The notes below the pieces were generated by a model. That model was given only the letters and a program-made list of their open reading frames with translations. It searched no databases and was not told the DNA's origin. From contig NZ_CP125370.1 of the NCBI RefSeq assembly GCF_030034735.1, positions 5,915,553-5,979,552 of the forward strand: a stretch of DNA of 64,000 bases, read 5' to 3'. Shown piece by piece: positions 1 through 64,000 of this stretch. The position numbers and the translations under genes were made by a program. The DNA comes from Paenibacillus sp. RC334. GTDB lineage: Bacteria; Bacillota; Bacilli; Paenibacillales; Paenibacillaceae. The stretch's first letter is position 1. Each line of letters begins with the position of its first letter.

Positions 1-699
1 GAAGCCCGGGTAACGGGCGGCACGGAGCTGGCGCGCCGCCAGTGTGAGCAATCGCTGCGCTGGTTCTGGCTGTTGGGACTAGCGGCCGCGACAGGCTTAA
101 TTGTGCTGGCGGTGCCCGTCAATGTGATGCTGTACGCGGATGACACCGGCAGCGGAGTCATGCGCTGGATGGCGCTGACTGCCGTAGGCGGCACGCTCAG
201 CATTATCTCGGCGGCGCTGCTGCAAGGGCTGGGGGCAGTTCGCGCCCCAGCCTTGGCGATGCTCGCCGTAGCCGCAGCCAAGGCGTTGCTGAACTGGCTG
301 CTCGTGCCGCAGCTGGGCACGGCTGGCGCAGCCATCGCGGGAGCCGCCGCCTATCTGCTGGCAGCGGCGATCAACATCGCGCTGCTCGCCCGCCTGGCGG
401 GGCTGCGCTGGAGCTGGTCCGCCAGCGTGCTCAAGCCGGCGGTACTGCTTGTCGCCTTGGCCTGCGCAGCTGCGGCGGCGATGTGGGGCACCGGCGCCGC
501 GCTGGGTGCCTTGGGGTGGGCCGCCGGAGGCCGTGCCACGGCGGCGGCGGAAAGCCTGCTGGGCGTAGCCGCAGGCGCCGTGGTGTTTGTGATCGGCCTC
601 GCACGCTTGAGGCTGATCACGGAGGCGGAGCTTGCGGCGGTGCCCAAGCTCGGACGCCCGCTGGCAGCCGTGCTGCGCAGACTGCGCGTGCTGGCGTAG
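1..699 (+). CDS. yabM: YabM-like polysaccharide/lipid flippase, 3' fragment
   Basis: The reading frame is open from the first base of the window, so only the C-terminal 232 residues are present and the start lies upstream. Several hydrophobic helices are visible, rich in Ala, Gly and Leu, ending in a basic Arg-rich tail. Position directly before yabN, plus the membrane character, matches the MATE/MurJ-fold exporter YabM (SpoVB/Wzx relatives) of Bacillales. Such proteins are thought to flip lipid-linked saccharides. Base composition is far more GC-rich than the following genes, with long GCG/CTG codon runs. Family assignment leans on synteny because the diagnostic N-terminal half is outside the window. 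Confidence 0.6.
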   Translation, partial: EARVTGGTELARRQCEQSLRWFWLLGLAAATGLIVLAVPVNVMLYADDTGSGVMRWMALTAVGGTLSIISAALLQGLGAVRAPALAMLAVAAAKALLNWLLVPQLGTAGAAIAGAAAYLLAAAINIALLARLAGLRWSWSASVLKPAVLLVALACAAAAAMWGTGAALGALGWAAGGRATAAAESLLGVAAGAVVFVIGLARLRLITEAELAAVPKLGRPLAAVLRRLRVLA

Positions 700-860
700 C
701 CCGTAGCTATGCCGCTTGCGGTTGCGCGGCGGGGTAGCCATTTTATGAGCCTGTATATACTTTGTGGTATAGTAGTGCCAAAGCAAAGGAAGCGGAAGCA
801 GGCAACGCGCCGTATATTTACGGAGTGTGTGCCACGTTTCTGCGGAACGGAGGATTGGAC

Positions 861-2366
861 ATGAGCGCAATACTAACAGTCGTAGGATTAGGCTCGGGAG
901 ACCCGGATCAGCTTACGATAGGGATATTGAACAAAATGCGGGGCGCTTCGGCGCTGTATCTGCGGACGAAGGAGCACCCGGCAGTTAAGGTGCTGGATGA
1001 GTTTGGAGTGGCCTTCGAGTCGTTTGACACCGTGTATGAGACCAAGGAATCTTTTCCAGAGGTATACGAGGAAATTACCATTCAGTTGATAGCAGCGGCC
1101 GCTAAAGCTGCCGACGGAAGCGAAATCGTCTATGCGGTTCCGGGTCACCCGATGGTAGCGGAAGCGGCAGTACAATTGCTCAAAGAGCGTTGCCCTGCGC
1201 AGGACATTAAACTGAACATCCTTGGCGGCGAAAGTTTTCTGGATGAAGCTTTTGTGCGTCTTGGTTTTGACCCGATTGAAGGTTTCCAGTTGCTGGACGC
1301 AGGTACGCTGGATGCGAGCTGGCTTCAACCTCAGTTGCACACGCTGATCGGACAGGTATATGATACGTTTACGGCTTCAGATGTGAAGCTGTGTTTAATG
1401 GAGCGCTATCCTGATGACTATGAGGTCTACGTTGGTCATGCGCTTGGCGTGGAGGGCGAGGAAGCGGTGCATAAAGTGCCACTGTACGAGCTGGATCGGG
1501 TGGAGGGCTACGGAAACCTGTCTCTGGTGTACATACCGCGTAGTGAGGATGATGCGCTGAAACGGCGTTCTTTTGACCGCCTGCATGAGATTGTTGATAT
1601 TTTACGCAGTCCGGAAGGTTGTCCATGGGACCGGGAACAGACGCATCAGTCGATCCGCAAAAATCTGATCGAGGAAACCTATGAAGTCATTGAAACGATA
1701 GATGAGGACGATCCTGATCACATGAAGGAAGAGCTGGGCGATCTGCTGCTGCAAATTTTGCTGCATGCCCAGATGGAAGAAGAAGTTGGAACCTTCAATG
1801 TGTATGATGTGATTCAAGGACTGAATGACAAGCTCATTTTCCGCCATCCACACGTGTTTGGAGACAATCAGGCGAAGGATGCGGAAGAGGCGCTGCAAAA
1901 CTGGGAGCAGATGAAAGCCGAGGAAAAGCGGATGAAAGGCACAGCTTCAGCACAGCCTTCCGTACTGGATGGTGTCCCTCGTGATTTGCCTGCGCTCATG
2001 AAGTCGTACAAGCTCCAGAAAAAGGCGGCGAAAGTAGGCTTTAACTGGGATGGCATTGAAGGCGTATTCGACAAATTGGACGAAGAAGTGGCTGAGCTGA
2101 AGGAAGCGGTCCGCGAGGGACATTCCGTGGAGGCGCAGTTGCTGGAGTTGGGCGACGTGCTATTCGTTGCTGTGAACGCGGCCCGTTTTATGGGAGTTGA
2201 TCCAGAAGAGGCACTGTCCGCCACCAACCGCAAATTTATGGACCGATTCCAGTACATTGAGAAAAGATTACGCGAGCAGGGACGACGTCCCGAGGATAGT
2301 AGCGTGGATGAGATGGAGACGTACTGGCAGGAAGCGAAAAAACTCTTGGCAGATCTTAGGCCGTAA
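861..2366 (+). CDS. yabN: YabN: tetrapyrrole methylase-like / MazG pyrophosphohydrolase fusion
   Basis: This 501-residue protein has an N-terminal SAM-dependent tetrapyrrole methylase-like domain (residues 1-220, opening with VVGLGSGDPDQLTIG). A MazG NTP pyrophosphohydrolase follows, and a second MazG-like stretch closes the chain. The metal-binding pattern EETYEVIETIDEDD...EELGDLL is clear in the first MazG repeat. MazG proteins hydrolyse nucleoside triphosphates, often non-canonical ones or in stress; the role of the methylase half in this fusion is unknown. The ATG at 861 was chosen because it follows GGAGGA by 7 bases and starts at the conserved methylase motif; a longer frame upstream to 762 has no such support. 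Order yabM-yabN-(hup)-yabO is the usual one. Confidence 0.92.
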   Translation: MSAILTVVGLGSGDPDQLTIGILNKMRGASALYLRTKEHPAVKVLDEFGVAFESFDTVYETKESFPEVYEEITIQLIAAAAKAADGSEIVYAVPGHPMVAEAAVQLLKERCPAQDIKLNILGGESFLDEAFVRLGFDPIEGFQLLDAGTLDASWLQPQLHTLIGQVYDTFTASDVKLCLMERYPDDYEVYVGHALGVEGEEAVHKVPLYELDRVEGYGNLSLVYIPRSEDDALKRRSFDRLHEIVDILRSPEGCPWDREQTHQSIRKNLIEETYEVIETIDEDDPDHMKEELGDLLLQILLHAQMEEEVGTFNVYDVIQGLNDKLIFRHPHVFGDNQAKDAEEALQNWEQMKAEEKRMKGTASAQPSVLDGVPRDLPALMKSYKLQKKAAKVGFNWDGIEGVFDKLDEEVAELKEAVREGHSVEAQLLELGDVLFVAVNAARFMGVDPEEALSATNRKFMDRFQYIEKRLREQGRRPEDSSVDEMETYWQEAKKLLADLRP

Positions 2367-2661
2367 AGGCGGCAAATGCCCGTGTGGAGCGTGTCCATTT
2401 GAGGAGACTTGCCAATGGGGAGGCTTTTGTAGTAGGATGTTGGCTTAACTGGGGTCGAATTAAAAAACGACTGCCATTGCAGGATTTTTAAGGCCAAGCC
2501 AGAATAACTTGTAGTAATTCTGAAAATAACTGTAGTCTACGGGCAACCGTACACCAGTTGTGTTCAGAGCGGCTTCGGCCGCAGTTTGACCTCACGTCTG
2601 CCCCATTTTATGGACATGCAGCGTGATGATTATTTTTTGACATTTGGGAGGCTTTTAACTT
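2367..2661. other. Intergenic region before the HU gene
   Basis: No gene is supported here. The stretch holds the presumed promoter region of the HU gene, whose ribosome binding site GGGAGGC lies at 2646-2652. A TTGACA string at 2636-2641 is too close to the ATG to be its -35 box. I found no hairpin followed by T residues, so yabN may read through. Confidence 0.4.
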
Positions 2662-2934
2662 ATGAACAAGACAGATCTGATCAACAATATTTCCAGCAAA
2701 AGCGGTTTGAGCAAACGTGACGTTGAAGCTGTATTGAATGGCGTTCTTGGTGAAATTACAGATGCACTCGCCAGCGGCGACAAAGTGCAACTGATCGGCT
2801 TTGGTACTTTTGAAACGCGCAAGCGTTCCAGCCGTACAGGCCGCAATCCACAAACCGGCAACACGATTGAAATTCCAGAATCGACCGTTCCTGCTTTTAA
2901 AGCCGGTAATAAGCTTAAAGAAGCCGTCAACTAA
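2662..2934 (+). CDS. hup: DNA-binding protein HU
   Basis: A 90-residue HU-family protein starting MNKTDLINNI, with the DNA-binding beta-arm around residues 46-75 and the signature GFGTFETRKRSSRTGRNPQT. HU homodimers bend and compact DNA and act in nucleoid structure, replication and repair. It has a good Shine-Dalgarno sequence (GGGAGGC, 2646-2652). Its TAA overlaps the next ATG as TAATG, so HU and the S4 protein are translationally coupled. An HU gene inserted between yabN and yabO differs from B. subtilis, where hbs lies elsewhere. Confidence 0.97.
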   Translation: MNKTDLINNISSKSGLSKRDVEAVLNGVLGEITDALASGDKVQLIGFGTFETRKRSSRTGRNPQTGNTIEIPESTVPAFKAGNKLKEAVN

Positions 2935-3212
2935 TGCGTCTTGATAAATTCTTGAAAGTCTCGCGGCTGATTAAGCGGCGTACGGTAGCCAAGGACGTCT
3001 CCGAACAAGGGAGAGTCGTGGTGAATGGACGCGAAGCCAAGCCGAGCAGTGCGGTCAAAGTGGGCGATGAAATCACCGTCCAGTTTGGCCAGAAGCTGGT
3101 GACTGTGCGAGTGGAACGGCTCGCCGACACTACACGCAAGGACGAGGCTGCAAGTATGTACACTTTAGTGAAGGAAGAGCCCATTGCCAGAGACAATGGT
3201 TTGAACTGGTAA
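2934..3212 (+). CDS. rqcP: S4-domain RNA-binding protein RqcP (YabO)
   Basis: This 92-residue basic protein is almost entirely an S4 RNA-binding domain: MRLDKFLKVSRLIKRRTVAKD at the start and VNGREAKPSSAVKVGDEI in the middle. The B. subtilis orthologue (YabO/RqcP) binds stalled 50S subunits and, with RqcH, adds C-terminal alanine tails in ribosome-associated quality control. Length and position match. It overlaps the HU stop codon by one base and is followed by a terminator at 3245-3285, so HU and rqcP form one short unit. Confidence 0.93.
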   Translation: MRLDKFLKVSRLIKRRTVAKDVSEQGRVVVNGREAKPSSAVKVGDEITVQFGQKLVTVRVERLADTTRKDEAASMYTLVKEEPIARDNGLNW

Positions 3213-3244
3213 CTGGAATCTAACTTTCTAATATGCTGTACATT

Positions 3245-3285
3245 AAAGCATCCCTTCATATTCTCATGAAGGGGTGCTTTTTCTT
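3245..3285 (+). terminator. Rho-independent terminator after rqcP
   Basis: Arms AAAGCATCCCTTCAT (3245-3259) and ATGAAGGGGTGCTTT (3266-3280) pair nearly perfectly around a 6-base loop and run into a T-rich tail. Confidence 0.9.
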
Positions 3286-3360
3286 ATGCAGTTTCTTTCG
3301 TGCAGTTCTAAATCCTGTTGTCCCCTTCATAAGCTAAGAACAGAAGGAGGGGTACATGCC

Positions 3361-3645
3361 ATGATTGAACAAGGGAAGCCCAAACACCATGACCTGCGCA
3401 TGCAAAGCCGAAAGCAGCTCGACATTTCAGGCGTCAGCAATGTGGAGAGCTTTGACAGTGAAGAGTTCCTGCTTCAGACCGAGCTGGGTCATCTCACCAT
3501 TCGCGGACAGCATTTACATATCAAAAATCTCAGTCTGGAAGAGGGGCTGCTGTCCATTGAAGGTCTGATTACTTCCCTCGTCTACCTGGAGCCCGGGGCC
3601 CCGGCCAAAAACGGAAAAAGCCTATTCGGCAAGCTCTTCAAATGA
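3361..3645 (+). CDS. yabP: Sporulation protein YabP
   Basis: A 94-residue protein with the YabP fold core (LDISGVSNVESFDSEEF followed by TELGHLTIRGQHLHI). In Bacillales YabP is made in the mother cell and is linked to spore cortex or coat assembly together with YabQ. The ATG at 3361 was preferred over upstream codons because it sits 8 bases after GGAGGGG (3346-3352). The stop overlaps the yabQ start as ATGA, a coupling typical of this pair. Confidence 0.9.
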   Translation: MIEQGKPKHHDLRMQSRKQLDISGVSNVESFDSEEFLLQTELGHLTIRGQHLHIKNLSLEEGLLSIEGLITSLVYLEPGAPAKNGKSLFGKLFK

Positions 3646-4221
3646 ACCCTCACACACAATGGCTGACATTGACGTGGATGCTGCTGTCGGGCATAGCCAT
3701 GGGAGTGGTGTTCGACAGCTACCGGGTGCTGTCCATCCGCTTTCATTTTGCCCGTTGGAGCATTCATATGTTGGACGTGCTGTATTGGGTGGCCTCGGCC
3801 CTGTTTATTTTCCGTGTGCTGTACGCGAGTAATCGCGGTGAGCTGCGGTTTTATGTCTTTTTAGGACTACTTTTGGGGGGTTTGGCTCTATTTTTGGGCC
3901 TTTAGTGTTACAACCCAACGTTTTGTGGTAATGTTATTAAAGATAGTCCGCAGACTGACGTTGATCGTGAACAGCATACTGCGCATCCTGATTGTTCATC
4001 CGGTGTTGGCGCTGTATCGGCTGGTACGCAAGCTGGTCGGATGGACATGGGCACTTATTGTGCTCCTGGGAAGGATGCTGATATACATCTTGATGCCGGT
4101 TTGGAAGCCGCTCGTCTGGCTGATCGGTCCGCTTAAAGCGCGCTGGAGGACTCCAGAATTGCTTGTAAAGCTCGGCATCAGACTGAAAAACACAGCAAAA
4201 AGATGGTTTGGAAGGAGGTAG
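3642..4221 (+). pseudogene. yabQ: yabQ, apparently frameshifted (spore cortex biosynthesis)
   Basis: The first frame (3642-3905) encodes 87 residues with the YabQ start (MNPHTQWLTLTWMLLSGIAM) and stops early; YabQ is normally about 200 residues. The missing C-terminal membrane half is found in the next frame, open from 3865 to the TAG at 4219-4221, reading ...RFVVMLLKIVRRL... and ending KRWFGRR. Joining them by dropping one base of the six-G run at 3875-3880 gives a continuous protein of about 192 residues of the right hydrophobic pattern. YabQ is a mother-cell membrane protein needed for cortex formation. A sequencing or assembly error, a real mutation, or slippage-based correction would all look the same here. 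Confidence 0.75.
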
Positions 4222-4225
4222 TATC

Positions 4226-4555
4226 ATGCGTAATTCGTCTGTAGATCGCCATTCATCTCCTACGTCCAAGTCCAACGCGGGCGGGCGCAGGCGAATCATG
4301 ATTTGGTTGCTATCGCTTGCCGCCTTTGGTAGTTGGGCTATTTTTACCTTTTTTTCTCAAGGTATGATTATGGCCGATCGAAGTGAACAGCTCACCCAGA
4401 AGGAAAAACAGAAGCAAGCTGCTACACAAACGGAACAACAGCTCCAAACTGAAGTGAATCGTCTTAAGGACCCCGAGTATATCGGAGAAATCGCCAGAAG
4501 CAAGTACGGTCTTTACAAACCGGAAGAGACGCCAATCATCGGGGAGCAGAAATAG
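4226..4555 (+). CDS. divIC: Cell division protein DivIC (FtsB-like)
   Basis: A 109-residue bitopic membrane protein: a basic cytoplasmic N-terminus of about 30 residues, one transmembrane helix (IMIWLLSLAAFGSWAIFTFF), then an extracellular coiled coil rich in Gln, Lys and Glu, ending with the conserved patch PEYIGEIARSKYGLYKPEE. This is the FtsB/DivIC architecture; the protein joins DivIB and FtsL in the septal complex. The ATG at 4226 follows GGAGG (4214-4218), which overlaps the end of yabQ. Confidence 0.94.
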   Translation: MRNSSVDRHSSPTSKSNAGGRRRIMIWLLSLAAFGSWAIFTFFSQGMIMADRSEQLTQKEKQKQAATQTEQQLQTEVNRLKDPEYIGEIARSKYGLYKPEETPIIGEQK

Positions 4556-4579
4556 GCGCATCATTGGGTCAATGCTTAG

Positions 4580-4608
4580 TTGACCTTGGTTCCGCCATTT
4601 TGTATAAT
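4580..4608 (+). promoter_or_regulatory. Sigma-A promoter for yabR
   Basis: TTGACC (4580-4585), a 17-base spacer and TATAAT (4603-4608). It lies about 70 bases before the yabR ATG and downstream of the divIC stop. Confidence 0.85.
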
Positions 4609-4678
4609 CAAATCACCACAGCGGGATTTTTTTGCAAAAAAATCGGTTGTATATTTTAAGGGAGGATCATTTTATTCT

Positions 4679-5197
4679 ATGGCAATTGAAGTGGGCACCA
4701 AGTTAGAGGGCAAAGTGACAGGCATCACGCATTTTGGAGCATTTGTGGATTTGTCTGGAGGTGTCACGGGTCTCGTTCACATCTCGGAAATCGCCGATAA
4801 CTACGTTAAGGATGTTAACGATCACCTGAAGATTAATGATGTCGTGACGGTGAAAGTCATTAATGTTGACAAAGACGGCAAAATCGGACTTTCCATTAAG
4901 CAAACGATTGACAAGCCGGCAAGTGAAGCCCGTCCGCCAAGAGCTCCAAGACCGGAGCGCACAGGAGGACCAGGCGGAGGCGACCGTTTCGGCGGTGGAG
5001 GTTCAGGTCCAAGTCAAGGACGCGGTGGTGGTGGTTTCAACCGCGATCGTGGAGGCCGTTCGTTCAAGCCTGCACCGGGTAAACCTTCATTTGAGGATAA
5101 AATGTCACGCTTCCTGAAAGATAGTGAGGAACGCATTTCGTCGCTGAAAAAGAACACCGAAGGTAAACGCGGAGGACGCGGCGCGAAGCGTGTTTAA
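4679..5197 (+). CDS. yabR: S1 RNA-binding domain protein YabR
   Basis: This 172-residue protein has one S1 domain (residues 3-75: GTKLEGKVTGITHFGAFVDL ... GLVHISEI ... DKDGKIGLSIKQ), then a disordered Gly/Arg-rich tail with RGG-like repeats (residues 85-140), and a short Lys/Glu-rich end. It is related to general stress protein 13 and YabR and is expected to bind RNA. The RGG-rich tail is longer than in the B. subtilis protein. The ATG at 4679 starts at the conserved MAIEVG; its GGGAGG lies about 13 bases upstream, a rather long spacing. It has its own sigma-A promoter and a terminator just after. Confidence 0.92.
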   Translation: MAIEVGTKLEGKVTGITHFGAFVDLSGGVTGLVHISEIADNYVKDVNDHLKINDVVTVKVINVDKDGKIGLSIKQTIDKPASEARPPRAPRPERTGGPGGGDRFGGGGSGPSQGRGGGGFNRDRGGRSFKPAPGKPSFEDKMSRFLKDSEERISSLKKNTEGKRGGRGAKRV

Positions 5198-5230
5198 TTC
5201 ACTTTGACAACCGTATCAACCATACACGGA

Positions 5231-5266
5231 AAACCGTACAGTCGAAAGACTGCTACGGTTTTTTTG
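5231..5266 (+). terminator. Terminator after yabR
   Basis: Arms AACCGTACAGTC and GACTGCTACGGTT close on a GAAA tetraloop (5244-5247) with one bulged base, followed by seven T residues. Confidence 0.93.
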
Positions 5267-5711
5267 CGTTCTGCCGACAATAGCTGAAATATATGAAGAG
5301 CTATGGGAGCGTGGGAGATCCATCCGGCGGTAATTTTGCATGCGTTTTATGGTATTCAAGATTTGTTGAAGAAAAAGCAGGGCGATCAAGCTGAAAAGTG
5401 GACGTTTTTTTTGTCGTGTGGACTTAATCGTCCGACAAACTCCAACGGTTTTCCGTCTATCTTCTGGGCTAATCGCTAGTCTAAGCGAAAGTGTGGGCGA
5501 CAGGAAGGGGCTTTGTAGGGAGAGGGCGCTCGTAATTACCATACGCTTCCAAGCGGACGTAGCTTGGCATTGAGGCCGATGCTCTGTGCTTTCGCGCAGA
5601 ACGTTTTTTTGTCGGAAATTTCTTGGAATAAGACGTGAGGTTCTGACAAACTTTCTCAGTCGTTCCGGTTTAAGATGGGAACATCAAATTGATGAATGGG
5701 GTGCCTGACGC
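5267..5711 (+). promoter_or_regulatory. spoIIE upstream region with Spo0A-box-like sites
   Basis: No gene is supported in these 445 bases. Four strings resemble the Spo0A box TTTGTCGAA or its complement: TTTGTCGTG (5410-5418), TCCGACAAA (5431-5439), TTTGTCGGA (5608-5616) and TCTGACAAA (5642-5650). The last overlaps a -35-like CTGACA (5643-5648) that is 22 bases from TAAGAT (5671-5676). Spo0A-activated sigma-A promoters of spoIIE and spoIIG in B. subtilis also have over-long spacers. The reading as a Spo0A-controlled promoter is inference. Confidence 0.5.
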
Positions 5712-8219
5712 ATGATGGAGAAATGGAACGTGGTACATTTTCCAGGGTTGAAATCCAGAAAGTCCAAATCTAAAGAACGTACGGAAGGTTGGTCTTCCAG
5801 ACTCAAGAAGCGGCTGGATTCACATAAAGCAGTGCAATGGGTAACGGCGCAAAGATGGATGCTGCTATTGTCTGCGATGGGATTTTTACTGGGACGCGCC
5901 ACCATTTTGGACGAGCTATCCCCTTTTGCCCTCGCTTATTTTGCAGTCATCATGTTCCTGCGGCGTGATCTGATGCTGCCTGTAGCTGTATCGGTCGTGT
6001 TGGGCAGTCTGCTTGCCCCTTATCCATCCTTATTCATGATTGGCGGCGAGCTGCTTGTATTCTATCTCCTGTATCGTGGGCTACGAACCTTTGATCGGCT
6101 GGAATTATCTTATGCCCCGCTTATGGTTTTCCTGTCTGTGTTTATGGTCAATTTATTTTACGCGGTGATGGCCCCGTCCTTCACATGGTATGACCTTATC
6201 ATCGTAGGGACGGATGCGGTTCTCAGCTTTATGCTGACACTTGTTTTTACGCAGGCCATTCCATTGTTTACGTATCGCAAAAAGACAAGCCAGCTCAAAA
6301 ATGAGGAAATTTTGTGTCTGATCATTTTACTGGCCTCTGTGATGACGGGAGCGGTAGGATGGACGATTCACTCACTGTCTGTCGATCATGTGCTATCTCG
6401 CTATTTGGTCTTGGTATTCGCCTTGGTGGGAGGCGCTTCGTTGGGTGCTTCGGTCGGTGTGATTACCGGTTTAATTTTAAGCTTGGCCAATATGTCTGCG
6501 ATTGTGCAGATGAGTTTGCTCGCATTTGCCGGTTTGCTGGCAGGGATGCTGCGTGAAGGGCGAAAAGGCGCTGTGGCGCTCGGGATGTTGCTAGGTTCCT
6601 CAATTCTGACGATCTATTTGGACGGAACCGGGGATGTGCTAACATCGACCTGGGAGAGCTGTGCGGCGATTCTATTATTCTTAATGACCCCAAAAAGCTT
6701 CTTTAAAGCGGTTTCCACCTATGTTCCTGGTACGCAGGACCACGCCAAATCCCAGCATGAGTATGCCAAAAGGGTCCGTGATCTCACTGCCGAGCGGGTG
6801 ACGAAATTTTCCCGCGTATTCAGTCAGCTATCCCGCAGCTTTCACCAGATATCTGCGAGTGAGAGCGCGAAGCCGGAAGGTGAAATCGAGCATTTTATGA
6901 ACGCTGTGGCGGAGGGAACGTGTGCCTCCTGCTTCAAGTGCGAGCAGTGCTGGGACGGCAAGTTTATGCAAACCCATCAGTATATGACGGAAATGATGAG
7001 TGCTATTGAGGATAATCCGAATTTGATGCCGGAGCAGATGCCGCCGCAGTGGAGCAAGGCATGCGCCAAGACGGGCGCGGTGCTGCAAGTGATGAAGCAG
7101 CAGTATAGCCTCTACCAGCATAATATGCAGTGGAAACGCCAAGTATACGACAGTCGTCAGCTTGTTGCTGATCAGCTATCGGGCGTATCGCAGATTATGG
7201 AGGATTTGGCGCGGGAAATTCAGCGGGAAGGGCAAACCATGCATCGGCAGGAGGAGCAAATACGAGAGGCGCTTGATCGGCTGGGCTTATCCATACAATC
7301 TATTGAGATTATTAATTTGGATGCGGGCCAAGTAGAAATTGAGATTGTCCATGCTTATACAAGGGGATTTGACGAATGCCGGAAAATCATTGCTCCACTG
7401 CTGTCGGACATATTGGACGAGCATATTGCTGTGATGCGCGAAACGGCGGCAGATCGCCGCCAGGGGTTGGCTACAGTCATGTTTGGCTCCGCCAAAACAT
7501 ATGAAATTGCCACGGGAGTAGCAAGCGCTGCCAAAGGAGGGGATTTTTTCTCGGGAGACAGCTACAGCATGATGGAGCTGGGGAACGGGACCTTTGCAGT
7601 CTCTTTGAGCGATGGTATGGGCAATGGAGAGCGGGCGCAGCAAGAGAGCAGCGCGGCGCTTCAAATTTTGGAGGAATTACTGCAATCCGGCATGGATGAG
7701 AAGCTGGCGATCAAGTCGGTCAACTCTGTTCTGATGCTGAGATCACCCGAGGAGATGTATGCTACGGTTGATATGGCGCTAATTGATCAGTATACGGCCC
7801 GGACGACATTCATGAAGATTGGGTCAACACCGAGCTTTATTAAAAGAGGGGAGGAGGTCATTCCCGTATCTGCCAGTAATTTGCCGATTGGCATTATACA
7901 GGATATTGAAATTGATCTGGTGTCGCTTCAATTACAGCCGGGTGATATTTTGATCATGATCACAGATGGTATATACGACTCGCCGGGTTATGCGGTAAAC
8001 AAGGAAATATGGATGAAGCGCATGATTCAGGAAATTGAAAGCGATGACCCGCAGCAGTTGGCCGACTGCCTATTGGAACGAGTTATTCGTTACCAGCAAA
8101 ATCAAATCTATGATGACATGACGGTAGTTGTTAGCAAAATAGATCATTTCCGCCCAGAATGGGCCACGCTTCATGTACCGGGTATGAGCTGGAAGGAGCG
8201 CCCGCGTACGGTTAGCTGA
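5712..8219 (+). CDS. spoIIE: Stage II sporulation protein E, PP2C-type phosphatase
   Basis: This 835-residue protein has the SpoIIE plan: cytoplasmic basic N-terminus, about ten transmembrane helices (residues 45-340), a central FtsZ-interacting region, and a C-terminal PP2C phosphatase (from about residue 590). Metal-site motifs LSDGMGNGERA and ITDGIYDSPGY are intact. SpoIIE sits at the polar septum and dephosphorylates SpoIIAA, releasing sigma-F in the forespore. Two Met codons open the frame at 5712 and 5715 and either could be used. A Cys-rich stretch (CASCFKCEQCW, near residue 402) is visible in the central region. Confidence 0.97.
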   Translation: MMEKWNVVHFPGLKSRKSKSKERTEGWSSRLKKRLDSHKAVQWVTAQRWMLLLSAMGFLLGRATILDELSPFALAYFAVIMFLRRDLMLPVAVSVVLGSLLAPYPSLFMIGGELLVFYLLYRGLRTFDRLELSYAPLMVFLSVFMVNLFYAVMAPSFTWYDLIIVGTDAVLSFMLTLVFTQAIPLFTYRKKTSQLKNEEILCLIILLASVMTGAVGWTIHSLSVDHVLSRYLVLVFALVGGASLGASVGVITGLILSLANMSAIVQMSLLAFAGLLAGMLREGRKGAVALGMLLGSSILTIYLDGTGDVLTSTWESCAAILLFLMTPKSFFKAVSTYVPGTQDHAKSQHEYAKRVRDLTAERVTKFSRVFSQLSRSFHQISASESAKPEGEIEHFMNAVAEGTCASCFKCEQCWDGKFMQTHQYMTEMMSAIEDNPNLMPEQMPPQWSKACAKTGAVLQVMKQQYSLYQHNMQWKRQVYDSRQLVADQLSGVSQIMEDLAREIQREGQTMHRQEEQIREALDRLGLSIQSIEIINLDAGQVEIEIVHAYTRGFDECRKIIAPLLSDILDEHIAVMRETAADRRQGLATVMFGSAKTYEIATGVASAAKGGDFFSGDSYSMMELGNGTFAVSLSDGMGNGERAQQESSAALQILEELLQSGMDEKLAIKSVNSVLMLRSPEEMYATVDMALIDQYTARTTFMKIGSTPSFIKRGEEVIPVSASNLPIGIIQDIEIDLVSLQLQPGDILIMITDGIYDSPGYAVNKEIWMKRMIQEIESDDPQQLADCLLERVIRYQQNQIYDDMTVVVSKIDHFRPEWATLHVPGMSWKERPRTVS

Positions 8220-8344
8220 ATAGACATTGCCCGGGAAATTCCGCATCCTTTTAAAAAATCCGCACTCTTCGTTTGAATCGTTCGAGATTCGGCAAAGATA
8301 GAATCTATCAGGATAGATTACGAGGAAGCGGAGGTCAAAAAGCT

Positions 8345-9094
8345 ATGAAGCAAATTTTGATCATTACAGACGGATGCTCTAATGTGGGTGTCAGCCCGGT
8401 CATGGCGGCGGCTCAGGCTTTACAGGAAGGCATTACGGTGAACGTAGCCGGAGTCATAGATTACGGGACGATTGGCGAGCTTGGAAGTACAGAGATTCAG
8501 GAAATCGCTAAAGCGGGAGGAGGTTTCAGCCAAATCGTAGGCACGAAGCAGTTGGCACAGACCATGCAGATGATGACCCGCAAAACAGTGGTTCAAACGA
8601 TTCAGCAGGCGGTTAATAGAGAGTTAACGCATATTTTGGGTGAGGGGGGCGCTCGACATATCGGTGAACTGCCGCCGGCCAAACGGGCCCAGGTGGTCGA
8701 GGTGATGGATGAACTGACTGAAACCAGCGCTTTGGAAATTGCTTTGCTCATTGATGCCAGTGCGAGCATGAAGCCCAAGCTGCCTGCTGTAGAAGACAGT
8801 ATTCGGGATTTGCTGCTCAGTTTACAGTCCAGAAGCGGGCCTAGCCGTATTTCTGTCTTTCATTTTCCTGGGGGACGGATGGGTGAAGATGCGGTAATGG
8901 ATATAGGTTGGACCTCTGAACTTAGCCAGGTTAAGTCGATATTTGGCCGTTTGCGGATGAAGGGGGCGACGCCAACAGGTCCAGCCATTTTACAAGTGAT
9001 TGATTATTACCGATATGTTACACTAGGGGAACAGAAAGATATGGAAGAATCCTATGGCAAAGGAGAAGGGATGCTCGGTGACTACGTCGTCTGA
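8345..9094 (+). CDS. yabS: VWA-domain protein (YabS-like)
   Basis: A 249-residue protein. The N-terminal part begins with an Asp-containing strand (ILIITDGCSNVG), and the second half carries a von Willebrand A MIDAS-type motif LLIDASASM (DxSxS). The family is of unknown function and occurs between spoIIE and the yabT kinase in Bacillales; its conservation there suggests a sporulation or kinase-linked role. The ATG at 8345 lies 10 bases after GGAGG. The 3' end overlaps the start of the kinase gene. Confidence 0.82.
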   Translation: MKQILIITDGCSNVGVSPVMAAAQALQEGITVNVAGVIDYGTIGELGSTEIQEIAKAGGGFSQIVGTKQLAQTMQMMTRKTVVQTIQQAVNRELTHILGEGGARHIGELPPAKRAQVVEVMDELTETSALEIALLIDASASMKPKLPAVEDSIRDLLLSLQSRSGPSRISVFHFPGGRMGEDAVMDIGWTSELSQVKSIFGRLRMKGATPTGPAILQVIDYYRYVTLGEQKDMEESYGKGEGMLGDYVV

Positions 9095-10019
9095 TCCCGT
9101 TCTTGCACCCGGAACGGTCATCAAGGGCAAGTGGAAGCGGAGCAGCTATGTCATTCAGCGTCTGCTGGGCCGTGGGGCGAACGGAACTGTATATTTGGTA
9201 AAAGAGGCACAGGCAGATCGACAATTTGCTCTGAAAATGGGGAAGAACACGCTTGATCTGCAATCGGAGATTAACGTGCTGACCACATTGCAGTCGCAGG
9301 GAACCCAATCCGCTCTCCAGCAAAACGGACATCCATCCTTTTTGTTCGAGGTGGACGATGTATCCTTGCGTAGCGGTGGGGAAATACCCTTTTATGTCAT
9401 GCGATACGTCAAGGGAGACCCGCTTCACCGTTTTGTGGCGCTCAAGGGAGCGGAATGGTATGGTGTGGCTGGAACTGGCATATTGAATCGTTTGGCTGAT
9501 CTGCATCAGGCAGGATGGGTATTTGGCGATTTGAAGCCTCAAAATATTTTGGTCAATGCCTATGGAGAAGCCGAGTTGATTGATTATGGCGGGGTGTCAC
9601 TTGCGGGACGGAGCGTCAAGCAATTTACAGAATGGTATGACAGGGGATTCTGGAATGCGGGCAGTCGAAATGCCGATTCTCAGTATGATCTGTTTGCCTT
9701 TGCCCTTCTGACTATTCATATATTGGAGGGCGAATCGTTAAAAGTAGCGGCGGGCAGGCTACCACAGCTGCGTAATACGGCGGAATTAACCATCATCATT
9801 CGTCGTAGCCGTGTATTACGACCCTATGCCGAATGGCTGATGGGTGCAGTGCGTGGAGAATATCCCGATACCCGTGTGGCGGCTCGTTCCTGGTCGCGTC
9901 TGGCTGCTGCGCATGTCAGGCAATCGTCCGTGAAAAGAGGAACTCCACGCTGGCTGGGATATGCTTTCACTCTCTCGCTTTTGCTGCTTGCCGGAGCGCT
10001 CTGGATTGCGCTAAGGTAG
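9078..10019 (+). CDS. yabT: Membrane-anchored Ser/Thr kinase YabT
   Basis: A Hanks-type kinase of about 313 residues. It shows a Gly-rich loop (GRGANGTVY), the ATP-binding Lys in FALKMG, a catalytic loop FGDLKPQNIL in which HRD has become FGD, and DYGG in place of DFG. One C-terminal transmembrane helix (LGYAFTLSLLLLAGALWIAL) anchors it. The B. subtilis orthologue is a DNA-activated kinase at the septum that phosphorylates RecA and other proteins during sporulation. The GTG at 9078 has GAAGGG upstream; an in-frame ATG at 9054 is also possible. Both starts lie inside the preceding VWA gene. Confidence 0.85.
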   Translation: MTTSSDPVLAPGTVIKGKWKRSSYVIQRLLGRGANGTVYLVKEAQADRQFALKMGKNTLDLQSEINVLTTLQSQGTQSALQQNGHPSFLFEVDDVSLRSGGEIPFYVMRYVKGDPLHRFVALKGAEWYGVAGTGILNRLADLHQAGWVFGDLKPQNILVNAYGEAELIDYGGVSLAGRSVKQFTEWYDRGFWNAGSRNADSQYDLFAFALLTIHILEGESLKVAAGRLPQLRNTAELTIIIRRSRVLRPYAEWLMGAVRGEYPDTRVAARSWSRLAAAHVRQSSVKRGTPRWLGYAFTLSLLLLAGALWIALR

Positions 10020-10084
10020 CGGCAGGACTTACATAAGATAACAGAGGATCATCATTTTTCGGTCGGCAGAAAAGAGGGTCGTGA

Positions 10085-11533
10085 ATGGGAACAACAAAAC
10101 CGACCGGTGTTGTACAGGAAGTGCTCGCCCTCGCGCGGGATCATTCGCTGTGGAGCCCCGGAGACCGCATTGTGGTTGCTGTATCCGGCGGGCCGGATTC
10201 GGTGGCCCTTTTGCACATTTTACATGAAATATCCGTTGTACATATGTCTTTGCAGTTGATCTGTGCTCACGTCCATCATGGCTTCAGACCGGAGGAATCG
10301 GATGCGGAGGCTGAAGAGGTACGTCACATGGCCCTGAAACTTGAGGTTCCGTTTGAAATGATTCGCGTTGATGTGCCCGCTTATATGAAGGAGAGCGGCA
10401 AGGGACCGCAGGAAGCGGCTCGCGAGCTGCGCTATACCTTTTTGCATGATACGGCTGCAAAGTGGGCGGCACAGCATATTGCGATGGCTCATCATGGGGA
10501 TGATCAGGCCGAAACCGTTCTTCTGCACTTGCTGCGCGGTAGTGGCCCGGCGGGTTTGGCGGGTATGCGGCTGACACGCAAGGAAAAAAATGTGCAACTC
10601 ATTCGCCCGTTGCTTCGTATGTACAAGGCTGACCTGATCGAGTTCTGCAAGTATCATGACCTTTCCTATGTAACGGATAGCAGTAATTTATCATCGAAAT
10701 ACCGCCGCAACTCCATTCGTATGGATGTGCTTCCTTTTTTGGGGCAATATAATGAGCAACTGACACCTTCTCTAAATAGGCTGGCTGAAACCATGGCTGA
10801 CGAAAATGATTTTATGGAGGCATCCACGCTGGCGGTATATGAGGAATTGGTGCACATAGATAACAGCAGGTATATGTTTTCCATCGCTTCCTATCGTAAG
10901 CTATCCGTTGCTTTACAACGGAGGTTGATTAAACTAATATTAAATTATCTGCCTTCGGACAGTGAAAATTTAGATTTTCGTAAAATTGAGACCGTTCGAC
11001 TGAGGCTTCTCCAGGAACGACCATCCACGTGGAGTCTGGACTTGGGCGGCGGTGCAGTTGGAGTCCGCGAATATGACCAAGCGGTTTTGTTTGACCGTAC
11101 GCAAGGCGTTATGGGCGAATGGTGCTATGGACTGGACGTATTGCCTATTTCCGGTGAGCTTGAATTGCCTGAGGCGGGGGGGATACTTCGGTGGCGAAGA
11201 ACTTCTTATCCGGTTGGACAAAATCCGGCGAATGAGGAGGAAGCATGCTTCGACGCAGATGAATTGGTTCTGCCGTTGACAGTACGCTCGCGATTACCTG
11301 GAGATACCATGTATGTAATGGGATTAAACGGAAGAAAAAAGGTTAAAGATATTTTCATTGATGAAAAAATACCTCCTTCGCTGCGTCCCGTTATTCCCGT
11401 CGTCTGCGACCGTTCCGGGGCTATTCTCTGGATTCCGGGCGTGCGGCGTTCTGTACATGCCGCGGTGCAAAAGCACACGTCTTCGGTTATATACATGTCA
11501 TGGCAAAGACAGGAGAGTCCAGGGCATCGGTAA
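10085..11533 (+). CDS. tilS: tRNA(Ile)-lysidine synthetase
   Basis: 482 residues with the N-type ATP pyrophosphatase P-loop SGGPDS at residues 34-39, the HHGFRPEESD motif, AHHGDDQAETVLLHLLRGSG, and the C-terminal TilS substrate-binding domain. TilS attaches lysine to C34 of tRNA-Ile(CAU) so that it reads AUA; it is essential. Position between the kinase and hpt is standard for the family. Confidence 0.97.
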   Translation: MGTTKPTGVVQEVLALARDHSLWSPGDRIVVAVSGGPDSVALLHILHEISVVHMSLQLICAHVHHGFRPEESDAEAEEVRHMALKLEVPFEMIRVDVPAYMKESGKGPQEAARELRYTFLHDTAAKWAAQHIAMAHHGDDQAETVLLHLLRGSGPAGLAGMRLTRKEKNVQLIRPLLRMYKADLIEFCKYHDLSYVTDSSNLSSKYRRNSIRMDVLPFLGQYNEQLTPSLNRLAETMADENDFMEASTLAVYEELVHIDNSRYMFSIASYRKLSVALQRRLIKLILNYLPSDSENLDFRKIETVRLRLLQERPSTWSLDLGGGAVGVREYDQAVLFDRTQGVMGEWCYGLDVLPISGELELPEAGGILRWRRTSYPVGQNPANEEEACFDADELVLPLTVRSRLPGDTMYVMGLNGRKKVKDIFIDEKIPPSLRPVIPVVCDRSGAILWIPGVRRSVHAAVQKHTSSVIYMSWQRQESPGHR

Positions 11534-11580
11534 TTGCGCAGGAACGGCTTTCATAGTATAAACTTAGGAGGTTTACACCG

Positions 11581-12120
11581 TTGCAAAATGATATTCAGGA
11601 AGTATTGATCAGCGAAGAAGAAATTCAGAGTAAAATCAAGGAATTGGGTGCACAGCTCAGCGTGCAATACGAAGGAAAGAATCCGTTGGTGATCTGCGTG
11701 CTGAAGGGTGCGTTTATCTTTATGGCGGATTTGGTTAAAGCTATTACAGTACCACTTGAGCTTGATTTCATGGCTGTATCCAGTTATGGTGTGTCCACCA
11801 AGTCATCAGGCGTCGTTAAAATTATTAAGGATTTGGACGCTTCGGTTGAAGGACGCGACGTTCTGATCGTCGAAGATATTATCGACAGTGGCCTGACGTT
11901 GACTCATTTGATTGAATTGCTTAAGAACCGTAATGCCAATTCGGTATGTGTCGTAACCCTGTTTGACAAACCTGCCCGCCGGACGGTTAATCTTGAAGCT
12001 GATTATACCGGATTTACTCTTCCGGATGCGTTTGTTGTGGGTTATGGTCTGGATTATGCCGAGCACTACCGGAACCTCCCATACATAGGGATTTTGAAGC
12101 CGGAAATCTACACCAGCTAA
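11581..12120 (+). CDS. hpt: Hypoxanthine phosphoribosyltransferase
   Basis: 179 residues with the PRPP-binding loop [14 protein letters not shown] and the family ending [18 protein letters not shown]. It salvages hypoxanthine (and guanine) to nucleotides. Translation starts at TTG, supported by AGGAGG about 9 bases upstream and by family length. tilS-hpt-ftsH is a conserved cluster in Firmicutes. Confidence 0.97.
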
Positions 12121-12158
12121 TCTCAGCCTCCAGTCCTAGGACTAAATAGCGTCCTTTG

Positions 12159-12188
12159 TTGAGAAGGGCTTATAGGCTATGGTAAAAT
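12159..12188 (+). promoter_or_regulatory. Candidate sigma-A promoter for ftsH
   Basis: TTGAGA (12159-12164), an 18-base spacer and TAAAAT (12183-12188), 30 bases before the ftsH ATG. Confidence 0.55.
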
Positions 12189-12217
12189 AACTTAAGTGTT
12201 TCGAGAGGAGGTAGGGG

Positions 12218-14260
12218 ATGAATCGGTTCATCCGGAATTCTGGTTTTTATTTGATTCTTTTTTTAGTTGTGGTGGGTATCGTTCAGTTTGTCAGCAACAG
12301 TAACGAAGCCTCCGATCTCCCTAGATATGACCAATTACGGCAAGAGGTTAAAGCAAATAATATCTCTAAAGTAACGGTCCAATTTGACGGTTACGCCTAT
12401 CTTGTAACCGGTGCATATAAGAAGCAGCCGGCTAATGCCAAATCCACCAATTTTTCTGTGTATGTTCCGCCAACGGACTCTGCTTTAACCGAACTGGTTA
12501 ATGCTAGTGAAACGAACGGATTTGAATACGTACAGAAGAAAATGGAAGGCGAAAGCATTTGGCTGACGTTCTTGACTTCTATTGTTCCTTTGGTGATCAT
12601 GTTCCTGTTGTTCTTCTTCCTGTTTAATCAGGCGCAGGGCGGTGGCGGCAAAGTTATGAACTTCGGTAAGAGCAAAGCCCGTCTTTATAACGAAGAGAAG
12701 AAGAAAGTCACCTTCGAAGACGTGGCAGGGGCCGACGAAGAGAAGCAAGAGCTTGTTGAAGTCGTAGAATTCTTGAAGGATCCGCGTAAGTTCGCAGCTG
12801 TGGGCGCCCGTATTCCAAAGGGTGTTCTGTTAGTGGGCCCTCCGGGTACTGGTAAAACACTCTTGGCGAGAGCTGTTGCAGGCGAAGCTGGAGTACCTTT
12901 TTTCAGCATCTCGGGTTCTGATTTTGTAGAAATGTTCGTCGGTGTCGGCGCTTCCCGTGTACGGGATTTGTTCGAAAACGCGAAAAAGAACGCACCATGT
13001 ATCATTTTCATTGATGAAATTGATGCTGTCGGACGTCAACGTGGCGCTGGATTGGGTGGCGGACATGATGAACGTGAGCAGACGCTTAACCAATTGCTCG
13101 TTGAGATGGATGGATTCGGAGCGAACGAAGGTATTATCATCGTAGCTGCAACGAACCGTCCGGATATTCTGGATCCGGCATTGCTTCGTCCGGGACGTTT
13201 TGACCGTCAAATTACAGTTGATCGCCCAGACGTTAAAGGTCGCGAAGCTGTGTTGTTTGTACATGCACGCAACAAGCCATTAACTAAAGATGTTAAAATG
13301 GATGTTATTGCGAAGCGTACAACAGGCTTTACAGGCGCTGATTTGGAAAACCTGTTGAACGAAGCTGCGTTGTTGGCAGCCCGTCGTGACCGTAAAGATA
13401 TTTCGATGCGAGAAGTGGATGAAGCGATCGACCGTGTTATCGTAGGTACAGAAAAACGCAGCCGCGTAATCAGTGACCGCGAGAAACGGATTGTAGCTTA
13501 TCACGAAGCAGGCCACACGATTATCGGCTTCTTCCTGGAAAATGCCGACATGGTTCACAAGGTAACGATTATTCCACGTGGACGCGCAGGCGGATATGTC
13601 ATCATGCTTCCGAAGGAAGATCGCATGCTGACAACCAAGCAGGAATTACTGGACAAAATCACTGGTTTGCTGGGTGGACGCGTATCCGAGGAACTGTTTA
13701 TTGGTGAAATCGGAACAGGTGCCTATAGTGACTTCCAACAAGCAACAAGCATCGCACGCAGCATGATCGTGGAATACGGTATGAGTGAGAAGCTCGGTCC
13801 AATGCAGTTCGGCACTTCGCAAGGCCAGGTATTCCTTGGACGGGATATCGGTCATGAGCAGAACTACAGTGATCAGATCGCTTATCAGATTGACCAGGAG
13901 ATGAACCGTTTCATCACCGAGTCTTATGAGCGTGCCAGAGAACTCCTGACCAAGTATTCCAAAGAGGTTCATTTGATCGCCCAAACCTTGCTGGTAGAAG
14001 AAACTCTGGAACTTGAGCAAATTAAACGTTTGATCGAGACAGGTTCTTTGGACGGTAGCACGAATGAGGGAGAAGGAACACCACCGGAAAATGGTGAGCC
14101 TGTGATCGACAACATCGGAGACGTTCGTGTACGTATTCAAGGCAAGGATGACGAGCCAAAGAATACAACGGATCAACCGAATGATATTCCTAATCTGCAA
14201 AAGCCAGAGGACGGTAATAATTCGGGCAACTCTGGTGGCACTCCACCGACAACAACCTGA
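12218..14260 (+). CDS. ftsH: ATP-dependent zinc metalloprotease FtsH
   Basis: 680 residues: an N-terminal transmembrane helix, an extracellular loop, a second helix (residues 108-137), an AAA+ ATPase with Walker A GPPGTGKT and Walker B IIFIDEID, the second region of homology ending in GRFDR, and the M41 protease with zinc site HEAGH. FtsH degrades damaged or regulatory membrane and cytosolic proteins as a hexamer. The last 75 residues are low-complexity, rich in Gly, Asn, Pro and Thr. AGGAGG precedes the ATG, and a strong terminator follows. Confidence 0.98.
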
Positions 14261-14293
14261 TCATCGGGTTGACAGTTGAATAAGCGTAGATGA

Positions 14294-14336
14294 AAGCTCC
14301 GGGGAACCAGTAACGATTGGTTTTCCGGAGCTTTTT
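14294..14336 (+). terminator. Terminator after ftsH
   Basis: AGCTCCGG...AACCA pairs with TGGTT...CCGGAGCT around a 9-base loop, with TTTTT at the 3' side. Confidence 0.92.
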
Positions 14337-14539
14337 AAATACTGGAGAAATAGCTGAGGCGATTTGACAGACGAAGGAACGTTGTGTACATTTATTGTTA
14401 AATAAACGGCTGTTCGTGTTCTTAGCTTATACAAGCTGTCAGCCGCTGTAACCGACTTTCAATCCTTTTGAACATATACCTTGAGCGCATACTGTACAAC
14501 CTATGGTGTGCGCTATTCTTCTGTGAAACAGGTGAAGGC

Positions 14540-16153
14540 ATGATTCCAAGATATCTGGTTGATTTTGATGTAGCGGAATTACCCAAATTCGAAGCCGACG
14601 TGATGATTATCGGCTCCGGCATTGCGGGCTTATATACGGCCATTAAGGCTGCGGAGAATCGGCGGGTGTTGCTAATTACCAAGAAGGCATTGTTGGAAAG
14701 CAACACCAAGTATGCGCAAGGCGGCATCGCCGCTGTCACTTCGGCTGAGGATGCACCAGCTTATCATATTCAAGATACTCTGATTGCAGGTGCAGGTTTG
14801 TGTGAACCTGAAGCGGTCAGGGCTCTTGTTCATGAGGGTCCAAGCGGTGTACAGGAATTAATACGTTTAGGAACGGCTTTTGACCGGGAGAATGGCGAAT
14901 TTGCGCTGACACAGGAAGGCGCACATAGCCATCGGCGCATCTTGCATGCAAATGGGGATGCCACTGGGTATGAAATTGTTCGTGCATTGTCAGAGAAGGT
15001 CGCTGATCATCCCGCTATCGAGGTATGGAACGAGCATATGGTGATCGACCTGCTGACCGAGCATGGCGAGTGCATCGGCGCTCTGGTTCAAAAGCCGAAT
15101 GGCGAACGATTATATGTCACTGCGAATGCAACGATTTTATGCTCCGGGGGCGGCGGACAATTATATCGATACACGACCAATCCCGATATCGCGACCGGGG
15201 ACGGGGTTGCTATGGCATATCGCGCTGGCGCAGCTGTGCGGGATATGGAATTTATACAGTTTCATCCGACAGCTTTGTGTCATCCGGGTGCTCCAAGATT
15301 CCTGATTTCCGAAGCCGTGCGGGGCGAGGGGGCAGTGCTGCGCAATATTCATGGAGAGCGATTCATGGAGCAGTATGATTCCCGACAGGAACTGGCACCA
15401 AGGGATATTGTAGCTCGTGCCATCGTTCATGAGATGGAACATACCCAGGCTGCGTTTGTATATCTGGATATTACACATGAGCCTTCTGAACGGATCAAGC
15501 AACGGTTTCCAACCATTTATCGAACATGTCTGTCCTTTGATCTCGATATAACGACGGACTGGATTCCTATAGCGCCCGCTGCGCATTATATGATGGGCGG
15601 CATCCAGACCAATTTGCATGGAGAAAGCACCCTTGCACGCCTGTTCGCTTGTGGTGAGGTGTCTTCGACGGGTGTACACGGGGCTAATCGGTTGGCGAGT
15701 AATTCGTTATCTGAGGCGGTCGTATTTGGCAGCAGGATTGTCGAGCGGTTACATTCTTTACCGCCGCTGGCTGGTCATACGCTGATATCCTACAACGACA
15801 ACCGCGTGGACTCTCTTGCTTCGTCTATCATGGAGCAGCAGCTTAAGCTGCAAGAAACAATGGTTCATTATGTCGGAGTCCGTCGGAATGGGGAGGGGCT
15901 GCAAGCAGCACTGGATCAGCTACGGGGGCAGATGTCCGTTTTGAGCGCTGTCCTGACCAGTCGGGAAGAGATTGAGTTTGCCAATTTGCTCACCTGTAGT
16001 TTGCTGGTCACGGATGGGGCGTTGCTGCGTGAGGAAAGCAGGGGAGCACATTACCGTGACGATTTTCCTACAGCAGACGATGGCGTATGGCGCAAGCATG
16101 TCCAGCAGCGACGTGAGCAAGGGATAACGGAGGAGTGCGTTCATGACATCTAA
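14540..16153 (+). CDS. nadB: L-aspartate oxidase
   Basis: 537 residues. The FAD-binding motif IGSGIAGLYTA is near residue 28, followed by SNTKYAQGGIAAV, the HSHRRILHA active-site region and the family C-terminal helical domain. It oxidises aspartate to iminoaspartate, the first step of de novo NAD synthesis. The ATG at 14540 gives the normal N-terminus; the upstream in-frame extension to 14468 has no matching family sequence. Its stop overlaps nadC by 11 bases. nadA, the partner quinolinate synthase, is not in the window. Confidence 0.96.
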   Translation: MIPRYLVDFDVAELPKFEADVMIIGSGIAGLYTAIKAAENRRVLLITKKALLESNTKYAQGGIAAVTSAEDAPAYHIQDTLIAGAGLCEPEAVRALVHEGPSGVQELIRLGTAFDRENGEFALTQEGAHSHRRILHANGDATGYEIVRALSEKVADHPAIEVWNEHMVIDLLTEHGECIGALVQKPNGERLYVTANATILCSGGGGQLYRYTTNPDIATGDGVAMAYRAGAAVRDMEFIQFHPTALCHPGAPRFLISEAVRGEGAVLRNIHGERFMEQYDSRQELAPRDIVARAIVHEMEHTQAAFVYLDITHEPSERIKQRFPTIYRTCLSFDLDITTDWIPIAPAAHYMMGGIQTNLHGESTLARLFACGEVSSTGVHGANRLASNSLSEAVVFGSRIVERLHSLPPLAGHTLISYNDNRVDSLASSIMEQQLKLQETMVHYVGVRRNGEGLQAALDQLRGQMSVLSAVLTSREEIEFANLLTCSLLVTDGALLREESRGAHYRDDFPTADDGVWRKHVQQRREQGITEECVHDI

Positions 16154-17033
16154 CAGCGAGCATTACGGAGAGTTTAGCGGGTATCAGGAAGAACTGACAG
16201 CACAAATTCGCAGCTGGCTGCGAGAAGATACAGGATCGGGCGATGTGACCACGCGCTGGACCATCGAGCCGAATCATCAATCCAAAGCGGTAATCCATGC
16301 CAAGGAATCCGGTGTTGCTGCGGGCTTGCCTGTGGCAGAACTCGTATTTCGGGTCGTAGACCCCTCGCTGTCCTTCACTCCACTGGTGACCGATGGGCAA
16401 TGGATCGAGCAGGGGACCGTTCTGGCAGAAGTGACAGGGAGTACCCATGCGATTCTGACTGGAGAACGTTTGGCTCTAAACTTGATTCAGCGGATGTCCG
16501 GCATTGCGACGCGAACAAAATCTTTTGTCGACCAGCTCCACGGACTTTCGACGCGCTTGGTGGATACACGGAAAACAACACCAGGGCATCGGCTGCTTGA
16601 AAAATACGCTGTTCGTGTGGGTGGCGGTTCCAATCATCGGTTTGGCTTGTACGATGCCGTTATGATAAAGGATAATCATATCAAGGGTGCCGGTGGGATT
16701 ATGCAGGCAGTGACCCGGGCACGTACTCATATTCCGCATACGATGACGATTGAAGTAGAGACGGAAAATATGGAACAAGTTCAGGAAGCGCTGAATGCCG
16801 GAGCGGATATTATTATGCTGGATAACATGTCCGTTCAGGAGATGAAGGAAGCAGTTCGTTTTATTCGGGAACAGGCTCCACATGTCAAAACGGAAGCTTC
16901 AGGCAATGTATCGCTGGAAACGGTGCGTGCGATGGCTGAGAGCGGCGTAGATGTGATTTCTGTAGGCAGGCTGACTTACTCTTTTCATAATCTGGATATC
17001 AGCCTTGACCTTAACGCAAAGAAAGATAGGTGA
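16143..17033 (+). CDS. nadC: Nicotinate-nucleotide pyrophosphorylase (carboxylating)
   Basis: 296 residues of the quinolinate phosphoribosyltransferase family: GDVTTRW near the N-terminus, TRKTTPGHRLLEKYAVRVGG, MIKDNHI, and ASGNVSLETVRAMAESGVDVISVG at the end. It converts quinolinate plus PRPP to nicotinate mononucleotide. GGAGGAG precedes the ATG. nadB, nadC and coaX appear to be one transcript. Confidence 0.97.
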   Translation: MTSNSEHYGEFSGYQEELTAQIRSWLREDTGSGDVTTRWTIEPNHQSKAVIHAKESGVAAGLPVAELVFRVVDPSLSFTPLVTDGQWIEQGTVLAEVTGSTHAILTGERLALNLIQRMSGIATRTKSFVDQLHGLSTRLVDTRKTTPGHRLLEKYAVRVGGGSNHRFGLYDAVMIKDNHIKGAGGIMQAVTRARTHIPHTMTIEVETENMEQVQEALNAGADIIMLDNMSVQEMKEAVRFIREQAPHVKTEASGNVSLETVRAMAESGVDVISVGRLTYSFHNLDISLDLNAKKDR

Positions 17034-17039
17034 CACCGA

Positions 17040-17807
17040 TTGATTCTTGTAGTGGATGTGGGCAATACCAATATTGTGCTGGGGATGTATCAGGGGCGCG
17101 AGCTGCTGCATCATTACCGGATTAGCACCTCCAGACAGGCAACCGCAGATGAATACGGCGTGCTCATACATAATCTTTTTAGTATGGGCGGTGTATTTAA
17201 GGATGATATTGAAGGGGTCATTATCTCCTCAGTCGTTCCACCGCTGGTTCATGTATTGGAGGAAATGTGCGACAAATACATAGGCAGAACGCCCCTAATT
17301 GTCGGACCGGGAATCAAGACCGGTCTTAATCTGCGTTATGAAAATCCGCGTGAAGTAGGGGCTGACCGGATCGTGAACGCCGTTGCTGCTGTCGAGCGGT
17401 ATGGCGGTCCTCTGGTTGTGGTGGATTTTGGAACAGCGACGACGTTTGATTGTATTGATGACAAGGGAAACTACTTGGGTGGAGTCATTGTGCCAGGTAT
17501 CGGGATATCGACGGAGGCGCTGTATCAACGAGCTTCCAAGCTGCCTCGCATTGAGCTGGAAAAACCCAAGAAGGTCATCGGCCGCAATACGGTTCATGCT
17601 ATGCAAGCGGGGATCATTTTTGGTTATGCAGGGCAAGTGGACGGTATTGTGGAGCGCATCAAGGAGGAAATGCAGGCAGAGCCTACGGTTATTGCTACCG
17701 GGGGTCTTGCCGAGTTAATTGCCTCGGAGACACGGAGCATTCAGAAAGTGTTGCCGATGTTGACGCTGGAAGGCTTGCGTATCATTTACCAACGTAACGC
17801 TGAATAA
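17040..17807 (+). CDS. coaX: Type III pantothenate kinase
   Basis: 255 residues starting (TTG) with the ASKHA phosphate-1 motif [13 protein letters not shown], then [11 protein letters not shown] and [10 protein letters not shown]. CoaX makes 4'-phosphopantothenate, the first step of CoA synthesis, and needs a monovalent cation. The TTG start 6 bases after nadC is the only one that keeps the conserved N-terminal strand. A terminator-like hairpin follows. Confidence 0.96.
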
Positions 17808-17822
17808 AAAATGGATATAAGC

Positions 17823-17874
17823 TGCCGCCGAGGCCAGCCGGAGATGAAACCGGTTTGGATTGGCGGCGTTTTTC
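17823..17874 (+). terminator. Terminator after coaX
   Basis: GCCGCC...CCAGCCGG pairs imperfectly with CCGGTTTGG...GGCGGC around an 8-base loop and runs into TTTTT. Confidence 0.75.
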
Positions 17875-18032
17875 GTCTATACTGAAATATGTTACGTTTT
17901 TGAACGATTCGCGTGATCTGTCGATGCAGGTTGTTTATATAGCAGGAATCATGCTTTAGTTATGCGGAAAAAAACATACACTAACGAAAATAACATCATA
18001 TAGCTGCTCTGAGCATAGGGGAGGAAATCAAT

Positions 18033-18917
18033 TTGGAAAAGAAACAGGATCGACTTATTCGTGGTACAGCTATGGATGGAAGGGTCAGAGCCTTTGCGGT
18101 CCGGACAACAGAACTGGTGGAGGAACTGCGGAGAAGACATGATACGTATCCTACCGCCACCGCTGCTTTGGGACGAACACTTACAGCGGGTGCCATTATG
18201 GGCTCTATGTTAAAAGGTAAGGAGCGACTGACCGTTCAAGTTAAAGGTGACGGTCCAATCGGACAAATCGTCGTTGATGCCAACGCTGTAGGTGAGGTGC
18301 GGGGCTATGTGTCCGAGCCGCATGTGCATTTGCCGAGCAACAGTATGGGCAAACTGGATGTAGCAGGTGCTGTCGGAACAGAGGGCTTTATTCATATCAT
18401 CAAGGATTTGGGATTAAAAGAACCGTATCGTGGCAGTACCCCGATTATTTCCGGCGAGCTGGGTGAGGACTTCACCTATTATTTTGCTAAATCGGAGCAG
18501 ACACCTTCGGCGGTGGGCTTGGGCGTGCTGGTGGATACCGATAACTCGGTTATCGTGGCGGGCGGATTTATTATTCAATTGCTTCCGGGCTTGGATGATG
18601 ATGAGATTACGGCCATCGAAAATGCAGTCGGCTCCATTCCGCCAGTTACAGCTCTGTTGGATCAGGGCTTGGAGCTTGATGAAATGCTGCGCTGGATGCT
18701 GCCGGACGTTCGGATTCTCGACGAAATGGATATTCATTTTCAATGTGAATGCTCGCGAGAGCGTGTGGAAAAAACATTAATCAGCTTGGGAGAAAGCGAA
18801 TTGGAGCAGCTGATTGAGGAAGAGGGACAGGCCGAGGTCGTGTGCCACTTCTGTAATGAGGCTTATCAGTTTAATAAAGACGAATTGCAAAATCTGTTAG
18901 ATCAAGCCAAAGCCTAA
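18033..18917 (+). CDS. hslO: Redox-regulated chaperone Hsp33
   Basis: 294 residues. The C-terminal zinc/redox switch is intact: CEC in FQCECSRERV and CHFC in VVCHFCNEAY. Hsp33 is inactive when its four Cys bind zinc and becomes a holdase on oxidative unfolding. The gene begins with TTG, 6 bases after GGGGAGGA. It precedes a PrsA-like foldase and cysK, as in B. subtilis. Confidence 0.96.
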   Translation: MEKKQDRLIRGTAMDGRVRAFAVRTTELVEELRRRHDTYPTATAALGRTLTAGAIMGSMLKGKERLTVQVKGDGPIGQIVVDANAVGEVRGYVSEPHVHLPSNSMGKLDVAGAVGTEGFIHIIKDLGLKEPYRGSTPIISGELGEDFTYYFAKSEQTPSAVGLGVLVDTDNSVIVAGGFIIQLLPGLDDDEITAIENAVGSIPPVTALLDQGLELDEMLRWMLPDVRILDEMDIHFQCECSRERVEKTLISLGESELEQLIEEEGQAEVVCHFCNEAYQFNKDELQNLLDQAKA

Positions 18918-18937
18918 CCGGATGGGCGGTGCGAGCG

Positions 18938-19882
18938 ATGACTACACGGGAGAAAGGATTATGGACGACTGTCATTATCCTGACCGTCAGTGTCGCCGCC
19001 TTGGGTGGTTTTATCATGCTTCGCGGGCTGTTAAAGCCGGGTGATGTAACCAAGGACGACGGCGATCATACTGTGGCGGAGATGGGTCAGGAAGGCATAT
19101 CTGAGGAACAGTGGATTGCAGAGCTGAAAAAACGCTATGGAGCCACTACACTGTTGCAAATGTTAAACCGCAAAGTTGTGGAGGCGGAGGCTGGGCGTCT
19201 CGGTATCAAGGTTACCCAAGAGGATTTGCAGCAGGTGCTGAAGCAGGATAGTAAAGGGTATGCCTCGGATCGCGCCTATTTTGATGAAATGCAGCAACAG
19301 TTTGGATTAAATCCGGATGATTTGCGGAATGAGGCGGAATACCGGATTGGGTTGGAGAAAATAGCCACACAGGGTATTCAAGTTCAGGAAGCTGAGATTG
19401 ACCAGTACTGGAAGCAACATCCTGAGGAATTTGCAGTCGGCAAGCAGATCAAGTTGGCAGCCATATACCCGACCCAATCGGAGGAGGCTGAGAGGCTACT
19501 TGAACGGGTTAAGCAGGGAGAAAGCTTTGATACACTTCTTCAAGAACATTCCAGTCATCTTGACGGCAAAAACAAAAGCGGACAGCTGGGATGGGTGGAT
19601 GAGTATGATCCTTTTCAGCCGCAAGAGATTATGGAGGCAGCGAGAGAGCTAAGCTCCGGTGATGTTGCTGGTCCCATCGCTGTTAACGAGGGCTACGCCG
19701 TCATTTTTGTACAGGATATCCGCTTGGAAGCTCCCCCGAACGAACAACAGATTCGACAGCAAATTCGCCGCTCGCTTGCACTCGCTCAAGCTGCCCCTCT
19801 GGAAGAGGTAGAGAAAAGCTTGCGTGATAAATATGGGGTACGCATTTTGCCTGGAAAAGATATGCCCTCCATTTCTCTATAA
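18938..19882 (+). CDS. yacD: PrsA-like membrane-anchored peptidyl-prolyl isomerase (YacD)
   Basis: About 314 residues: one N-terminal transmembrane helix (WTTVIILTVSVAALGGFIML), no lipobox Cys, a SurA-N-like helical region, then a parvulin PpiC domain (residues 165-265 with SGQLGWVDEYDPFQPQEI). It should act outside the membrane in folding of exported proteins. The ATG at 18938 is preferred; an in-frame GTG at 18929 sits on top of the only purine-rich stretch and is less likely. Confidence 0.88.
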   Translation: MTTREKGLWTTVIILTVSVAALGGFIMLRGLLKPGDVTKDDGDHTVAEMGQEGISEEQWIAELKKRYGATTLLQMLNRKVVEAEAGRLGIKVTQEDLQQVLKQDSKGYASDRAYFDEMQQQFGLNPDDLRNEAEYRIGLEKIATQGIQVQEAEIDQYWKQHPEEFAVGKQIKLAAIYPTQSEEAERLLERVKQGESFDTLLQEHSSHLDGKNKSGQLGWVDEYDPFQPQEIMEAARELSSGDVAGPIAVNEGYAVIFVQDIRLEAPPNEQQIRQQIRRSLALAQAAPLEEVEKSLRDKYGVRILPGKDMPSISL

Positions 19883-19963
19883 ACAGAGTGAGCGATCCTT
19901 GATTTGAAGGAAGCGCGATGCTGAAAATCAGAGCTGGAGGCATCGTGTTTTTAATGGCTCGTA

Positions 19964-19992
19964 TTGACAATGGATTTGAAGATTGTTATGAT
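19964..19992 (+). promoter_or_regulatory. Sigma-A promoter for cysK
   Basis: TTGACA (19964-19969), a 17-base spacer and TATGAT (19987-19992), 106 bases before the cysK ATG. The AT-rich leader that follows has room for a CymR-type operator, which I could not identify with confidence. Confidence 0.85.
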
Positions 19993-20098
19993 TATCGTGA
20001 AAAACCTACCTTTTTTATCGGAAATTAAAACCAGGATTGATTAACAATGTGATTTTGCAAAATTTAATATAACATTCAATGTCAGGGAGGAACTTATC

Positions 20099-21037
20099 AT
20101 GGCTAAAGTTGTCAATAGCGTTACCGAACTTATCGGTGAAACCCCTCTCGTCCGTCTTAACCGGATCGTACCGGAAGATAGCGCAGAAATTTATTTGAAA
20201 CTGGAATACCAGAACCCAGGGTCCAGTGTAAAAGACCGCATCGCGATTAGTATGGTGGAAGAGGCTGAGCGTGAAGGACTGCTCAAACCAGGCGGTACGA
20301 TTATTGAAGCTACCAGCGGTAATACAGGAATCGGCTTGGCTATGGTTGCAGCTGCAAAGGGCTACAAGGCAGTAATCGTTATGCCAGAAACAATGAGCTT
20401 GGAGCGTCGCAATCTGCTGCGCGCTTACGGAGCAGATCTTGTGCTGACACCCGGATCGGAGGGCATGAACGGCTCTGTTAAGAAAATGGAAGAGCTGCTG
20501 AGTGAGAATCCGGAGTATTTTGCTGCCGAGCAGTTCAAGAACAAAGCCAACATCAAGATTCACCGTGAAACGACAGGCCCTGAGATCGTTGAAGCCATCC
20601 GCTCCATCGGTGGTAGCTTGGACGGTTTTGTAGCCGGGATTGGTACAGGTGGTACTATTTCTGGTGCAGGGGAAGTGCTTAAGAAAGAATTCCCTGAAAT
20701 CAAAATCGTTGCTGTAGAGCCCGCTGCTTCTCCAATCTTGGCTGGTGGCAAGCCAGGACCCCACAAAATTCAGGGGATTGGTGCCAACTTCATTCCTGAA
20801 ATTTTGAACCGTGACATCTATGATGAAATTATTCATGTAGAAAACGATGAAGCTTTCGAAGTTGCGCGTACAGTAGCCAAGGAAGAAGGCATCTTGTCGG
20901 GTATTTCCTCCGGTGCGGCTGTTCATGCGGCTTTGAAACTGGCTAAAGAATTAGGCAAAGGCAAGCGTATTGTTGTCATCGTTCCAAGTAATGGTGAACG
21001 TTACCTGAGTACGCCACTGTATAATTTCGAGCTGTAA
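20099..21037 (+). CDS. cysK: Cysteine synthase (O-acetylserine sulfhydrylase)
   Basis: 312 residues of the PLP-dependent beta family: the cofactor Lys in [10 protein letters not shown], the substrate loop [12 protein letters not shown], and the phosphate loop [10 protein letters not shown]. It forms cysteine from O-acetylserine and sulfide. Strong Shine-Dalgarno (AGGGAGG), own promoter and a following hairpin make it monocistronic. Confidence 0.98.
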
Positions 21038-21067
21038 TTACGTCGTAATTGTGTATACTATATGTAA

Positions 21068-21114
21068 GGAGTCCCTCATTTCCCTGTTCCCAGGGGGGTG
21101 GGGGGATTCTTTTT
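21068..21114 (+). terminator. Terminator after cysK
   Basis: GAGTCCCTCA...CCCTG pairs with CAGGG...TGGGGGGATTC (several G-T pairs) around a short loop, then TTTTT. Confidence 0.75.
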
Positions 21115-21166
21115 AAAAATAGCTTATAGACTTTGCGCAAAGTAGGGGAAGGGGAAGCACACACGC

Positions 21167-22789
21167 ATGAAATCGACAGCTAGAGTATCGGAGGCACAGT
21201 GGCAGGCTTGGCAGAAGGAAGGATGGAGTATGCTCCCATATATCGCTGAGTATCAGTTACCTGCGGACGGTTTACCCTTATCATGGCAGAAGGCATGGGA
21301 GGATTCGTCCCCATATGCCTTTTTACTGGAGAGCGCTAAAGGCGGGAGATACACCTATCTGGGCTTAAATCCGGTTGCTATATTGGAAGGTAAAGGGGAA
21401 CAGGCAGTCTGGACCGATCTAAAAAGCGGCAAGCGTGATCTTATACACGGACAGCCCCTGATAGCCATGAACGACTGGATCGCTCCCTACCGTTCGCCGC
21501 GCGTACCGGGCATCTCTTTTTTCACTGGAGGCTTTGCCGGTTATTTCGGCTACGATGTAGCTCGCTCACTGGAGCGTCTACCGATACAGGCAGCAGACGA
21601 TACAGGCATACCGGACTATGTATGGATGCAAGTGAACGAGCTATGGATCTATGATCATGAGGAAGGCCGTATTTATTGCACTGTTCATACGCCCACACCT
21701 GTTCACCTGGATACCGTCAGTAGTAACACCGCCAGTGTCGATGATGTCGCTTTGGATCAGCAGAAAGCCATACTTTCCGAATATTACGCAGAAGCTGTCC
21801 AGCGTGCAGAACGTATGCTGACCCAGTGGGAAAACATCATACAAGCCGGAGCATCTGACCCTGCTTATATTCGCCGTTGCGCAAGGCTTGCCGAAGAAGA
21901 GCTGTTCGTTGCTCATCATGAAGCAGAAGGCTGGAAAGCAGCTTTCAACCAAGATGACTTTGAACACGCCGTAAAGCGCGTGCAGGAATACATTGCACAA
22001 GGTGACGTGTTTCAGGTGAACCTGTCGATTCGTCAGCAACGTACGCTGGCAGCCCAACCTGAGGATATCTATGAGTGGCTTCGCCTGCTGAACCCTTCCC
22101 CTTACATGGGCCTGCTGCGGATGCCGGATTTACGAATCGTCAGCGGTTCACCGGAATTACTGGTAAAGCTGGAGGATGGACGCGTCAGTGCACGTCCCAT
22201 TGCAGGTACGAGAAGGCGAGGACTCACACCGGAAGAGGATACTGCCATGGCTGCCGAGCTGCTATCGAGCGAAAAAGAGCGCGCCGAGCACATTATGCTC
22301 GTCGATCTGGAACGCAATGATATCGGACGGATTGCTGAATACGGAACGGTGCATGTGCCGGAGCTGCTGACAGTGGAGTATTATTCGCACGTAATGCATC
22401 TCGTTTCTCAAGTAGAGGGCAAGCTGGCCGCGGGTCGTACCGCTTTAGATGTGATCGCCGCCACTTTTCCTGGGGGAACCATTACCGGAGCGCCCAAGGT
22501 GCGCACTATGGAAATCATTGAAGAATTAGAGCCTGTCCGGCGTGGTCCCTATACAGGGTCCATGGGGTGGATTGACTATAACGGCAATATGGAATTAAAT
22601 ATTATAATAAGAACACTAGCTGTCAAAGGCAGCACGGCCTACTTACAGGCAGGTGCAGGCATTGTCATTGACTCAGACCCGTACAGGGAATATCGCGAGT
22701 GCCGAAATAAGGCAAGAGCCGTCATGAAGGCAGTACAATGTGGTGAAGAAGAAGCCGCTTTGAGCAAAAGCGGTATCACAGGAGGGTGA
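21167..22789 (+). CDS. pabB: Aminodeoxychorismate synthase component I
   Basis: 540 residues of the chorismate-utilising family. It shows [48 protein letters not shown] and [17 protein letters not shown]. With pabA and pabC beside it, it makes 4-aminobenzoate for folate. A role as anthranilate synthase (TrpE) cannot be excluded from motifs alone, but the folate context decides. It starts the pab-fol operon; GGAGGG near its end serves pabA. Confidence 0.93.
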
Positions 22790-22794
22790 GTCGT

Positions 22795-23370
22795 ATGATT
22801 TTGGTGATTGATAACTATGATTCGTTTACCTACAATCTTGTTCAGTATTTGGGTGAGCTAGGCGAGGAAGTAACCGTAAGACGGAACGATGAGATTGATC
22901 TGAAAGGCATAGAAGAGTTGGCGCCGGAGCATATTCTGATTTCACCGGGTCCATGCACGCCGAATGAGGCGGGAATATCGCTGGACGTGATTAGCCACTT
23001 TAAAGGGCTGATTCCGATCTTCGGCGTTTGTCTCGGTCACCAGGCCATCGGACAGGCGTTTGGGGGTAATGTCATCCGGGCTGAACGACTCATGCACGGC
23101 AAAACCTCACCGATTCTCCACCATAATACATCGGTATTTGAAGATTTGCCTTCCCCGTTCACAGCGACCCGGTATCATTCTTTGTTGGTGGAGCGCGAGA
23201 GCCTGCCTGAATGTTTGGAAATTACTGCTGAAACTGCAGAAGGTGAAATTATGGGCTTGCGGCATAAAGAATTTGCCGTGGAAGGAGTTCAGTTCCATCC
23301 TGAGTCCATCATTACGGACTACGGGCATCGACTGTTACGCAATTTCCTGAAACGCAAGGTAGGCGTCTGA
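22795..23370 (+). CDS. pabA: Glutamine amidotransferase component II (PabA/TrpG)
   Basis: 191 residues of a class I glutamine amidotransferase: [20 protein letters not shown], nucleophile Cys in [15 protein letters not shown], and the His-Glu pair in VQFHPESI. It supplies ammonia to PabB, and in Bacillus the same protein also serves TrpE. The ATG at 22795 is 8 bases after GGAGGG and starts at the conserved strand. Confidence 0.96.
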
Positions 23371-23373
23371 TTG

Positions 23374-24270
23374 ATGAAATACATCGGAGTCAATGGCGCC
23401 CTCACGGAAGCCGCAGATGCCGTGATTCACGTAAGTGATCACGGCTTTTTGTACGGAATGGGCCTGTTTGAGACCTTCCGTACCTACAAGGGAGTTCCGT
23501 TTCTGCTCGATCGTCATTTGCACAGACTGGCAGAGGGCTGCCAGATGCTGGGCATTCCTTTTCAACCGGACAAGAAACAGCTTACCGCGCATATCCAAAG
23601 TCTGATGGCCGCGAATGGTCTGAACGAAGCATATATCCGCTACACCGTGTCAGCGGGCGAAGAGGTACTCGGCTTGCCATCTGGTGACTATACGCGCCCT
23701 AACCATATTTTGTTCGCCAAGCTGTTACCAGCTACCCATACAGAAACCATGGGAACAACCGCCGCGTCGGCGCTTCAGTTGTTGCGGACCCCAAGAAACA
23801 CGCCCGAGGGTGAGGTTCGTTTAAAGTCGCTCCATTATATGAATAACATTCTCGCCAAGCGGGAGCTTCAGCAGTACGCTGCTGCTGTCCAGCATAAGGC
23901 TGAAGGGATGATGCTTACGGCAGATGGTTTCCTGGCAGAAGGAATGGTCAGCAGCCTGTTTTTTGTCCGAAATGATACGCTGTACACCCCGGAGCTGTCT
24001 ACAGGTATCCTGCCGGGTATTACCCGCGGACTCATTCTGGAGCTGGCGCAAGCGAGAGGCATCCACTGTGAGCAGGGTCTATACCGTTGGGACGAGCTGC
24101 GGCTGGCTGATGAAATATTTATGACGAATTCCATACAGGAAATCCGGCCTGTGAACCTGCTGCTGGAGCCGGATGGAACGACGCACCAGTTATCCGATGC
24201 CTGGACACAGGCCGGTTCCGTAACAGCTCTGCTGTTACACGATTACAGAGAGAAAGCAGGGATGAATTGA
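23374..24270 (+). CDS. pabC: 4-amino-4-deoxychorismate lyase
   Basis: 298 residues of the fold-type IV PLP enzymes (branched-chain aminotransferase-like): HVSDHGFLYGMGLFETFR at the N-terminus, the PLP Lys in VRLKSLHYMNN, and EIFMTNSIQEIRPV near the end. It releases pyruvate from aminodeoxychorismate to yield 4-aminobenzoate. The ATG at 23374 lies about 10 bases after AAGGTAGG. Its end overlaps the folP start by 4 bases. Confidence 0.94.
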   Translation: MKYIGVNGALTEAADAVIHVSDHGFLYGMGLFETFRTYKGVPFLLDRHLHRLAEGCQMLGIPFQPDKKQLTAHIQSLMAANGLNEAYIRYTVSAGEEVLGLPSGDYTRPNHILFAKLLPATHTETMGTTAASALQLLRTPRNTPEGEVRLKSLHYMNNILAKRELQQYAAAVQHKAEGMMLTADGFLAEGMVSSLFFVRNDTLYTPELSTGILPGITRGLILELAQARGIHCEQGLYRWDELRLADEIFMTNSIQEIRPVNLLLEPDGTTHQLSDAWTQAGSVTALLLHDYREKAGMN

Positions 24271-25133
24271 ATATACCGACCATTTACCGACGAAGCTATC
24301 AGATGGGCGATGCCGAGCTTACGCTCGGAAATGCCACTCAGGTGATGGGTATACTGAACGTGACCCCGGATTCATTTTCCGATGGCGGATTGCACAATAG
24401 TCTGGAGATTGCCGTTTTACATGCCTTGAAGCTGGTGGAGGATGGAGCCGATATTATTGATATTGGCGGAGAGTCCACCCGGCCGGGGCATGATCCGGTA
24501 GGCGTGGAAGAAGAACTGGCACGTGTCATTCCGGTAGTACAGGCTATTCACCGCATTGCTCCGCACATTCCATTATCCGTGGATACTTACAAAGCTGAAG
24601 TAGCCCGGCAGGCGCTTGAAGCAGGTGCCCATATCATCAATGATGTGTGGGGGTTTAAGGCAGATCCTGACATGGCAAGTGTGGCTTCACAATTCGATTG
24701 TCCAGTCATTTTAATGCATAACCGTCATGACCGTAACTATAGCGATTTAATACCTGATATGATTGATGATTTAAAAGAAAGTATCCGATTGGCGCTGGAT
24801 GCAGGTGTACGTGCGGAACAGATCATTTTAGATCCGGGCATCGGGTTTGCCAAAGATTACGACGAAAATATCTATGCTATGACTTCTCTGGATACACTAA
24901 GTCAGTTGGGCTACCCGCTGTTGCTGGCGACATCACGCAAAAGATTTATCCGTACAGCGCTGGATTTGCCTGTAGATGATGTGGTTGAGGGCACAGCGGC
25001 TACGGTCGCCTTTGGCATTGCCCAAGGCTGTCAGATAGTGCGTGTACATGATGTTGCGCAAATCAAACGCACGGTGAGGATGTGTGATGCGATGGTGTAC
25101 GGGTCTAAAAATGCACTGAGTTATGATGGTTAG
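24267..25133 (+). CDS. folP: Dihydropteroate synthase
   Basis: 288 residues with VMGILNVTPDSFSDGG, DIIDIGGESTRPG, LSVDTYKAEVA, and DPGIGFAKD. It joins 4-aminobenzoate to the pterin diphosphate and is the sulfonamide target. A TTG start at 24267 gives the usual 20-residue lead before the first motif; the next candidate, ATG 24303, would shorten this. AGGG precedes the TTG. Confidence 0.95.
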   Translation: MNIPTIYRRSYQMGDAELTLGNATQVMGILNVTPDSFSDGGLHNSLEIAVLHALKLVEDGADIIDIGGESTRPGHDPVGVEEELARVIPVVQAIHRIAPHIPLSVDTYKAEVARQALEAGAHIINDVWGFKADPDMASVASQFDCPVILMHNRHDRNYSDLIPDMIDDLKESIRLALDAGVRAEQIILDPGIGFAKDYDENIYAMTSLDTLSQLGYPLLLATSRKRFIRTALDLPVDDVVEGTAATVAFGIAQGCQIVRVHDVAQIKRTVRMCDAMVYGSKNALSYDG

Positions 25134-25338
25134 AAGACGCTGCATGAATGATTTGATCCTGCGATCGCTGTTGCAACGGGATTCTTTGAATTGGTAAAAC
25201 ATTTGGCTGTAAGAATCCCGTTGCAAAGGCGAACGCTACGCTTCTTCGGATTCAAATCCTTCATTCCGCTACAACGCACCATAAAGTCACTGCATTTTAG
25301 AGAAAAAATTGAAATAAAAAAACAGGGGGACTACCACG
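25134..25338. repeat. folP-folB gap with a long perfect inverted repeat
   Basis: TTGCAACGGGATTCTT (25171-25186) and AAGAATCCCGTTGCAA (25211-25226) are exact reverse complements separated by 24 bases. The pairing continues outward with 7 of 10 matches. No T-tract follows, so it is not a standard terminator. It could be a processing or attenuation hairpin or a small dispersed repeat. Confidence 0.85.
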
Positions 25339-25701
25339 ATGGATAAAATGGTTTTACATCGCATGGAGTATTACGGATATCATGGCGTTTTTCCTGAAGA
25401 ACGTAAGCTGGGACAGCGTTTCTACATTGATTTGGAACTGGAGCTTGATCTGCGTGAGGCGGGCGAGCAAGACGCATTGGACAAAACGGTTAATTACGCT
25501 GAGGTGCATTACACCGTTAAAGATATTGTAGAAAAGGAATCTTACCAATTGATTGAAGCTTTGGGCGAACGTATTGCATCTTCCTTACTGGACACTTATA
25601 CTAGTGTCAATGCACTGACTGTCAAAGTCACGAAGCCGCATCCGCCGTTCGATATTCATTTTGAGGGCGTGACGGTTGAGCTTCATCGCGCAAGAAAGTA
25701 G
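25339..25701 (+). CDS. folB: Dihydroneopterin aldolase
   Basis: 120 residues with the family start MVLHRMEYYGYHGVFPEER, the active-site VNYAEVHYTVK, and KVTKPHPPFDI. It cleaves dihydroneopterin to hydroxymethyl-dihydropterin and glycolaldehyde. An AGGGGG site precedes the ATG. folK starts 9 bases after its stop. Confidence 0.97.
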   Translation: MDKMVLHRMEYYGYHGVFPEERKLGQRFYIDLELELDLREAGEQDALDKTVNYAEVHYTVKDIVEKESYQLIEALGERIASSLLDTYTSVNALTVKVTKPHPPFDIHFEGVTVELHRARK

Positions 25702-25710
25702 GAACGGTAC

Positions 25711-26259
25711 ATGAACGCACATTCGACCTCTGAGGCATCAGAGGCTTATATTGCTTTAGGGGCTAATTTGGGGGATCGTGAGCATACCCTGTATGAAGCC
25801 ATCACGGCGCTGGACGAACATCCGGGTATACGGGTGCTGCGTTGCTCCAGCCTGTACGAAACAGAGCCTGTCGGGTATCTGGATCAGCCTTCTTTTTTGA
25901 ATATGACAGTAGCCATATCCACAACACTTGCTCCAGAGGAGCTTCTGGCCTTCATGCTGGAGGTAGAGAGTCATTTGGGCAGAGTAAGACATATTCCTAA
26001 CGGGCCGCGCACCATTGATCTGGATTTGTTATGGATGGAAGCGGTGCAGCTGGCTACACCGGATTTGGAGCTTCCTCATCCCCGTATGCTGGAGCGTGCT
26101 TTTGTGCTTGTGCCATTAGCTGACATCGTTCCGAACCAAGATCCATCCGGTCTGTACAGTATCGTGCATACTGCATTGAAATCATTGGATGGAAAGGACG
26201 GCATACAGTTTTGGAAAACAAGCAGCTGGCGCAACGGCTTCGCGCCTTTCGGAAGCTAA
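25711..26259 (+). CDS. folK: Hydroxymethyl-dihydropterin pyrophosphokinase
   Basis: 182 residues with ALGANLGDRE, SSLYETEPVGYLDQPSFLNM, and RTIDLDLLWM followed by LPHPRMLERAFVLVPL. It adds diphosphate to the pterin before FolP acts. Its 3' end overlaps the next small regulator by 49 bases in another frame. Confidence 0.97.
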   Translation: MNAHSTSEASEAYIALGANLGDREHTLYEAITALDEHPGIRVLRCSSLYETEPVGYLDQPSFLNMTVAISTTLAPEELLAFMLEVESHLGRVRHIPNGPRTIDLDLLWMEAVQLATPDLELPHPRMLERAFVLVPLADIVPNQDPSGLYSIVHTALKSLDGKDGIQFWKTSSWRNGFAPFGS

Positions 26260-26411
26260 AAGGATTCACGCAGCAGGAGTTGGCTGAGCGAACCGGCATA
26301 TCCTTGGCCGTACTGGGTGCTGTGGAACGGGGCAACCGAACAGTAGAGCCTGACATGTTGGACATTATTGCCCAAACGCTAGAAATTGAAGTCCGGGAAC
26401 TGACGGAATGA
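26211..26411 (+). CDS. yazB: Small Xre-type regulator (YazB-like)
   Basis: A 66-residue protein that is nearly all helix-turn-helix: AQRLRAFRKLKGFTQQELAE then GISLAVLGAVERGNRTVEP. It starts with TTG inside folK. A protein of this kind sits between folK and dusB in B. subtilis. Its target is unknown; the fixed position suggests it regulates local genes, but nothing in the sequence proves it. Confidence 0.85.
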   Translation: MENKQLAQRLRAFRKLKGFTQQELAERTGISLAVLGAVERGNRTVEPDMLDIIAQTLEIEVRELTE

Positions 26412-26456
26412 CGATAAGTGTACGATATAAAAGAAGGAATAAAGGAGTGAACAGAT

Positions 26457-27485
26457 ATGTTGAAAATCGGCGGTATTGAAATGAAAAACCAGGTCGTCCT
26501 GGCTCCGATGGCGGGCGTGTGTAACCCTGCTTTTCGCCTGATTGCCAAAGAATTTGGCACAGGCTTGGTATGCGCAGAAATGGTTAGTGATAAGGCGATC
26601 ATTCACGGTAACAAGCGCACGCGTGAGATGCTGTTCGTAGATGATCGCGAGAAACCGCTTAGTCTGCAAATTTTCGGGGGAGACCGTGAATCTTTGGTGG
26701 AAGCGGCTAAGGTCGTGGATCAGGAGACGAACGCAGATATTATTGACATCAATATGGGCTGCCCGGTTCCCAAGGTAACCAAATGTGATGCGGGTGCTCG
26801 TTGGCTGCTCGATCCCAATAAAATTTATGAAATGGTATCCGCTGTAGTGGAATCCGTGAGCAAGCCTGTTACCGTGAAAATGCGTATTGGTTGGGATAGC
26901 GAGCATATTTATGCCGTAGAGAACGCCCGTGCCGTAGAACGCGCCGGAGGTCAGGCTGTCAGCGTACATGGTCGTACACGGGAGCAATTGTATACGGGAC
27001 ATGCGAACTGGGATATTATAAAAGAAGTTAAAGAAGCAGTTTCCATACCTGTAATTGGAAATGGAGACGTGGCATCACCGGAAGATGCCCGCCGGATGCT
27101 GGATTTGACCAACTGTGACGGTGTTATGATCGGACGCGGCGCTCTGGGTAATCCTTGGATGCTGTACCGTACGATTGAGTATTTGCAGACAGGTGAGCTT
27201 TTGCCTGATCCTTCACCGGAAGAAAAAATCCGCATTGCCATTCTGCATATGGATCGTCTGGTGGCATTGAAGGGTGAAGCTGTGGCTGTCCGCGAAATGC
27301 GTAAGCATCTGGCCTGGTACCTCAAAGGACTCAGAGGCTCTGCACGCATTAAGGACGTTGTTATGGAAGAAACGAAACGTGATGATATGGTACGTATTTT
27401 GGATGGCTTTGTATCCGGACTGCACACGGTAGAAAATGATGAACATTCCACAGAGGCTGTGTCTCCTGCCGCCGTTGCGCAATAA
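26457..27485 (+). CDS. dusB: tRNA-dihydrouridine synthase
   Basis: 342 residues of the FMN-dependent Dus family: VVLAPMAGVCNPAFR, the catalytic Cys in MGCPVPKVTKCDAGA, VKMRIGWD, VHGRTREQLYTG, and NGDVASPEDA. It reduces uridines in tRNA D-loops. AAAGGAG lies 7-8 bases before the ATG. Confidence 0.96.
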   Translation: MLKIGGIEMKNQVVLAPMAGVCNPAFRLIAKEFGTGLVCAEMVSDKAIIHGNKRTREMLFVDDREKPLSLQIFGGDRESLVEAAKVVDQETNADIIDINMGCPVPKVTKCDAGARWLLDPNKIYEMVSAVVESVSKPVTVKMRIGWDSEHIYAVENARAVERAGGQAVSVHGRTREQLYTGHANWDIIKEVKEAVSIPVIGNGDVASPEDARRMLDLTNCDGVMIGRGALGNPWMLYRTIEYLQTGELLPDPSPEEKIRIAILHMDRLVALKGEAVAVREMRKHLAWYLKGLRGSARIKDVVMEETKRDDMVRILDGFVSGLHTVENDEHSTEAVSPAAVAQ

Positions 27486-27513
27486 GGAAGCTGTTTTCTG
27501 CCTTTGTATGTGA

Positions 27514-27542
27514 TTGACTTTTCCAATTACTTGCCCTATAAT
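27514..27542 (+). promoter_or_regulatory. Sigma-A promoter for greA
   Basis: TTGACT (27514-27519), a 17-base spacer and TATAAT (27537-27542). The leader to greA is then about 150 bases with no gene seen in it. Confidence 0.88.
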
Positions 27543-27700
27543 CGTTCAGTATAAAATCTTGATGTATGCTACAAATTGTATGCAGCTCTCAAGACAACAG
27601 CAGGAAATGTTCTCATTCCCTCAGAGTGGCATATTATGTTTTGAAAGCGTGCATTCCGATGCACTTTTAAACTTTTCCCATGACAGGAGAATCGGTTAAG

Positions 27701-28177
27701 ATGAGCGATAAAGAAGTCATTCTGACACAGGAAGGTCTTAGAAAGCTCGAAGATGAGCTTGAGAACTTGAAGTCTGTCAAACGCCGTGAAGTGGCGGAAC
27801 GGATTAAGGTAGCTATCGGATACGGGGATATCAGTGAAAACTCCGAGTATGAGGATGCGAAGAATGAGCAGGCTTTCATTGAAGGCCGTGTCATTACACT
27901 GGAAAAAATGCTACGCAATGCCCGCATTATCAATAGTGATGAAATTGAAACCGATGTTGTGGGAGTAGGCGCAACCGTGACCGTTGAGGATATGGAAATC
28001 GGAGATGTTACAGAGTATGCGATCGTAGGTTCAGCTGAATCGGACCCGCTCCAGAATAAAATCTCCAATGAAAGTCCGCTTGGCAAGGCAATGCTCGGTA
28101 AGAAAAAAGGAACTGTTGTGGATGTCACCGTTCCAGCAGGTGTTATACAATATAAAATCGTGGATATCAAAAAATAA
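27701..28177 (+). CDS. greA: Transcription elongation factor GreA
   Basis: 158 residues. The N-terminal coiled coil starts [19 protein letters not shown] and carries the acidic tip [13 protein letters not shown], which reaches the RNA polymerase active site to trigger transcript cleavage. The C-terminal FKBP-like domain ends [18 protein letters not shown]. The ATG at 27701 is used because the conserved MSDKEVILT begins there and ACAGGAGA precedes it; the ATG at 27680 lacks a ribosome site. Confidence 0.97.
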
Positions 28178-28201
28178 GACACAAACTTTGGAATTGAATG
28201 T

Positions 28202-28228
28202 AAAAGCTTCCTTGGGGAAGCTTTTTTT
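28202..28228 (+). terminator. Terminator after greA
   Basis: AAAAGCTTCC and GGAAGCTTTT close on a TTGG loop and run into T residues. Confidence 0.93.
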
Positions 28229-28278
28229 CTCTACACCCGGACGGACCCCGGCCCGTCTATTCATATTGAAGGAGCTGA

Positions 28279-29814
<1,536 letters not shown>

Positions 29815-29831
29815 CATAACATTATGAATAT

Positions 29832-29871
29832 AGAGGATCAGCCGGGCTTCCCGTGTCTTGTTCCTCTTTTT
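29832..29871 (+). terminator. Terminator after lysS
   Basis: AGAGGATCA pairs with TTGTTCCTCT across a GC-rich internal part, followed by a T-tract. Confidence 0.8.
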
Positions 29872-29900
29872 CATAAGAACGGATGGAGAGAAGACTTCTA

Positions 29901-31241
29901 ATGAAACGCAGCGTCAAGCTTGCCCGGTTTGCGTCGTCGCCTCCTTTTATATTGGTCATCGGATACTTGCTGATTATTGCATTGGGCACTTTGCTGCTGA
30001 TGCTTCCTATTTCCAATCATAGTGGACATGCTCCACATTGGATTGATTCACTGTTTACGTCCGTGTCCGCTGCTTGTGTCACGGGATTAGTCGTAGTAGA
30101 CGTTAATTCAACTTATACGATGTTTGGAGAAACGGTCATCATGGTACTGATGCAGTTGGGCGGTCTGGGTTTTATGACCCTGGCGACCTTGTTTGCATTG
30201 CTGCTGGGGCGACGGCTATCGTTGAAGGATCGGCTGTTGCTAAAGGAAGCGATTAATGCCGATAGCATGGAAGGAATTGTGCGCATTATTCGCAAGGTGC
30301 TGATTTTTTCTTTTACCATTGAGGCGATAGCTGCCGTAGTCATGGCTTTGCGGTGGATGAGGGAGATGCCCGTCGGACAAGCGATATACTACGGAATATT
30401 CCATTCGGTATCTCTTTTTAATAACGGGGGATTTGACCTGTTCGGAAGCAGCTTCCAACGGTATGCCGGAGATTTTGTGTTCAATATAATTGCATCTGTG
30501 CTTGTCATTTCAGGGGGATTGGGCTTTCTTGTACTAAGTGATCTGTTCGATTTTCGCCGCACCCGGAGACTGAGTCTTCACTCCAAAATGGTGTTAAGTG
30601 TGTCGGGTGCGCTTATTGTGATTGGGGCACTGGTCATATTTATTTTTGAGTTTACCAATGCACGAACCCTGGGCTCGCTGAACTGGGAAGGCAAAGTGTA
30701 CGCATCGGTCTTTCAATCCGTTTCCACGCGATCTTCGGGTACCAGCACAGTAGATATCAGCGGGTTGAGGCAGGCAAGCCAGTTTTTTATCATGTTGCTG
30801 ATGATTATCGGTGCTTCTCCAGGCTCTACCGGGGGAGGAATCAAAACGACTACGTTCCTGCTGATGGTTGGCGCTCTAATTGCCGTCATGCGGGGACAGA
30901 AGGAAATAGTGTTCTTTCGCCACCGGGTTCCCAAAGATATCATGATGCGTGCGCTGACCATTATTGTATTGGCTCTATTTATCTTCTCCATTGTGGTCAT
31001 GCTGCTCTTAATGACAGAGGAGGCACCTTTTCTCTCACTTGCGTTTGAGGCTGCTTCCGCGATCGGAACGGTTGGTCTATCCGTAGGTGTGACCCCGGGA
31101 CTGTCTGACGCGGGTAAGCTGATCATGTGTGTAACCATGTTCATTGGCAGAATTGGGCCGCTTACGATCGCTTATGCCATTCGTCCACGCTCCACCAAGA
31201 CGCTATACCGTCGTCCCGAAGGGCATATCGTAATTGGATAG
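29901..31241 (+). CDS. ktrB: Potassium uptake channel subunit, KtrB/KtrD type
   Basis: 446 residues of the TrkH/KtrB superfamily with four M1-P-M2 repeats. Filter-like segments include SVSAACVTGL, FHSVSLFNNGGFDLFG, SVSTRSSGTSTV and SAIGTVGLSVG, and the gate loop shows GASPGSTGGGIKTTTF. It imports K+ (with Na+) together with a cytosolic KtrA/C ring, which is not encoded nearby. The ATG at 29901 follows GGAGAG; an upstream in-frame ATG at 29883 overlaps that site. Confidence 0.92.
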   Translation: MKRSVKLARFASSPPFILVIGYLLIIALGTLLLMLPISNHSGHAPHWIDSLFTSVSAACVTGLVVVDVNSTYTMFGETVIMVLMQLGGLGFMTLATLFALLLGRRLSLKDRLLLKEAINADSMEGIVRIIRKVLIFSFTIEAIAAVVMALRWMREMPVGQAIYYGIFHSVSLFNNGGFDLFGSSFQRYAGDFVFNIIASVLVISGGLGFLVLSDLFDFRRTRRLSLHSKMVLSVSGALIVIGALVIFIFEFTNARTLGSLNWEGKVYASVFQSVSTRSSGTSTVDISGLRQASQFFIMLLMIIGASPGSTGGGIKTTTFLLMVGALIAVMRGQKEIVFFRHRVPKDIMMRALTIIVLALFIFSIVVMLLLMTEEAPFLSLAFEAASAIGTVGLSVGVTPGLSDAGKLIMCVTMFIGRIGPLTIAYAIRPRSTKTLYRRPEGHIVIG

Positions 31242-31252
31242 CTCAATAGTAT

Positions 31253-31296
31253 AAAAAGATGCACCCGTGCTGATTGACACGGGTGCATCTTTTTTC
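31253..31296 (+). terminator. Terminator after ktrB
   Basis: GATGCACCCGTG (31258-31269) and CACGGGTGCATC (31278-31289) are exact complements around an 8-base loop, flanked by A5 and T6, so it could work from both sides. Confidence 0.95.
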
Positions 31297-31534
31297 ATTT
31301 TACATCATCATCGTCTAATGTGCAGCATATCATGAAAAGTATCCAATTTGAGAAAATGAGGCACAATGGGCTTGACAGAGACTATTTTTTTGTAGAAAAA
31401 AGGCTATTTGTTTCCTTTTATGTAATTATAGACAAGATACTAGGAATATTATGTATAATATTGTATGATAGTGGGCATGAAAGGGGGGATAGCTGAGGGG
31501 AATACCAATTTCAATTTGAAAGGAATTATCTATT

Positions 31535-32062
31535 ATGTATTTATTTATTATTAGTGCTGAAGTTTTATTCTGGGTTTTTGTTGTTGCAGGGTTGATCGCA
31601 AGATATATGTTTGGCTTAAAGAAATTAGGCGGTCTTCTTTTACTGTGTACTCCTATTATTGATGTCCTGTTACTGATTGCGGTGTTTATCACGGTGAGCA
31701 GTGGCATGGAGATTACGACCGCTACTGGCCTGGCTGCTTGCTATCTTGGCATTACGGTGGCATTTGGTCATAGGTTAATTAAATGGGCAGATGTGCGGTT
31801 CTCTCATTGGTTTGGCAAGGGGCCGAAGCCCGAACGCAAATATGGCGCTGCTCATGCAAAAGAGGAACGGACGGGGTGGTTGCTTCACCTGTTGGGCTGG
31901 GTCATCGGTAACGCGCTGCTGCTCGCCATCATTATGTATGTAGATGATCCACAGCGTACGGTTTCCTTGGAAGGCATTATGAGCACATGGGCAATTGTTC
32001 TGGTAATCGATTTTATTGTTTCCTTTAGCTATACTTTGGCTCCAAAGAAAAATAAGGCGTAG
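31535..32062 (+). CDS. Unrecognised integral membrane protein
   Basis: 175 residues with about five hydrophobic helices: YLFIISAEVLFWVFVVAGLI at the start, then LLLLCTPIIDVLLLIAVFI, a Gly-rich helix, and two near the end, ending PKKNKA. The loop between helices 3 and 4 is basic (FGKGPKPERKYG). I do not recognise the family with confidence; it has the look of small conserved Firmicute membrane proteins of unknown role. It lies between ktrB and the lipopeptide operon with its own AT-rich upstream region, and a role in export or immunity is possible but only suggested by position. Confidence 0.75.
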   Translation: MYLFIISAEVLFWVFVVAGLIARYMFGLKKLGGLLLLCTPIIDVLLLIAVFITVSSGMEITTATGLAACYLGITVAFGHRLIKWADVRFSHWFGKGPKPERKYGAAHAKEERTGWLLHLLGWVIGNALLLAIIMYVDDPQRTVSLEGIMSTWAIVLVIDFIVSFSYTLAPKKNKA

Positions 32063-32533
32063 CCCTCAGCACACTTGGATGAAATAAGACCGATCAATCA
32101 GGATGTTCAAATCGGAAGGGACATTGATGGTAAAAAATGAAGTTGTCACTTCCGGTAGTTTGCTGAGTTTTTATACTACACTCGCTTTGACAGTCACCTC
32201 ATTTTTGCCTCTCTACCTTTTCACTCGTATGGATTCCTTCCGATTTGAACACAGACCAACAGAAGCAGTTCAGATTATTTTTTCGTGAGCTGACAGACCA
32301 TGCATCATGTGTTCTCCTGACCTTTTTAAGAAGGAGAGTAATGAGATGACTTTATGTCTTGTAAATATTTATGAATTTTAGATGAATTCTTGAATCTGCG
32401 TAAAACGTGGCCTGTTTAACTTTGGCAACTAACATGATAATATTCCAGAAAAGATTACATATGTCTATATATGTAGACATACGAAATTAAGTTGTTTTTT
32501 TGTAGAAAAATGTAAATAAGAAAGGTGGTTTCT
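32063..32533 (+). promoter_or_regulatory. Regulatory-looking region upstream of the lipopeptide operon
   Basis: These 471 bases hold no convincing gene. Three structures are visible. A perfect 15-base inverted repeat, GTTCAAATCGGAAGG (32105-32119) and CCTTCCGATTTGAAC (32236-32250), encloses a 116-base interior. A near-perfect 20-base palindrome, ATGTCTATATATGTAGACAT, lies at 32461-32480. The string TTTTTTTGTAGAAAAA (32495-32510) also occurs at 31385-31400 upstream of the preceding membrane gene. No clean -35/-10 pair could be fixed, but the promoter of the seven-gene operon must lie here or upstream. Confidence 0.6.
32461..32480. promoter_or_regulatory. Candidate operator palindrome before fusG
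   Basis: ATGTCTATATATGTAGACAT has 9 of 10 half-site positions symmetric. It lies 54 bases before the fusG start. Symmetry and position fit a dimeric repressor or activator site; the regulator is unknown. Confidence 0.5.
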
Positions 32534-33304
32534 GTGGCAGCACTGCTGAGTAGTAAGAACATTTTGATTATGGGCGTGGCTAATAACAGGAGTATTGCCT
32601 GGGGGACAGCCCAATCTTTAGCTGCTGAAGGAGCAAGGCTCATTTTTACTTACGAAAATGAGAGGGTCGCAGATCGGGTGCTAAAGCTCGTTGAAACGAT
32701 TCCGGGGTCCATTGTCTGTCCCTGTAATGTACAAAGCAATGAAGAATTGGATGCACTGGCGGATTTTCTAAAGGAGAAAGTAGGCGTCCTGCATGGTTAT
32801 TTTCACAGTGTTGCCTATGCTAAGGCTGAGGATTTGGACGGCCTGTTCGTCGACACTTCTCGCGAGGGATTCGCCATTGCTCAAGAAATCAGTGCCTATT
32901 CTTTGGCTGCTGTTTCCCGACGAATTTACCCGCTGATGACGGAGGGTGGAAGTATCGTCACCATGACGTATATTGGCGCAGAACGAGCGATCAAGAATTA
33001 CAACGTTATGGGTGTGGCGAAGGCTTCACTGGAAGCAAGCATGCGCTATCTGTCGAACGATCTGGGTACTTATGGTATTCGTGTCAATGCGATTTCGGCT
33101 GGTCCCATACGGACTTTGGCCGCATATGGGATTAAGGATTTTAGCACGATGCTAAAGCATATTGAAGAGACGACGCCCCTACGCAAGACGGTTGACACGT
33201 CCGAAGTTGGAGATACCGCGTTATTCCTATTTTCCCATTTATCGAGAGGCATTACGGGAGAAGTTATCCATGTTGATGCAGGATACCATATTACGGGGAT
33301 GTAA
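32534..33304 (+). CDS. fusG: Enoyl-ACP reductase (FabI-like), lipid-tail synthesis
   Basis: 256 residues of the FabI type of short-chain reductases: NAD-binding LIMGVANNRSIAWG, active-site MTYIGAERAI and YNVMGVAKAS (Tyr-x6-Lys), then RVNAISAGPIRTLAA. It should reduce the enoyl intermediate during extension of the guanidino fatty acid of fusaricidin. The GTG at 32534 was chosen because AAAGGTGG (32521-32528) is 5 bases upstream; an earlier GTG at 32525 lies within that site. It is the first gene of a tight seven-gene run. The fus symbol rests on gene order recalled for P. polymyxa. Confidence 0.88.
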   Translation: MAALLSSKNILIMGVANNRSIAWGTAQSLAAEGARLIFTYENERVADRVLKLVETIPGSIVCPCNVQSNEELDALADFLKEKVGVLHGYFHSVAYAKAEDLDGLFVDTSREGFAIAQEISAYSLAAVSRRIYPLMTEGGSIVTMTYIGAERAIKNYNVMGVAKASLEASMRYLSNDLGTYGIRVNAISAGPIRTLAAYGIKDFSTMLKHIEETTPLRKTVDTSEVGDTALFLFSHLSRGITGEVIHVDAGYHITGM

Positions 33305-33316
33305 GGAGGGAACGCT

Positions 33317-34777
33317 GTGCTTGTTACGCATACGGATTGCCGTATTATCTCACCTGAAGGGATTATGACAAGGGAGCGTCTGGAGCGGGATGTTACGATC
33401 TTCTCCCGTATGTTGGCTCTCCGAGGAATTCCTGAAGAAGGCAGAGTGATTCTGAAAGCGGCCAATTCTTATTATTTTGTTGTGTGTCTGTTCTCCCTGT
33501 GCAACATTGCTGTTTCGGTGACTGTAGTGGACGAGCAGACTGTGCTTGATGAAATAGCTCAAATTTACGACGAAGCGGGTGCCTGCTGTATCCTGACCGA
33601 TTGCGATCCAGGACTTTCTCATGCTTCTGTTATTCTGATTCAAGATCTAATCCAAGAAGAAACAGTACACCCACATTGGGTTGGAGAGCCGGAGATCCAA
33701 GGCATCGACTTTAACAAGTGGTGCGAGAGATCGGATGCTCTCATTCTGTATTCTTCAGGTACGACGGGAAAACCCAAGGGAATCGTGAAAGCTGGATCAG
33801 CCTTCATGAACAATATCAGGCATTCTATACACGCCATGAACTACCTGCCGTCTGACCATATGCTCCCCGTTGTACCGTTTTCTCACTTCTATGGTATTTC
33901 ACTCATCTTCTCCTGGTGGTTAACCTCATGTTCTCTCATCATTTGCAATCCTAAAAACCTCTGGAGCGTCATTGCAAGTATTACGAAGGACCGGGCGACG
34001 GTCGTAGACGCTAACCCCTCGGCTTTTTACACCTTGTTGCGTATGCTAAACCGAAAACCCGAACAACTGGAAATGGTCAAGGAATCTCCGGTGCGCATGT
34101 GGTGCGTAGGCGGTTCTCCACTTACCCAAGACCTCGAAGAGAAATTTAACAACATATTTGGACAGCCCTTGCTGAATGGTTACGGTCTTTCTGAATTGGG
34201 CAACGTTACGCTGGGGACGCTGGAGTGTCCACAAGGTTGTGGCAAGCCGTTGCCGGGTGTGGATCTGAAAATACTAGATGCTGCTGGCGAGCAGCAGGCG
34301 GACGGCATCGTAGGCGAAGTGTGGATACGCAGTGCCGGATGCATGGAAGGCTACCTGAATCGTCCAGACCTGACGCAGTCGGTTCTTCAGGACGGTTGGT
34401 TCAAGACGGGTGATCTGGGCTACCTAGATGACGAAATGCTGTATGTCATTGGTCGCAGCGGTAAGACGGTCAACCGGATGGGCTATATGGTATCTCCGGT
34501 CTATATCGAGGATCGGATTGGTTCGCTAGGTTACCGATCCTGCGTGATTACCTTGGAGGACGAGGCGAAAGGAACATTGCTTGTTGCATTCATCGAAAGC
34601 GAATCCTCGCAGGCTTTGTCTGTACTCCGCAAAGAGATGAATCGGGTACTTCCTTCATACATGTTTCCCGATCTTTTGCTTCCGCTCGCCCATTTTCCTT
34701 TAAATCGCAATGGAAAAGTAGATCGGCTGGAGATGGAGCACATTGCCCTGGAGAAAGCTGCTTCTCGCAAAGTGTAA
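33317..34777 (+). CDS. fusF: AMP-dependent acyl-CoA/ACP ligase
   Basis: 486 residues of the ANL superfamily: P-loop [34 protein letters not shown], and the C-terminal catalytic Lys in LNRNGKVDRLEM. It is shorter than typical ligases. In this operon it most likely activates a guanidino carboxylate starter or the finished fatty acid for transfer to the NRPS. It starts with GTG 12 bases after fusG, preceded by AAGGAGGG. Confidence 0.87.
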   Translation: MLVTHTDCRIISPEGIMTRERLERDVTIFSRMLALRGIPEEGRVILKAANSYYFVVCLFSLCNIAVSVTVVDEQTVLDEIAQIYDEAGACCILTDCDPGLSHASVILIQDLIQEETVHPHWVGEPEIQGIDFNKWCERSDALILYSSGTTGKPKGIVKAGSAFMNNIRHSIHAMNYLPSDHMLPVVPFSHFYGISLIFSWWLTSCSLIICNPKNLWSVIASITKDRATVVDANPSAFYTLLRMLNRKPEQLEMVKESPVRMWCVGGSPLTQDLEEKFNNIFGQPLLNGYGLSELGNVTLGTLECPQGCGKPLPGVDLKILDAAGEQQADGIVGEVWIRSAGCMEGYLNRPDLTQSVLQDGWFKTGDLGYLDDEMLYVIGRSGKTVNRMGYMVSPVYIEDRIGSLGYRSCVITLEDEAKGTLLVAFIESESSQALSVLRKEMNRVLPSYMFPDLLLPLAHFPLNRNGKVDRLEMEHIALEKAASRKV

Positions 34778-34875
34778 GTGTTGAGTAAACGGAGGCCCTA
34801 TCTGGTTTATAAAGTATCCTGGCGGAAAGAAAAGATGTTTACCAAAAACTGCATATAGGAAAGGGAGATTGCACC

Positions 34876-36099
34876 ATGAGTATGAATCCGGAACTGGCAA
34901 AAAACACGCTTTTTTTGGAAAGGCATGAAGCAATTCTGAAATGCCTTAATTATTTGATTGAGTATCGGCAGGAAGTGATGGATATTCTCACCCAATTTTC
35001 ATCCTATCGGGCCGCCAATGCAGAAATTGATTCCACGATCCTCACACTTCAAGGTGCTTTACAAGAAGTGCAGACCTATCAGCCAAGCCTGCAACGATCT
35101 ATGGCTGTATTTATGCCTTCCAACGTCGTTTTGTATTCCTATGCATTGTACCTCTTGATTCCGTCCCTTTACGTTGAGAATATAGACTTTCGTCCTTCTT
35201 CTCACGTAAACGAGTACGTCAACATGCTGCATGAAAAGCTCCAGGCTGTACATGGATTACCCATCTATATTCGTAAGGTTAGCCAGAGAGTTTTCATGGA
35301 AAATTCCGTTTTGCCAGCTGATATTGTGGTGTTCACGGGTAGCTATACCAATGCGGAGAAAATCAAAAAACAGATTCGAAAAGAACAGCTCTACATCTTT
35401 TACGGACAAGGGATAAATCCTTTCATCATTGGACCTGATGCCGATCTGGAGCTGGCGGTTACCGATGTGATCCGAATGAGATTGTTCAATTCTGGACAGG
35501 ACTGCCTGGGACCCGACATCATTCTGGTGCATCAAGATGTGACGGAGAATTTTAAAAACTTGCTAATTGAGCGGCTTGACCAACTGGTGTTTGGAGCCAA
35601 CAATGATCCGAACGCGAGCTATTCCCCTATTTTCTATAAAGACACGCTGTATTCGGTTTCGGAATATTTTAATACGAACGATAAGTTTATTATTTACGGC
35701 GGTGGCATTGATTTCCGTACGAAAAAGATGGAGCCGACGATTGTATATAGCGAGCTAGATCAGGATTTGGAGATTATTGAGTATTTTTCACCGGTCTTCA
35801 ACGTGGTTAGCTACCGAGACGACGAGCAGCTAATCAAGCGTATTTCCTCCAGCTATTTCAGTGAACGTGCGATGGGCTGCAGCTTATACGGGTCTGAACA
35901 CCTTACGGACGTTCTGCGAAAGAAGCACACGCTGACCATTAATGAGACGCTTGAGGATGTGGATCAGGGCAATAAGCCCTTTGGTGGCTATGGCACGATG
36001 TCGAATTATATTTTTTACGATTTTAAGCTCGTTTCGAAGCCAATTTTAATTTCAGAAATTGTCGCAGAATATTTGTCGGAAAAGAGGAGTTTGGTATGA
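34876..36099 (+). CDS. fusE: Aldehyde dehydrogenase-fold acyl reductase
   Basis: 407 residues with the aldehyde dehydrogenase C-terminal half: FTGSYTNAEKIKKQ (NAD loop), nucleophile Cys210 in FNSGQDCLGPD, and KPFGGYGTMSN. The usual general-base motif ELGGK is replaced by GQGINPFIIG, so hydrolytic aldehyde oxidation is less likely than CoA- or carrier-linked acyl chemistry, as in acylating dehydrogenases or LuxC. The N-terminal 90 residues are divergent. It overlaps fusD by ATGA. The likely job is interconversion of a guanidino aldehyde and acyl form in starter supply. Confidence 0.8.
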   Translation: MSMNPELAKNTLFLERHEAILKCLNYLIEYRQEVMDILTQFSSYRAANAEIDSTILTLQGALQEVQTYQPSLQRSMAVFMPSNVVLYSYALYLLIPSLYVENIDFRPSSHVNEYVNMLHEKLQAVHGLPIYIRKVSQRVFMENSVLPADIVVFTGSYTNAEKIKKQIRKEQLYIFYGQGINPFIIGPDADLELAVTDVIRMRLFNSGQDCLGPDIILVHQDVTENFKNLLIERLDQLVFGANNDPNASYSPIFYKDTLYSVSEYFNTNDKFIIYGGGIDFRTKKMEPTIVYSELDQDLEIIEYFSPVFNVVSYRDDEQLIKRISSSYFSERAMGCSLYGSEHLTDVLRKKHTLTINETLEDVDQGNKPFGGYGTMSNYIFYDFKLVSKPILISEIVAEYLSEKRSLV

Positions 36100-37796
36100 C
36101 TGCGAGCTTGTTTCCCTGGGATGCCATCATTGGCTACTTAAAATCGGCTGGAGTTCGGCATCTCTTTGGATTACCAAGTGATGATCTCAAAATCGTATCG
36201 TCACTCCCTTCGTCGGGTATGGATTTTATTTTGTGCAAAGATCAGCGTAATGCTGTGTTCATGGCAGCAGGCTATGCACTCACAACCAACCAGATGTCCG
36301 TATGTGTTGTAGGTAAAGGCCCTGCGCTCAGTAATACACTTACGGGGCTGCTGGAAGCGAAGAACCTTGGTGCTCCGCTTTTACTTTTGGCGCTTGGCAC
36401 TGGAGGAGACAAGCTGGGTACCCGATCCTTTCAGGAGGCAGATCAAATCTCACTCGTGAAGCCGCTCGTAAAATGGGCTTACCGTGTCGAGCATGTGGAT
36501 CGACTTGTATGGGCGCTGGAGCGAGCGGCTTTTTTGGCGATCAATGGGGCTCCAGGTCCGGTCTATATTGAACTACCCGAAAACCTGATGGACCAGCCTG
36601 TGCCGACAGGGCTTCAGTTTATTCCGCCAGAAAAGCTTTCGTGCTCTCCGTCTCTTCGGGAGCTGGATGCGGCATGGGAGATTATCAAGACTGCTCGCAG
36701 GCCTGTCATTTTGGTCGGAGGCGGGATGAAGTCCGTTACAAATGATGTAATCGGGATATTCGCTGATCTGTGCGGAGCAGCCTTGTTCGCAACCGCCTCG
36801 GGACGGAGCGCAGTTGATGAAGAGAACGAGCTTTTCTGTGGGGTGGCCGGGCTCTATACGGATCTCAGTCTGAGACAAATCTGGAAGGAATCTGATGTAG
36901 TGATTGCGCTGGGCAGCCGATTGGAAGAAACGGCTACGTTTGAGTGGGATATTTTTCTAGAGGATACACCTTTAATTCAGGTCAATGTCGAGCTGGAGGA
37001 TTTTGCACACGAATACCGGGGTGTCAAAGTGCTTGGAGATGGATATGCAGCATTAGAGCAGTGGGTTCAACGGTACGGACATAAACCTGATGGAGCGTGG
37101 CTTGAAACGATCAGAAGGTGTAAGCAGAAGGCATTTTCTAATAGAGCCATTTATCTGGAGGAGCTGAAAAAGGCCCCTGGAATTCACGTTCCAGAGCTGC
37201 TGGAGATTATTCAGACAGATTTTCCAGAAAAAATGGTGCTTGTTCAGGAAAATGGATTGCAGGATATGTGGTCTTACTTTTATCCATATTTTTGCTTCAT
37301 GCAAGGTTCTCTTTCAATTGTTCCCAGTGACCAAACGAGCCTTGGATTCGGTGCGGCTGCTGCTTTGGGAGCAAGCCTAGCAACAGAACGTCCAGTAGTG
37401 GCACTGGTAGGGGACGGTGCGTTCAATCTCTTCTGTTCGGATTTTATGACGGCTGTGCAGTATCAAATACCGCTGATTTATCTCGTGCTCAATAATGGCG
37501 GGTATGGTTGGTTGCAAAATCAGATGAACTATAAGCACCTTTCAGGGCAGTCCCTCCCATTTGTTTCCGAGGCGGCCAAGACAGGAATCCAAATTCCACA
37601 GTATGAGTTTGTGGAAAGTCTTGCGATCCGGAGCAAGGGGGAGGCCCGGAAACAGCTTCAGCTTGCTTGGCAAAAGTATCAGGAGAACAAGCTTGTGGTC
37701 GTCGAGGTATATGCTGATCTTGCGGATGTGCATGAGAAAATCAGTCATGTGTATGGCGACTTTCCTCTCTACGAGCAACAGGCTTCCAAGAATTAA
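36096..37796 (+). CDS. fusD: Thiamine diphosphate-dependent enzyme (acetolactate synthase-like)
   Basis: 566 residues with the three-domain ThDP fold: N-terminal Pyr domain (LFGLPSDDLKIV), central domain, and C-terminal PP domain with the cofactor motif GDGAFNLFC...NNGGYG. At the place of the conserved Glu that activates ThDP, aligned on the GYA anchor, the sequence reads ILCKDQRNAVFMAAGYA, giving Gln50. Family members decarboxylate 2-oxo acids or perform carboligation. In this operon it probably makes the unusual fatty-acid starter. Whether the Gln reflects an altered mechanism or a loss of function is open. Confidence 0.82.
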   Translation: MTASLFPWDAIIGYLKSAGVRHLFGLPSDDLKIVSSLPSSGMDFILCKDQRNAVFMAAGYALTTNQMSVCVVGKGPALSNTLTGLLEAKNLGAPLLLLALGTGGDKLGTRSFQEADQISLVKPLVKWAYRVEHVDRLVWALERAAFLAINGAPGPVYIELPENLMDQPVPTGLQFIPPEKLSCSPSLRELDAAWEIIKTARRPVILVGGGMKSVTNDVIGIFADLCGAALFATASGRSAVDEENELFCGVAGLYTDLSLRQIWKESDVVIALGSRLEETATFEWDIFLEDTPLIQVNVELEDFAHEYRGVKVLGDGYAALEQWVQRYGHKPDGAWLETIRRCKQKAFSNRAIYLEELKKAPGIHVPELLEIIQTDFPEKMVLVQENGLQDMWSYFYPYFCFMQGSLSIVPSDQTSLGFGAAAALGASLATERPVVALVGDGAFNLFCSDFMTAVQYQIPLIYLVLNNGGYGWLQNQMNYKHLSGQSLPFVSEAAKTGIQIPQYEFVESLAIRSKGEARKQLQLAWQKYQENKLVVVEVYADLADVHEKISHVYGDFPLYEQQASKN

Positions 37797-37819
37797 TTTC
37801 AGCGAAGGACGTGGGTACA

Positions 37820-39061
37820 GTGAGAAGACGTGTTGTGGTGACAGGACAGGGAGTCGTAACGCCGGTTGGGCTTAATCTTACAGATTTCTGGAATTCACTG
37901 TTGGAAGGAAAGAGCGGTATCGGACCTGTCACTGTTTTTGATACAGCGGACATTCCGACGAAGATTGGCGCACAGGTTACGGGCTTTGATCCGTTGCAAT
38001 ATATGAGCAAGAAGGAAGCTAATAAAGTAGCACAGTTCACCCAATTTGCCTTGGCGGCTGCCCGTCAGGCAGTCGAGCAATCGAAATTAGTGATTGACGA
38101 GCGGAATGCAGGCCGCGTGGGTGTTATTGTCGGCTCTGGAGCAGGAGGCCTCGACGTCATAGAGGAGAACTACAGGAAATTAACAGAGCTTGGCCCCAAA
38201 AGGGTTTCTCCTTATTTTGTTTCCTCGATGATGATTAATTCAGCGCCTGGTGAAATCTCCATTGCTATCGGAGCCAAGGGACCTTCGTTTGCCGTGGTTA
38301 CGGCTTGTGCTACTGGAAGTAATGCTATCGGTGAGGCATTACGTACGATCCAGTATGGCACGGCAGATGTCGTGGTCGCTGGGGGAGCAGAAGCCAATTT
38401 TAGTCAGCTTGATTTGGCATCTTTTGCGAATATCCATGCTCTTTCCAGACGCAATGAAGAGCCGCAGAAGGCCAGTCGCCCGTTTGATGTGGACCGCGAT
38501 GGATTTGTCATCGGTGGAGGGGCAGGGGTCTTGGTACTGGAGGAACTGGAGCATGCCATGAACCGGGGGGCCACCATTTTGGCCGAGGTTGCGGGTTACG
38601 GATGCACAACCGATGCGTATCATATCACGGCTCCAGATCCCTCGGGCTCCGGTCCGGCAGAAGCGATCAGCATCGCACTGCAGGATGGTGGCTTGACACC
38701 GCAGGAAATCGACTATGTCAATGCCCATGGTACAAGTACGCCGTTTAACGACCGTATGGAGATCAACGCCATTCAGAAGGTATTCGGGGAGCATGCCCCC
38801 CATTTGGCGATATCGTCTATTAAATCCATGACAGGCCATTTAATGGGCGGCGCAGGGGCAGTCGAATTAATTGCAACTGTACAGAGCATGATCCACAGCA
38901 AAGTACCACCGACACTCAATTGCGACAGCCCTGAAGCCCCTGAACTGAATTTTGTCCCGCATGTATATCAGGAACGTGAGGTCCGTGCGGCGATTAGCAA
39001 TTCCTTTGGTTTCGGGGGGCACAACGTCTGTCTTGCTGTTCGCAAGTGGGAAGGGGTATAA
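37820..39061 (+). CDS. fusC: 3-oxoacyl-ACP synthase II (FabF-like)
   Basis: 413 residues of the KAS II family with an intact Cys-His-His triad: Cys163 in VTACATGSNAIGEA, the first His in NAHGTSTPFND, and the second in KSMTGHLMGGAGAVE. It should condense malonyl-ACP with the growing guanidino-acyl chain. The GTG at 37820 places the ribosome site (GAAGGA) 10 bases upstream; the in-frame GTG at 37811 would leave only one base. There is no ketoreductase or ACP gene in the operon, so housekeeping FabG and AcpP are presumably shared. Confidence 0.92.
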   Translation: MRRRVVVTGQGVVTPVGLNLTDFWNSLLEGKSGIGPVTVFDTADIPTKIGAQVTGFDPLQYMSKKEANKVAQFTQFALAAARQAVEQSKLVIDERNAGRVGVIVGSGAGGLDVIEENYRKLTELGPKRVSPYFVSSMMINSAPGEISIAIGAKGPSFAVVTACATGSNAIGEALRTIQYGTADVVVAGGAEANFSQLDLASFANIHALSRRNEEPQKASRPFDVDRDGFVIGGGAGVLVLEELEHAMNRGATILAEVAGYGCTTDAYHITAPDPSGSGPAEAISIALQDGGLTPQEIDYVNAHGTSTPFNDRMEINAIQKVFGEHAPHLAISSIKSMTGHLMGGAGAVELIATVQSMIHSKVPPTLNCDSPEAPELNFVPHVYQEREVRAAISNSFGFGGHNVCLAVRKWEGV

Positions 39062-39065
39062 GCCT

Positions 39066-39473
39066 GTGAGCAAAGAGCTAATCCATATCCCGGATGTGCT
39101 TCCGCACAGGTACCCGTTTCTTCTGCTGGATGGCGTGACTGGGTACGAAACATCGCAATGGGCGAAGGGGTACAAGCTTGTCACCTGGAGTGAGTGGTTT
39201 ATTACAGAGGCTAATCCATACATGCCTTCTATGTTGATCGTGGAGTCGCTCGCACAATTGGCGGCATTCGCTGCGATTGACAAAAAAGGCATTTCATATC
39301 TGACCAACCTTAATGGAGTTCGATTCCATAGCTTGGCGAAGCCAGGGGACCGAATTGATCTCCATTTTCAAGTCAACAAGCGTCGGCGGGGCTATATACT
39401 CGGAAGCGGCCGGGCTTCTGTAGGTGAGCGTTTGGTGGCTGAGGCGGAAGAAATTGTTTCACTTGATCAATGA
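39066..39473 (+). CDS. fusB: 3-hydroxyacyl-ACP dehydratase (FabZ/HotDog-like)
   Basis: 135 residues of the hot-dog fold: the catalytic-loop HRYPFLLLDGV holds the active His, and the central helix is MLIVESLAQLAAFAAI with Glu in the FabZ position. The GHFPGxP stretch between them is divergent. It would dehydrate the 3-hydroxyacyl intermediate before FusG acts; the final 3-hydroxy group of the fusaricidin tail must escape this step. The GTG start is 4 bases after the fusC stop, with GAAGGGG inside the fusC end. Confidence 0.85.
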   Translation: MSKELIHIPDVLPHRYPFLLLDGVTGYETSQWAKGYKLVTWSEWFITEANPYMPSMLIVESLAQLAAFAAIDKKGISYLTNLNGVRFHSLAKPGDRIDLHFQVNKRRRGYILGSGRASVGERLVAEAEEIVSLDQ

Positions 39474-39565
39474 GCGGAGGAAGCGCACGTTAAATGGTCC
39501 TTTTGTCCTCCTGACTGCCAGTAGCAGCGGGAGGATAATCACATCACGGAATAGGAGTGAACGAG

Positions 39566-42500
39566 ATGAATGACATGCAGTTATATGATTTAACAAATGC
39601 GCAGAAACGTATATGGTATACCGAATTACTCTATCCAGATACGTCAGTGTCACAGCTTTCCGGTACAGCCAAGATGAAGGGCCGTATCCATATCGCTGCC
39701 TTCATGCAGTCCATTAATTTGATTATCAAACAGTATGATGCGTTCCGCATTCGTATCACCTCAGTGGATGGAGTGCCTCAGCAGTATGTCGTTCCTTATG
39801 AAGAGAGACAGTTGGAGTATCTGGACCTTACTCACTATGAAAGTGTATCAGAGGTAGAAGCTTTACTTGAGCAGCACAAAAGCAAACCCCTGCAACTGCT
39901 GGATTCTGAGCTATTCCAGTTTTTGATTGTAAAGATTAGCGAGGATGAGTATTGGATTAATACCAAGATGCACCATATTATTTCTGACGGGATATCAATG
40001 GTGATCTATGGCAATCAATTGACGGAATTTTACATGCAGATCATCCAAGGAAATGAACCGACGCTGAATGACGATTGCTCCTATATTCAATATATTGCAG
40101 AAGAGAACGCATACGAGCTTTCTGACAGATACCAAAAGGACAAGGCATACTGGCTGAATAAATTTTCTGATTTACCTGAACTTACGGGTTGGAAGTCATA
40201 CAATCCGTTATCTCTAAGCACCCGCGCCGTTCGGGAGCATTTTACCGTGCCAGAGGTGCTGTATCACGAGCTGCAGGCATTTTGCCAACAGAACAGGATT
40301 TCTCTGTTCCAGTTCTTCATGGGTGCGATGTATATTTACATACACAAAGTGACGAATCAGCCGGATGTGGTGATCGGTACTTCGTTCGCTAACCGGGGGA
40401 ACAAAAAAGAGAAGCAAAAGATAGGTATGTTCGTCAGCACGGCTGCAGCCAGAACATACGTCGAAAAGGATATGGATGCGTTGAGCTTTCTGCAGGATGT
40501 AGCCAGGGATCAGATGTCAGTCCTGCGGCATCAGAAGTATCCATATAATCAGTTAATTCAGGATCTTAGAGAAATGCATGGTAACAAGGATATTCAGCGG
40601 CTTTTTGGCGTTTCAATGGAATACCGCCTTATCAATTGGGTTGATTTGGATGAGGTGCGCATTTTGACGGATTATGATTTCTGCGGTGACGAAGTGAATG
40701 ATTTCGTGCTTCATATCGTGGAGATCCTGGATGAAGGCGAGCTGGTACTGGATGTCGATTACCGGACGACGCTGTTTGAACGCAGTGAAGTAACGGACAT
40801 GGTTTCCCAGTTGCTTACGATCGCCGAGCAGATCATTCATGCACCGCAGCTTCCCATCGCAGAGGTAACCCTGCTGGGAGAAGCGGATGAGCAATCCATT
40901 TTGGCTCTCTCGGAAGGGATTGTAGCTGATTATCCGCGTGAAAAGACAATTCATGGCTTATTCGAAGAACAAGCCGAGCGCACGCCAGATCATGTTGCCG
41001 TTCAGATGGGCGAGCAGAGCATTACATATCTAGCTCTAAACGAGCAGGCTAACCAGCTTGCGAGATATTTGCGCTCCGAGGGAGTAGGAGCAGATACGCT
41101 CGTAGGGATCATGGCTGACCGTTCCTTGGAGATGATCGTCGGCATTATGGGCATTTTGAAAGCAGGAGGTGCCTATGTACCGATTGATCCCGATTATCCC
41201 GAAGAACGTATCCATTATATGCTGGAGGATTCGGGAGTCCATCTGTTGCTCACCCAAAGCCATCTATGGGAGAGTACCACATTTGACGGAAAGCTTGTGA
41301 ATCTGGACGAAGTTGCATCGTATAAAGGGGACACTTCAAATCTGGAGAGCATTTCGGGGGCGAGCAATCTTGCCTATGTTATCTATACGTCGGGTACAAC
41401 TGGCAAGCCGAAGGGAACGCTGATCGAGCATAAAAATGTAGTTCGACTGCTCTTTAACGATAAAAATTTATTTGATTTCAGCGCTCAGGATACGTGGACG
41501 CTATTCCATTCGTTCTGCTTCGATTTTTCGGTTTGGGAGATGTATGGAGCCCTTCTCTACGGAGGAAAATTGGTGATTGTTCCGTCTCTTACAGCCAAGA
41601 GTCCAGCAGCTTTCCTGGAGTTGTTGAAAGACAACAAAGTCACCATTTTGAATCAGACGCCGACGTATTTTTATCAGGTGATACAGGAAGAACTGGCGCA
41701 CTCTTCGACAGAGCTTAGTCTTAGAAAAATCATTTTTGGTGGAGAGGCCTTAAGCCCATCTCTTCTGGGAAACTGGCGGTTTAAGTATCCTGATGTGCAA
41801 CTGATTAATATGTATGGAATTACGGAAACAACGGTCCATGTCACCTACAAGGAAATCACGGAACGTGAGATTGAAGCGGGGAAAAGCAATATTGGCAGAA
41901 CAATTCCGACACTTAGCGCTTACATTTTCGATGAGCAAAGACGTCTGCAGCCTGTCGGGGTTCCAGGGGAGCTATACATCGCGGGCGACGGTCTTGCCCG
42001 AGGGTATTTGAACCGTGCAGAGTTAACAGCCGAGAAATTCGTAGAGCATCCGTTTCGGGCGGGAGAGCGAATGTACCGTACTGGCGATCTGGCTCGCTGG
42101 TTGCCTGATGGTAATATCGAATATTTGGGCCGGATCGACCATCAAGTCAAAATACGTGGCTACCGAATTGAGCTTGGCGAGGTGGAAGCCCAAATTCTCA
42201 AGGTTTCGAATGTACGGGAAACGATTGTCCTTGCAAGGGACGACGAACAGGGACAAAAATTGCTTTGCGCCTACTACGTTGCCTCCACCGACCTTTCGCC
42301 GAGCGAATTGAGGTCTCAGCTGGCCGTAGAACTACCAGCTTATATGATCCCTTCTTATTTTGTCCGGCTGGAGCAAATGCCGCTTACGCCAAATGGCAAG
42401 CTCGATCGCCGCGCGCTGCCAGCTCCTGAGGGCAGTGTACAATCCAGCGAGGTTTATTTGGCTCCGAGAACTGCTGCGGAAGCGCAGCTAGTGCTAATCT

Positions 42501-42690
42501 GGCAGGATATTCTGGGAGTTGCCCGCGTCGGCGTTAGAGATAATTTCTTTGAAATTGGTGGTCACTCCTTGCGGGCGACATTGCTCGTTTCACGGATTCA
42601 AAAAGAGTTGGGGGGCAGCCTTTCGTTGCGGGAAGTGTTTCAGTGGCCTACGGTCGAGTCCATGGCACGACTGGTGAAAGAACGCATTCC
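39566..42690 (+). other. NRPS module 1: C(starter)-A(Thr)-T
   Basis: The first condensation domain has HHIISDG (His codons at 39971) and no upstream module, so it acts as the lipo-initiation domain that joins the fatty acid to residue 1. The adenylation signature ([28 protein letters not shown]) gives DFWNIGMVHK, the threonine code. The carrier motif is EIGGHSL. There is no epimerase, so L-Thr is expected, whose side-chain hydroxyl closes the ring in fusaricidins. Confidence 0.88.
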
Positions 42691-45600
42691 GACTGTGTAT
42701 GAATCCATCCCACGGGCGGAGGAAAGCGAAGCTTACCCCGTGTCCTCAGCACAGAAGCGGTTATTTGTGTTGAGACAAATGGACGGAGGAGAGCTCAGCT
42801 ACAATATGCCTGGAGCATTCACAGTGGACGGGCCGTTGGATCGCGTTCGGCTGGAATCTGCGTTCCAGGCACTGATCCAGCGTCACGAATCCCTGAGAAC
42901 CGGCTTCTATATGAAGGATGGAGAGCTTGTTCAGCGTGTGCATAGGGATGTGCCGTTCGCGTTGGACTACACAGAAGCTTCGGTGGAGGAGACGGATACG
43001 CTCGTACGCAGCTTTATCCGTGCCTTTGATCTCAGCCAGGCCCCATTACTGCGTGTTGGCTTGGTGAAGCTGGAAGAGGAACGTCATCTGTTGCTGTTTG
43101 ATATGCACCATATCATTTCGGATGGGGTCTCCATTCAAATACTGGTGGAAGAACTCACCTCATTGTATCAGGGAGAACAGCTGCCAGAACTGCACATCCA
43201 GTACAAGGATTATGCTGTATGGCAACGGGAGCATTCAGAGAACCAGTGGAAAGAGCTTGAAGCATACTGGCTGCAGGCTTTTGAAGGGGAACTGCCTGTA
43301 CTTGATTTGCCTACGGATTATCAAAGACCTTCTGTTCGCAGCTTCGAGGGTAGCCGAATTGATTTTACATTGGATGCGTCCGGCAATAAGGCAATACAGG
43401 AACTCGCATCCCGTACAGGTACTACGCTGTATATGGTATTGCTGGCTGCTTATTCGGTCCTGTTGCACAAATATACGGGGCAGGAGGACATCATCGTAGG
43501 TTCTCCGGTGGCCGGAAGACCGCAAGCGGAGCTTGAGAGCATCATCGGGATGTTTGTCAATACACTGGCTATGCGCAGCTACCCGGCGGGAGACAAGACA
43601 TTTCAGGATTATCTTCTCGAAATCAAGGAAACGGCGCTCAAGGCGTTCGAGCATCAGGACTATCCTTTGGAAAAACTGATTGAGAAGCTGGGTATAGGAC
43701 GTGATGTCAGCCGCAATCCACTCTTTGATACTCTGTTGGTATTGCAAAATACGGAGCAGGCAGAGCAGGACATGGGCGGGCTGCGCTTTACTCCTTACCC
43801 GCTGGAGACCGTTACAGCCAAATTTGACCTGTCACTTAATGTAGAGGAGCAGGGGGCAGAGCTAGCTTTTGGTTTGGAGTATAGCACGGTTTTATATCAG
43901 CGAGAGAGTGTAGAGCGACTTGCTATGCACTTGCTTCGGGTTCTGCATGCGGTCGCTGTCAATCCCCAGTTAAAGCTGGCGGAGATTGAGATGATCACAC
44001 CGGAGGAGAAGGTGCAGATCATTGAAGAATTCAACGCGACATCGGCTCCTTATCCAAGTGAGAAGACTATTCATGAGCTGTTCGCAGAGCAAGTAAAACG
44101 TACACCGGAGCAGACGGCGCTTGTATTCGGCAACGTCCAGCTAACCTACCTCGAATTGGAAGAGAAGGCGGGGCGGCTGGCCCAAACACTGCGTCGCTTG
44201 GGAACGTTGAGGGAGCAGCCTGTGGCCGTGATGGGCGGACGAAGCATCGAGATGGTCATTGGTATGCTCGCGGTGCTTCAGGCAGGTGGAGCCTATGTGC
44301 CGATTGATCCTGATTACCCGGAAGATCGGGTTCGTTATATGCTTAATGATTCCGACGCCAAGCTATTATTGGTGCAAAAGGGCGAGCTTATAAGTGTAGA
44401 CTACGGTATACCGATTGTCGATCTTAGCAGTGAAGAGGCCTATGCAGCTGAACCTGCCCGGCCGGAGACTGCTCAGGGATCGCAGGGGCTTGCTTATGTC
44501 ATCTATACATCGGGTACGACAGGTAGACCGAAGGGCGTTATGGTTGAACACCGGAACGTGGTCCGTCTGGTCAAAGAGACCAACTATGTGGAGTTGAATG
44601 AATCCACACGAATTTTGCAGACAGGAGCCGTGGCCTTTGATGCTTCTACATTCGAAATATGGGGAGCGTTGCTTAATGGTGGGCAGCTCTATTTCGTAGA
44701 GAATGACGACATTCTGATTGCTGATAGGCTCAAAGCGGCTATTGCCAAGTATGGGATTACGACATTGTGGCTTACTTCACCGCTTTTCAATCAGCTTTCC
44801 CTGCAAGATGAGTACCTGTTCAGAGGGCTAAAAACATTGCTAGTCGGCGGTGACGTACTGTCCATATCTCATATGAACCGTGTGACCGAGGCCAATCCTG
44901 ATCTTGTCCCTATCAATTGCTATGGTCCGACAGAGAATACGACCTTCTCCACCACCTACAAGATTCCGTGTCATGCCGAAGGGGTCGTGCCGATTGGTCG
45001 CCCAATTAGTAATTCGACCGCTTATGTGGTCAATGGATCGCTTCAATTACAACCCATTGGTGCTTGGGGCGAACTAATTGTCGGCGGTGAAGGTGTAGCA
45101 CGCGGATATCTCAATCGTCCTGATCTCACAGCAGAGAAATTTGTCCCTAGTCCTGTCAAGGACGGAGAATCATGCTACCGAACTGGGGATTTGGTACGCT
45201 GGCTTCCAGATGGGAATTTGGAGTTTAAAGGAAGAATTGATGAGCAGGTCAAAATACGTGGTTACCGCATCGAACTCCCTGAAATCGAGGCCCAACTGGC
45301 CAAGGTGGAGTCAGTAATCGACGCCGTAGTGGTCGTTCGCGCGGATGAGCTTGGAGAGAAGCAGCTTTGCGCTTATTATGTGGCGGATCGTACGCTCACG
45401 GCAGGCGAAGTACGTCTTTCCCTATCGCAGGTACTTCCGGGCTATATGATTCCATCCTACTTTATCCAGATGGATCGTATGCCATTAACGTCAAACGGAA
45501 AAGTGGACCGCAGATCTCTGCCAGCTCCTCAAGTGGGTGCGCATACGGGACGGAAGTATACGGCTCCCCGTACACCGGCGGAAGAAGCCTTGGCGTCTGT

Positions 45601-48600
45601 TTGGCAAGGGGTGCTGGGTGCCGAGCAGGTGGGGATCCATGACAATTTCTTTGAATTGGGAGGAGACTCCATTAAGGCCATTCAGGTTTCGTCACGGTTA
45701 CTACAGGCTGGTTATCGGTTAGAGATGAAGGAACTGTTCAAATCTCCAACCATTGCGGAGCTAAGCGCGCAAATACAAACGGCTGTGCACATGGCTGAAC
45801 AAGGAACTGTGCGTGGATCGGCCTCCTTGACTCCAGTCCAGCAGTGGTTCTTTGGACGGAAGCAGGCAGAGCCGCATCACTTCAATCAAGCGGTCATGCT
45901 GTACCGTGAACAGGGATTTGAGGAAAAGGCCTTGCACCATGTGCTGAAAAAACTCGCTCAGCACCATGACGCCCTCCGCATGGTTTTTCGTCAGACAGAA
46001 CAAGGCTACGAGGCTTGGAATCGTGGTCTTGAAGAAGGAGAGCTTTATAGCCTGCAAACCGCTGATTTACGGAATGAATCCAATCCGGTCGCAGCCATTA
46101 CAGTGTTGTCGGACGACATTCAGCGCAGCATCAATCTGGCAGAGGGTCCGCTGTTGAAGCTAGGACTTTTCCATTGTCAGGATGGAGACCATCTCCTGAT
46201 CGTGATCCACCATTTGGTGGTGGACGGAGTATCCTGGCGGATTTTGTTTGAGGATATCGCAGCGGGCTATGAACAGGTGACTCAAGGACAGGTGCTGACA
46301 TTCCCGCAGAAGACGGACGCTTTCCGTGACTGGGGTGATGCTCTTTCCCGTTATTCGGAAAGCCCGGCAATCGAAATTCATCAGGCGTATTGGAAAGACC
46401 TGGAAAGACAGAAACTTGAGCAGTTACCGAAGGATGAGGCTGTAGAAAGCCTTCTTTTACGGGATAGCGAAGTGGTAACAGCACAATGGACTGTAGAAGA
46501 AACCGACCAACTGCTGAGAAAAGCCCACCGTGCTTACCAAACGGAGACGAACGATCTGCTATTGACCGCTCTGGGCATGGCGGTATCCAAGTGGTCCGGC
46601 ATTGGAAAGATTGCTGTGAATCTCGAAGGCCACGGTCGTGAACCGATTATACCGAATATCGACATTACCCGTACCGTCGGCTGGTTTACAAGCCAATATC
46701 CGGTGATTTTAGACTTGGGCGATGACCCGGAAGTGGCAGCCTTGATCAAGTCTGTGAAAGAAGGGCTGCGCCGAATTCCGAACAAAGGCATCGGATATGG
46801 GTTACTCAAAACCATGGCAAGTCAGGTGGACGCAGACAGCTGCAGCTTGCAGCCTGAGATTTCTTTTAACTACCTGGGGCAATTTGATCAGGATTTGCAG
46901 GGAAGCTCGTTGCAGATTTCTCCTTATCCGACCGGAAGCGCCCAAAGCTTGTTGGAGGAACCAGCCTATACGCTAGATATCAATGGCATGGTGACGGATG
47001 GAGCCCTGACTCTGACGATTACTTATAACGGAAAACAGTATAAGTCATCTACGATGGAACAACTCGCTGGATATATTGAAGACAGCTTGCGCGAGCTTCT
47101 TCATCATTGCGTAACCCAAGAGAGATCGGTATTGACACCAAGCGACGTGCTTGCGAAAGGGCTGAGCATTGCTGATTTGGAAGAGCTTTCTAAGCAAACC
47201 AGCCACATAGGTGATATTGAGAATGTATACAGTCTGACGCCGATGCAGAAGGGCATGCTGTTTCATGATATGTTTGAGCCGCATACAGGTGCTTATTTCG
47301 AGCAGGCTGCCTTTGACTTTAAGGGTAGCTTTGATCCGGCCGCCTTTGGACACAGTCTGGATGCAGTGGTGGAGCGTCATGCCATCCTGCGCACGAACTT
47401 TTATAGCGGATGGGGTAGCGAGCCTTTACAGGTTGTATTTCGGCACAGAGGCGCCAAACTGGTGTACGAAGATCTGCGGGAGATGAACGCAACGCAGCGC
47501 GAAGCTTATTTGAAGACGTTTGCTGCAAAGGACAAAGCACAGGGCTTCAACCTGTCTGAAGATGAGCTTCTCCGTGTTTCGATTTTGTGCACAGGTGAAG
47601 ATAGCTTCCGTCTTTTGTGGAGCTTTCACCACATCGTCATGGATGGATGGTGTGTTCCGTTAATTACGCAGGAGGTATTTGAGCATTATTTTGCCCTCCT
47701 GGAAGGAAGAGCACCTCAATTGGCGGAGGTTCAGCCGTATAGTCGATACATCGAATGGCTGGAACAGCAGGATGAAGCAGCTGCGGCCAACTATTGGAGC
47801 CGTTATCTGGCTGGTTATGACCAGCAGACGCTTTTACCTCAAGTCGGGGAAGCAAGTATAGGGGAAGGTTATCTATCAGAGAAACTGAATTACACCCTCG
47901 ACAGGGAATTGACCGGGCGTCTGGAAAAGGTAGCCAGAGACGCTCATGTCACGATGAATATATTGCTGCAATCCATCTGGGGCATTGCGCTTCAACGATA
48001 CAACGGTAGCCGAGATGTCGTATATGGAAGCGTAGTATCAGGAAGACCAGCAGAAATCCCGGGCATTGATCGGATGATCGGTTTGTTCATCAATACGATT
48101 CCAGTTCGTGTGAAGACGGAAGAAAATCTCCCCTTCAATGTCCTGATGAAGCAGCAGCAGGAACAATATATGGCTTCTCATATGTATGACACCTACCCAC
48201 TGTTTGAGATTCAGGCTCAGACCGATCAGAAGCAGGATTTAATCTCACATATTATGGTATTTGAGAACTATCCTGTCGAGGAGGAGGTAGAGCGTCTGGG
48301 TGGTGGCGAGGCTGCCTTTGAGATTGAGGACGCGGAGCTTCTTGAGCAAACGAACTACGATTTTAACCTGATCGTCCTGCCGGGTGAAGAGATGAAATTG
48401 CTTTTCCAATACAATACGCTCGTCTATGACTCATCCAATATAGAGCGAATCAGGGGACATCTGGTTCACCTTATGGAACAAATTGTGAAGAACCCTGGAA
48501 TATCCGTGGATGCTCTGGAACTGGTCACGCCGCAAGAGAGAGACCACATCCTGAACATATGGAAAGATATCGCAGTCCCATATGAGCATTATGCCGAGCT

Positions 48601-51600
48601 TCATGCACAAGCACAGACTGCACCTATTGGCCAACCTAACGTATACATTGTGGATGACCATTTCAGGTTGCTGCCTGTCGGTGTCGCTGGCGAGCTATGC
48701 ATCGCAGGTGTCGGATTTACGCGGGAGCATCATAACCATCCTGAATTAACGGATGAAAAGTTCGTGGACAATCCGTTTGCTCCAGGGGAGCGCATGTATC
48801 GTACGGGTGACTTGGCTCGTTGGTTGCCGGATGGCACGATCCAGTACCTGGGCCGAGTCGACCATCAGGTCAAAATCCGCGGCTACCGGGTCGAGCTGAG
48901 CGAGGTAGAAGCGCAAATGCTCAAAGTGCAATCTGTTCAGGATGTTGTGGTCATGGCTGTAGAGGGTGATGACGGTCACAAGGATCTATTCGCTTACTTC
49001 GTAGCTGACCAGACGATTGAAATAAGTGAGTTACGAGCGGTTCTATCGGAGCTGTTACCGGTGTATATGATTCCCTCCCACTTCGTGCAATTGGAAAATC
49101 CGTTACTGACGCCAAGCGGAAAAATAGATCGAAAAGCGTTGCAGGGAGAGCGCGGATGGGCAGTTGCTTCATCTGTAGCTCCAAAGACACCTGTGGAAAT
49201 TCAATTAGCTAAAATCTGGCAAGAGGTGTTGGGTGTAGAGAACGCGGGAGTGAAGGATAATTTCTTCCATTTTGGAGGTCACTCACTGCGTGCAGCCCTG
49301 CTAGTCTCACGAATTCGCAAGGAAATGAACCGTGAGATTAGTCTGAGAGAGGTGTTCCAGTCACCTACAATTGAAGGATTGGCTTATGCCATTGAGGGCT
49401 ACACACCGCTCGATTTTGAGGAAATTCCTACGGCTGGACTACGTGAGCACTACCCATTGTCCTCAAGCCAAAAACGGCTGTTTATTCTAAGTCAGCTGGA
49501 AGGCGGAGAGCTGAGCTACAATATGCCGGGTATCCTTACGGTTGAGGGAGCCTTGGATCGGGAACGGCTGGAGCAGGCATTCCGTCGCCTGATTCATCGC
49601 CATGGGTCGCTGCGTACCCGTTTTGTGACTGTTAACGGTGAACCCGTACAGCAGATCCTGACGGATGTACCATTTACTGTGGAATATGCGGAGTTGAGCG
49701 GGGAAGAGGCAGAAGCTTCCGTTCAGCAATTTGTCCGTCCTTTCGATCTTGGCGAAGCTCCATTGCTGCGGGTCGGCCTTATCCGAATTGCGCATGAGCG
49801 CCATTTACTGTTGTTTGATATGCATCATATTGTCTCAGATGGTGTTTCTATGAATATTCTTATAGAAGAGTTTCTCCGCTTCTACCAAGAGGAGGGCTTA
49901 TTACCTGCACTACAGATCCAGTACACAGACTATGCGGTATTTCAGCAGGAGCAACTCGGAAGCGAACGTCTCAAAGCCCAGGAAGCTTACTGGCTGGATG
50001 CATTCCGCGGAAGCTTGCCAGTGCTGGATTTGCCGGGGGATGAAGTCCGTCCTGCGGTGCGAAGCTTTGCGGGGGACCGGATCGACTTCCGTATTGATTC
50101 TTCTCTGAGCGGTTCACTCCAGGAGCTGGCTACCCGGACGGGTTCTACTCTGTTCATGGTACTGCTGGCAGCCTATACAGCGCTCTTGCACAAGTACACA
50201 GGTCAGGAAGATGTCATTGTCGGCTCACCTGTGGCGGGAAGATCCCATGCGACACTCGAAGGTCTCATCGGTATGTTCGTCGGCACACTGGCACTGCGTA
50301 CTTATCCAGAAGGGGAGAAGTCTTTCGAGACTTATTTGCAGGAAGTGAAGGAAACAGCGCTGCAGGCGTATGAAAACCAGGATTATCCGTTCGAGGAGCT
50401 GGTAGAAAAGCTGGAGCTTCAGCGTGACCTGAGCCGCAACCCGTTATTTGATACCATGTTTGTCCTGCAAAATATCGAGCAGGGAGAACAAGAAATAGAG
50501 AGATTGCGTTTCACTCCTTACGATAATGTACATCCTGCTGCCAAGTTTGACCTCACGCTGACCGTAAGTGAAGCGGATGGGGCATTGGATTGCACGCTTG
50601 AGTACTCGACTGCGATCTACAAGCGAGAGACTGCTGAACGAATGACAGGTCATTTTGTACAGCTTATTCGGGAAGCAACCGCCAATCCGGCGATGCCGTT
50701 GTCATCCCTTGATATCGTGACACCTCAGGAAAAATCAAAGCTGATGCAGGAGTCGGCCGAAGCCAGAGCAGATTATCCTCGTGACAAGACGATTCATGCG
50801 TTGTTCGAGGAACAGGCTGCTCATACTCCGAATGCAGTAGCAGTCGTATGTGAAGAGGCAACCCTGTCCTACAGCGAGCTGAACGAACGGGCAAACAGAC
50901 TTGCCAGAACGCTCCGCGAGCGTGGCCTCCAACCAGATGGTTTGGCTGGAATCATGGCCGATCGTTCCCTCGAAATGGTCGTCGGGATTTTGGCCATCTT
51001 GAAGGCGGGCGGGGCCTATGTCCCTGTGGACCCTGAATATCCGGAGGACCGCATTCGCTTTATGCTGGAGGATTCGGGAGCCAAGCTATTGCTGACACAA
51101 GCACATCTGGAGAAACGCGTCTCCTTCGCCGGGGACATCATCAATCTGGACGAGACGGCTTCCTACAAGAAAGATATCTCAAACTTGAAGCCTGCAGCCG
51201 GACCGGAGCATCTTGCCTATGTCATCTACACATCGGGTACGACAGGCAAGCCCAAGGGAACGCTGATCGAGCACAAAAATGTAGTTCGCCTACTCTTTAA
51301 TGATAAAAATTTGTTTGATTTCGGTCCTCAGGATACGTGGACACTGTTCCATTCATTCTGCTTTGACTTCTCCGTATGGGAAATGTATGGGGCATTGCTG
51401 AATGGAGGACGTCTGGTCATCGTTCCATCGCTTACGGCGAAGAGTCCGGATCGATTCTTGCAATTGCTTAAGGACCAGAAGGTCACCGTCTTGAACCAGA
51501 CGCCGACATACTTCTACCAGTTACTACAGGAAGAGCTTGCTCATCACGCGGCAGAGCTGAGCCTCCGCATGATTATCTTTGGTGGAGAGGCATTAAGCCC

Positions 51601-54600
51601 GGCCTTGCTCAAGGACTGGAGAACGAAGTACCCGCAAGTGCAGCTCATCAACATGTATGGCATTACCGAAACGACTGTACATGTAACCTACAAGGAAATT
51701 ACAGATCTGGAAATTGAACAGGGCCGCAGCAATATCGGCATCACGATTCCGACGCTGCGTGCGTACATTCTGGATGAACAGCGCCGTCCGCAGCCGATTG
51801 GCATTCCGGGTGAACTCTACGTGGCGGGCGAAGGTCTGGCGCGCGGCTACCTGAACCGACCGGAATTGACGGAAGAGAAATTTGTTGCTCATCCGTTTGC
51901 AGCGGGCGAGCGTATGTACCGCTCGGGTGACTTGGCACGTTGGCTGCCTGATGGCAGCATGGAGTATTTGGGACGGATTGACCATCAGGTTAAAATCCGT
52001 GGTTACCGCATCGAGCTGGGCGAAGTGGAAGCGAAGCTGCTCCATGCCCCGTCTGTAAGGGAGGCCGTTGTGCTCGCCCGGGAGGATGGAAGTGGGCAAA
52101 AGGTGCTTGTCGCCTATTTCACTGCCGATCAGATGCTGACGGTAGGCGAATTGAGAAAAGCCTTGGCTGCTGAACTGCCAGCTTATATGATTCCGTCTTA
52201 CTTCATGCAATTGGAACAGATGCCATTGACGCCAAATGGCAAGCTGGATCGCAAGGCGCTTCCTGCTCCGGAGGCCAATGTGCAGACAGGAGCGGTTTAT
52301 GAACCGCCAAGGACGAAGGCTGAGGAAGCTCTGGCGTCCGTATGGCAAGGTGTACTGGGAGCGCAGCAGGTCGGCATCCATGATCATTTCTTCGATCTGG
52401 GTGGTGACTCCATCAAAGCGATCCAGGTATCCTCAAGATTGTTCCAAGCCGGGTATAAGCTGGAGATGAAGGATCTCTTCAAATATCCGACAATTGCCGA
52501 GCTAAGCCCGTATCTTCAGGCAGCCGGACGCACAGCAGAACAGGGCGAGATCCAAGGTGCAGCGGAGCTAATGCCAATTCAGCGTTGGTTCTTTGAACGC
52601 CATACAGCGGAGCCGCATCATTACAATCATGCCGTTATGCTCTATCGGAAAGACGGCTTTGATGAAGCTGCACTCCGATTGACGGTGACCCAAATTGCTA
52701 CCCACCATGACGCGCTGCGTGTGGTCTTCCGTTCTACAGAAGCTGGATATGCAGCCTGGAATCGGGGAACGGACGAAGGTGAGCTCTACACATTGGACAT
52801 CGCTGATGTGCGGCAGGCAGAAGATCAGGCAGCTGCCGTTCAAGCCAAAGCCGATGACATCCAGGCAAGCTTTCACCTGGAAGACGGCCCACTGTTCAAG
52901 CTAGGCTTGTTCCATTGTGACGATGGCGATCATTTGTTAATTGTCATCCATCACCTCTTGGTTGACGGCGTATCCTGGCGCATCCTGTTTGAGGATATCG
53001 CAGCGGGATACGAGCAGGCGTTGAATGGACAAGCCATCGTTCTTCCTCAAAAGACCGATTCGTATCTTGTATGGTCTGAGCAAGCGGCGAAGTATGCAGC
53101 AGGGCCTGCTCTGGACAAGGAGCGTGCATACTGGCAGCAGATCGAGGAGGCGATTTTGGCTCCACTGCCAAAGGATAAGGATCAGGAGCCGGGCACCATT
53201 CGGGATACCGAGTCGGTAACGGTAACGTGGTCTGCGGAAGAAACGGACCTGCTGCTGCGACAAGCGAACCGGGCGTATCATACGGAGACGAATGATTTGC
53301 TCTTGACTGCTCTGGGGGCAGCAATACAGCGCTGGACAGGCATGGAGCAGATTTTGGTCAATCTTGAAGGGCATGGACGGGAAATGATTATACCTGAACT
53401 GGATATCACCCGTACCGTGGGCTGGTTCACAACCCAGTATCCGGTTCTGCTGAACCTTCAAGACGGACAGGAAGTATCAGCACGAATCAAGCGTATCAAG
53501 GAGAATTTGCGCCAGATTCCACACAAAGGAATCGGCTACGGCCTTCTGAAATATATGGCACTGGAGAAAAGTGGCGGGTTCGGCGTAGAGCCGGAGATTT
53601 CCTTCAACTATCTTGGACAGTTTGATCAGGATTTGGAGGGGAATGCCCTCAGCCTATCCACACATTCAGTCGGTAAGGCGCTCAGCGACCACACACCGCA
53701 GCAGTATGCTCTGGATGTGAATGGCATGATTGCCGAAGGCCAGCTATCACTGACGGTTACGTATAGCACCAGGCAGTATCGCAAGGAGACGGTGAATCAT
53801 TTTGCTGAATTATTACAGTCCAGCCTTAGCGAGGTCATCCGGCATTGTGTGGCGCAGGAGCGTTCACAGCTTACGCCAAGTGATGTTTTGTTCCAGGGAT
53901 TAACGTTGGAGCAGTTTGATCGACTTACAGCTCAGACGGCCCACATTGGAGAGATTGAAGATGTGTACAAGCTTACGCCAATGCAGAAGGGGATGCTGTT
54001 TCACAGCCTGCTGGAGCCAGACTCCTCTTCATACTTCGAGCAGGCTACGTTCGAGCTGCGAGGCAGCTTCGATGTAGATACTTTCTTCGAGAGCTTTCAG
54101 GCTTTGGTGCAAAGACATGCCATACTACGTACCAGCTTTTACAACAACATTGGTGATTTACCGCTGCAAGTTGTCTTTAAGCAACGGCCAATCCCACTGC
54201 ACTACGTAGATTTGCGTGCCGCAACTTTGCAAGAGCAAGAAGCCCAAATCAAGGCTTACACTGCTGAGGATATGGCTAAGGGGTTCAGCTTGGCGGAAGA
54301 TCCGCTGATGCGAGTAACCGTCTTGCAAACAGAACAAAGCTCACTGGTATTATGGAGCTTCCACCATATTGTCATGGATGGCTGGTGTATCCCGATCATT
54401 ACACAGGAGCTGTTCGATTATTATTCTGCTATGCGACAGCAGGTACAGCCTGTGCTGCCGCCAGCTCAGCCCTATAGCCGTTATATTGAGTGGCTTGATG
54501 CACAGGATGATGAGGAAGCTTCAACATATTGGAGCCAATACCTCAAGGACTATGATGGGAATACCGTATTGCCGGAAGGCAAGACGAAATCTCAGGCCAA

Positions 54601-57600
54601 AGAAGCGGGCTATGTTCTAAATGAGTATGTTCTCCATCTGGGTGCATCCTTGACCGATAAAATGGATGTTGTGGCGAAGCGAAACCACGTGACCGTCAAC
54701 ACCTTAATGCAGACAGCTTGGGGACTGATTCTTCAACGTTACAATGCCAGCTCGGATGTGGTTTTCGGCGGCGTTGTGTCAGGTAGACCGGCTGAGATTG
54801 CAGGTATCGAAAATATGGTGGGTCTGTTCATTAATACAGTACCTATCCGTGTACAGTCCTCCAAAGACGAAGCCTTTGTCGAGGTCATGAAACGTACACA
54901 GGCACAATCGCTGGCAGGCCGTGCTTACGACACTTACCCACTATATGAGATTCAGGGGAAAACAACCCAAAAGCAGGACCTGATTTCTCATATTATGATC
55001 TTTGAAAATTATCCGCTCGACGAACAGGTGGAACAGTCGGGTAATCAAAATGAGGACAATCTCGAAGTCGCGAACTTCACCATGTTTGAACAAACGAACT
55101 ATGGCTTTAACCTGGTTGTGATTCCAGGCGAGGATATCAAGGTCTGCATACGTTACAATGCTTTGGTCTACGAACAAGAAAGCATTGCACGAATCGGTGG
55201 ACACTTGATGCAAATGCTCGATCAGGTAGCTACTCGTCCGCAGGCGACCATAGAGGAGCTGGAGATTGTAACATCTGAGGAACGGGTGAAACTGCTAGAC
55301 TGGGGCGGCAAGGCCCACACCTATCCAAGTGATCAGGGTCTGCATACCTTGTTTGAAGAGCAGGTTGTCCGTACGCCAGATAAGATTGCAGCTGTTAACG
55401 GCGATATTCAGGTCACGTATCGGGAGCTGAACGAGCAGGCGAACAGATTGGCCTCCACCTTGATCGCTCAGGGACTTCGGAGTGAACAAGTGGTTGGTCT
55501 GTTGGCGGATCGGTCTGTAGAACTGCTTGTCGCCATCATGGGTGTGCTCAAAGCGGGCGGGGCCTATGTACCTATTGATCCTGAATATCCGCAGGAACGG
55601 ATTCAGTATATTCTGAAGGATTCTGGCGCTGGAATTCTGCTCACACAGAGCCACTTGACGGAGTTGGCCTCTTTTGAGGGAACGGTTATGGAATTGGATT
55701 CCCCGCACATCTACGGCAACGGGGTGGATAATCCCAATCTGCCAGTGAGAGGAAACGATCTGGTGTATTTAATCTATACCTCGGGTACAACAGGGAATCC
55801 GAAGGGAACCATGATTAACCATAAAGGGATCGTGAACTACATCTGGTGGGCCAATGAGGTCTACTGTGCGGAGCAACCAACAGATTTCCCGCTTTACTCA
55901 TCCATTTCATTTGACCTGACGCTGACATCAATTTTCACTCCATTAATTAACGGAGGATTGGTACGGATTTACGATGGTATAGATAAAGCGGAGGTTGTTC
56001 AGCATATTTTGCGCGAAAATGCGGTGGACATTCTCAAGCTGACGCCGACTCATCTCAGCCTTATTAAAGATATGACCATCCCGGCGGAAAGTCGCATTCA
56101 GCAGCTCATTGTGGGTGGAGAGAATTTGACCACACATTTGTCGCAAACCATCACAGATCTCTTTGGCGGCAACATCAAAATCTACAATGAATACGGTCCA
56201 ACCGAAACGGTCGTCGGCTGCATGATTCACCTGTACGATCCTGTGAAGGATACACGTGAATCCGTACCTATTGGATTGTCGGCAGACAATATATACATCC
56301 ATATCCTGGATGAACAACTTCGTCTCGTGCCATTAGGCGTGGAGGGCGAAATGTACATCGCAGGGGACGGGGTAGCCCGCGGATACCTGAACCGTCCTGA
56401 GCTTACCGCAGAAAAATTCATTAGAAATCCGTTTGCTTCGGAAGGAAATATGTATCGAACCGGGGATTTGGCTCGTCGCCTTCCTAATGGAGACATTGAG
56501 TACATTGGACGTATTGACCATCAAGTTAAAATACGGGGCTATCGTATAGAGCTTGGTGAGATTGAGGCCAAGCTACAGGATATTCCACTCGTCGAGGAAG
56601 CTCTCGTTGTTGCGTGGGCAGATGCCCATGGACAGAAGTCTCTGTGTGCCTACTTCGTAGCTGATCGGGAAATGTCTGTCAGCGAGCTGCGGAACGAACT
56701 TTCTGGACTGCCTGCGTATATGATCCCGTCCTACTTCGTCCAACTGGACGTGATGCCTTTGACACCGAATGGCAAGCTGGACCGTAAGGCACTGCCTGAA
56801 CCGAACTCGGGTGTGAAGGCGGGCGCGGCCTTTACTGCTCCACGGACGGATGTGGAGAACATTTTGGCTTCGATCTGGCAGGGTGTGCTAGGTGTTCCGA
56901 TTGTCGGCATACATGACAATTTCTTTGAGCTTGGAGGCGACTCGATCAAATCGATTCAAGTATCATCAAGGCTTCTCCATGCAGGCTATAAACTTGAGAT
57001 GAAGGATTTGTTCGGCTATCCAACCGTTGCAGAGCTGGCCCAGCGCGTTAACGCAGTCAGCCGAATTGCAGATCAGAGCGAGGTACACGGAGCGGTAAGA
57101 CTGGGACCTGCCCAGCGCAGATTTTTCGACGAGCAGTCGACGGACCTGCACCACTTTAATCAGTCGGTCATGTTGTACAGACGGGAAGGCTTCAATACCG
57201 ATGCGCTCGCCAAGGCTGTTCGGAAAATTGCAGAACATCATGATGCGCTGCGACTGGTGTTACGCCAAGGAGAGCGGGGATTTGAAGCCTGGAACCGCAG
57301 CTTAGGTGAGGGTGAGCTTTATAGCCTCCAGATCCACGATCTGCAGGATGAAACAGACCCGGCTTCGGCAATAGAAGCAGGTGCGGAAGCCATTCAGCGC
57401 AGCATCTCTCTCGGTGATGGACCTCTCTTAAGATTGGGTTTATTCCGCTGCGCGGAAGGCGAACATCTGTTAATCGTTATTCATCATCTGGCTGTTGATG
57501 GCGTATCCTGGCGCATCCTCTTTGAGGACCTGCAGGAGGGTTACGAGCAGGCAGCACGCGGAGAAGCTGTCAAGCTTCCGCAGAAGACGGATTCGTACCG

Positions 57601-60600
57601 TGCATGGGTTGAGGGAATCACACAATATGCGAACAGTCCGGCGGCTGAACAAGAACGCAGCTATTGGGCAGAGGTAGAAGGGGATGGCTTCGCCCCTCTT
57701 CCAAAAGACAAGGTAGACGGTGCTCTTCTCATCAAAGACAGCGAGACTGTTACGGTGAGATGGTCACCAGAAGAGACAGAGCAGTTCCTGAAAGAGGCAA
57801 ACCGCACTTACAACACGGAAGTTAACGATCTGCTCCTGACGGCCCTCGGCATAGCTGTTCACGAGTGGACCGGGATCGAACGTGTAGGCATCCTTCTGGA
57901 AGGACATGGACGGGAGCCTGTTGTACCTGAACTGGATATCACTCGCACTATAGGCTGGTTTACAAGTCAATACCCTGTCGCCCTTGAGATGAAAGAGGAA
58001 CTGGAGATCGGCGCTAGAATCAAGCGTGTCAAGGAAGGCTTGCGTCACATTCCTAACAAAGGTGTCGGATATGGTATTTTGAAATATTTGAGCGACGTAT
58101 CCGATGTCTCCTCCTTCTCTGCTGAACCGGAGATTATCTTCAACTATCTGGGACAGTTCGACCAGGATCTTGCAGGGGGGATGATGGAGGTATCGCCTTA
58201 CTCAGTAGGATCTGAGGTCAGTGAGCAGATGGTACAGCATCAGGCATTGAACATTAATGGACTGATTGCCGAAGGACGACTTCAGCTTTCGGTCAGCTAT
58301 AACCGTCAGCAGTTCCACACGGAGTCGGTAGAGAAGTTTGTCGGCATCCTGAAGAACCGTCTCAGCGAAGTCATTGGACATTGTGTACGAAAGGAAAGAA
58401 CGGAGCTTACACCAAGCGACGTACTCCTCAAAGATATCAGCCTGGAAAAAATCGAGGAGCTGGAAGAGCAGACACGGCATATCGGCAGTATTGAAAATAT
58501 GTATAAACTGACACCGATGCAAAAGGGAATGTTGTTCCACAGCTTGCTGGAGCCTCATTCGGAAGTCTACTTTGAGCAGGCTAAATTTGAAATTCACGGA
58601 GCATTCTATCCTGAGGATTTCAAACGCAGCTTAAAGCATCTGATGAAACGGCATGCCATATTGAGAACGAATTTCCATGCCGGATGGGGCGATTTCCCTA
58701 TACAGATTGTGTTCAAAGAAAGAGCGTGCGACTTCGTATACGAGGACCTGCACGAGCTGGAATCCGATGAAATTGAAGCGCGTCTTGCAGCTTATACTGC
58801 TCAGGACAAAGCAAGAGGCTTTGATCTTGCCGAAGAAGCATTGCTGCGTGTAACCATTCTACGGACGGCAAAAGAGGCTTACCATCTGCTATGGAGCTCT
58901 CATCACATCATTTTGGATGGCTGGTGTATGCCTCTTGTGCTTCAGGAAGTGTTTGAAACGTACGGGGTTCTGCGTGAGCAGAGGGAGCCTGAGCTTGCTG
59001 CTGCTGTATCGTACAGCCAGTATATTCAATGGCTGGAGGAGCAAGGTGAGGAAGAGGCATCCTCTTACTGGAGAGGTTATCTGGAAGGTTACGAACAGCA
59101 GACGAAGCTGCCGCAAGCGACAACACAGCCATTGGCAAAAGCAGAAGCCTACGTATCAGAGAAGCTTGTATTCACGTTGGATGCGGAGCTGACCGAGCAG
59201 CTGGAACAAGTGGCCAAGCAGAACCAGGTAACGATGAACACGCTGATGCAAGCAGCCTGGGGAATCGTGTTGCAGCGCTACAATAGAAGTCAGGATGTCG
59301 TCTTCGGAAGTGTGGTATCGGGAAGACCTGCCGAGATTCCCGGTATCGAAAGCATGATCGGTCTCTTCATTAATACGGTTCCGATTCGGGTACAGGCCGA
59401 GGGAAGCGATACGTTCTCCCATGTGATGAAAAGACAGCAGGAATTATATTTGGCAGGACATGCTTATGATTCCTATCCGCTCTATGAGATTCAGGCACAG
59501 AGCGAACAGAAGCAAGATTTAATTTCCCATATTATGGTATTCGAGAATTATCCGGTAGAGGAGCATCTGGAAGAGAAAATTGCCAGTGAAGAGGCTGAAT
59601 ACCAAATTACGGATGTTCAGATGTTTGAACAGACGAATTATGATTTTAACCTCATTGTGCTGCCAGGCCGTAATCTGGAGTTCTTGTACCGTTACAATGC
59701 CCGCGTCTATGATCGGGAGAGCGTGGAACGGATTCAAGGGCACTTGATAAAGATTCTGGAAAGTGTATCTGTTCAGCCTGCCATTCGTATTGATGAGCTG
59801 GAGCTGATCACGCCAGAAGAGAAATCGCAGATTATAGAGGTGTGGGGCGATACAGCAGCTCCTTATCCGCGTGAGAAGACCCTTCACGGCATATTTGAGG
59901 AAAAGGCTGCGCTCACACCGGATCGTACAGCACTTATCTATGGCGAAACGAAGCTTACCTACGGAGAATTTCATCAGCAGGCGAACCGCCTCGCACGTAC
60001 GTTGCGTGCCCAAGGGGTCAGACCGGACGAGCCGGTCGGCATCATGGTTGAACGTTCGCTTGAGATGATCATCGGCATCCATGCCATTCTAAAAGCGGGC
60101 GGGGCCTATGTACCGATTGATCCGGAATTCCCGGAAGATCGTATTCGCCACATGCTGGAGGATTCGGGAGCGAAGCTTCTGCTGACGAAGAACCATCTCA
60201 AAGATCGCTTTCCGTTCACTGGCACGCTCCTGGCACTCGATGACCCGCAGGCGTATCATGCTGATGACTCGAATCTGGAGCCACTCGCCGGGCCGGAGCA
60301 TCTGGCGTATATCATTTACACGTCAGGTTCAACCGGTAAGCCGAAAGGCGTAATGATTGAGCATCGATCTGCCGTCCATACGTTGAGTCAGTTGGAAGCT
60401 GAATATCCGATGCTGGCAGGTGATCGATTCCTGCTCAAAACGACATTCACCTTTGACTTCTCCGTACCGGAGCTATTCTGCTGGTTCTTTGGGCAGGGAA
60501 CTCTCGTGATCCTGCCGCAGGGCGCGGACAAAGATCCGGTGGCATTGCTGGAGGCCGTGGATACGAGCTGTATCACGCATCTCAATCTGGTACCGTCGAT

Positions 60601-62389
60601 GCTCAGTGTCCTCGTTCAATATTTGAAGGAAGGCGGCAGCCAAGGATTCCTTACTCTGAAATATCTGTTTGCCTGCGGCGAGACGCTGCCCGCCAAACTT
60701 GTGGAAGAGTACTATAAAGTATCTCCACACGCAGTACTGGAGAACATCTATGGTCCTACGGAGGCGGCCGTATATGCGACCCGATATACTACGAGCCTTG
60801 AGACTGCTGCTCTAACGCATGTGCCTATCGGTAAACCGTACGCTAACGTCCAAGTATGGATGATGGACAGTGCTTCTCAGGTATCACCTGTGGGTGTACC
60901 AGGAGAACTCTGCATTGCAGGCGAAGGGGTAGCGCGAGGGTACTTCAACCAGCCGGACCTGACGGCAGAGAAGTTCATTCCTCACCCGTACAAACCGGGA
61001 GCACGGATTTACCGGACGGGCGATTTGGCCCGATGGCTGCCAGACGGGAATATTGAGTATTTGGGGCGGATCGATCACCAGGTAAAAATCCGGGGTTACC
61101 GCATTGAACTGGGAGAAGTGGAGGCACAAATTCTTAAAGTGCCGTCTGTGCAGGAAGCGGTAGTCCTTGCACTGGCTGATGCTACTGGAAGTACTCAGCT
61201 TTGTGCGTACTTTGTGGCTGAAGAGGGACTTGCAGCCAACGTATTACGTGAAGCACTGGCCAGCGAACTGCCAAGCTACATGATTCCGACTGCTTTCGTA
61301 CAGCTGGCACAAATGCCGCTGAATCCGAACGGCAAATTGGATCGCAAAGCGCTGCCGGCACCGGAAGCACTCCTGCGGAGCACAGCGGAGTATATCCCGC
61401 CGCGTACGCCGACTGAAGTAGAACTGGCGCAGATTTGGTCCGAGGTACTCGGTGTGCAGGAAATCGGAGTCAAGGATCATTTCTTCGAACTTGGGGGCCA
61501 CTCCCTGAAAGTATTGGGATTGATCCAGAAGATCTCGTCCGTCATGGGTGTCCAGCTCCAGCTCCAGCTCGTGTTCAATCTTCCGACTGTGGAGCAAATG
61601 GCACATGAAATATCCAAGCTGCAGACAAAAGATGCTCCTGATGAAGAAGAAATGGAAATTATCCACTTCCCAGGCAAAGGCGCGCTTAAAGTATTTTGCT
61701 TCCCTCCTCGGGTCGGCTACTCTCTGGGCTACTATGAGATGGCTAGAGAGCTGGAAGGACATTGTGAGGTATACGGGCTGGAATTCATCGGCGATCGTTT
61801 TGAGAGTCAAGACATGCTGGATCGATACATGGATGCCATCGTGGGTATTCAAGCAGAGGGACCATATGTCTTCCTGGGATACTCACTCGGAGGGAATCTG
61901 GCCTTCGAGGTGGCCAAAGCCATGGAAAGCCGAGGTCAACAGGTCAGCGACCTTATTATGGTGGATGCTATGAGAAAGACGTCCAAGGATGAATCGACGC
62001 CGGAGCAGCTTGAAGAGATCGTTGAGACGGTGTTGGACAGCATTGGGGATCAGTACAAAGCATTCTTGGCCGATCCATCCGACAGGAAGCGAGTCAAAGA
62101 CAAAATGTTGATCTACTCCATCTATCGGAATGAGCTTATTAACGCAGGTGAAGTTCAGGCCAATATCCATGCCTTGGTTGCAGAAGACGATAGTATGGGT
62201 CCGGTGACATCATCAGATAAATTGCTATGGCAACAGGCGACGCTTGGTCAATACGAAGAATACGGAGTTATCGGTACGCACGATGTGCTGCTTGATCCCG
62301 GTTATGTTGGGGAGAATGCTAAAGTGCTGAGACAGATACTTGGCAAGGTCGCAGAAGCATCATCTAAAAACAAGCCCATATTGTCCTAA
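39566..62389 (+). CDS. fusA: Giant fusaricidin-type NRPS with a deleted third adenylation domain
   Basis: One uninterrupted 7,607-residue polypeptide. Domain order, residues approximate: C1 1-435, A1 457-955, T1 Ser1001; C2 1057-1485, A2 1492-1989, T2 Ser2035, E2 2089-2532; C3 2550-2999, A3 remnant 3000-3195, T3 Ser3240; C4 3292-3725, A4 3732-4235, T4 Ser4282, E4 4332-4775; C5 4797-5242, A5 5249-5749, T5 Ser5793, E5 5842-6287; C6 6310-6755, A6 6765-7272, T6 Ser7313; TE 7359-7607. Specificity codes read from motifs A4-A5 give Thr, Val-like, none, Thr, Asn, and an unusual code for D-Ala. From memory, intact FusA has about 7,900 residues, so this one is about 300 shorter, all in A3. The ATG at 39566 is 8 bases after AGGAG; a GTG at 39557 would overlap that site. 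The cluster has no separate transporter. Product: a lipodepsipeptide of the fusaricidin class, or a shortened form. Confidence 0.9.
42735..47160 (+). other. NRPS module 2: C-A(Val-like)-T-E
   Basis: The C domain is of the L-to-L class (HHIISDG). The A domain reads [29 protein letters not shown], giving DAFWLGCTFK, a Val/Ile-type code. The carrier has the epimerase-linked motif ELGGDSIKA. The epimerase is complete ([33 protein letters not shown]), so D-Val is passed on. Confidence 0.87.
47215..49440 (+). other. NRPS module 3: C-[A remnant]-T
   Basis: The C domain is complete and of the D-to-L class ([20 protein letters not shown]). Directly after the linker [13 protein letters not shown] the sequence passes into [11 protein letters not shown], which belongs after motif A5 of an adenylation domain. 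Motifs A1 to A6, with the TSGTTG loop, the selectivity pocket and YGPTE, are absent. The C-terminal lid is present ([22 protein letters not shown], Lys in [10 protein letters not shown]). Just before it, the usual [11 protein letters not shown] reads [11 protein letters not shown]. The carrier Ser is intact (HFGGHSLRA). Confidence 0.9.
48565..49150 (+). other. Truncated adenylation domain A3 with deletion junction
   Basis: Only about 195 residues remain against about 500 in the five other A domains. The junction lies between 48580 and 48625 (residues [21 protein letters not shown]). The frame is kept, so the missing piece is a multiple of three, near 900 bases. The conserved IGxP-to-NxxxY spacing is also about four residues short. 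Confidence 0.9.
49440..53890 (+). other. NRPS module 4: C-A(Thr)-T-E
   Basis: The C domain is L-to-L class ([18 protein letters not shown]). A4 reads DFWNIGMVHK, identical to A1, and the two A domains share long almost identical stretches (for example [15 protein letters not shown]). The carrier DLGGDSIKA and a full epimerase ([11 protein letters not shown]) make D-allo-Thr the expected residue. This C domain normally receives an L-configured residue from module 3. Confidence 0.88.
53955..58425 (+). other. NRPS module 5: C-A(Asn)-T-E
   Basis: The C domain is D-to-L class. A5 reads [28 protein letters not shown], giving DLTKIGEVGK, one conservative change from the asparagine code DLTKLGEVGK. 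The carrier ELGGDSIKS is followed by a full epimerase ([11 protein letters not shown]), so D-Asn is expected, as in fusaricidin A. Confidence 0.88.
58495..62386 (+). other. NRPS module 6: C-A(D-Ala)-T-TE
   Basis: The C domain is D-to-L class (SHHIILDGW). A6 reads [29 protein letters not shown], giving DFPNFCIVYK, unlike L-Ala codes. There is no epimerase, although fusaricidins end in D-Ala; published work on P. polymyxa PKB1 showed direct activation of a D-amino acid. The thioesterase has GYSLGG (Ser codon 61883), MVDAM and GTHDVL and would close the ring onto Thr1. Confidence 0.85.
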
Positions 62390-62423
62390 GATTAATCAAC
62401 AATAATAAGTTTTGGGCAGTAAA

Positions 62424-62470
62424 GACGCCCGGGTTCCTTTATATAGGAGTAACCCGGGCGTCTTTTGTGT
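62424..62470. terminator. Bidirectional terminator between fusA and the hydrolase
   Basis: GACGCCCGGGTT (62424-62435) and AACCCGGGCGTC (62451-62462) are exact complements with a 15-base loop; TTTT follows on the plus side and the minus-strand gene converges on it. Confidence 0.93.
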
Positions 62471-62498
62471 TTTTTGCAACCATCAACATGTAGAGTAT

Positions 62499-63533
62499 CT
62501 AATCATCTGTGTTTGTTTTAGCAACGGCTGACCGTGGGTGATTGATATTGGAGATTAGCTCACGGATGACTTGAATGACAAGCTCTGGTTGATCATGAAT
62601 AATCATATGGTCGCTCTTTTTGGCAACAATAAATTTGCTGTTTGTAGAGATGTTGAGCATCTCACGCTGCCCCATTTGCCAGCTTTGTTCGATCTGCTCA
62701 TTCCCGCGCTTACTAATACCGAACTGAGTCAAATTTTGCTGGATGCCCCGGGCAATCACACGCACAGGGAGGTTTCCCAAATGTTGCCCACGTATGGCAT
62801 TTTCGGTCGTGCTCACCAAATCACCCTCCTCGGCAACAGATCGAAAGTATTTGGGTGAAGCGACAATATTCACAAACGATTTTCTATCTTGATGCTCGAC
62901 ACGACCAGTTAGAATAAAATTAGGGAACAGACGAAAAGCCCCCGACCTTTCTAGAAGAATGGATATTAACGGCGAGGGGTTGACCTTAGGTCGTTCCTTG
63001 GCATAAATCTCATTTGTCCGGCGGGCGTCATTCTCAGGCCTAGCATCCACCAGCACCAATCCTGCCACCTCATCACTGTACGTTTGTGCGTACAGCCTTG
63101 AGTACATGCCCCCGAGAGAATGGCCTACAAGGATATAAGGAGGCTGGATGTCTGTATTCTTTAAGGCGAGATGAAGCTCTCGAACGATGTTTTCCCCAGT
63201 GCGTGGAGTAGCAGCCTCCTCGCTCCAGGCATAGCCTGCCCGGTCATAGGATACAACGGTGGCGAATGATGACAGATTTTCGGGAATATCCCTCCAGGAC
63301 AAGCTGCTTTCCCCGCTTCCCGATTCAAGCAGTATTGTCGGAGTGCCGCTACCAAGTTTGCGAATATGGAGTCGATAGCCTCCGACGTCAACCATTTTCC
63401 CCAGAGGAGGATATTGCAATTTATCCTGTTTGGATGCAATCCACTCATAAACAAATCCAGAGATAACGACAAGTAGTAAGCAAGAGATGACAAAAAACAC
63501 AATTCTCGTCCATGTTCGTCTTCGTTGCTTCAT
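62499..63533 (-). CDS. Membrane-anchored alpha/beta hydrolase
   Basis: 344 residues. An N-terminal transmembrane helix (IVFFVISCLLLVVISGFVY) is preceded by Arg-rich residues, so the catalytic part faces outside. The hydrolase core shows the oxyanion/Ser elbow GHSLGGMYSRL, an acid-turn LVDARPE and the late His in KKSDHMIIH. The substrate is not evident; relatives include esterases, epoxide hydrolases and lactonases. It is convergent to fusA and shares its terminator. AGAGGAG lies upstream of the ATG, and a TetR-like palindrome sits about 40 bases further. A role in cleaving or tolerating the lipodepsipeptide is possible but only by position. Confidence 0.85.
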   Translation of the reverse strand: MKQRRRTWTRIVFFVISCLLLVVISGFVYEWIASKQDKLQYPPLGKMVDVGGYRLHIRKLGSGTPTILLESGSGESSLSWRDIPENLSSFATVVSYDRAGYAWSEEAATPRTGENIVRELHLALKNTDIQPPYILVGHSLGGMYSRLYAQTYSDEVAGLVLVDARPENDARRTNEIYAKERPKVNPSPLISILLERSGAFRLFPNFILTGRVEHQDRKSFVNIVASPKYFRSVAEEGDLVSTTENAIRGQHLGNLPVRVIARGIQQNLTQFGISKRGNEQIEQSWQMGQREMLNISTNSKFIVAKKSDHMIIHDQPELVIQVIRELISNINHPRSAVAKTNTDD

Positions 63534-63572
63534 TACAAGATCTACTCCTCTATACTGTTAATTAATCAATAG

Positions 63573-63582
63573 CTAACGTTAG
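63573..63582. promoter_or_regulatory. Small palindrome upstream of the hydrolase
   Basis: CTAACGTTAG is a perfect 10-base palindrome in the promoter region of the minus-strand hydrolase gene, of the kind bound by TetR-family repressors. No regulator gene is nearby. Confidence 0.35.
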
Positions 63583-63836
63583 TATGATACAAAATTGCCT
63601 ACGTGTAATTTGGTAAGCTTGCTGAAGATTTCAGGTAAACCATCAAAATGAAGTTCCGTAATATCCATCTATTCTCTATTAAAGAGGGTGGTGGTTATGA
63701 CGATGGTTTTCTCATATCATTTTTACCCATCCTTTCTTTGTCAAATCATCAATATTAAAGGGAAATAAGACTTAGCACTTGAGCTGTAATGAGTAACGCG
63801 GTATTTTGGGGCGATAAAACAATTAAATAAAAAAGC
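63583..63836. other. Intergenic region, nothing firm
   Basis: AT-rich sequence without a supported gene. It separates the hydrolase promoter from the tandem promoters that point out of the window. Confidence 0.4.
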
Positions 63837-63865
63837 TTGCATTTAAATATTTGGCATGATATATT
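63837..63865 (+). promoter_or_regulatory. Tandem promoter P1, rrn-like
   Basis: TTGCAT (63837-63842), a 17-base spacer and TATATT (63860-63865), preceded by AAAAGC. It shares an upstream AAAAGCTTGCA block with P2. Confidence 0.8.
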
Positions 63866-63928
63866 CTAATTCCGGCCAAGAAATACAAAGTTGCGAGCGA
63901 GAGTTACAAAAAGAATTTTAAAAAAAGC

Positions 63929-63957
63929 TTGCAAAGTTGGTTCGGACATGATATGAT
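63929..63957 (+). promoter_or_regulatory. Tandem promoter P2, rrn-like
   Basis: TTGCAA (63929-63934), a 17-base spacer and TATGAT (63952-63957), with an A-rich tract just upstream like an UP element. Paired P1/P2 promoters about 90 bases apart are typical of Bacillales rRNA operons; the transcript would leave the window to the right. Confidence 0.8.
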
Positions 63958-64000
63958 ATAAGAGTTGATAAGGCGACGAGCTGAGTTAACAAAAAGAAAT

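Follow-up and report, generated by a model that had tools for sequence, protein, structure and literature searches.

Loss of most of adenylation domain 3 from a fusaricidin-type synthetase of Paenibacillus sp. RC334, sited in a diverged and apparently exchanged cassette

Introduction

Fusaricidin is a biocontrol antifungal with a variable residue 3. The locus studied here raises the question of what becomes of this residue when the adenylation (A) domain that sets it has been largely lost from an otherwise complete synthetase. The analysed stretch (hereafter the window) comprises 64,000 nt of the soil bacterium Paenibacillus sp. RC334 (NZ_CP125370.1), and its FusA is designated P0001.

Organization of the fus locus

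39566..62389, forward strand: fusA-type hexamodular NRPS (7607 aa), in the order C1-A1-T1, C2-A2-T2-E2, C3-(A3 stump)-T3, C4-A4-T4-E4, C5-A5-T5-E5, C6-A6-T6-TE
32525..39473, forward strand: upstream fus genes, colinear with the same-species genome G060

The fusA frame is unbroken over 39557-62389 and encodes 7607 aa from the start ATG at 39566, as the earlier note had stated for a 7,607-residue frame with no stop. According to the motif map and the C/E tree, modules 2, 4 and 5 each carry an E domain and the protein ends in a TE domain, which is the FusA layout (reference: the available text of PMC10562733). The locus is syntenic and orthologous with fus loci of relatives, including the tail genes upstream, which encode an SDR/enoyl reductase, an AMP-binding ligase, an aldehyde dehydrogenase, a TPP enzyme, a ketoacyl synthase and a FabA-like dehydratase. 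The pocket regions of A1, A2, A4, A5 and A6, aligned as regions and not as ten-residue codes, are near-identical to those of P. polymyxa P0005; the corresponding fusaricidin residues are Thr, Val, Thr, Asn and Ala (PMC10562733, available text). The complete A3 of FusA, specific for Tyr, Val, Ile or Phe, is lacking in the window protein.

Anatomy of module 3

48590..48637, forward strand: deletion junctions, at three sites
48589/48590, forward strand: junction YEH / YAEL
~48616-48625, forward strand: junction ...AQ / TAP-IGQP
48637/48638, forward strand: junction QP / NVYI, not in Aloe-11
48626..48859, forward strand: what is left of the A3 core, its final part with the A6 and A7 regions; the match to PheA 1amu starts near residue 348
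48860..49141, forward strand: A3 lid (AMP-binding_C), which includes A8 and the A10 lysine
49148..49375, forward strand: T3 carrier; its attachment Ser (GGHSL) is encoded at 49283-49285

Pfam matches at 48200-49501 include the end of Condensation, AMP-binding_C (22.1 bits, under the 24.5 cut-off) and PP-binding, and no AMP-binding domain was found in this interval. Likewise, the genome-wide AMP-binding search returned five matches in the FusA frame and zero in module 3. The only module 3 motifs in the motif map are YRTGDL, RGYRVEL and SGKIDR, which we take to be A7, A8 and A10, respectively, and the carrier GGHSL. Besides the lid, the stump holds about 78 final core residues, starting with IGQP at 48626, and therefore retains the A6 and A7 regions. 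Since an A1-region relic (YAEL, 48590-48601) also persists, at least two deletions were involved. Their sizes in the window are ~29 and ~270 codons, to which a 4-codon loss absent from Aloe-11 is added, and all three identified length changes are in frame. An AlphaFold2 model of the stump with T3 is of moderate quality (47 sequences, mean pLDDT 72.3, pTM 0.42); it predicts the core-remnant strands, the lid and the carrier helices, while residues 1-33, including the junction, have pLDDT below 50.

Judged from its sequence, module 3 is a C3-stump-T3 module without the ATP- and amino-acid-binding parts of an A domain. With A3 mostly lost, FusA by itself would be unable to select residue 3. The Pfam matches, the motif map and the length of the relatives' proteins bear out the earlier claim of an in-frame loss of most of A3 from an otherwise complete fusaricidin-type NRPS that keeps C3, lid and carrier. 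The extent of the loss needs refinement: the AMP-binding domain is indeed gone, but the final core residues with the A6 and A7 regions are retained besides the lid, and the YAEL relic points to at least two deletions.

Occurrence in related genomes and other records

Among the matches listed from 75 genomes of the genus, including its own, nine other genomes carry a fusA that is colinear on both flanks (81-88% nt identity), and each of the nine is ~900 bp longer at the A3 junction. The eight relatives with unbroken frames encode 7907-7909 aa versus 7607 aa in the window. Per-domain counts use these eight; G025 was excluded because its fusA frame contains a stop, a single one within A4.

The same A3 loss was found in FusA of Paenibacillus sp. 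Aloe-11 (P0003, 7612 aa), which matches the whole query region at 92%. It is also present in P0002 (7607 aa), which differs from the window protein at 25 residues and whose cluster includes a 95,523-bp contig. P0006, which shows no difference from the window FusA at residues 1033-7607, may be from the very same strain. The loss is present in a second strain, Aloe-11, and most likely in a third. Between the window and P0002, residues 1663-3458 are difference-free (P ~0.03 as the largest gap among 25 random points).

C-stump-T modules were surveyed at 536 A8 motifs in 121 proteins, with A3 and A5 motifs detected by regular expression. The A3 and/or A5 motif was missing beside 51 A8 motifs: four belong to the FusA deletion entries P0001, P0002, P0003 and P0006, another four lie near truncated N-termini (one in P0023, one in P0038 and two in P0093), and the remaining 43 contain the A3 motif and fail solely the loose A5 pattern. 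No further internal C-stump-T module occurred in this set. As a weak test, the fusaricidin literature searched, available in part, yielded no report of a natural A-domain loss in FusA.

A diverged cassette bears the loss

~48383..49190, forward strand: diverged recombinant cassette of ~800 bp, from the C3 end to just before T3, bearing the A3 loss
44183..45565, forward strand: second recombinant tract, over A2, recognized by nt identity

Per-kb identity between the window and a same-species genome is mostly 95-99% across the 64 kb and falls to ~79% in the cassette; the nt identity of the cassette to the eight intact relatives compared is 75-79% (200-codon interval at 3001). Against Aloe-11, the cassette protein is 83-97% identical per 30 residues, junction aside. 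Forty-one derived residues are common to the window and Aloe-11 and absent from nine intact FusAs; 40 of them fall inside the cassette, which makes up 268 of the 7607 residues, and the other 7,339 residues hold one. The cassette tree groups the window with Aloe-11 (support 100), whereas the flank tree groups it with G060 and G063 (support 98). The A2 tract is 95-96% identical to G028 and G026 versus 90-92% to G060.

Because it is sited in a diverged, recombining cassette, the A3-loss allele seems to be old and to have been moved between fusA backgrounds by homologous recombination. A fresh local deletion was rejected given the divergence of the cassette, the conflicting trees and the concentration of shared derived residues. 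The natural A-domain deletion envisaged earlier is upheld by the other records carrying it, although it is neither restricted to the RC334 strain nor a fresh local event. What is new here is that the loss goes beyond simple local deletion.

Selection on fusA and on the cassette

When the cassette and the A2 tract are set aside, dN/dS for FusA equals 0.110 (window-G060), 0.105 (window-G063) and 0.098 (G060-G063), and C3 residues 2550-2930 give 0.065 (window-G060). These ratios point to normal purifying selection outside the cassette. The lid shows 0.156-0.204 in five comparisons with the window versus 0.073-0.108 in four among intact relatives, the C-A linker 0.185-0.339 versus 0.077-0.117, and the stump 0.141 against intact relatives versus 0.099 among them; by this measure, constraint on the cassette is looser than on the matching columns of intact genes. 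Private changes number 15 in 268 cassette residues versus 146 in 7339 elsewhere for Aloe-11, and 5 in 268 versus 41 in 7339 for the window. If the stump were neutral and the whole gene dead since the split of the window and Aloe-11, 27-30 nonsense codons would be expected over the two lineages together; both frames are open. This argument is weaker if the cassette reached both backgrounds recently.

Fate of residue 3

47213..48520, forward strand: C3 condensation domain, D-donor (DCL) type in the C/E tree, HHIVMDGWC intact
49418..50725, forward strand: C4 condensation domain, LCL-type, HHIVSDGVS, grouping with C2 in the C/E tree

Skipping of residue 3, charging in trans and stalling, the outcomes named in the earlier note, form a reasonable set of candidates. 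Our leading reading, which we hold tentatively and at not quite even chances, is that residue 3 is bypassed and that a des-residue-3 lipopentapeptide or an early-release product replaces the normal hexapeptide fusaricidin. The synthetase would still be produced and largely maintained, and the GHPD-Thr-Val intermediate would skip module 3 and go to module 4. The predicted lipopentapeptide, GHPD-Thr-Val-Thr-Asn-Ala, has a computed [M+H]+ of 784.49 (cyclic) or 802.50 (linear); early release as the GHPD-Thr-Val acid would give 516.38. The A3 loss itself, the stump anatomy, the recurrence in Aloe-11 and P0002, the cassette shared with Aloe-11, the normal dN/dS outside it and the open frames, set against the nonsense codons expected of a dead gene, are consistent with bypass, as is an engineered plipastatin synthetase, in which removal of A6 led to module skipping and removal of A7 to early release (PMC5984369, available text). 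Against it stand the relaxed cassette and C4, which, being unchanged and LCL-type, appears unadapted to a D-Val donor directly from E2. An alteration of C4 for a D donor was looked for and not seen: the C/E tree and the count of shared changes (zero derived residues common to the window and Aloe-11) reveal no shift toward the DCL type, although skipping does not strictly require one. More generally, T2, E2, C3, T3 and C4 hold no change common to both deletion proteins that would point to adaptation for bypass. In addition, engineered removal of module 3 in P. polymyxa WLY78 abolished antifungal activity, according to the available text of PMC10562733.

Beyond bypass, it is possible, though less likely than not, that a selectively maintained, horizontally mobile A-loss allele lets strains turn a six-module fusaricidin line into one for five residues at a stroke, through a gene-conversion-like swap of the ~800-bp cassette between C3 and T3.

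Silent decay, in which the synthetase yields nothing useful, the strains are non-producers by nature and the frame is still open because the cassette arrived recently, is unlikely. The faster change of the cassette than of the rest of FusA (stump dN/dS, private changes) agrees with it, and fusA is broken elsewhere, by the G025 stop and by a frameshift in NRRL B-30509 (PMC4408349, available text). However, the frame is full-length in three distinct sequences (window, P0002 and Aloe-11), every identified length change preserves it, and dN/dS outside the cassette is normal. The window and Aloe-11 proteins also agree at 93-97% in the lid versus 74% at the junction, though intact genes rank alike (90-97% and 84%).

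Cross-loading, in which another A domain, in the simplest case A2 (Val) of FusA, charges T3, is about as unlikely. It would yield a hexapeptide with Val at position 3, of the fusaricidin A type (predicted [M+H]+ 883.56). Carriers loaded by a different A domain are established in other NRPSs. The module 3 C and T active-site motifs are intact without an own A domain, and neither C3 (D-donor), the T3 Ser nor C4 (L-donor) is damaged or altered in the window or Aloe-11, so that the requirements for inserting an L residue 3 would be present. On the other hand, T3 bears no changes shared by these two proteins, and the plipastatin A6 and A7 deletions gave skipped or truncated products, never the full peptide (PMC5984369, available text). 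The search for a loader argues in the same direction. Among 41 AMP-binding matches in the genome, 36 sit in longer frames and five in frames under 1300 aa, namely an acetate-CoA ligase, an MbcS-type acyl-CoA synthetase, the fus ligase, an A-T-reductase NRPS and an A-core fragment; the last of these (426 aa) comes from a split NRPS, and the corresponding sequence of G060 and G063 is contained in a 1150-aa open frame. None of these five is a new stand-alone amino-acid A domain, and no additional one is encoded by the upstream fus genes. A compensating stand-alone domain in or near the cluster was thus not found among the neighbours and the five short frames; the one AMP-binding match in stretch L134 lies in a 2048-aa frame. 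Loading of T3 by A2 or other modules is possible.

Repetitive NRPS genes are collapse-prone in assembly, and P0006, identical to the window FusA in the span given above, may be the same strain; nevertheless, an assembly or sequencing artefact is very unlikely and was set aside because P0002 and P0003 hold the same loss, and if A domains within a single gene had collapsed onto each other, no Aloe-11-like cassette that is unlike every intact relative would result.

Significance

Removal of A domains or modules in NRPS engineering is mostly trial-based, and activity is often lost (PMC10562733 and PMC5984369, available text). The present case is a natural counterpart, in which A3 was lost where the variable residue of fusaricidin is set, in more than one strain, with one cassette edge at the C3 end and the other ahead of T3. 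Should the assembly line function, it would reveal the module parts needed for bypass or cross-loading. If it fails, 'fusaricidin' cluster calls for such strains would be wrong on product, which is relevant to biocontrol choice. Were the mobile A-loss allele true, nature would remove a residue via single-domain loss, with C, lid and carrier forming a pass-through module.

Comparison with known systems

The window FusA shares its six-module build, the E domains of modules 2, 4 and 5 and the terminal TE with that of P. polymyxa (cluster representative P0005, 7909 aa; 91.2% identity over aligned residues), and differs in that A3, the setter of the variable residue, is a stump in a protein of 7607 aa. 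Aloe-11 FusA (7612 aa) shares both the A3 loss and the diverged cassette; it is 94.2% identical to the window protein overall, lacks the 4-codon loss and differs in junction residues. In SyrE/SyrB1 and HMWP2, A-less modules are loaded by another A domain. These are likewise C-T modules without a working A domain of their own, with a known loader in contrast to the window FusA. Module 4 of myxochromide S, unlike FusA module 3, is not known to have lost its A domain. That module is naturally bypassed, as proposed for module 3 (via the available text of PMC5984369). An engineered parallel in the same text is the plipastatin synthetase from which A6 or A7 was removed while C and T stay, as in module 3 of the window, and which behaves as the bypass or early release proposed here would; that system is lab-made and gives linear products, whereas the window case is natural and keeps part of the A domain.

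Module architecture of the synthetase

The window forms the final 64 kb of one 5,979,552-bp contig and contains an open frame (39557-62389) that, from the ATG at 39566, runs without a stop through a 7607-residue synthetase, as the earlier note had stated. The features discussed are as follows:

39566-62389 (+): fusA, fusaricidin-type NRPS
44183-45565, within fusA: second recombinant tract, over A2
~44552-49939, within fusA: residues 1663-3458
~48383-49190, within fusA: diverged tract carrying the A3 loss (the cassette)
62390-64000: the 1.6 kb between fusA and the contig end

The contig end after fusA reflects a different record start point; the related genomes G063, G028 and G027 match near 97 kb of contig C1.

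The motif map reads C1-A1-T1, C2-A2-T2-E2, C3-?-T3, C4-A4-T4-E4, C5-A5-T5-E5, C6-A6-T6-TE, which is also the published FusA layout (PMC10562733). Pfam detected the condensation domain end, a sub-cut-off AMP-binding_C match and the carrier domain in module 3 but no AMP-binding domain, and the genome-wide search placed five AMP-binding matches within the fusA frame. Module 3 retains motifs A7, A8 and A10, together with the carrier Ser. Motif map and Pfam agree on the previously claimed loss of the ATP-binding and pocket parts of A3 with C3, lid and carrier Ser kept. Since an A domain needs these parts to activate an amino acid, module 3 should have no such activity of its own.

The deletion was mapped by comparison with eight relatives having an uninterrupted frame (7907-7909 aa). 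About 29 residues are missing directly after PYEH; a relic of the A1 region, YAELHAQAQ, follows, and then a second missing block of ~270 residues ends at IGQP. The core is mostly gone, as first read, and the relic between the two losses refines the direct passage from the C-A linker to the region after A5 that was described at first. A further four residues after IGQP are absent from the window and present in Paenibacillus sp. Aloe-11; all three identified length changes are in frame. The remnant (the stump) consists of the final part of the core plus the lid; in PheA (1amu), it aligns with the portion that starts at about residue 348 and reaches almost to the C-terminus. When stump and T3 were modelled together with AlphaFold2, core-remnant strands, a lid and helices of the carrier were predicted with moderate confidence (mean pLDDT 72.3, pTM 0.42), but not the junction.

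Occurrence of the A3 loss

The genome search covered 75 members of the genus, this strain among them. In nine other genomes fusA matches colinearly on either flank (81-88% nucleotide identity), and all nine carry ~900 bp more between the flanks than the window. A protein collection was searched with FusA residues 2850-3300; among the matches listed (best 120 of 672 scored candidates), three entries aligned across 100% of the query region. P0002 (7607 aa), with 25 differences from the window protein in 7607 residues, most likely represents a different isolate. P0003 from Aloe-11 (7612 aa) is 92% identical over the query region, and P0006 (6575 aa) matches the window protein exactly over residues 1033-7607, so that it may derive from this very strain. 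Because entries with intact A3 include P0004 and the P. polymyxa FusA P0005, with 10 and 252 member sequences, respectively (sequences in 90% clusters, not strains), the loss looks rare. With P0002 and Aloe-11 carrying the same loss, an assembly artefact is very unlikely. The proposed natural A-domain deletion inside FusA holds but is not unique to this strain.

No other internal module without both motifs A3 and A5 was found among 536 A8 motifs in 121 proteins. A literature search, too limited to be more than a weak test, returned no report of natural A-domain loss in FusA. Aloe-11 has been described as showing antibiotic activity and possessing an NRPS gene of the fusaricidin type; the passage in question does not mention the A3 loss (PMC4199945).

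Probable exchange of the diverged cassette

The three main alignment blocks between the window and the same-species genome G060 are 97.8, 97.4 and 96.3% identical. Per-kb identity outside module 3 is mostly 95-99%, with lower values over A2 (92.5, 94.2) and at 34 kb (94.5). The cassette has sharp edges and drops to 75-79% over a 200-codon segment, and to 59-90% over 30-codon segments, in comparison with each of the eight relatives used. For the stump (residues 3026-3190), mean dN and dS are 0.128 and 0.905 between the window and intact relatives, versus 0.032 and 0.325 among the latter. Aloe-11 has this cassette too: of the residues that it shares with the window but with none of nine intact FusAs, 40 fall in the cassette (268 residues) and one in the other 7,339. 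In the cassette tree (residues 2940-3207 minus 2999-3026, one outgroup) these two join (100) outside the intact clade (85), whereas in the flank tree (residues 2085-2939 and 3210-4311) the window joins G060 and G063 (98). Given this divergence, the shared residues and the tree conflict, homologous recombination is the most likely way in which the A3 loss has moved. The exchanged piece would run from the C3 end to just before T3, plausibly an exchange unit for A domains.

The A2 tract is 95-96% identical to G028/G026 and 90-92% to G060 at the nucleotide level; the A2 pocket region is nearly unchanged. None of the 25 differences from P0002 falls in the 1,796-residue stretch 1663-3458, which holds the cassette (largest-gap P ~0.03), a hint of recent shared exchange.

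Selection and possible function of module 3

The closest models are deletions made in the laboratory. Plipastatin synthetase gave module-skipping products when A6 was lost and early release when A7 was lost (PMC5984369). In WLY78, antifungal activity disappeared once FusA module 3 had been removed; a five-residue product formed when module 6 was taken out instead (PMC10562733). We accordingly favour a reading in which residue 3 is skipped at module 3, giving a five-residue product, or the chain is freed early. Jointly these two outcomes fall somewhat short of an even chance, but they rank above silent decay of fusA and loading of T3 by A2. Predicted [M+H]+ values are 784.49 (cyclic pentapeptide), 802.50 (linear), 516.38 (GHPD-Thr-Val acid) and 883.56 (Val3 hexapeptide). 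Early release alone would not explain the conservation of modules 4-6.

Silent decay is rather unlikely. Outside the cassette and A2 tract, dN/dS is 0.110 and 0.105 for the window against G060 and G063, compared with 0.098 between those two; by triplet arithmetic the window branch has ~0.13 and the other two ~0.10. The window and Aloe-11 stumps differ at 11 of 165 residues (~0.03 substitutions per site if neutral since their split), and a gene dead since then would be expected to hold 27-30 nonsense codons over both lineages, yet both frames are open, and the three length changes identified are in frame. Decay would nevertheless fit a cassette that is evolving more rapidly than the remainder of FusA: stump dN/dS is 0.141 against intact relatives versus 0.099 among them, lid and linker values are also raised, and private changes number 15/268 in the cassette versus 146/7339 elsewhere for Aloe-11 and 5/268 versus 41/7339 for the window. 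The cassette may also have arrived recently in both backgrounds, and disrupted fusA genes occur elsewhere, namely in NRRL B-30509 (PMC4408349) and the related genome G025. The G025 gene (L124-L125) has a single stop inside A4 (4397 + 3513 codons) and an intact A3; the fetched 36-kb stretch includes 501 N.

C3 clusters with C5 and C6 and retains a D-donor signature (HHIVMDGWC); C4 clusters with C2 and retains an L-donor one (HHIVSDGVS). Neither has changed. In C4 and T3, the window and Aloe-11 share no changes of the kind expected if these domains had adapted either to bypass or to a new loader. Cross-loading of T3 by A2 is also rather unlikely. No new stand-alone amino-acid A domain was found among the five of 41 genome-wide AMP-binding matches that lie in frames <1300 aa, including the fus ligase. 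One of these five belongs to a split NRPS elsewhere in the genome, which (L130:3-2529; G000:C1 ~2,900,502-2,903,028) has a 426-aa A-core ORF followed by an overlapping ORF starting with the lid; its counterpart in G060 and G063 lies inside a 1150-aa open frame, which points to a probable frameshift or error in the sequence.

Compared with known fusaricidin synthetases, the window protein is alike in layout, orthology and tail genes but lacks one of their defining features, a complete A3. Its module 3 would work like an A-less module, which may be either skipped or cross-loaded.
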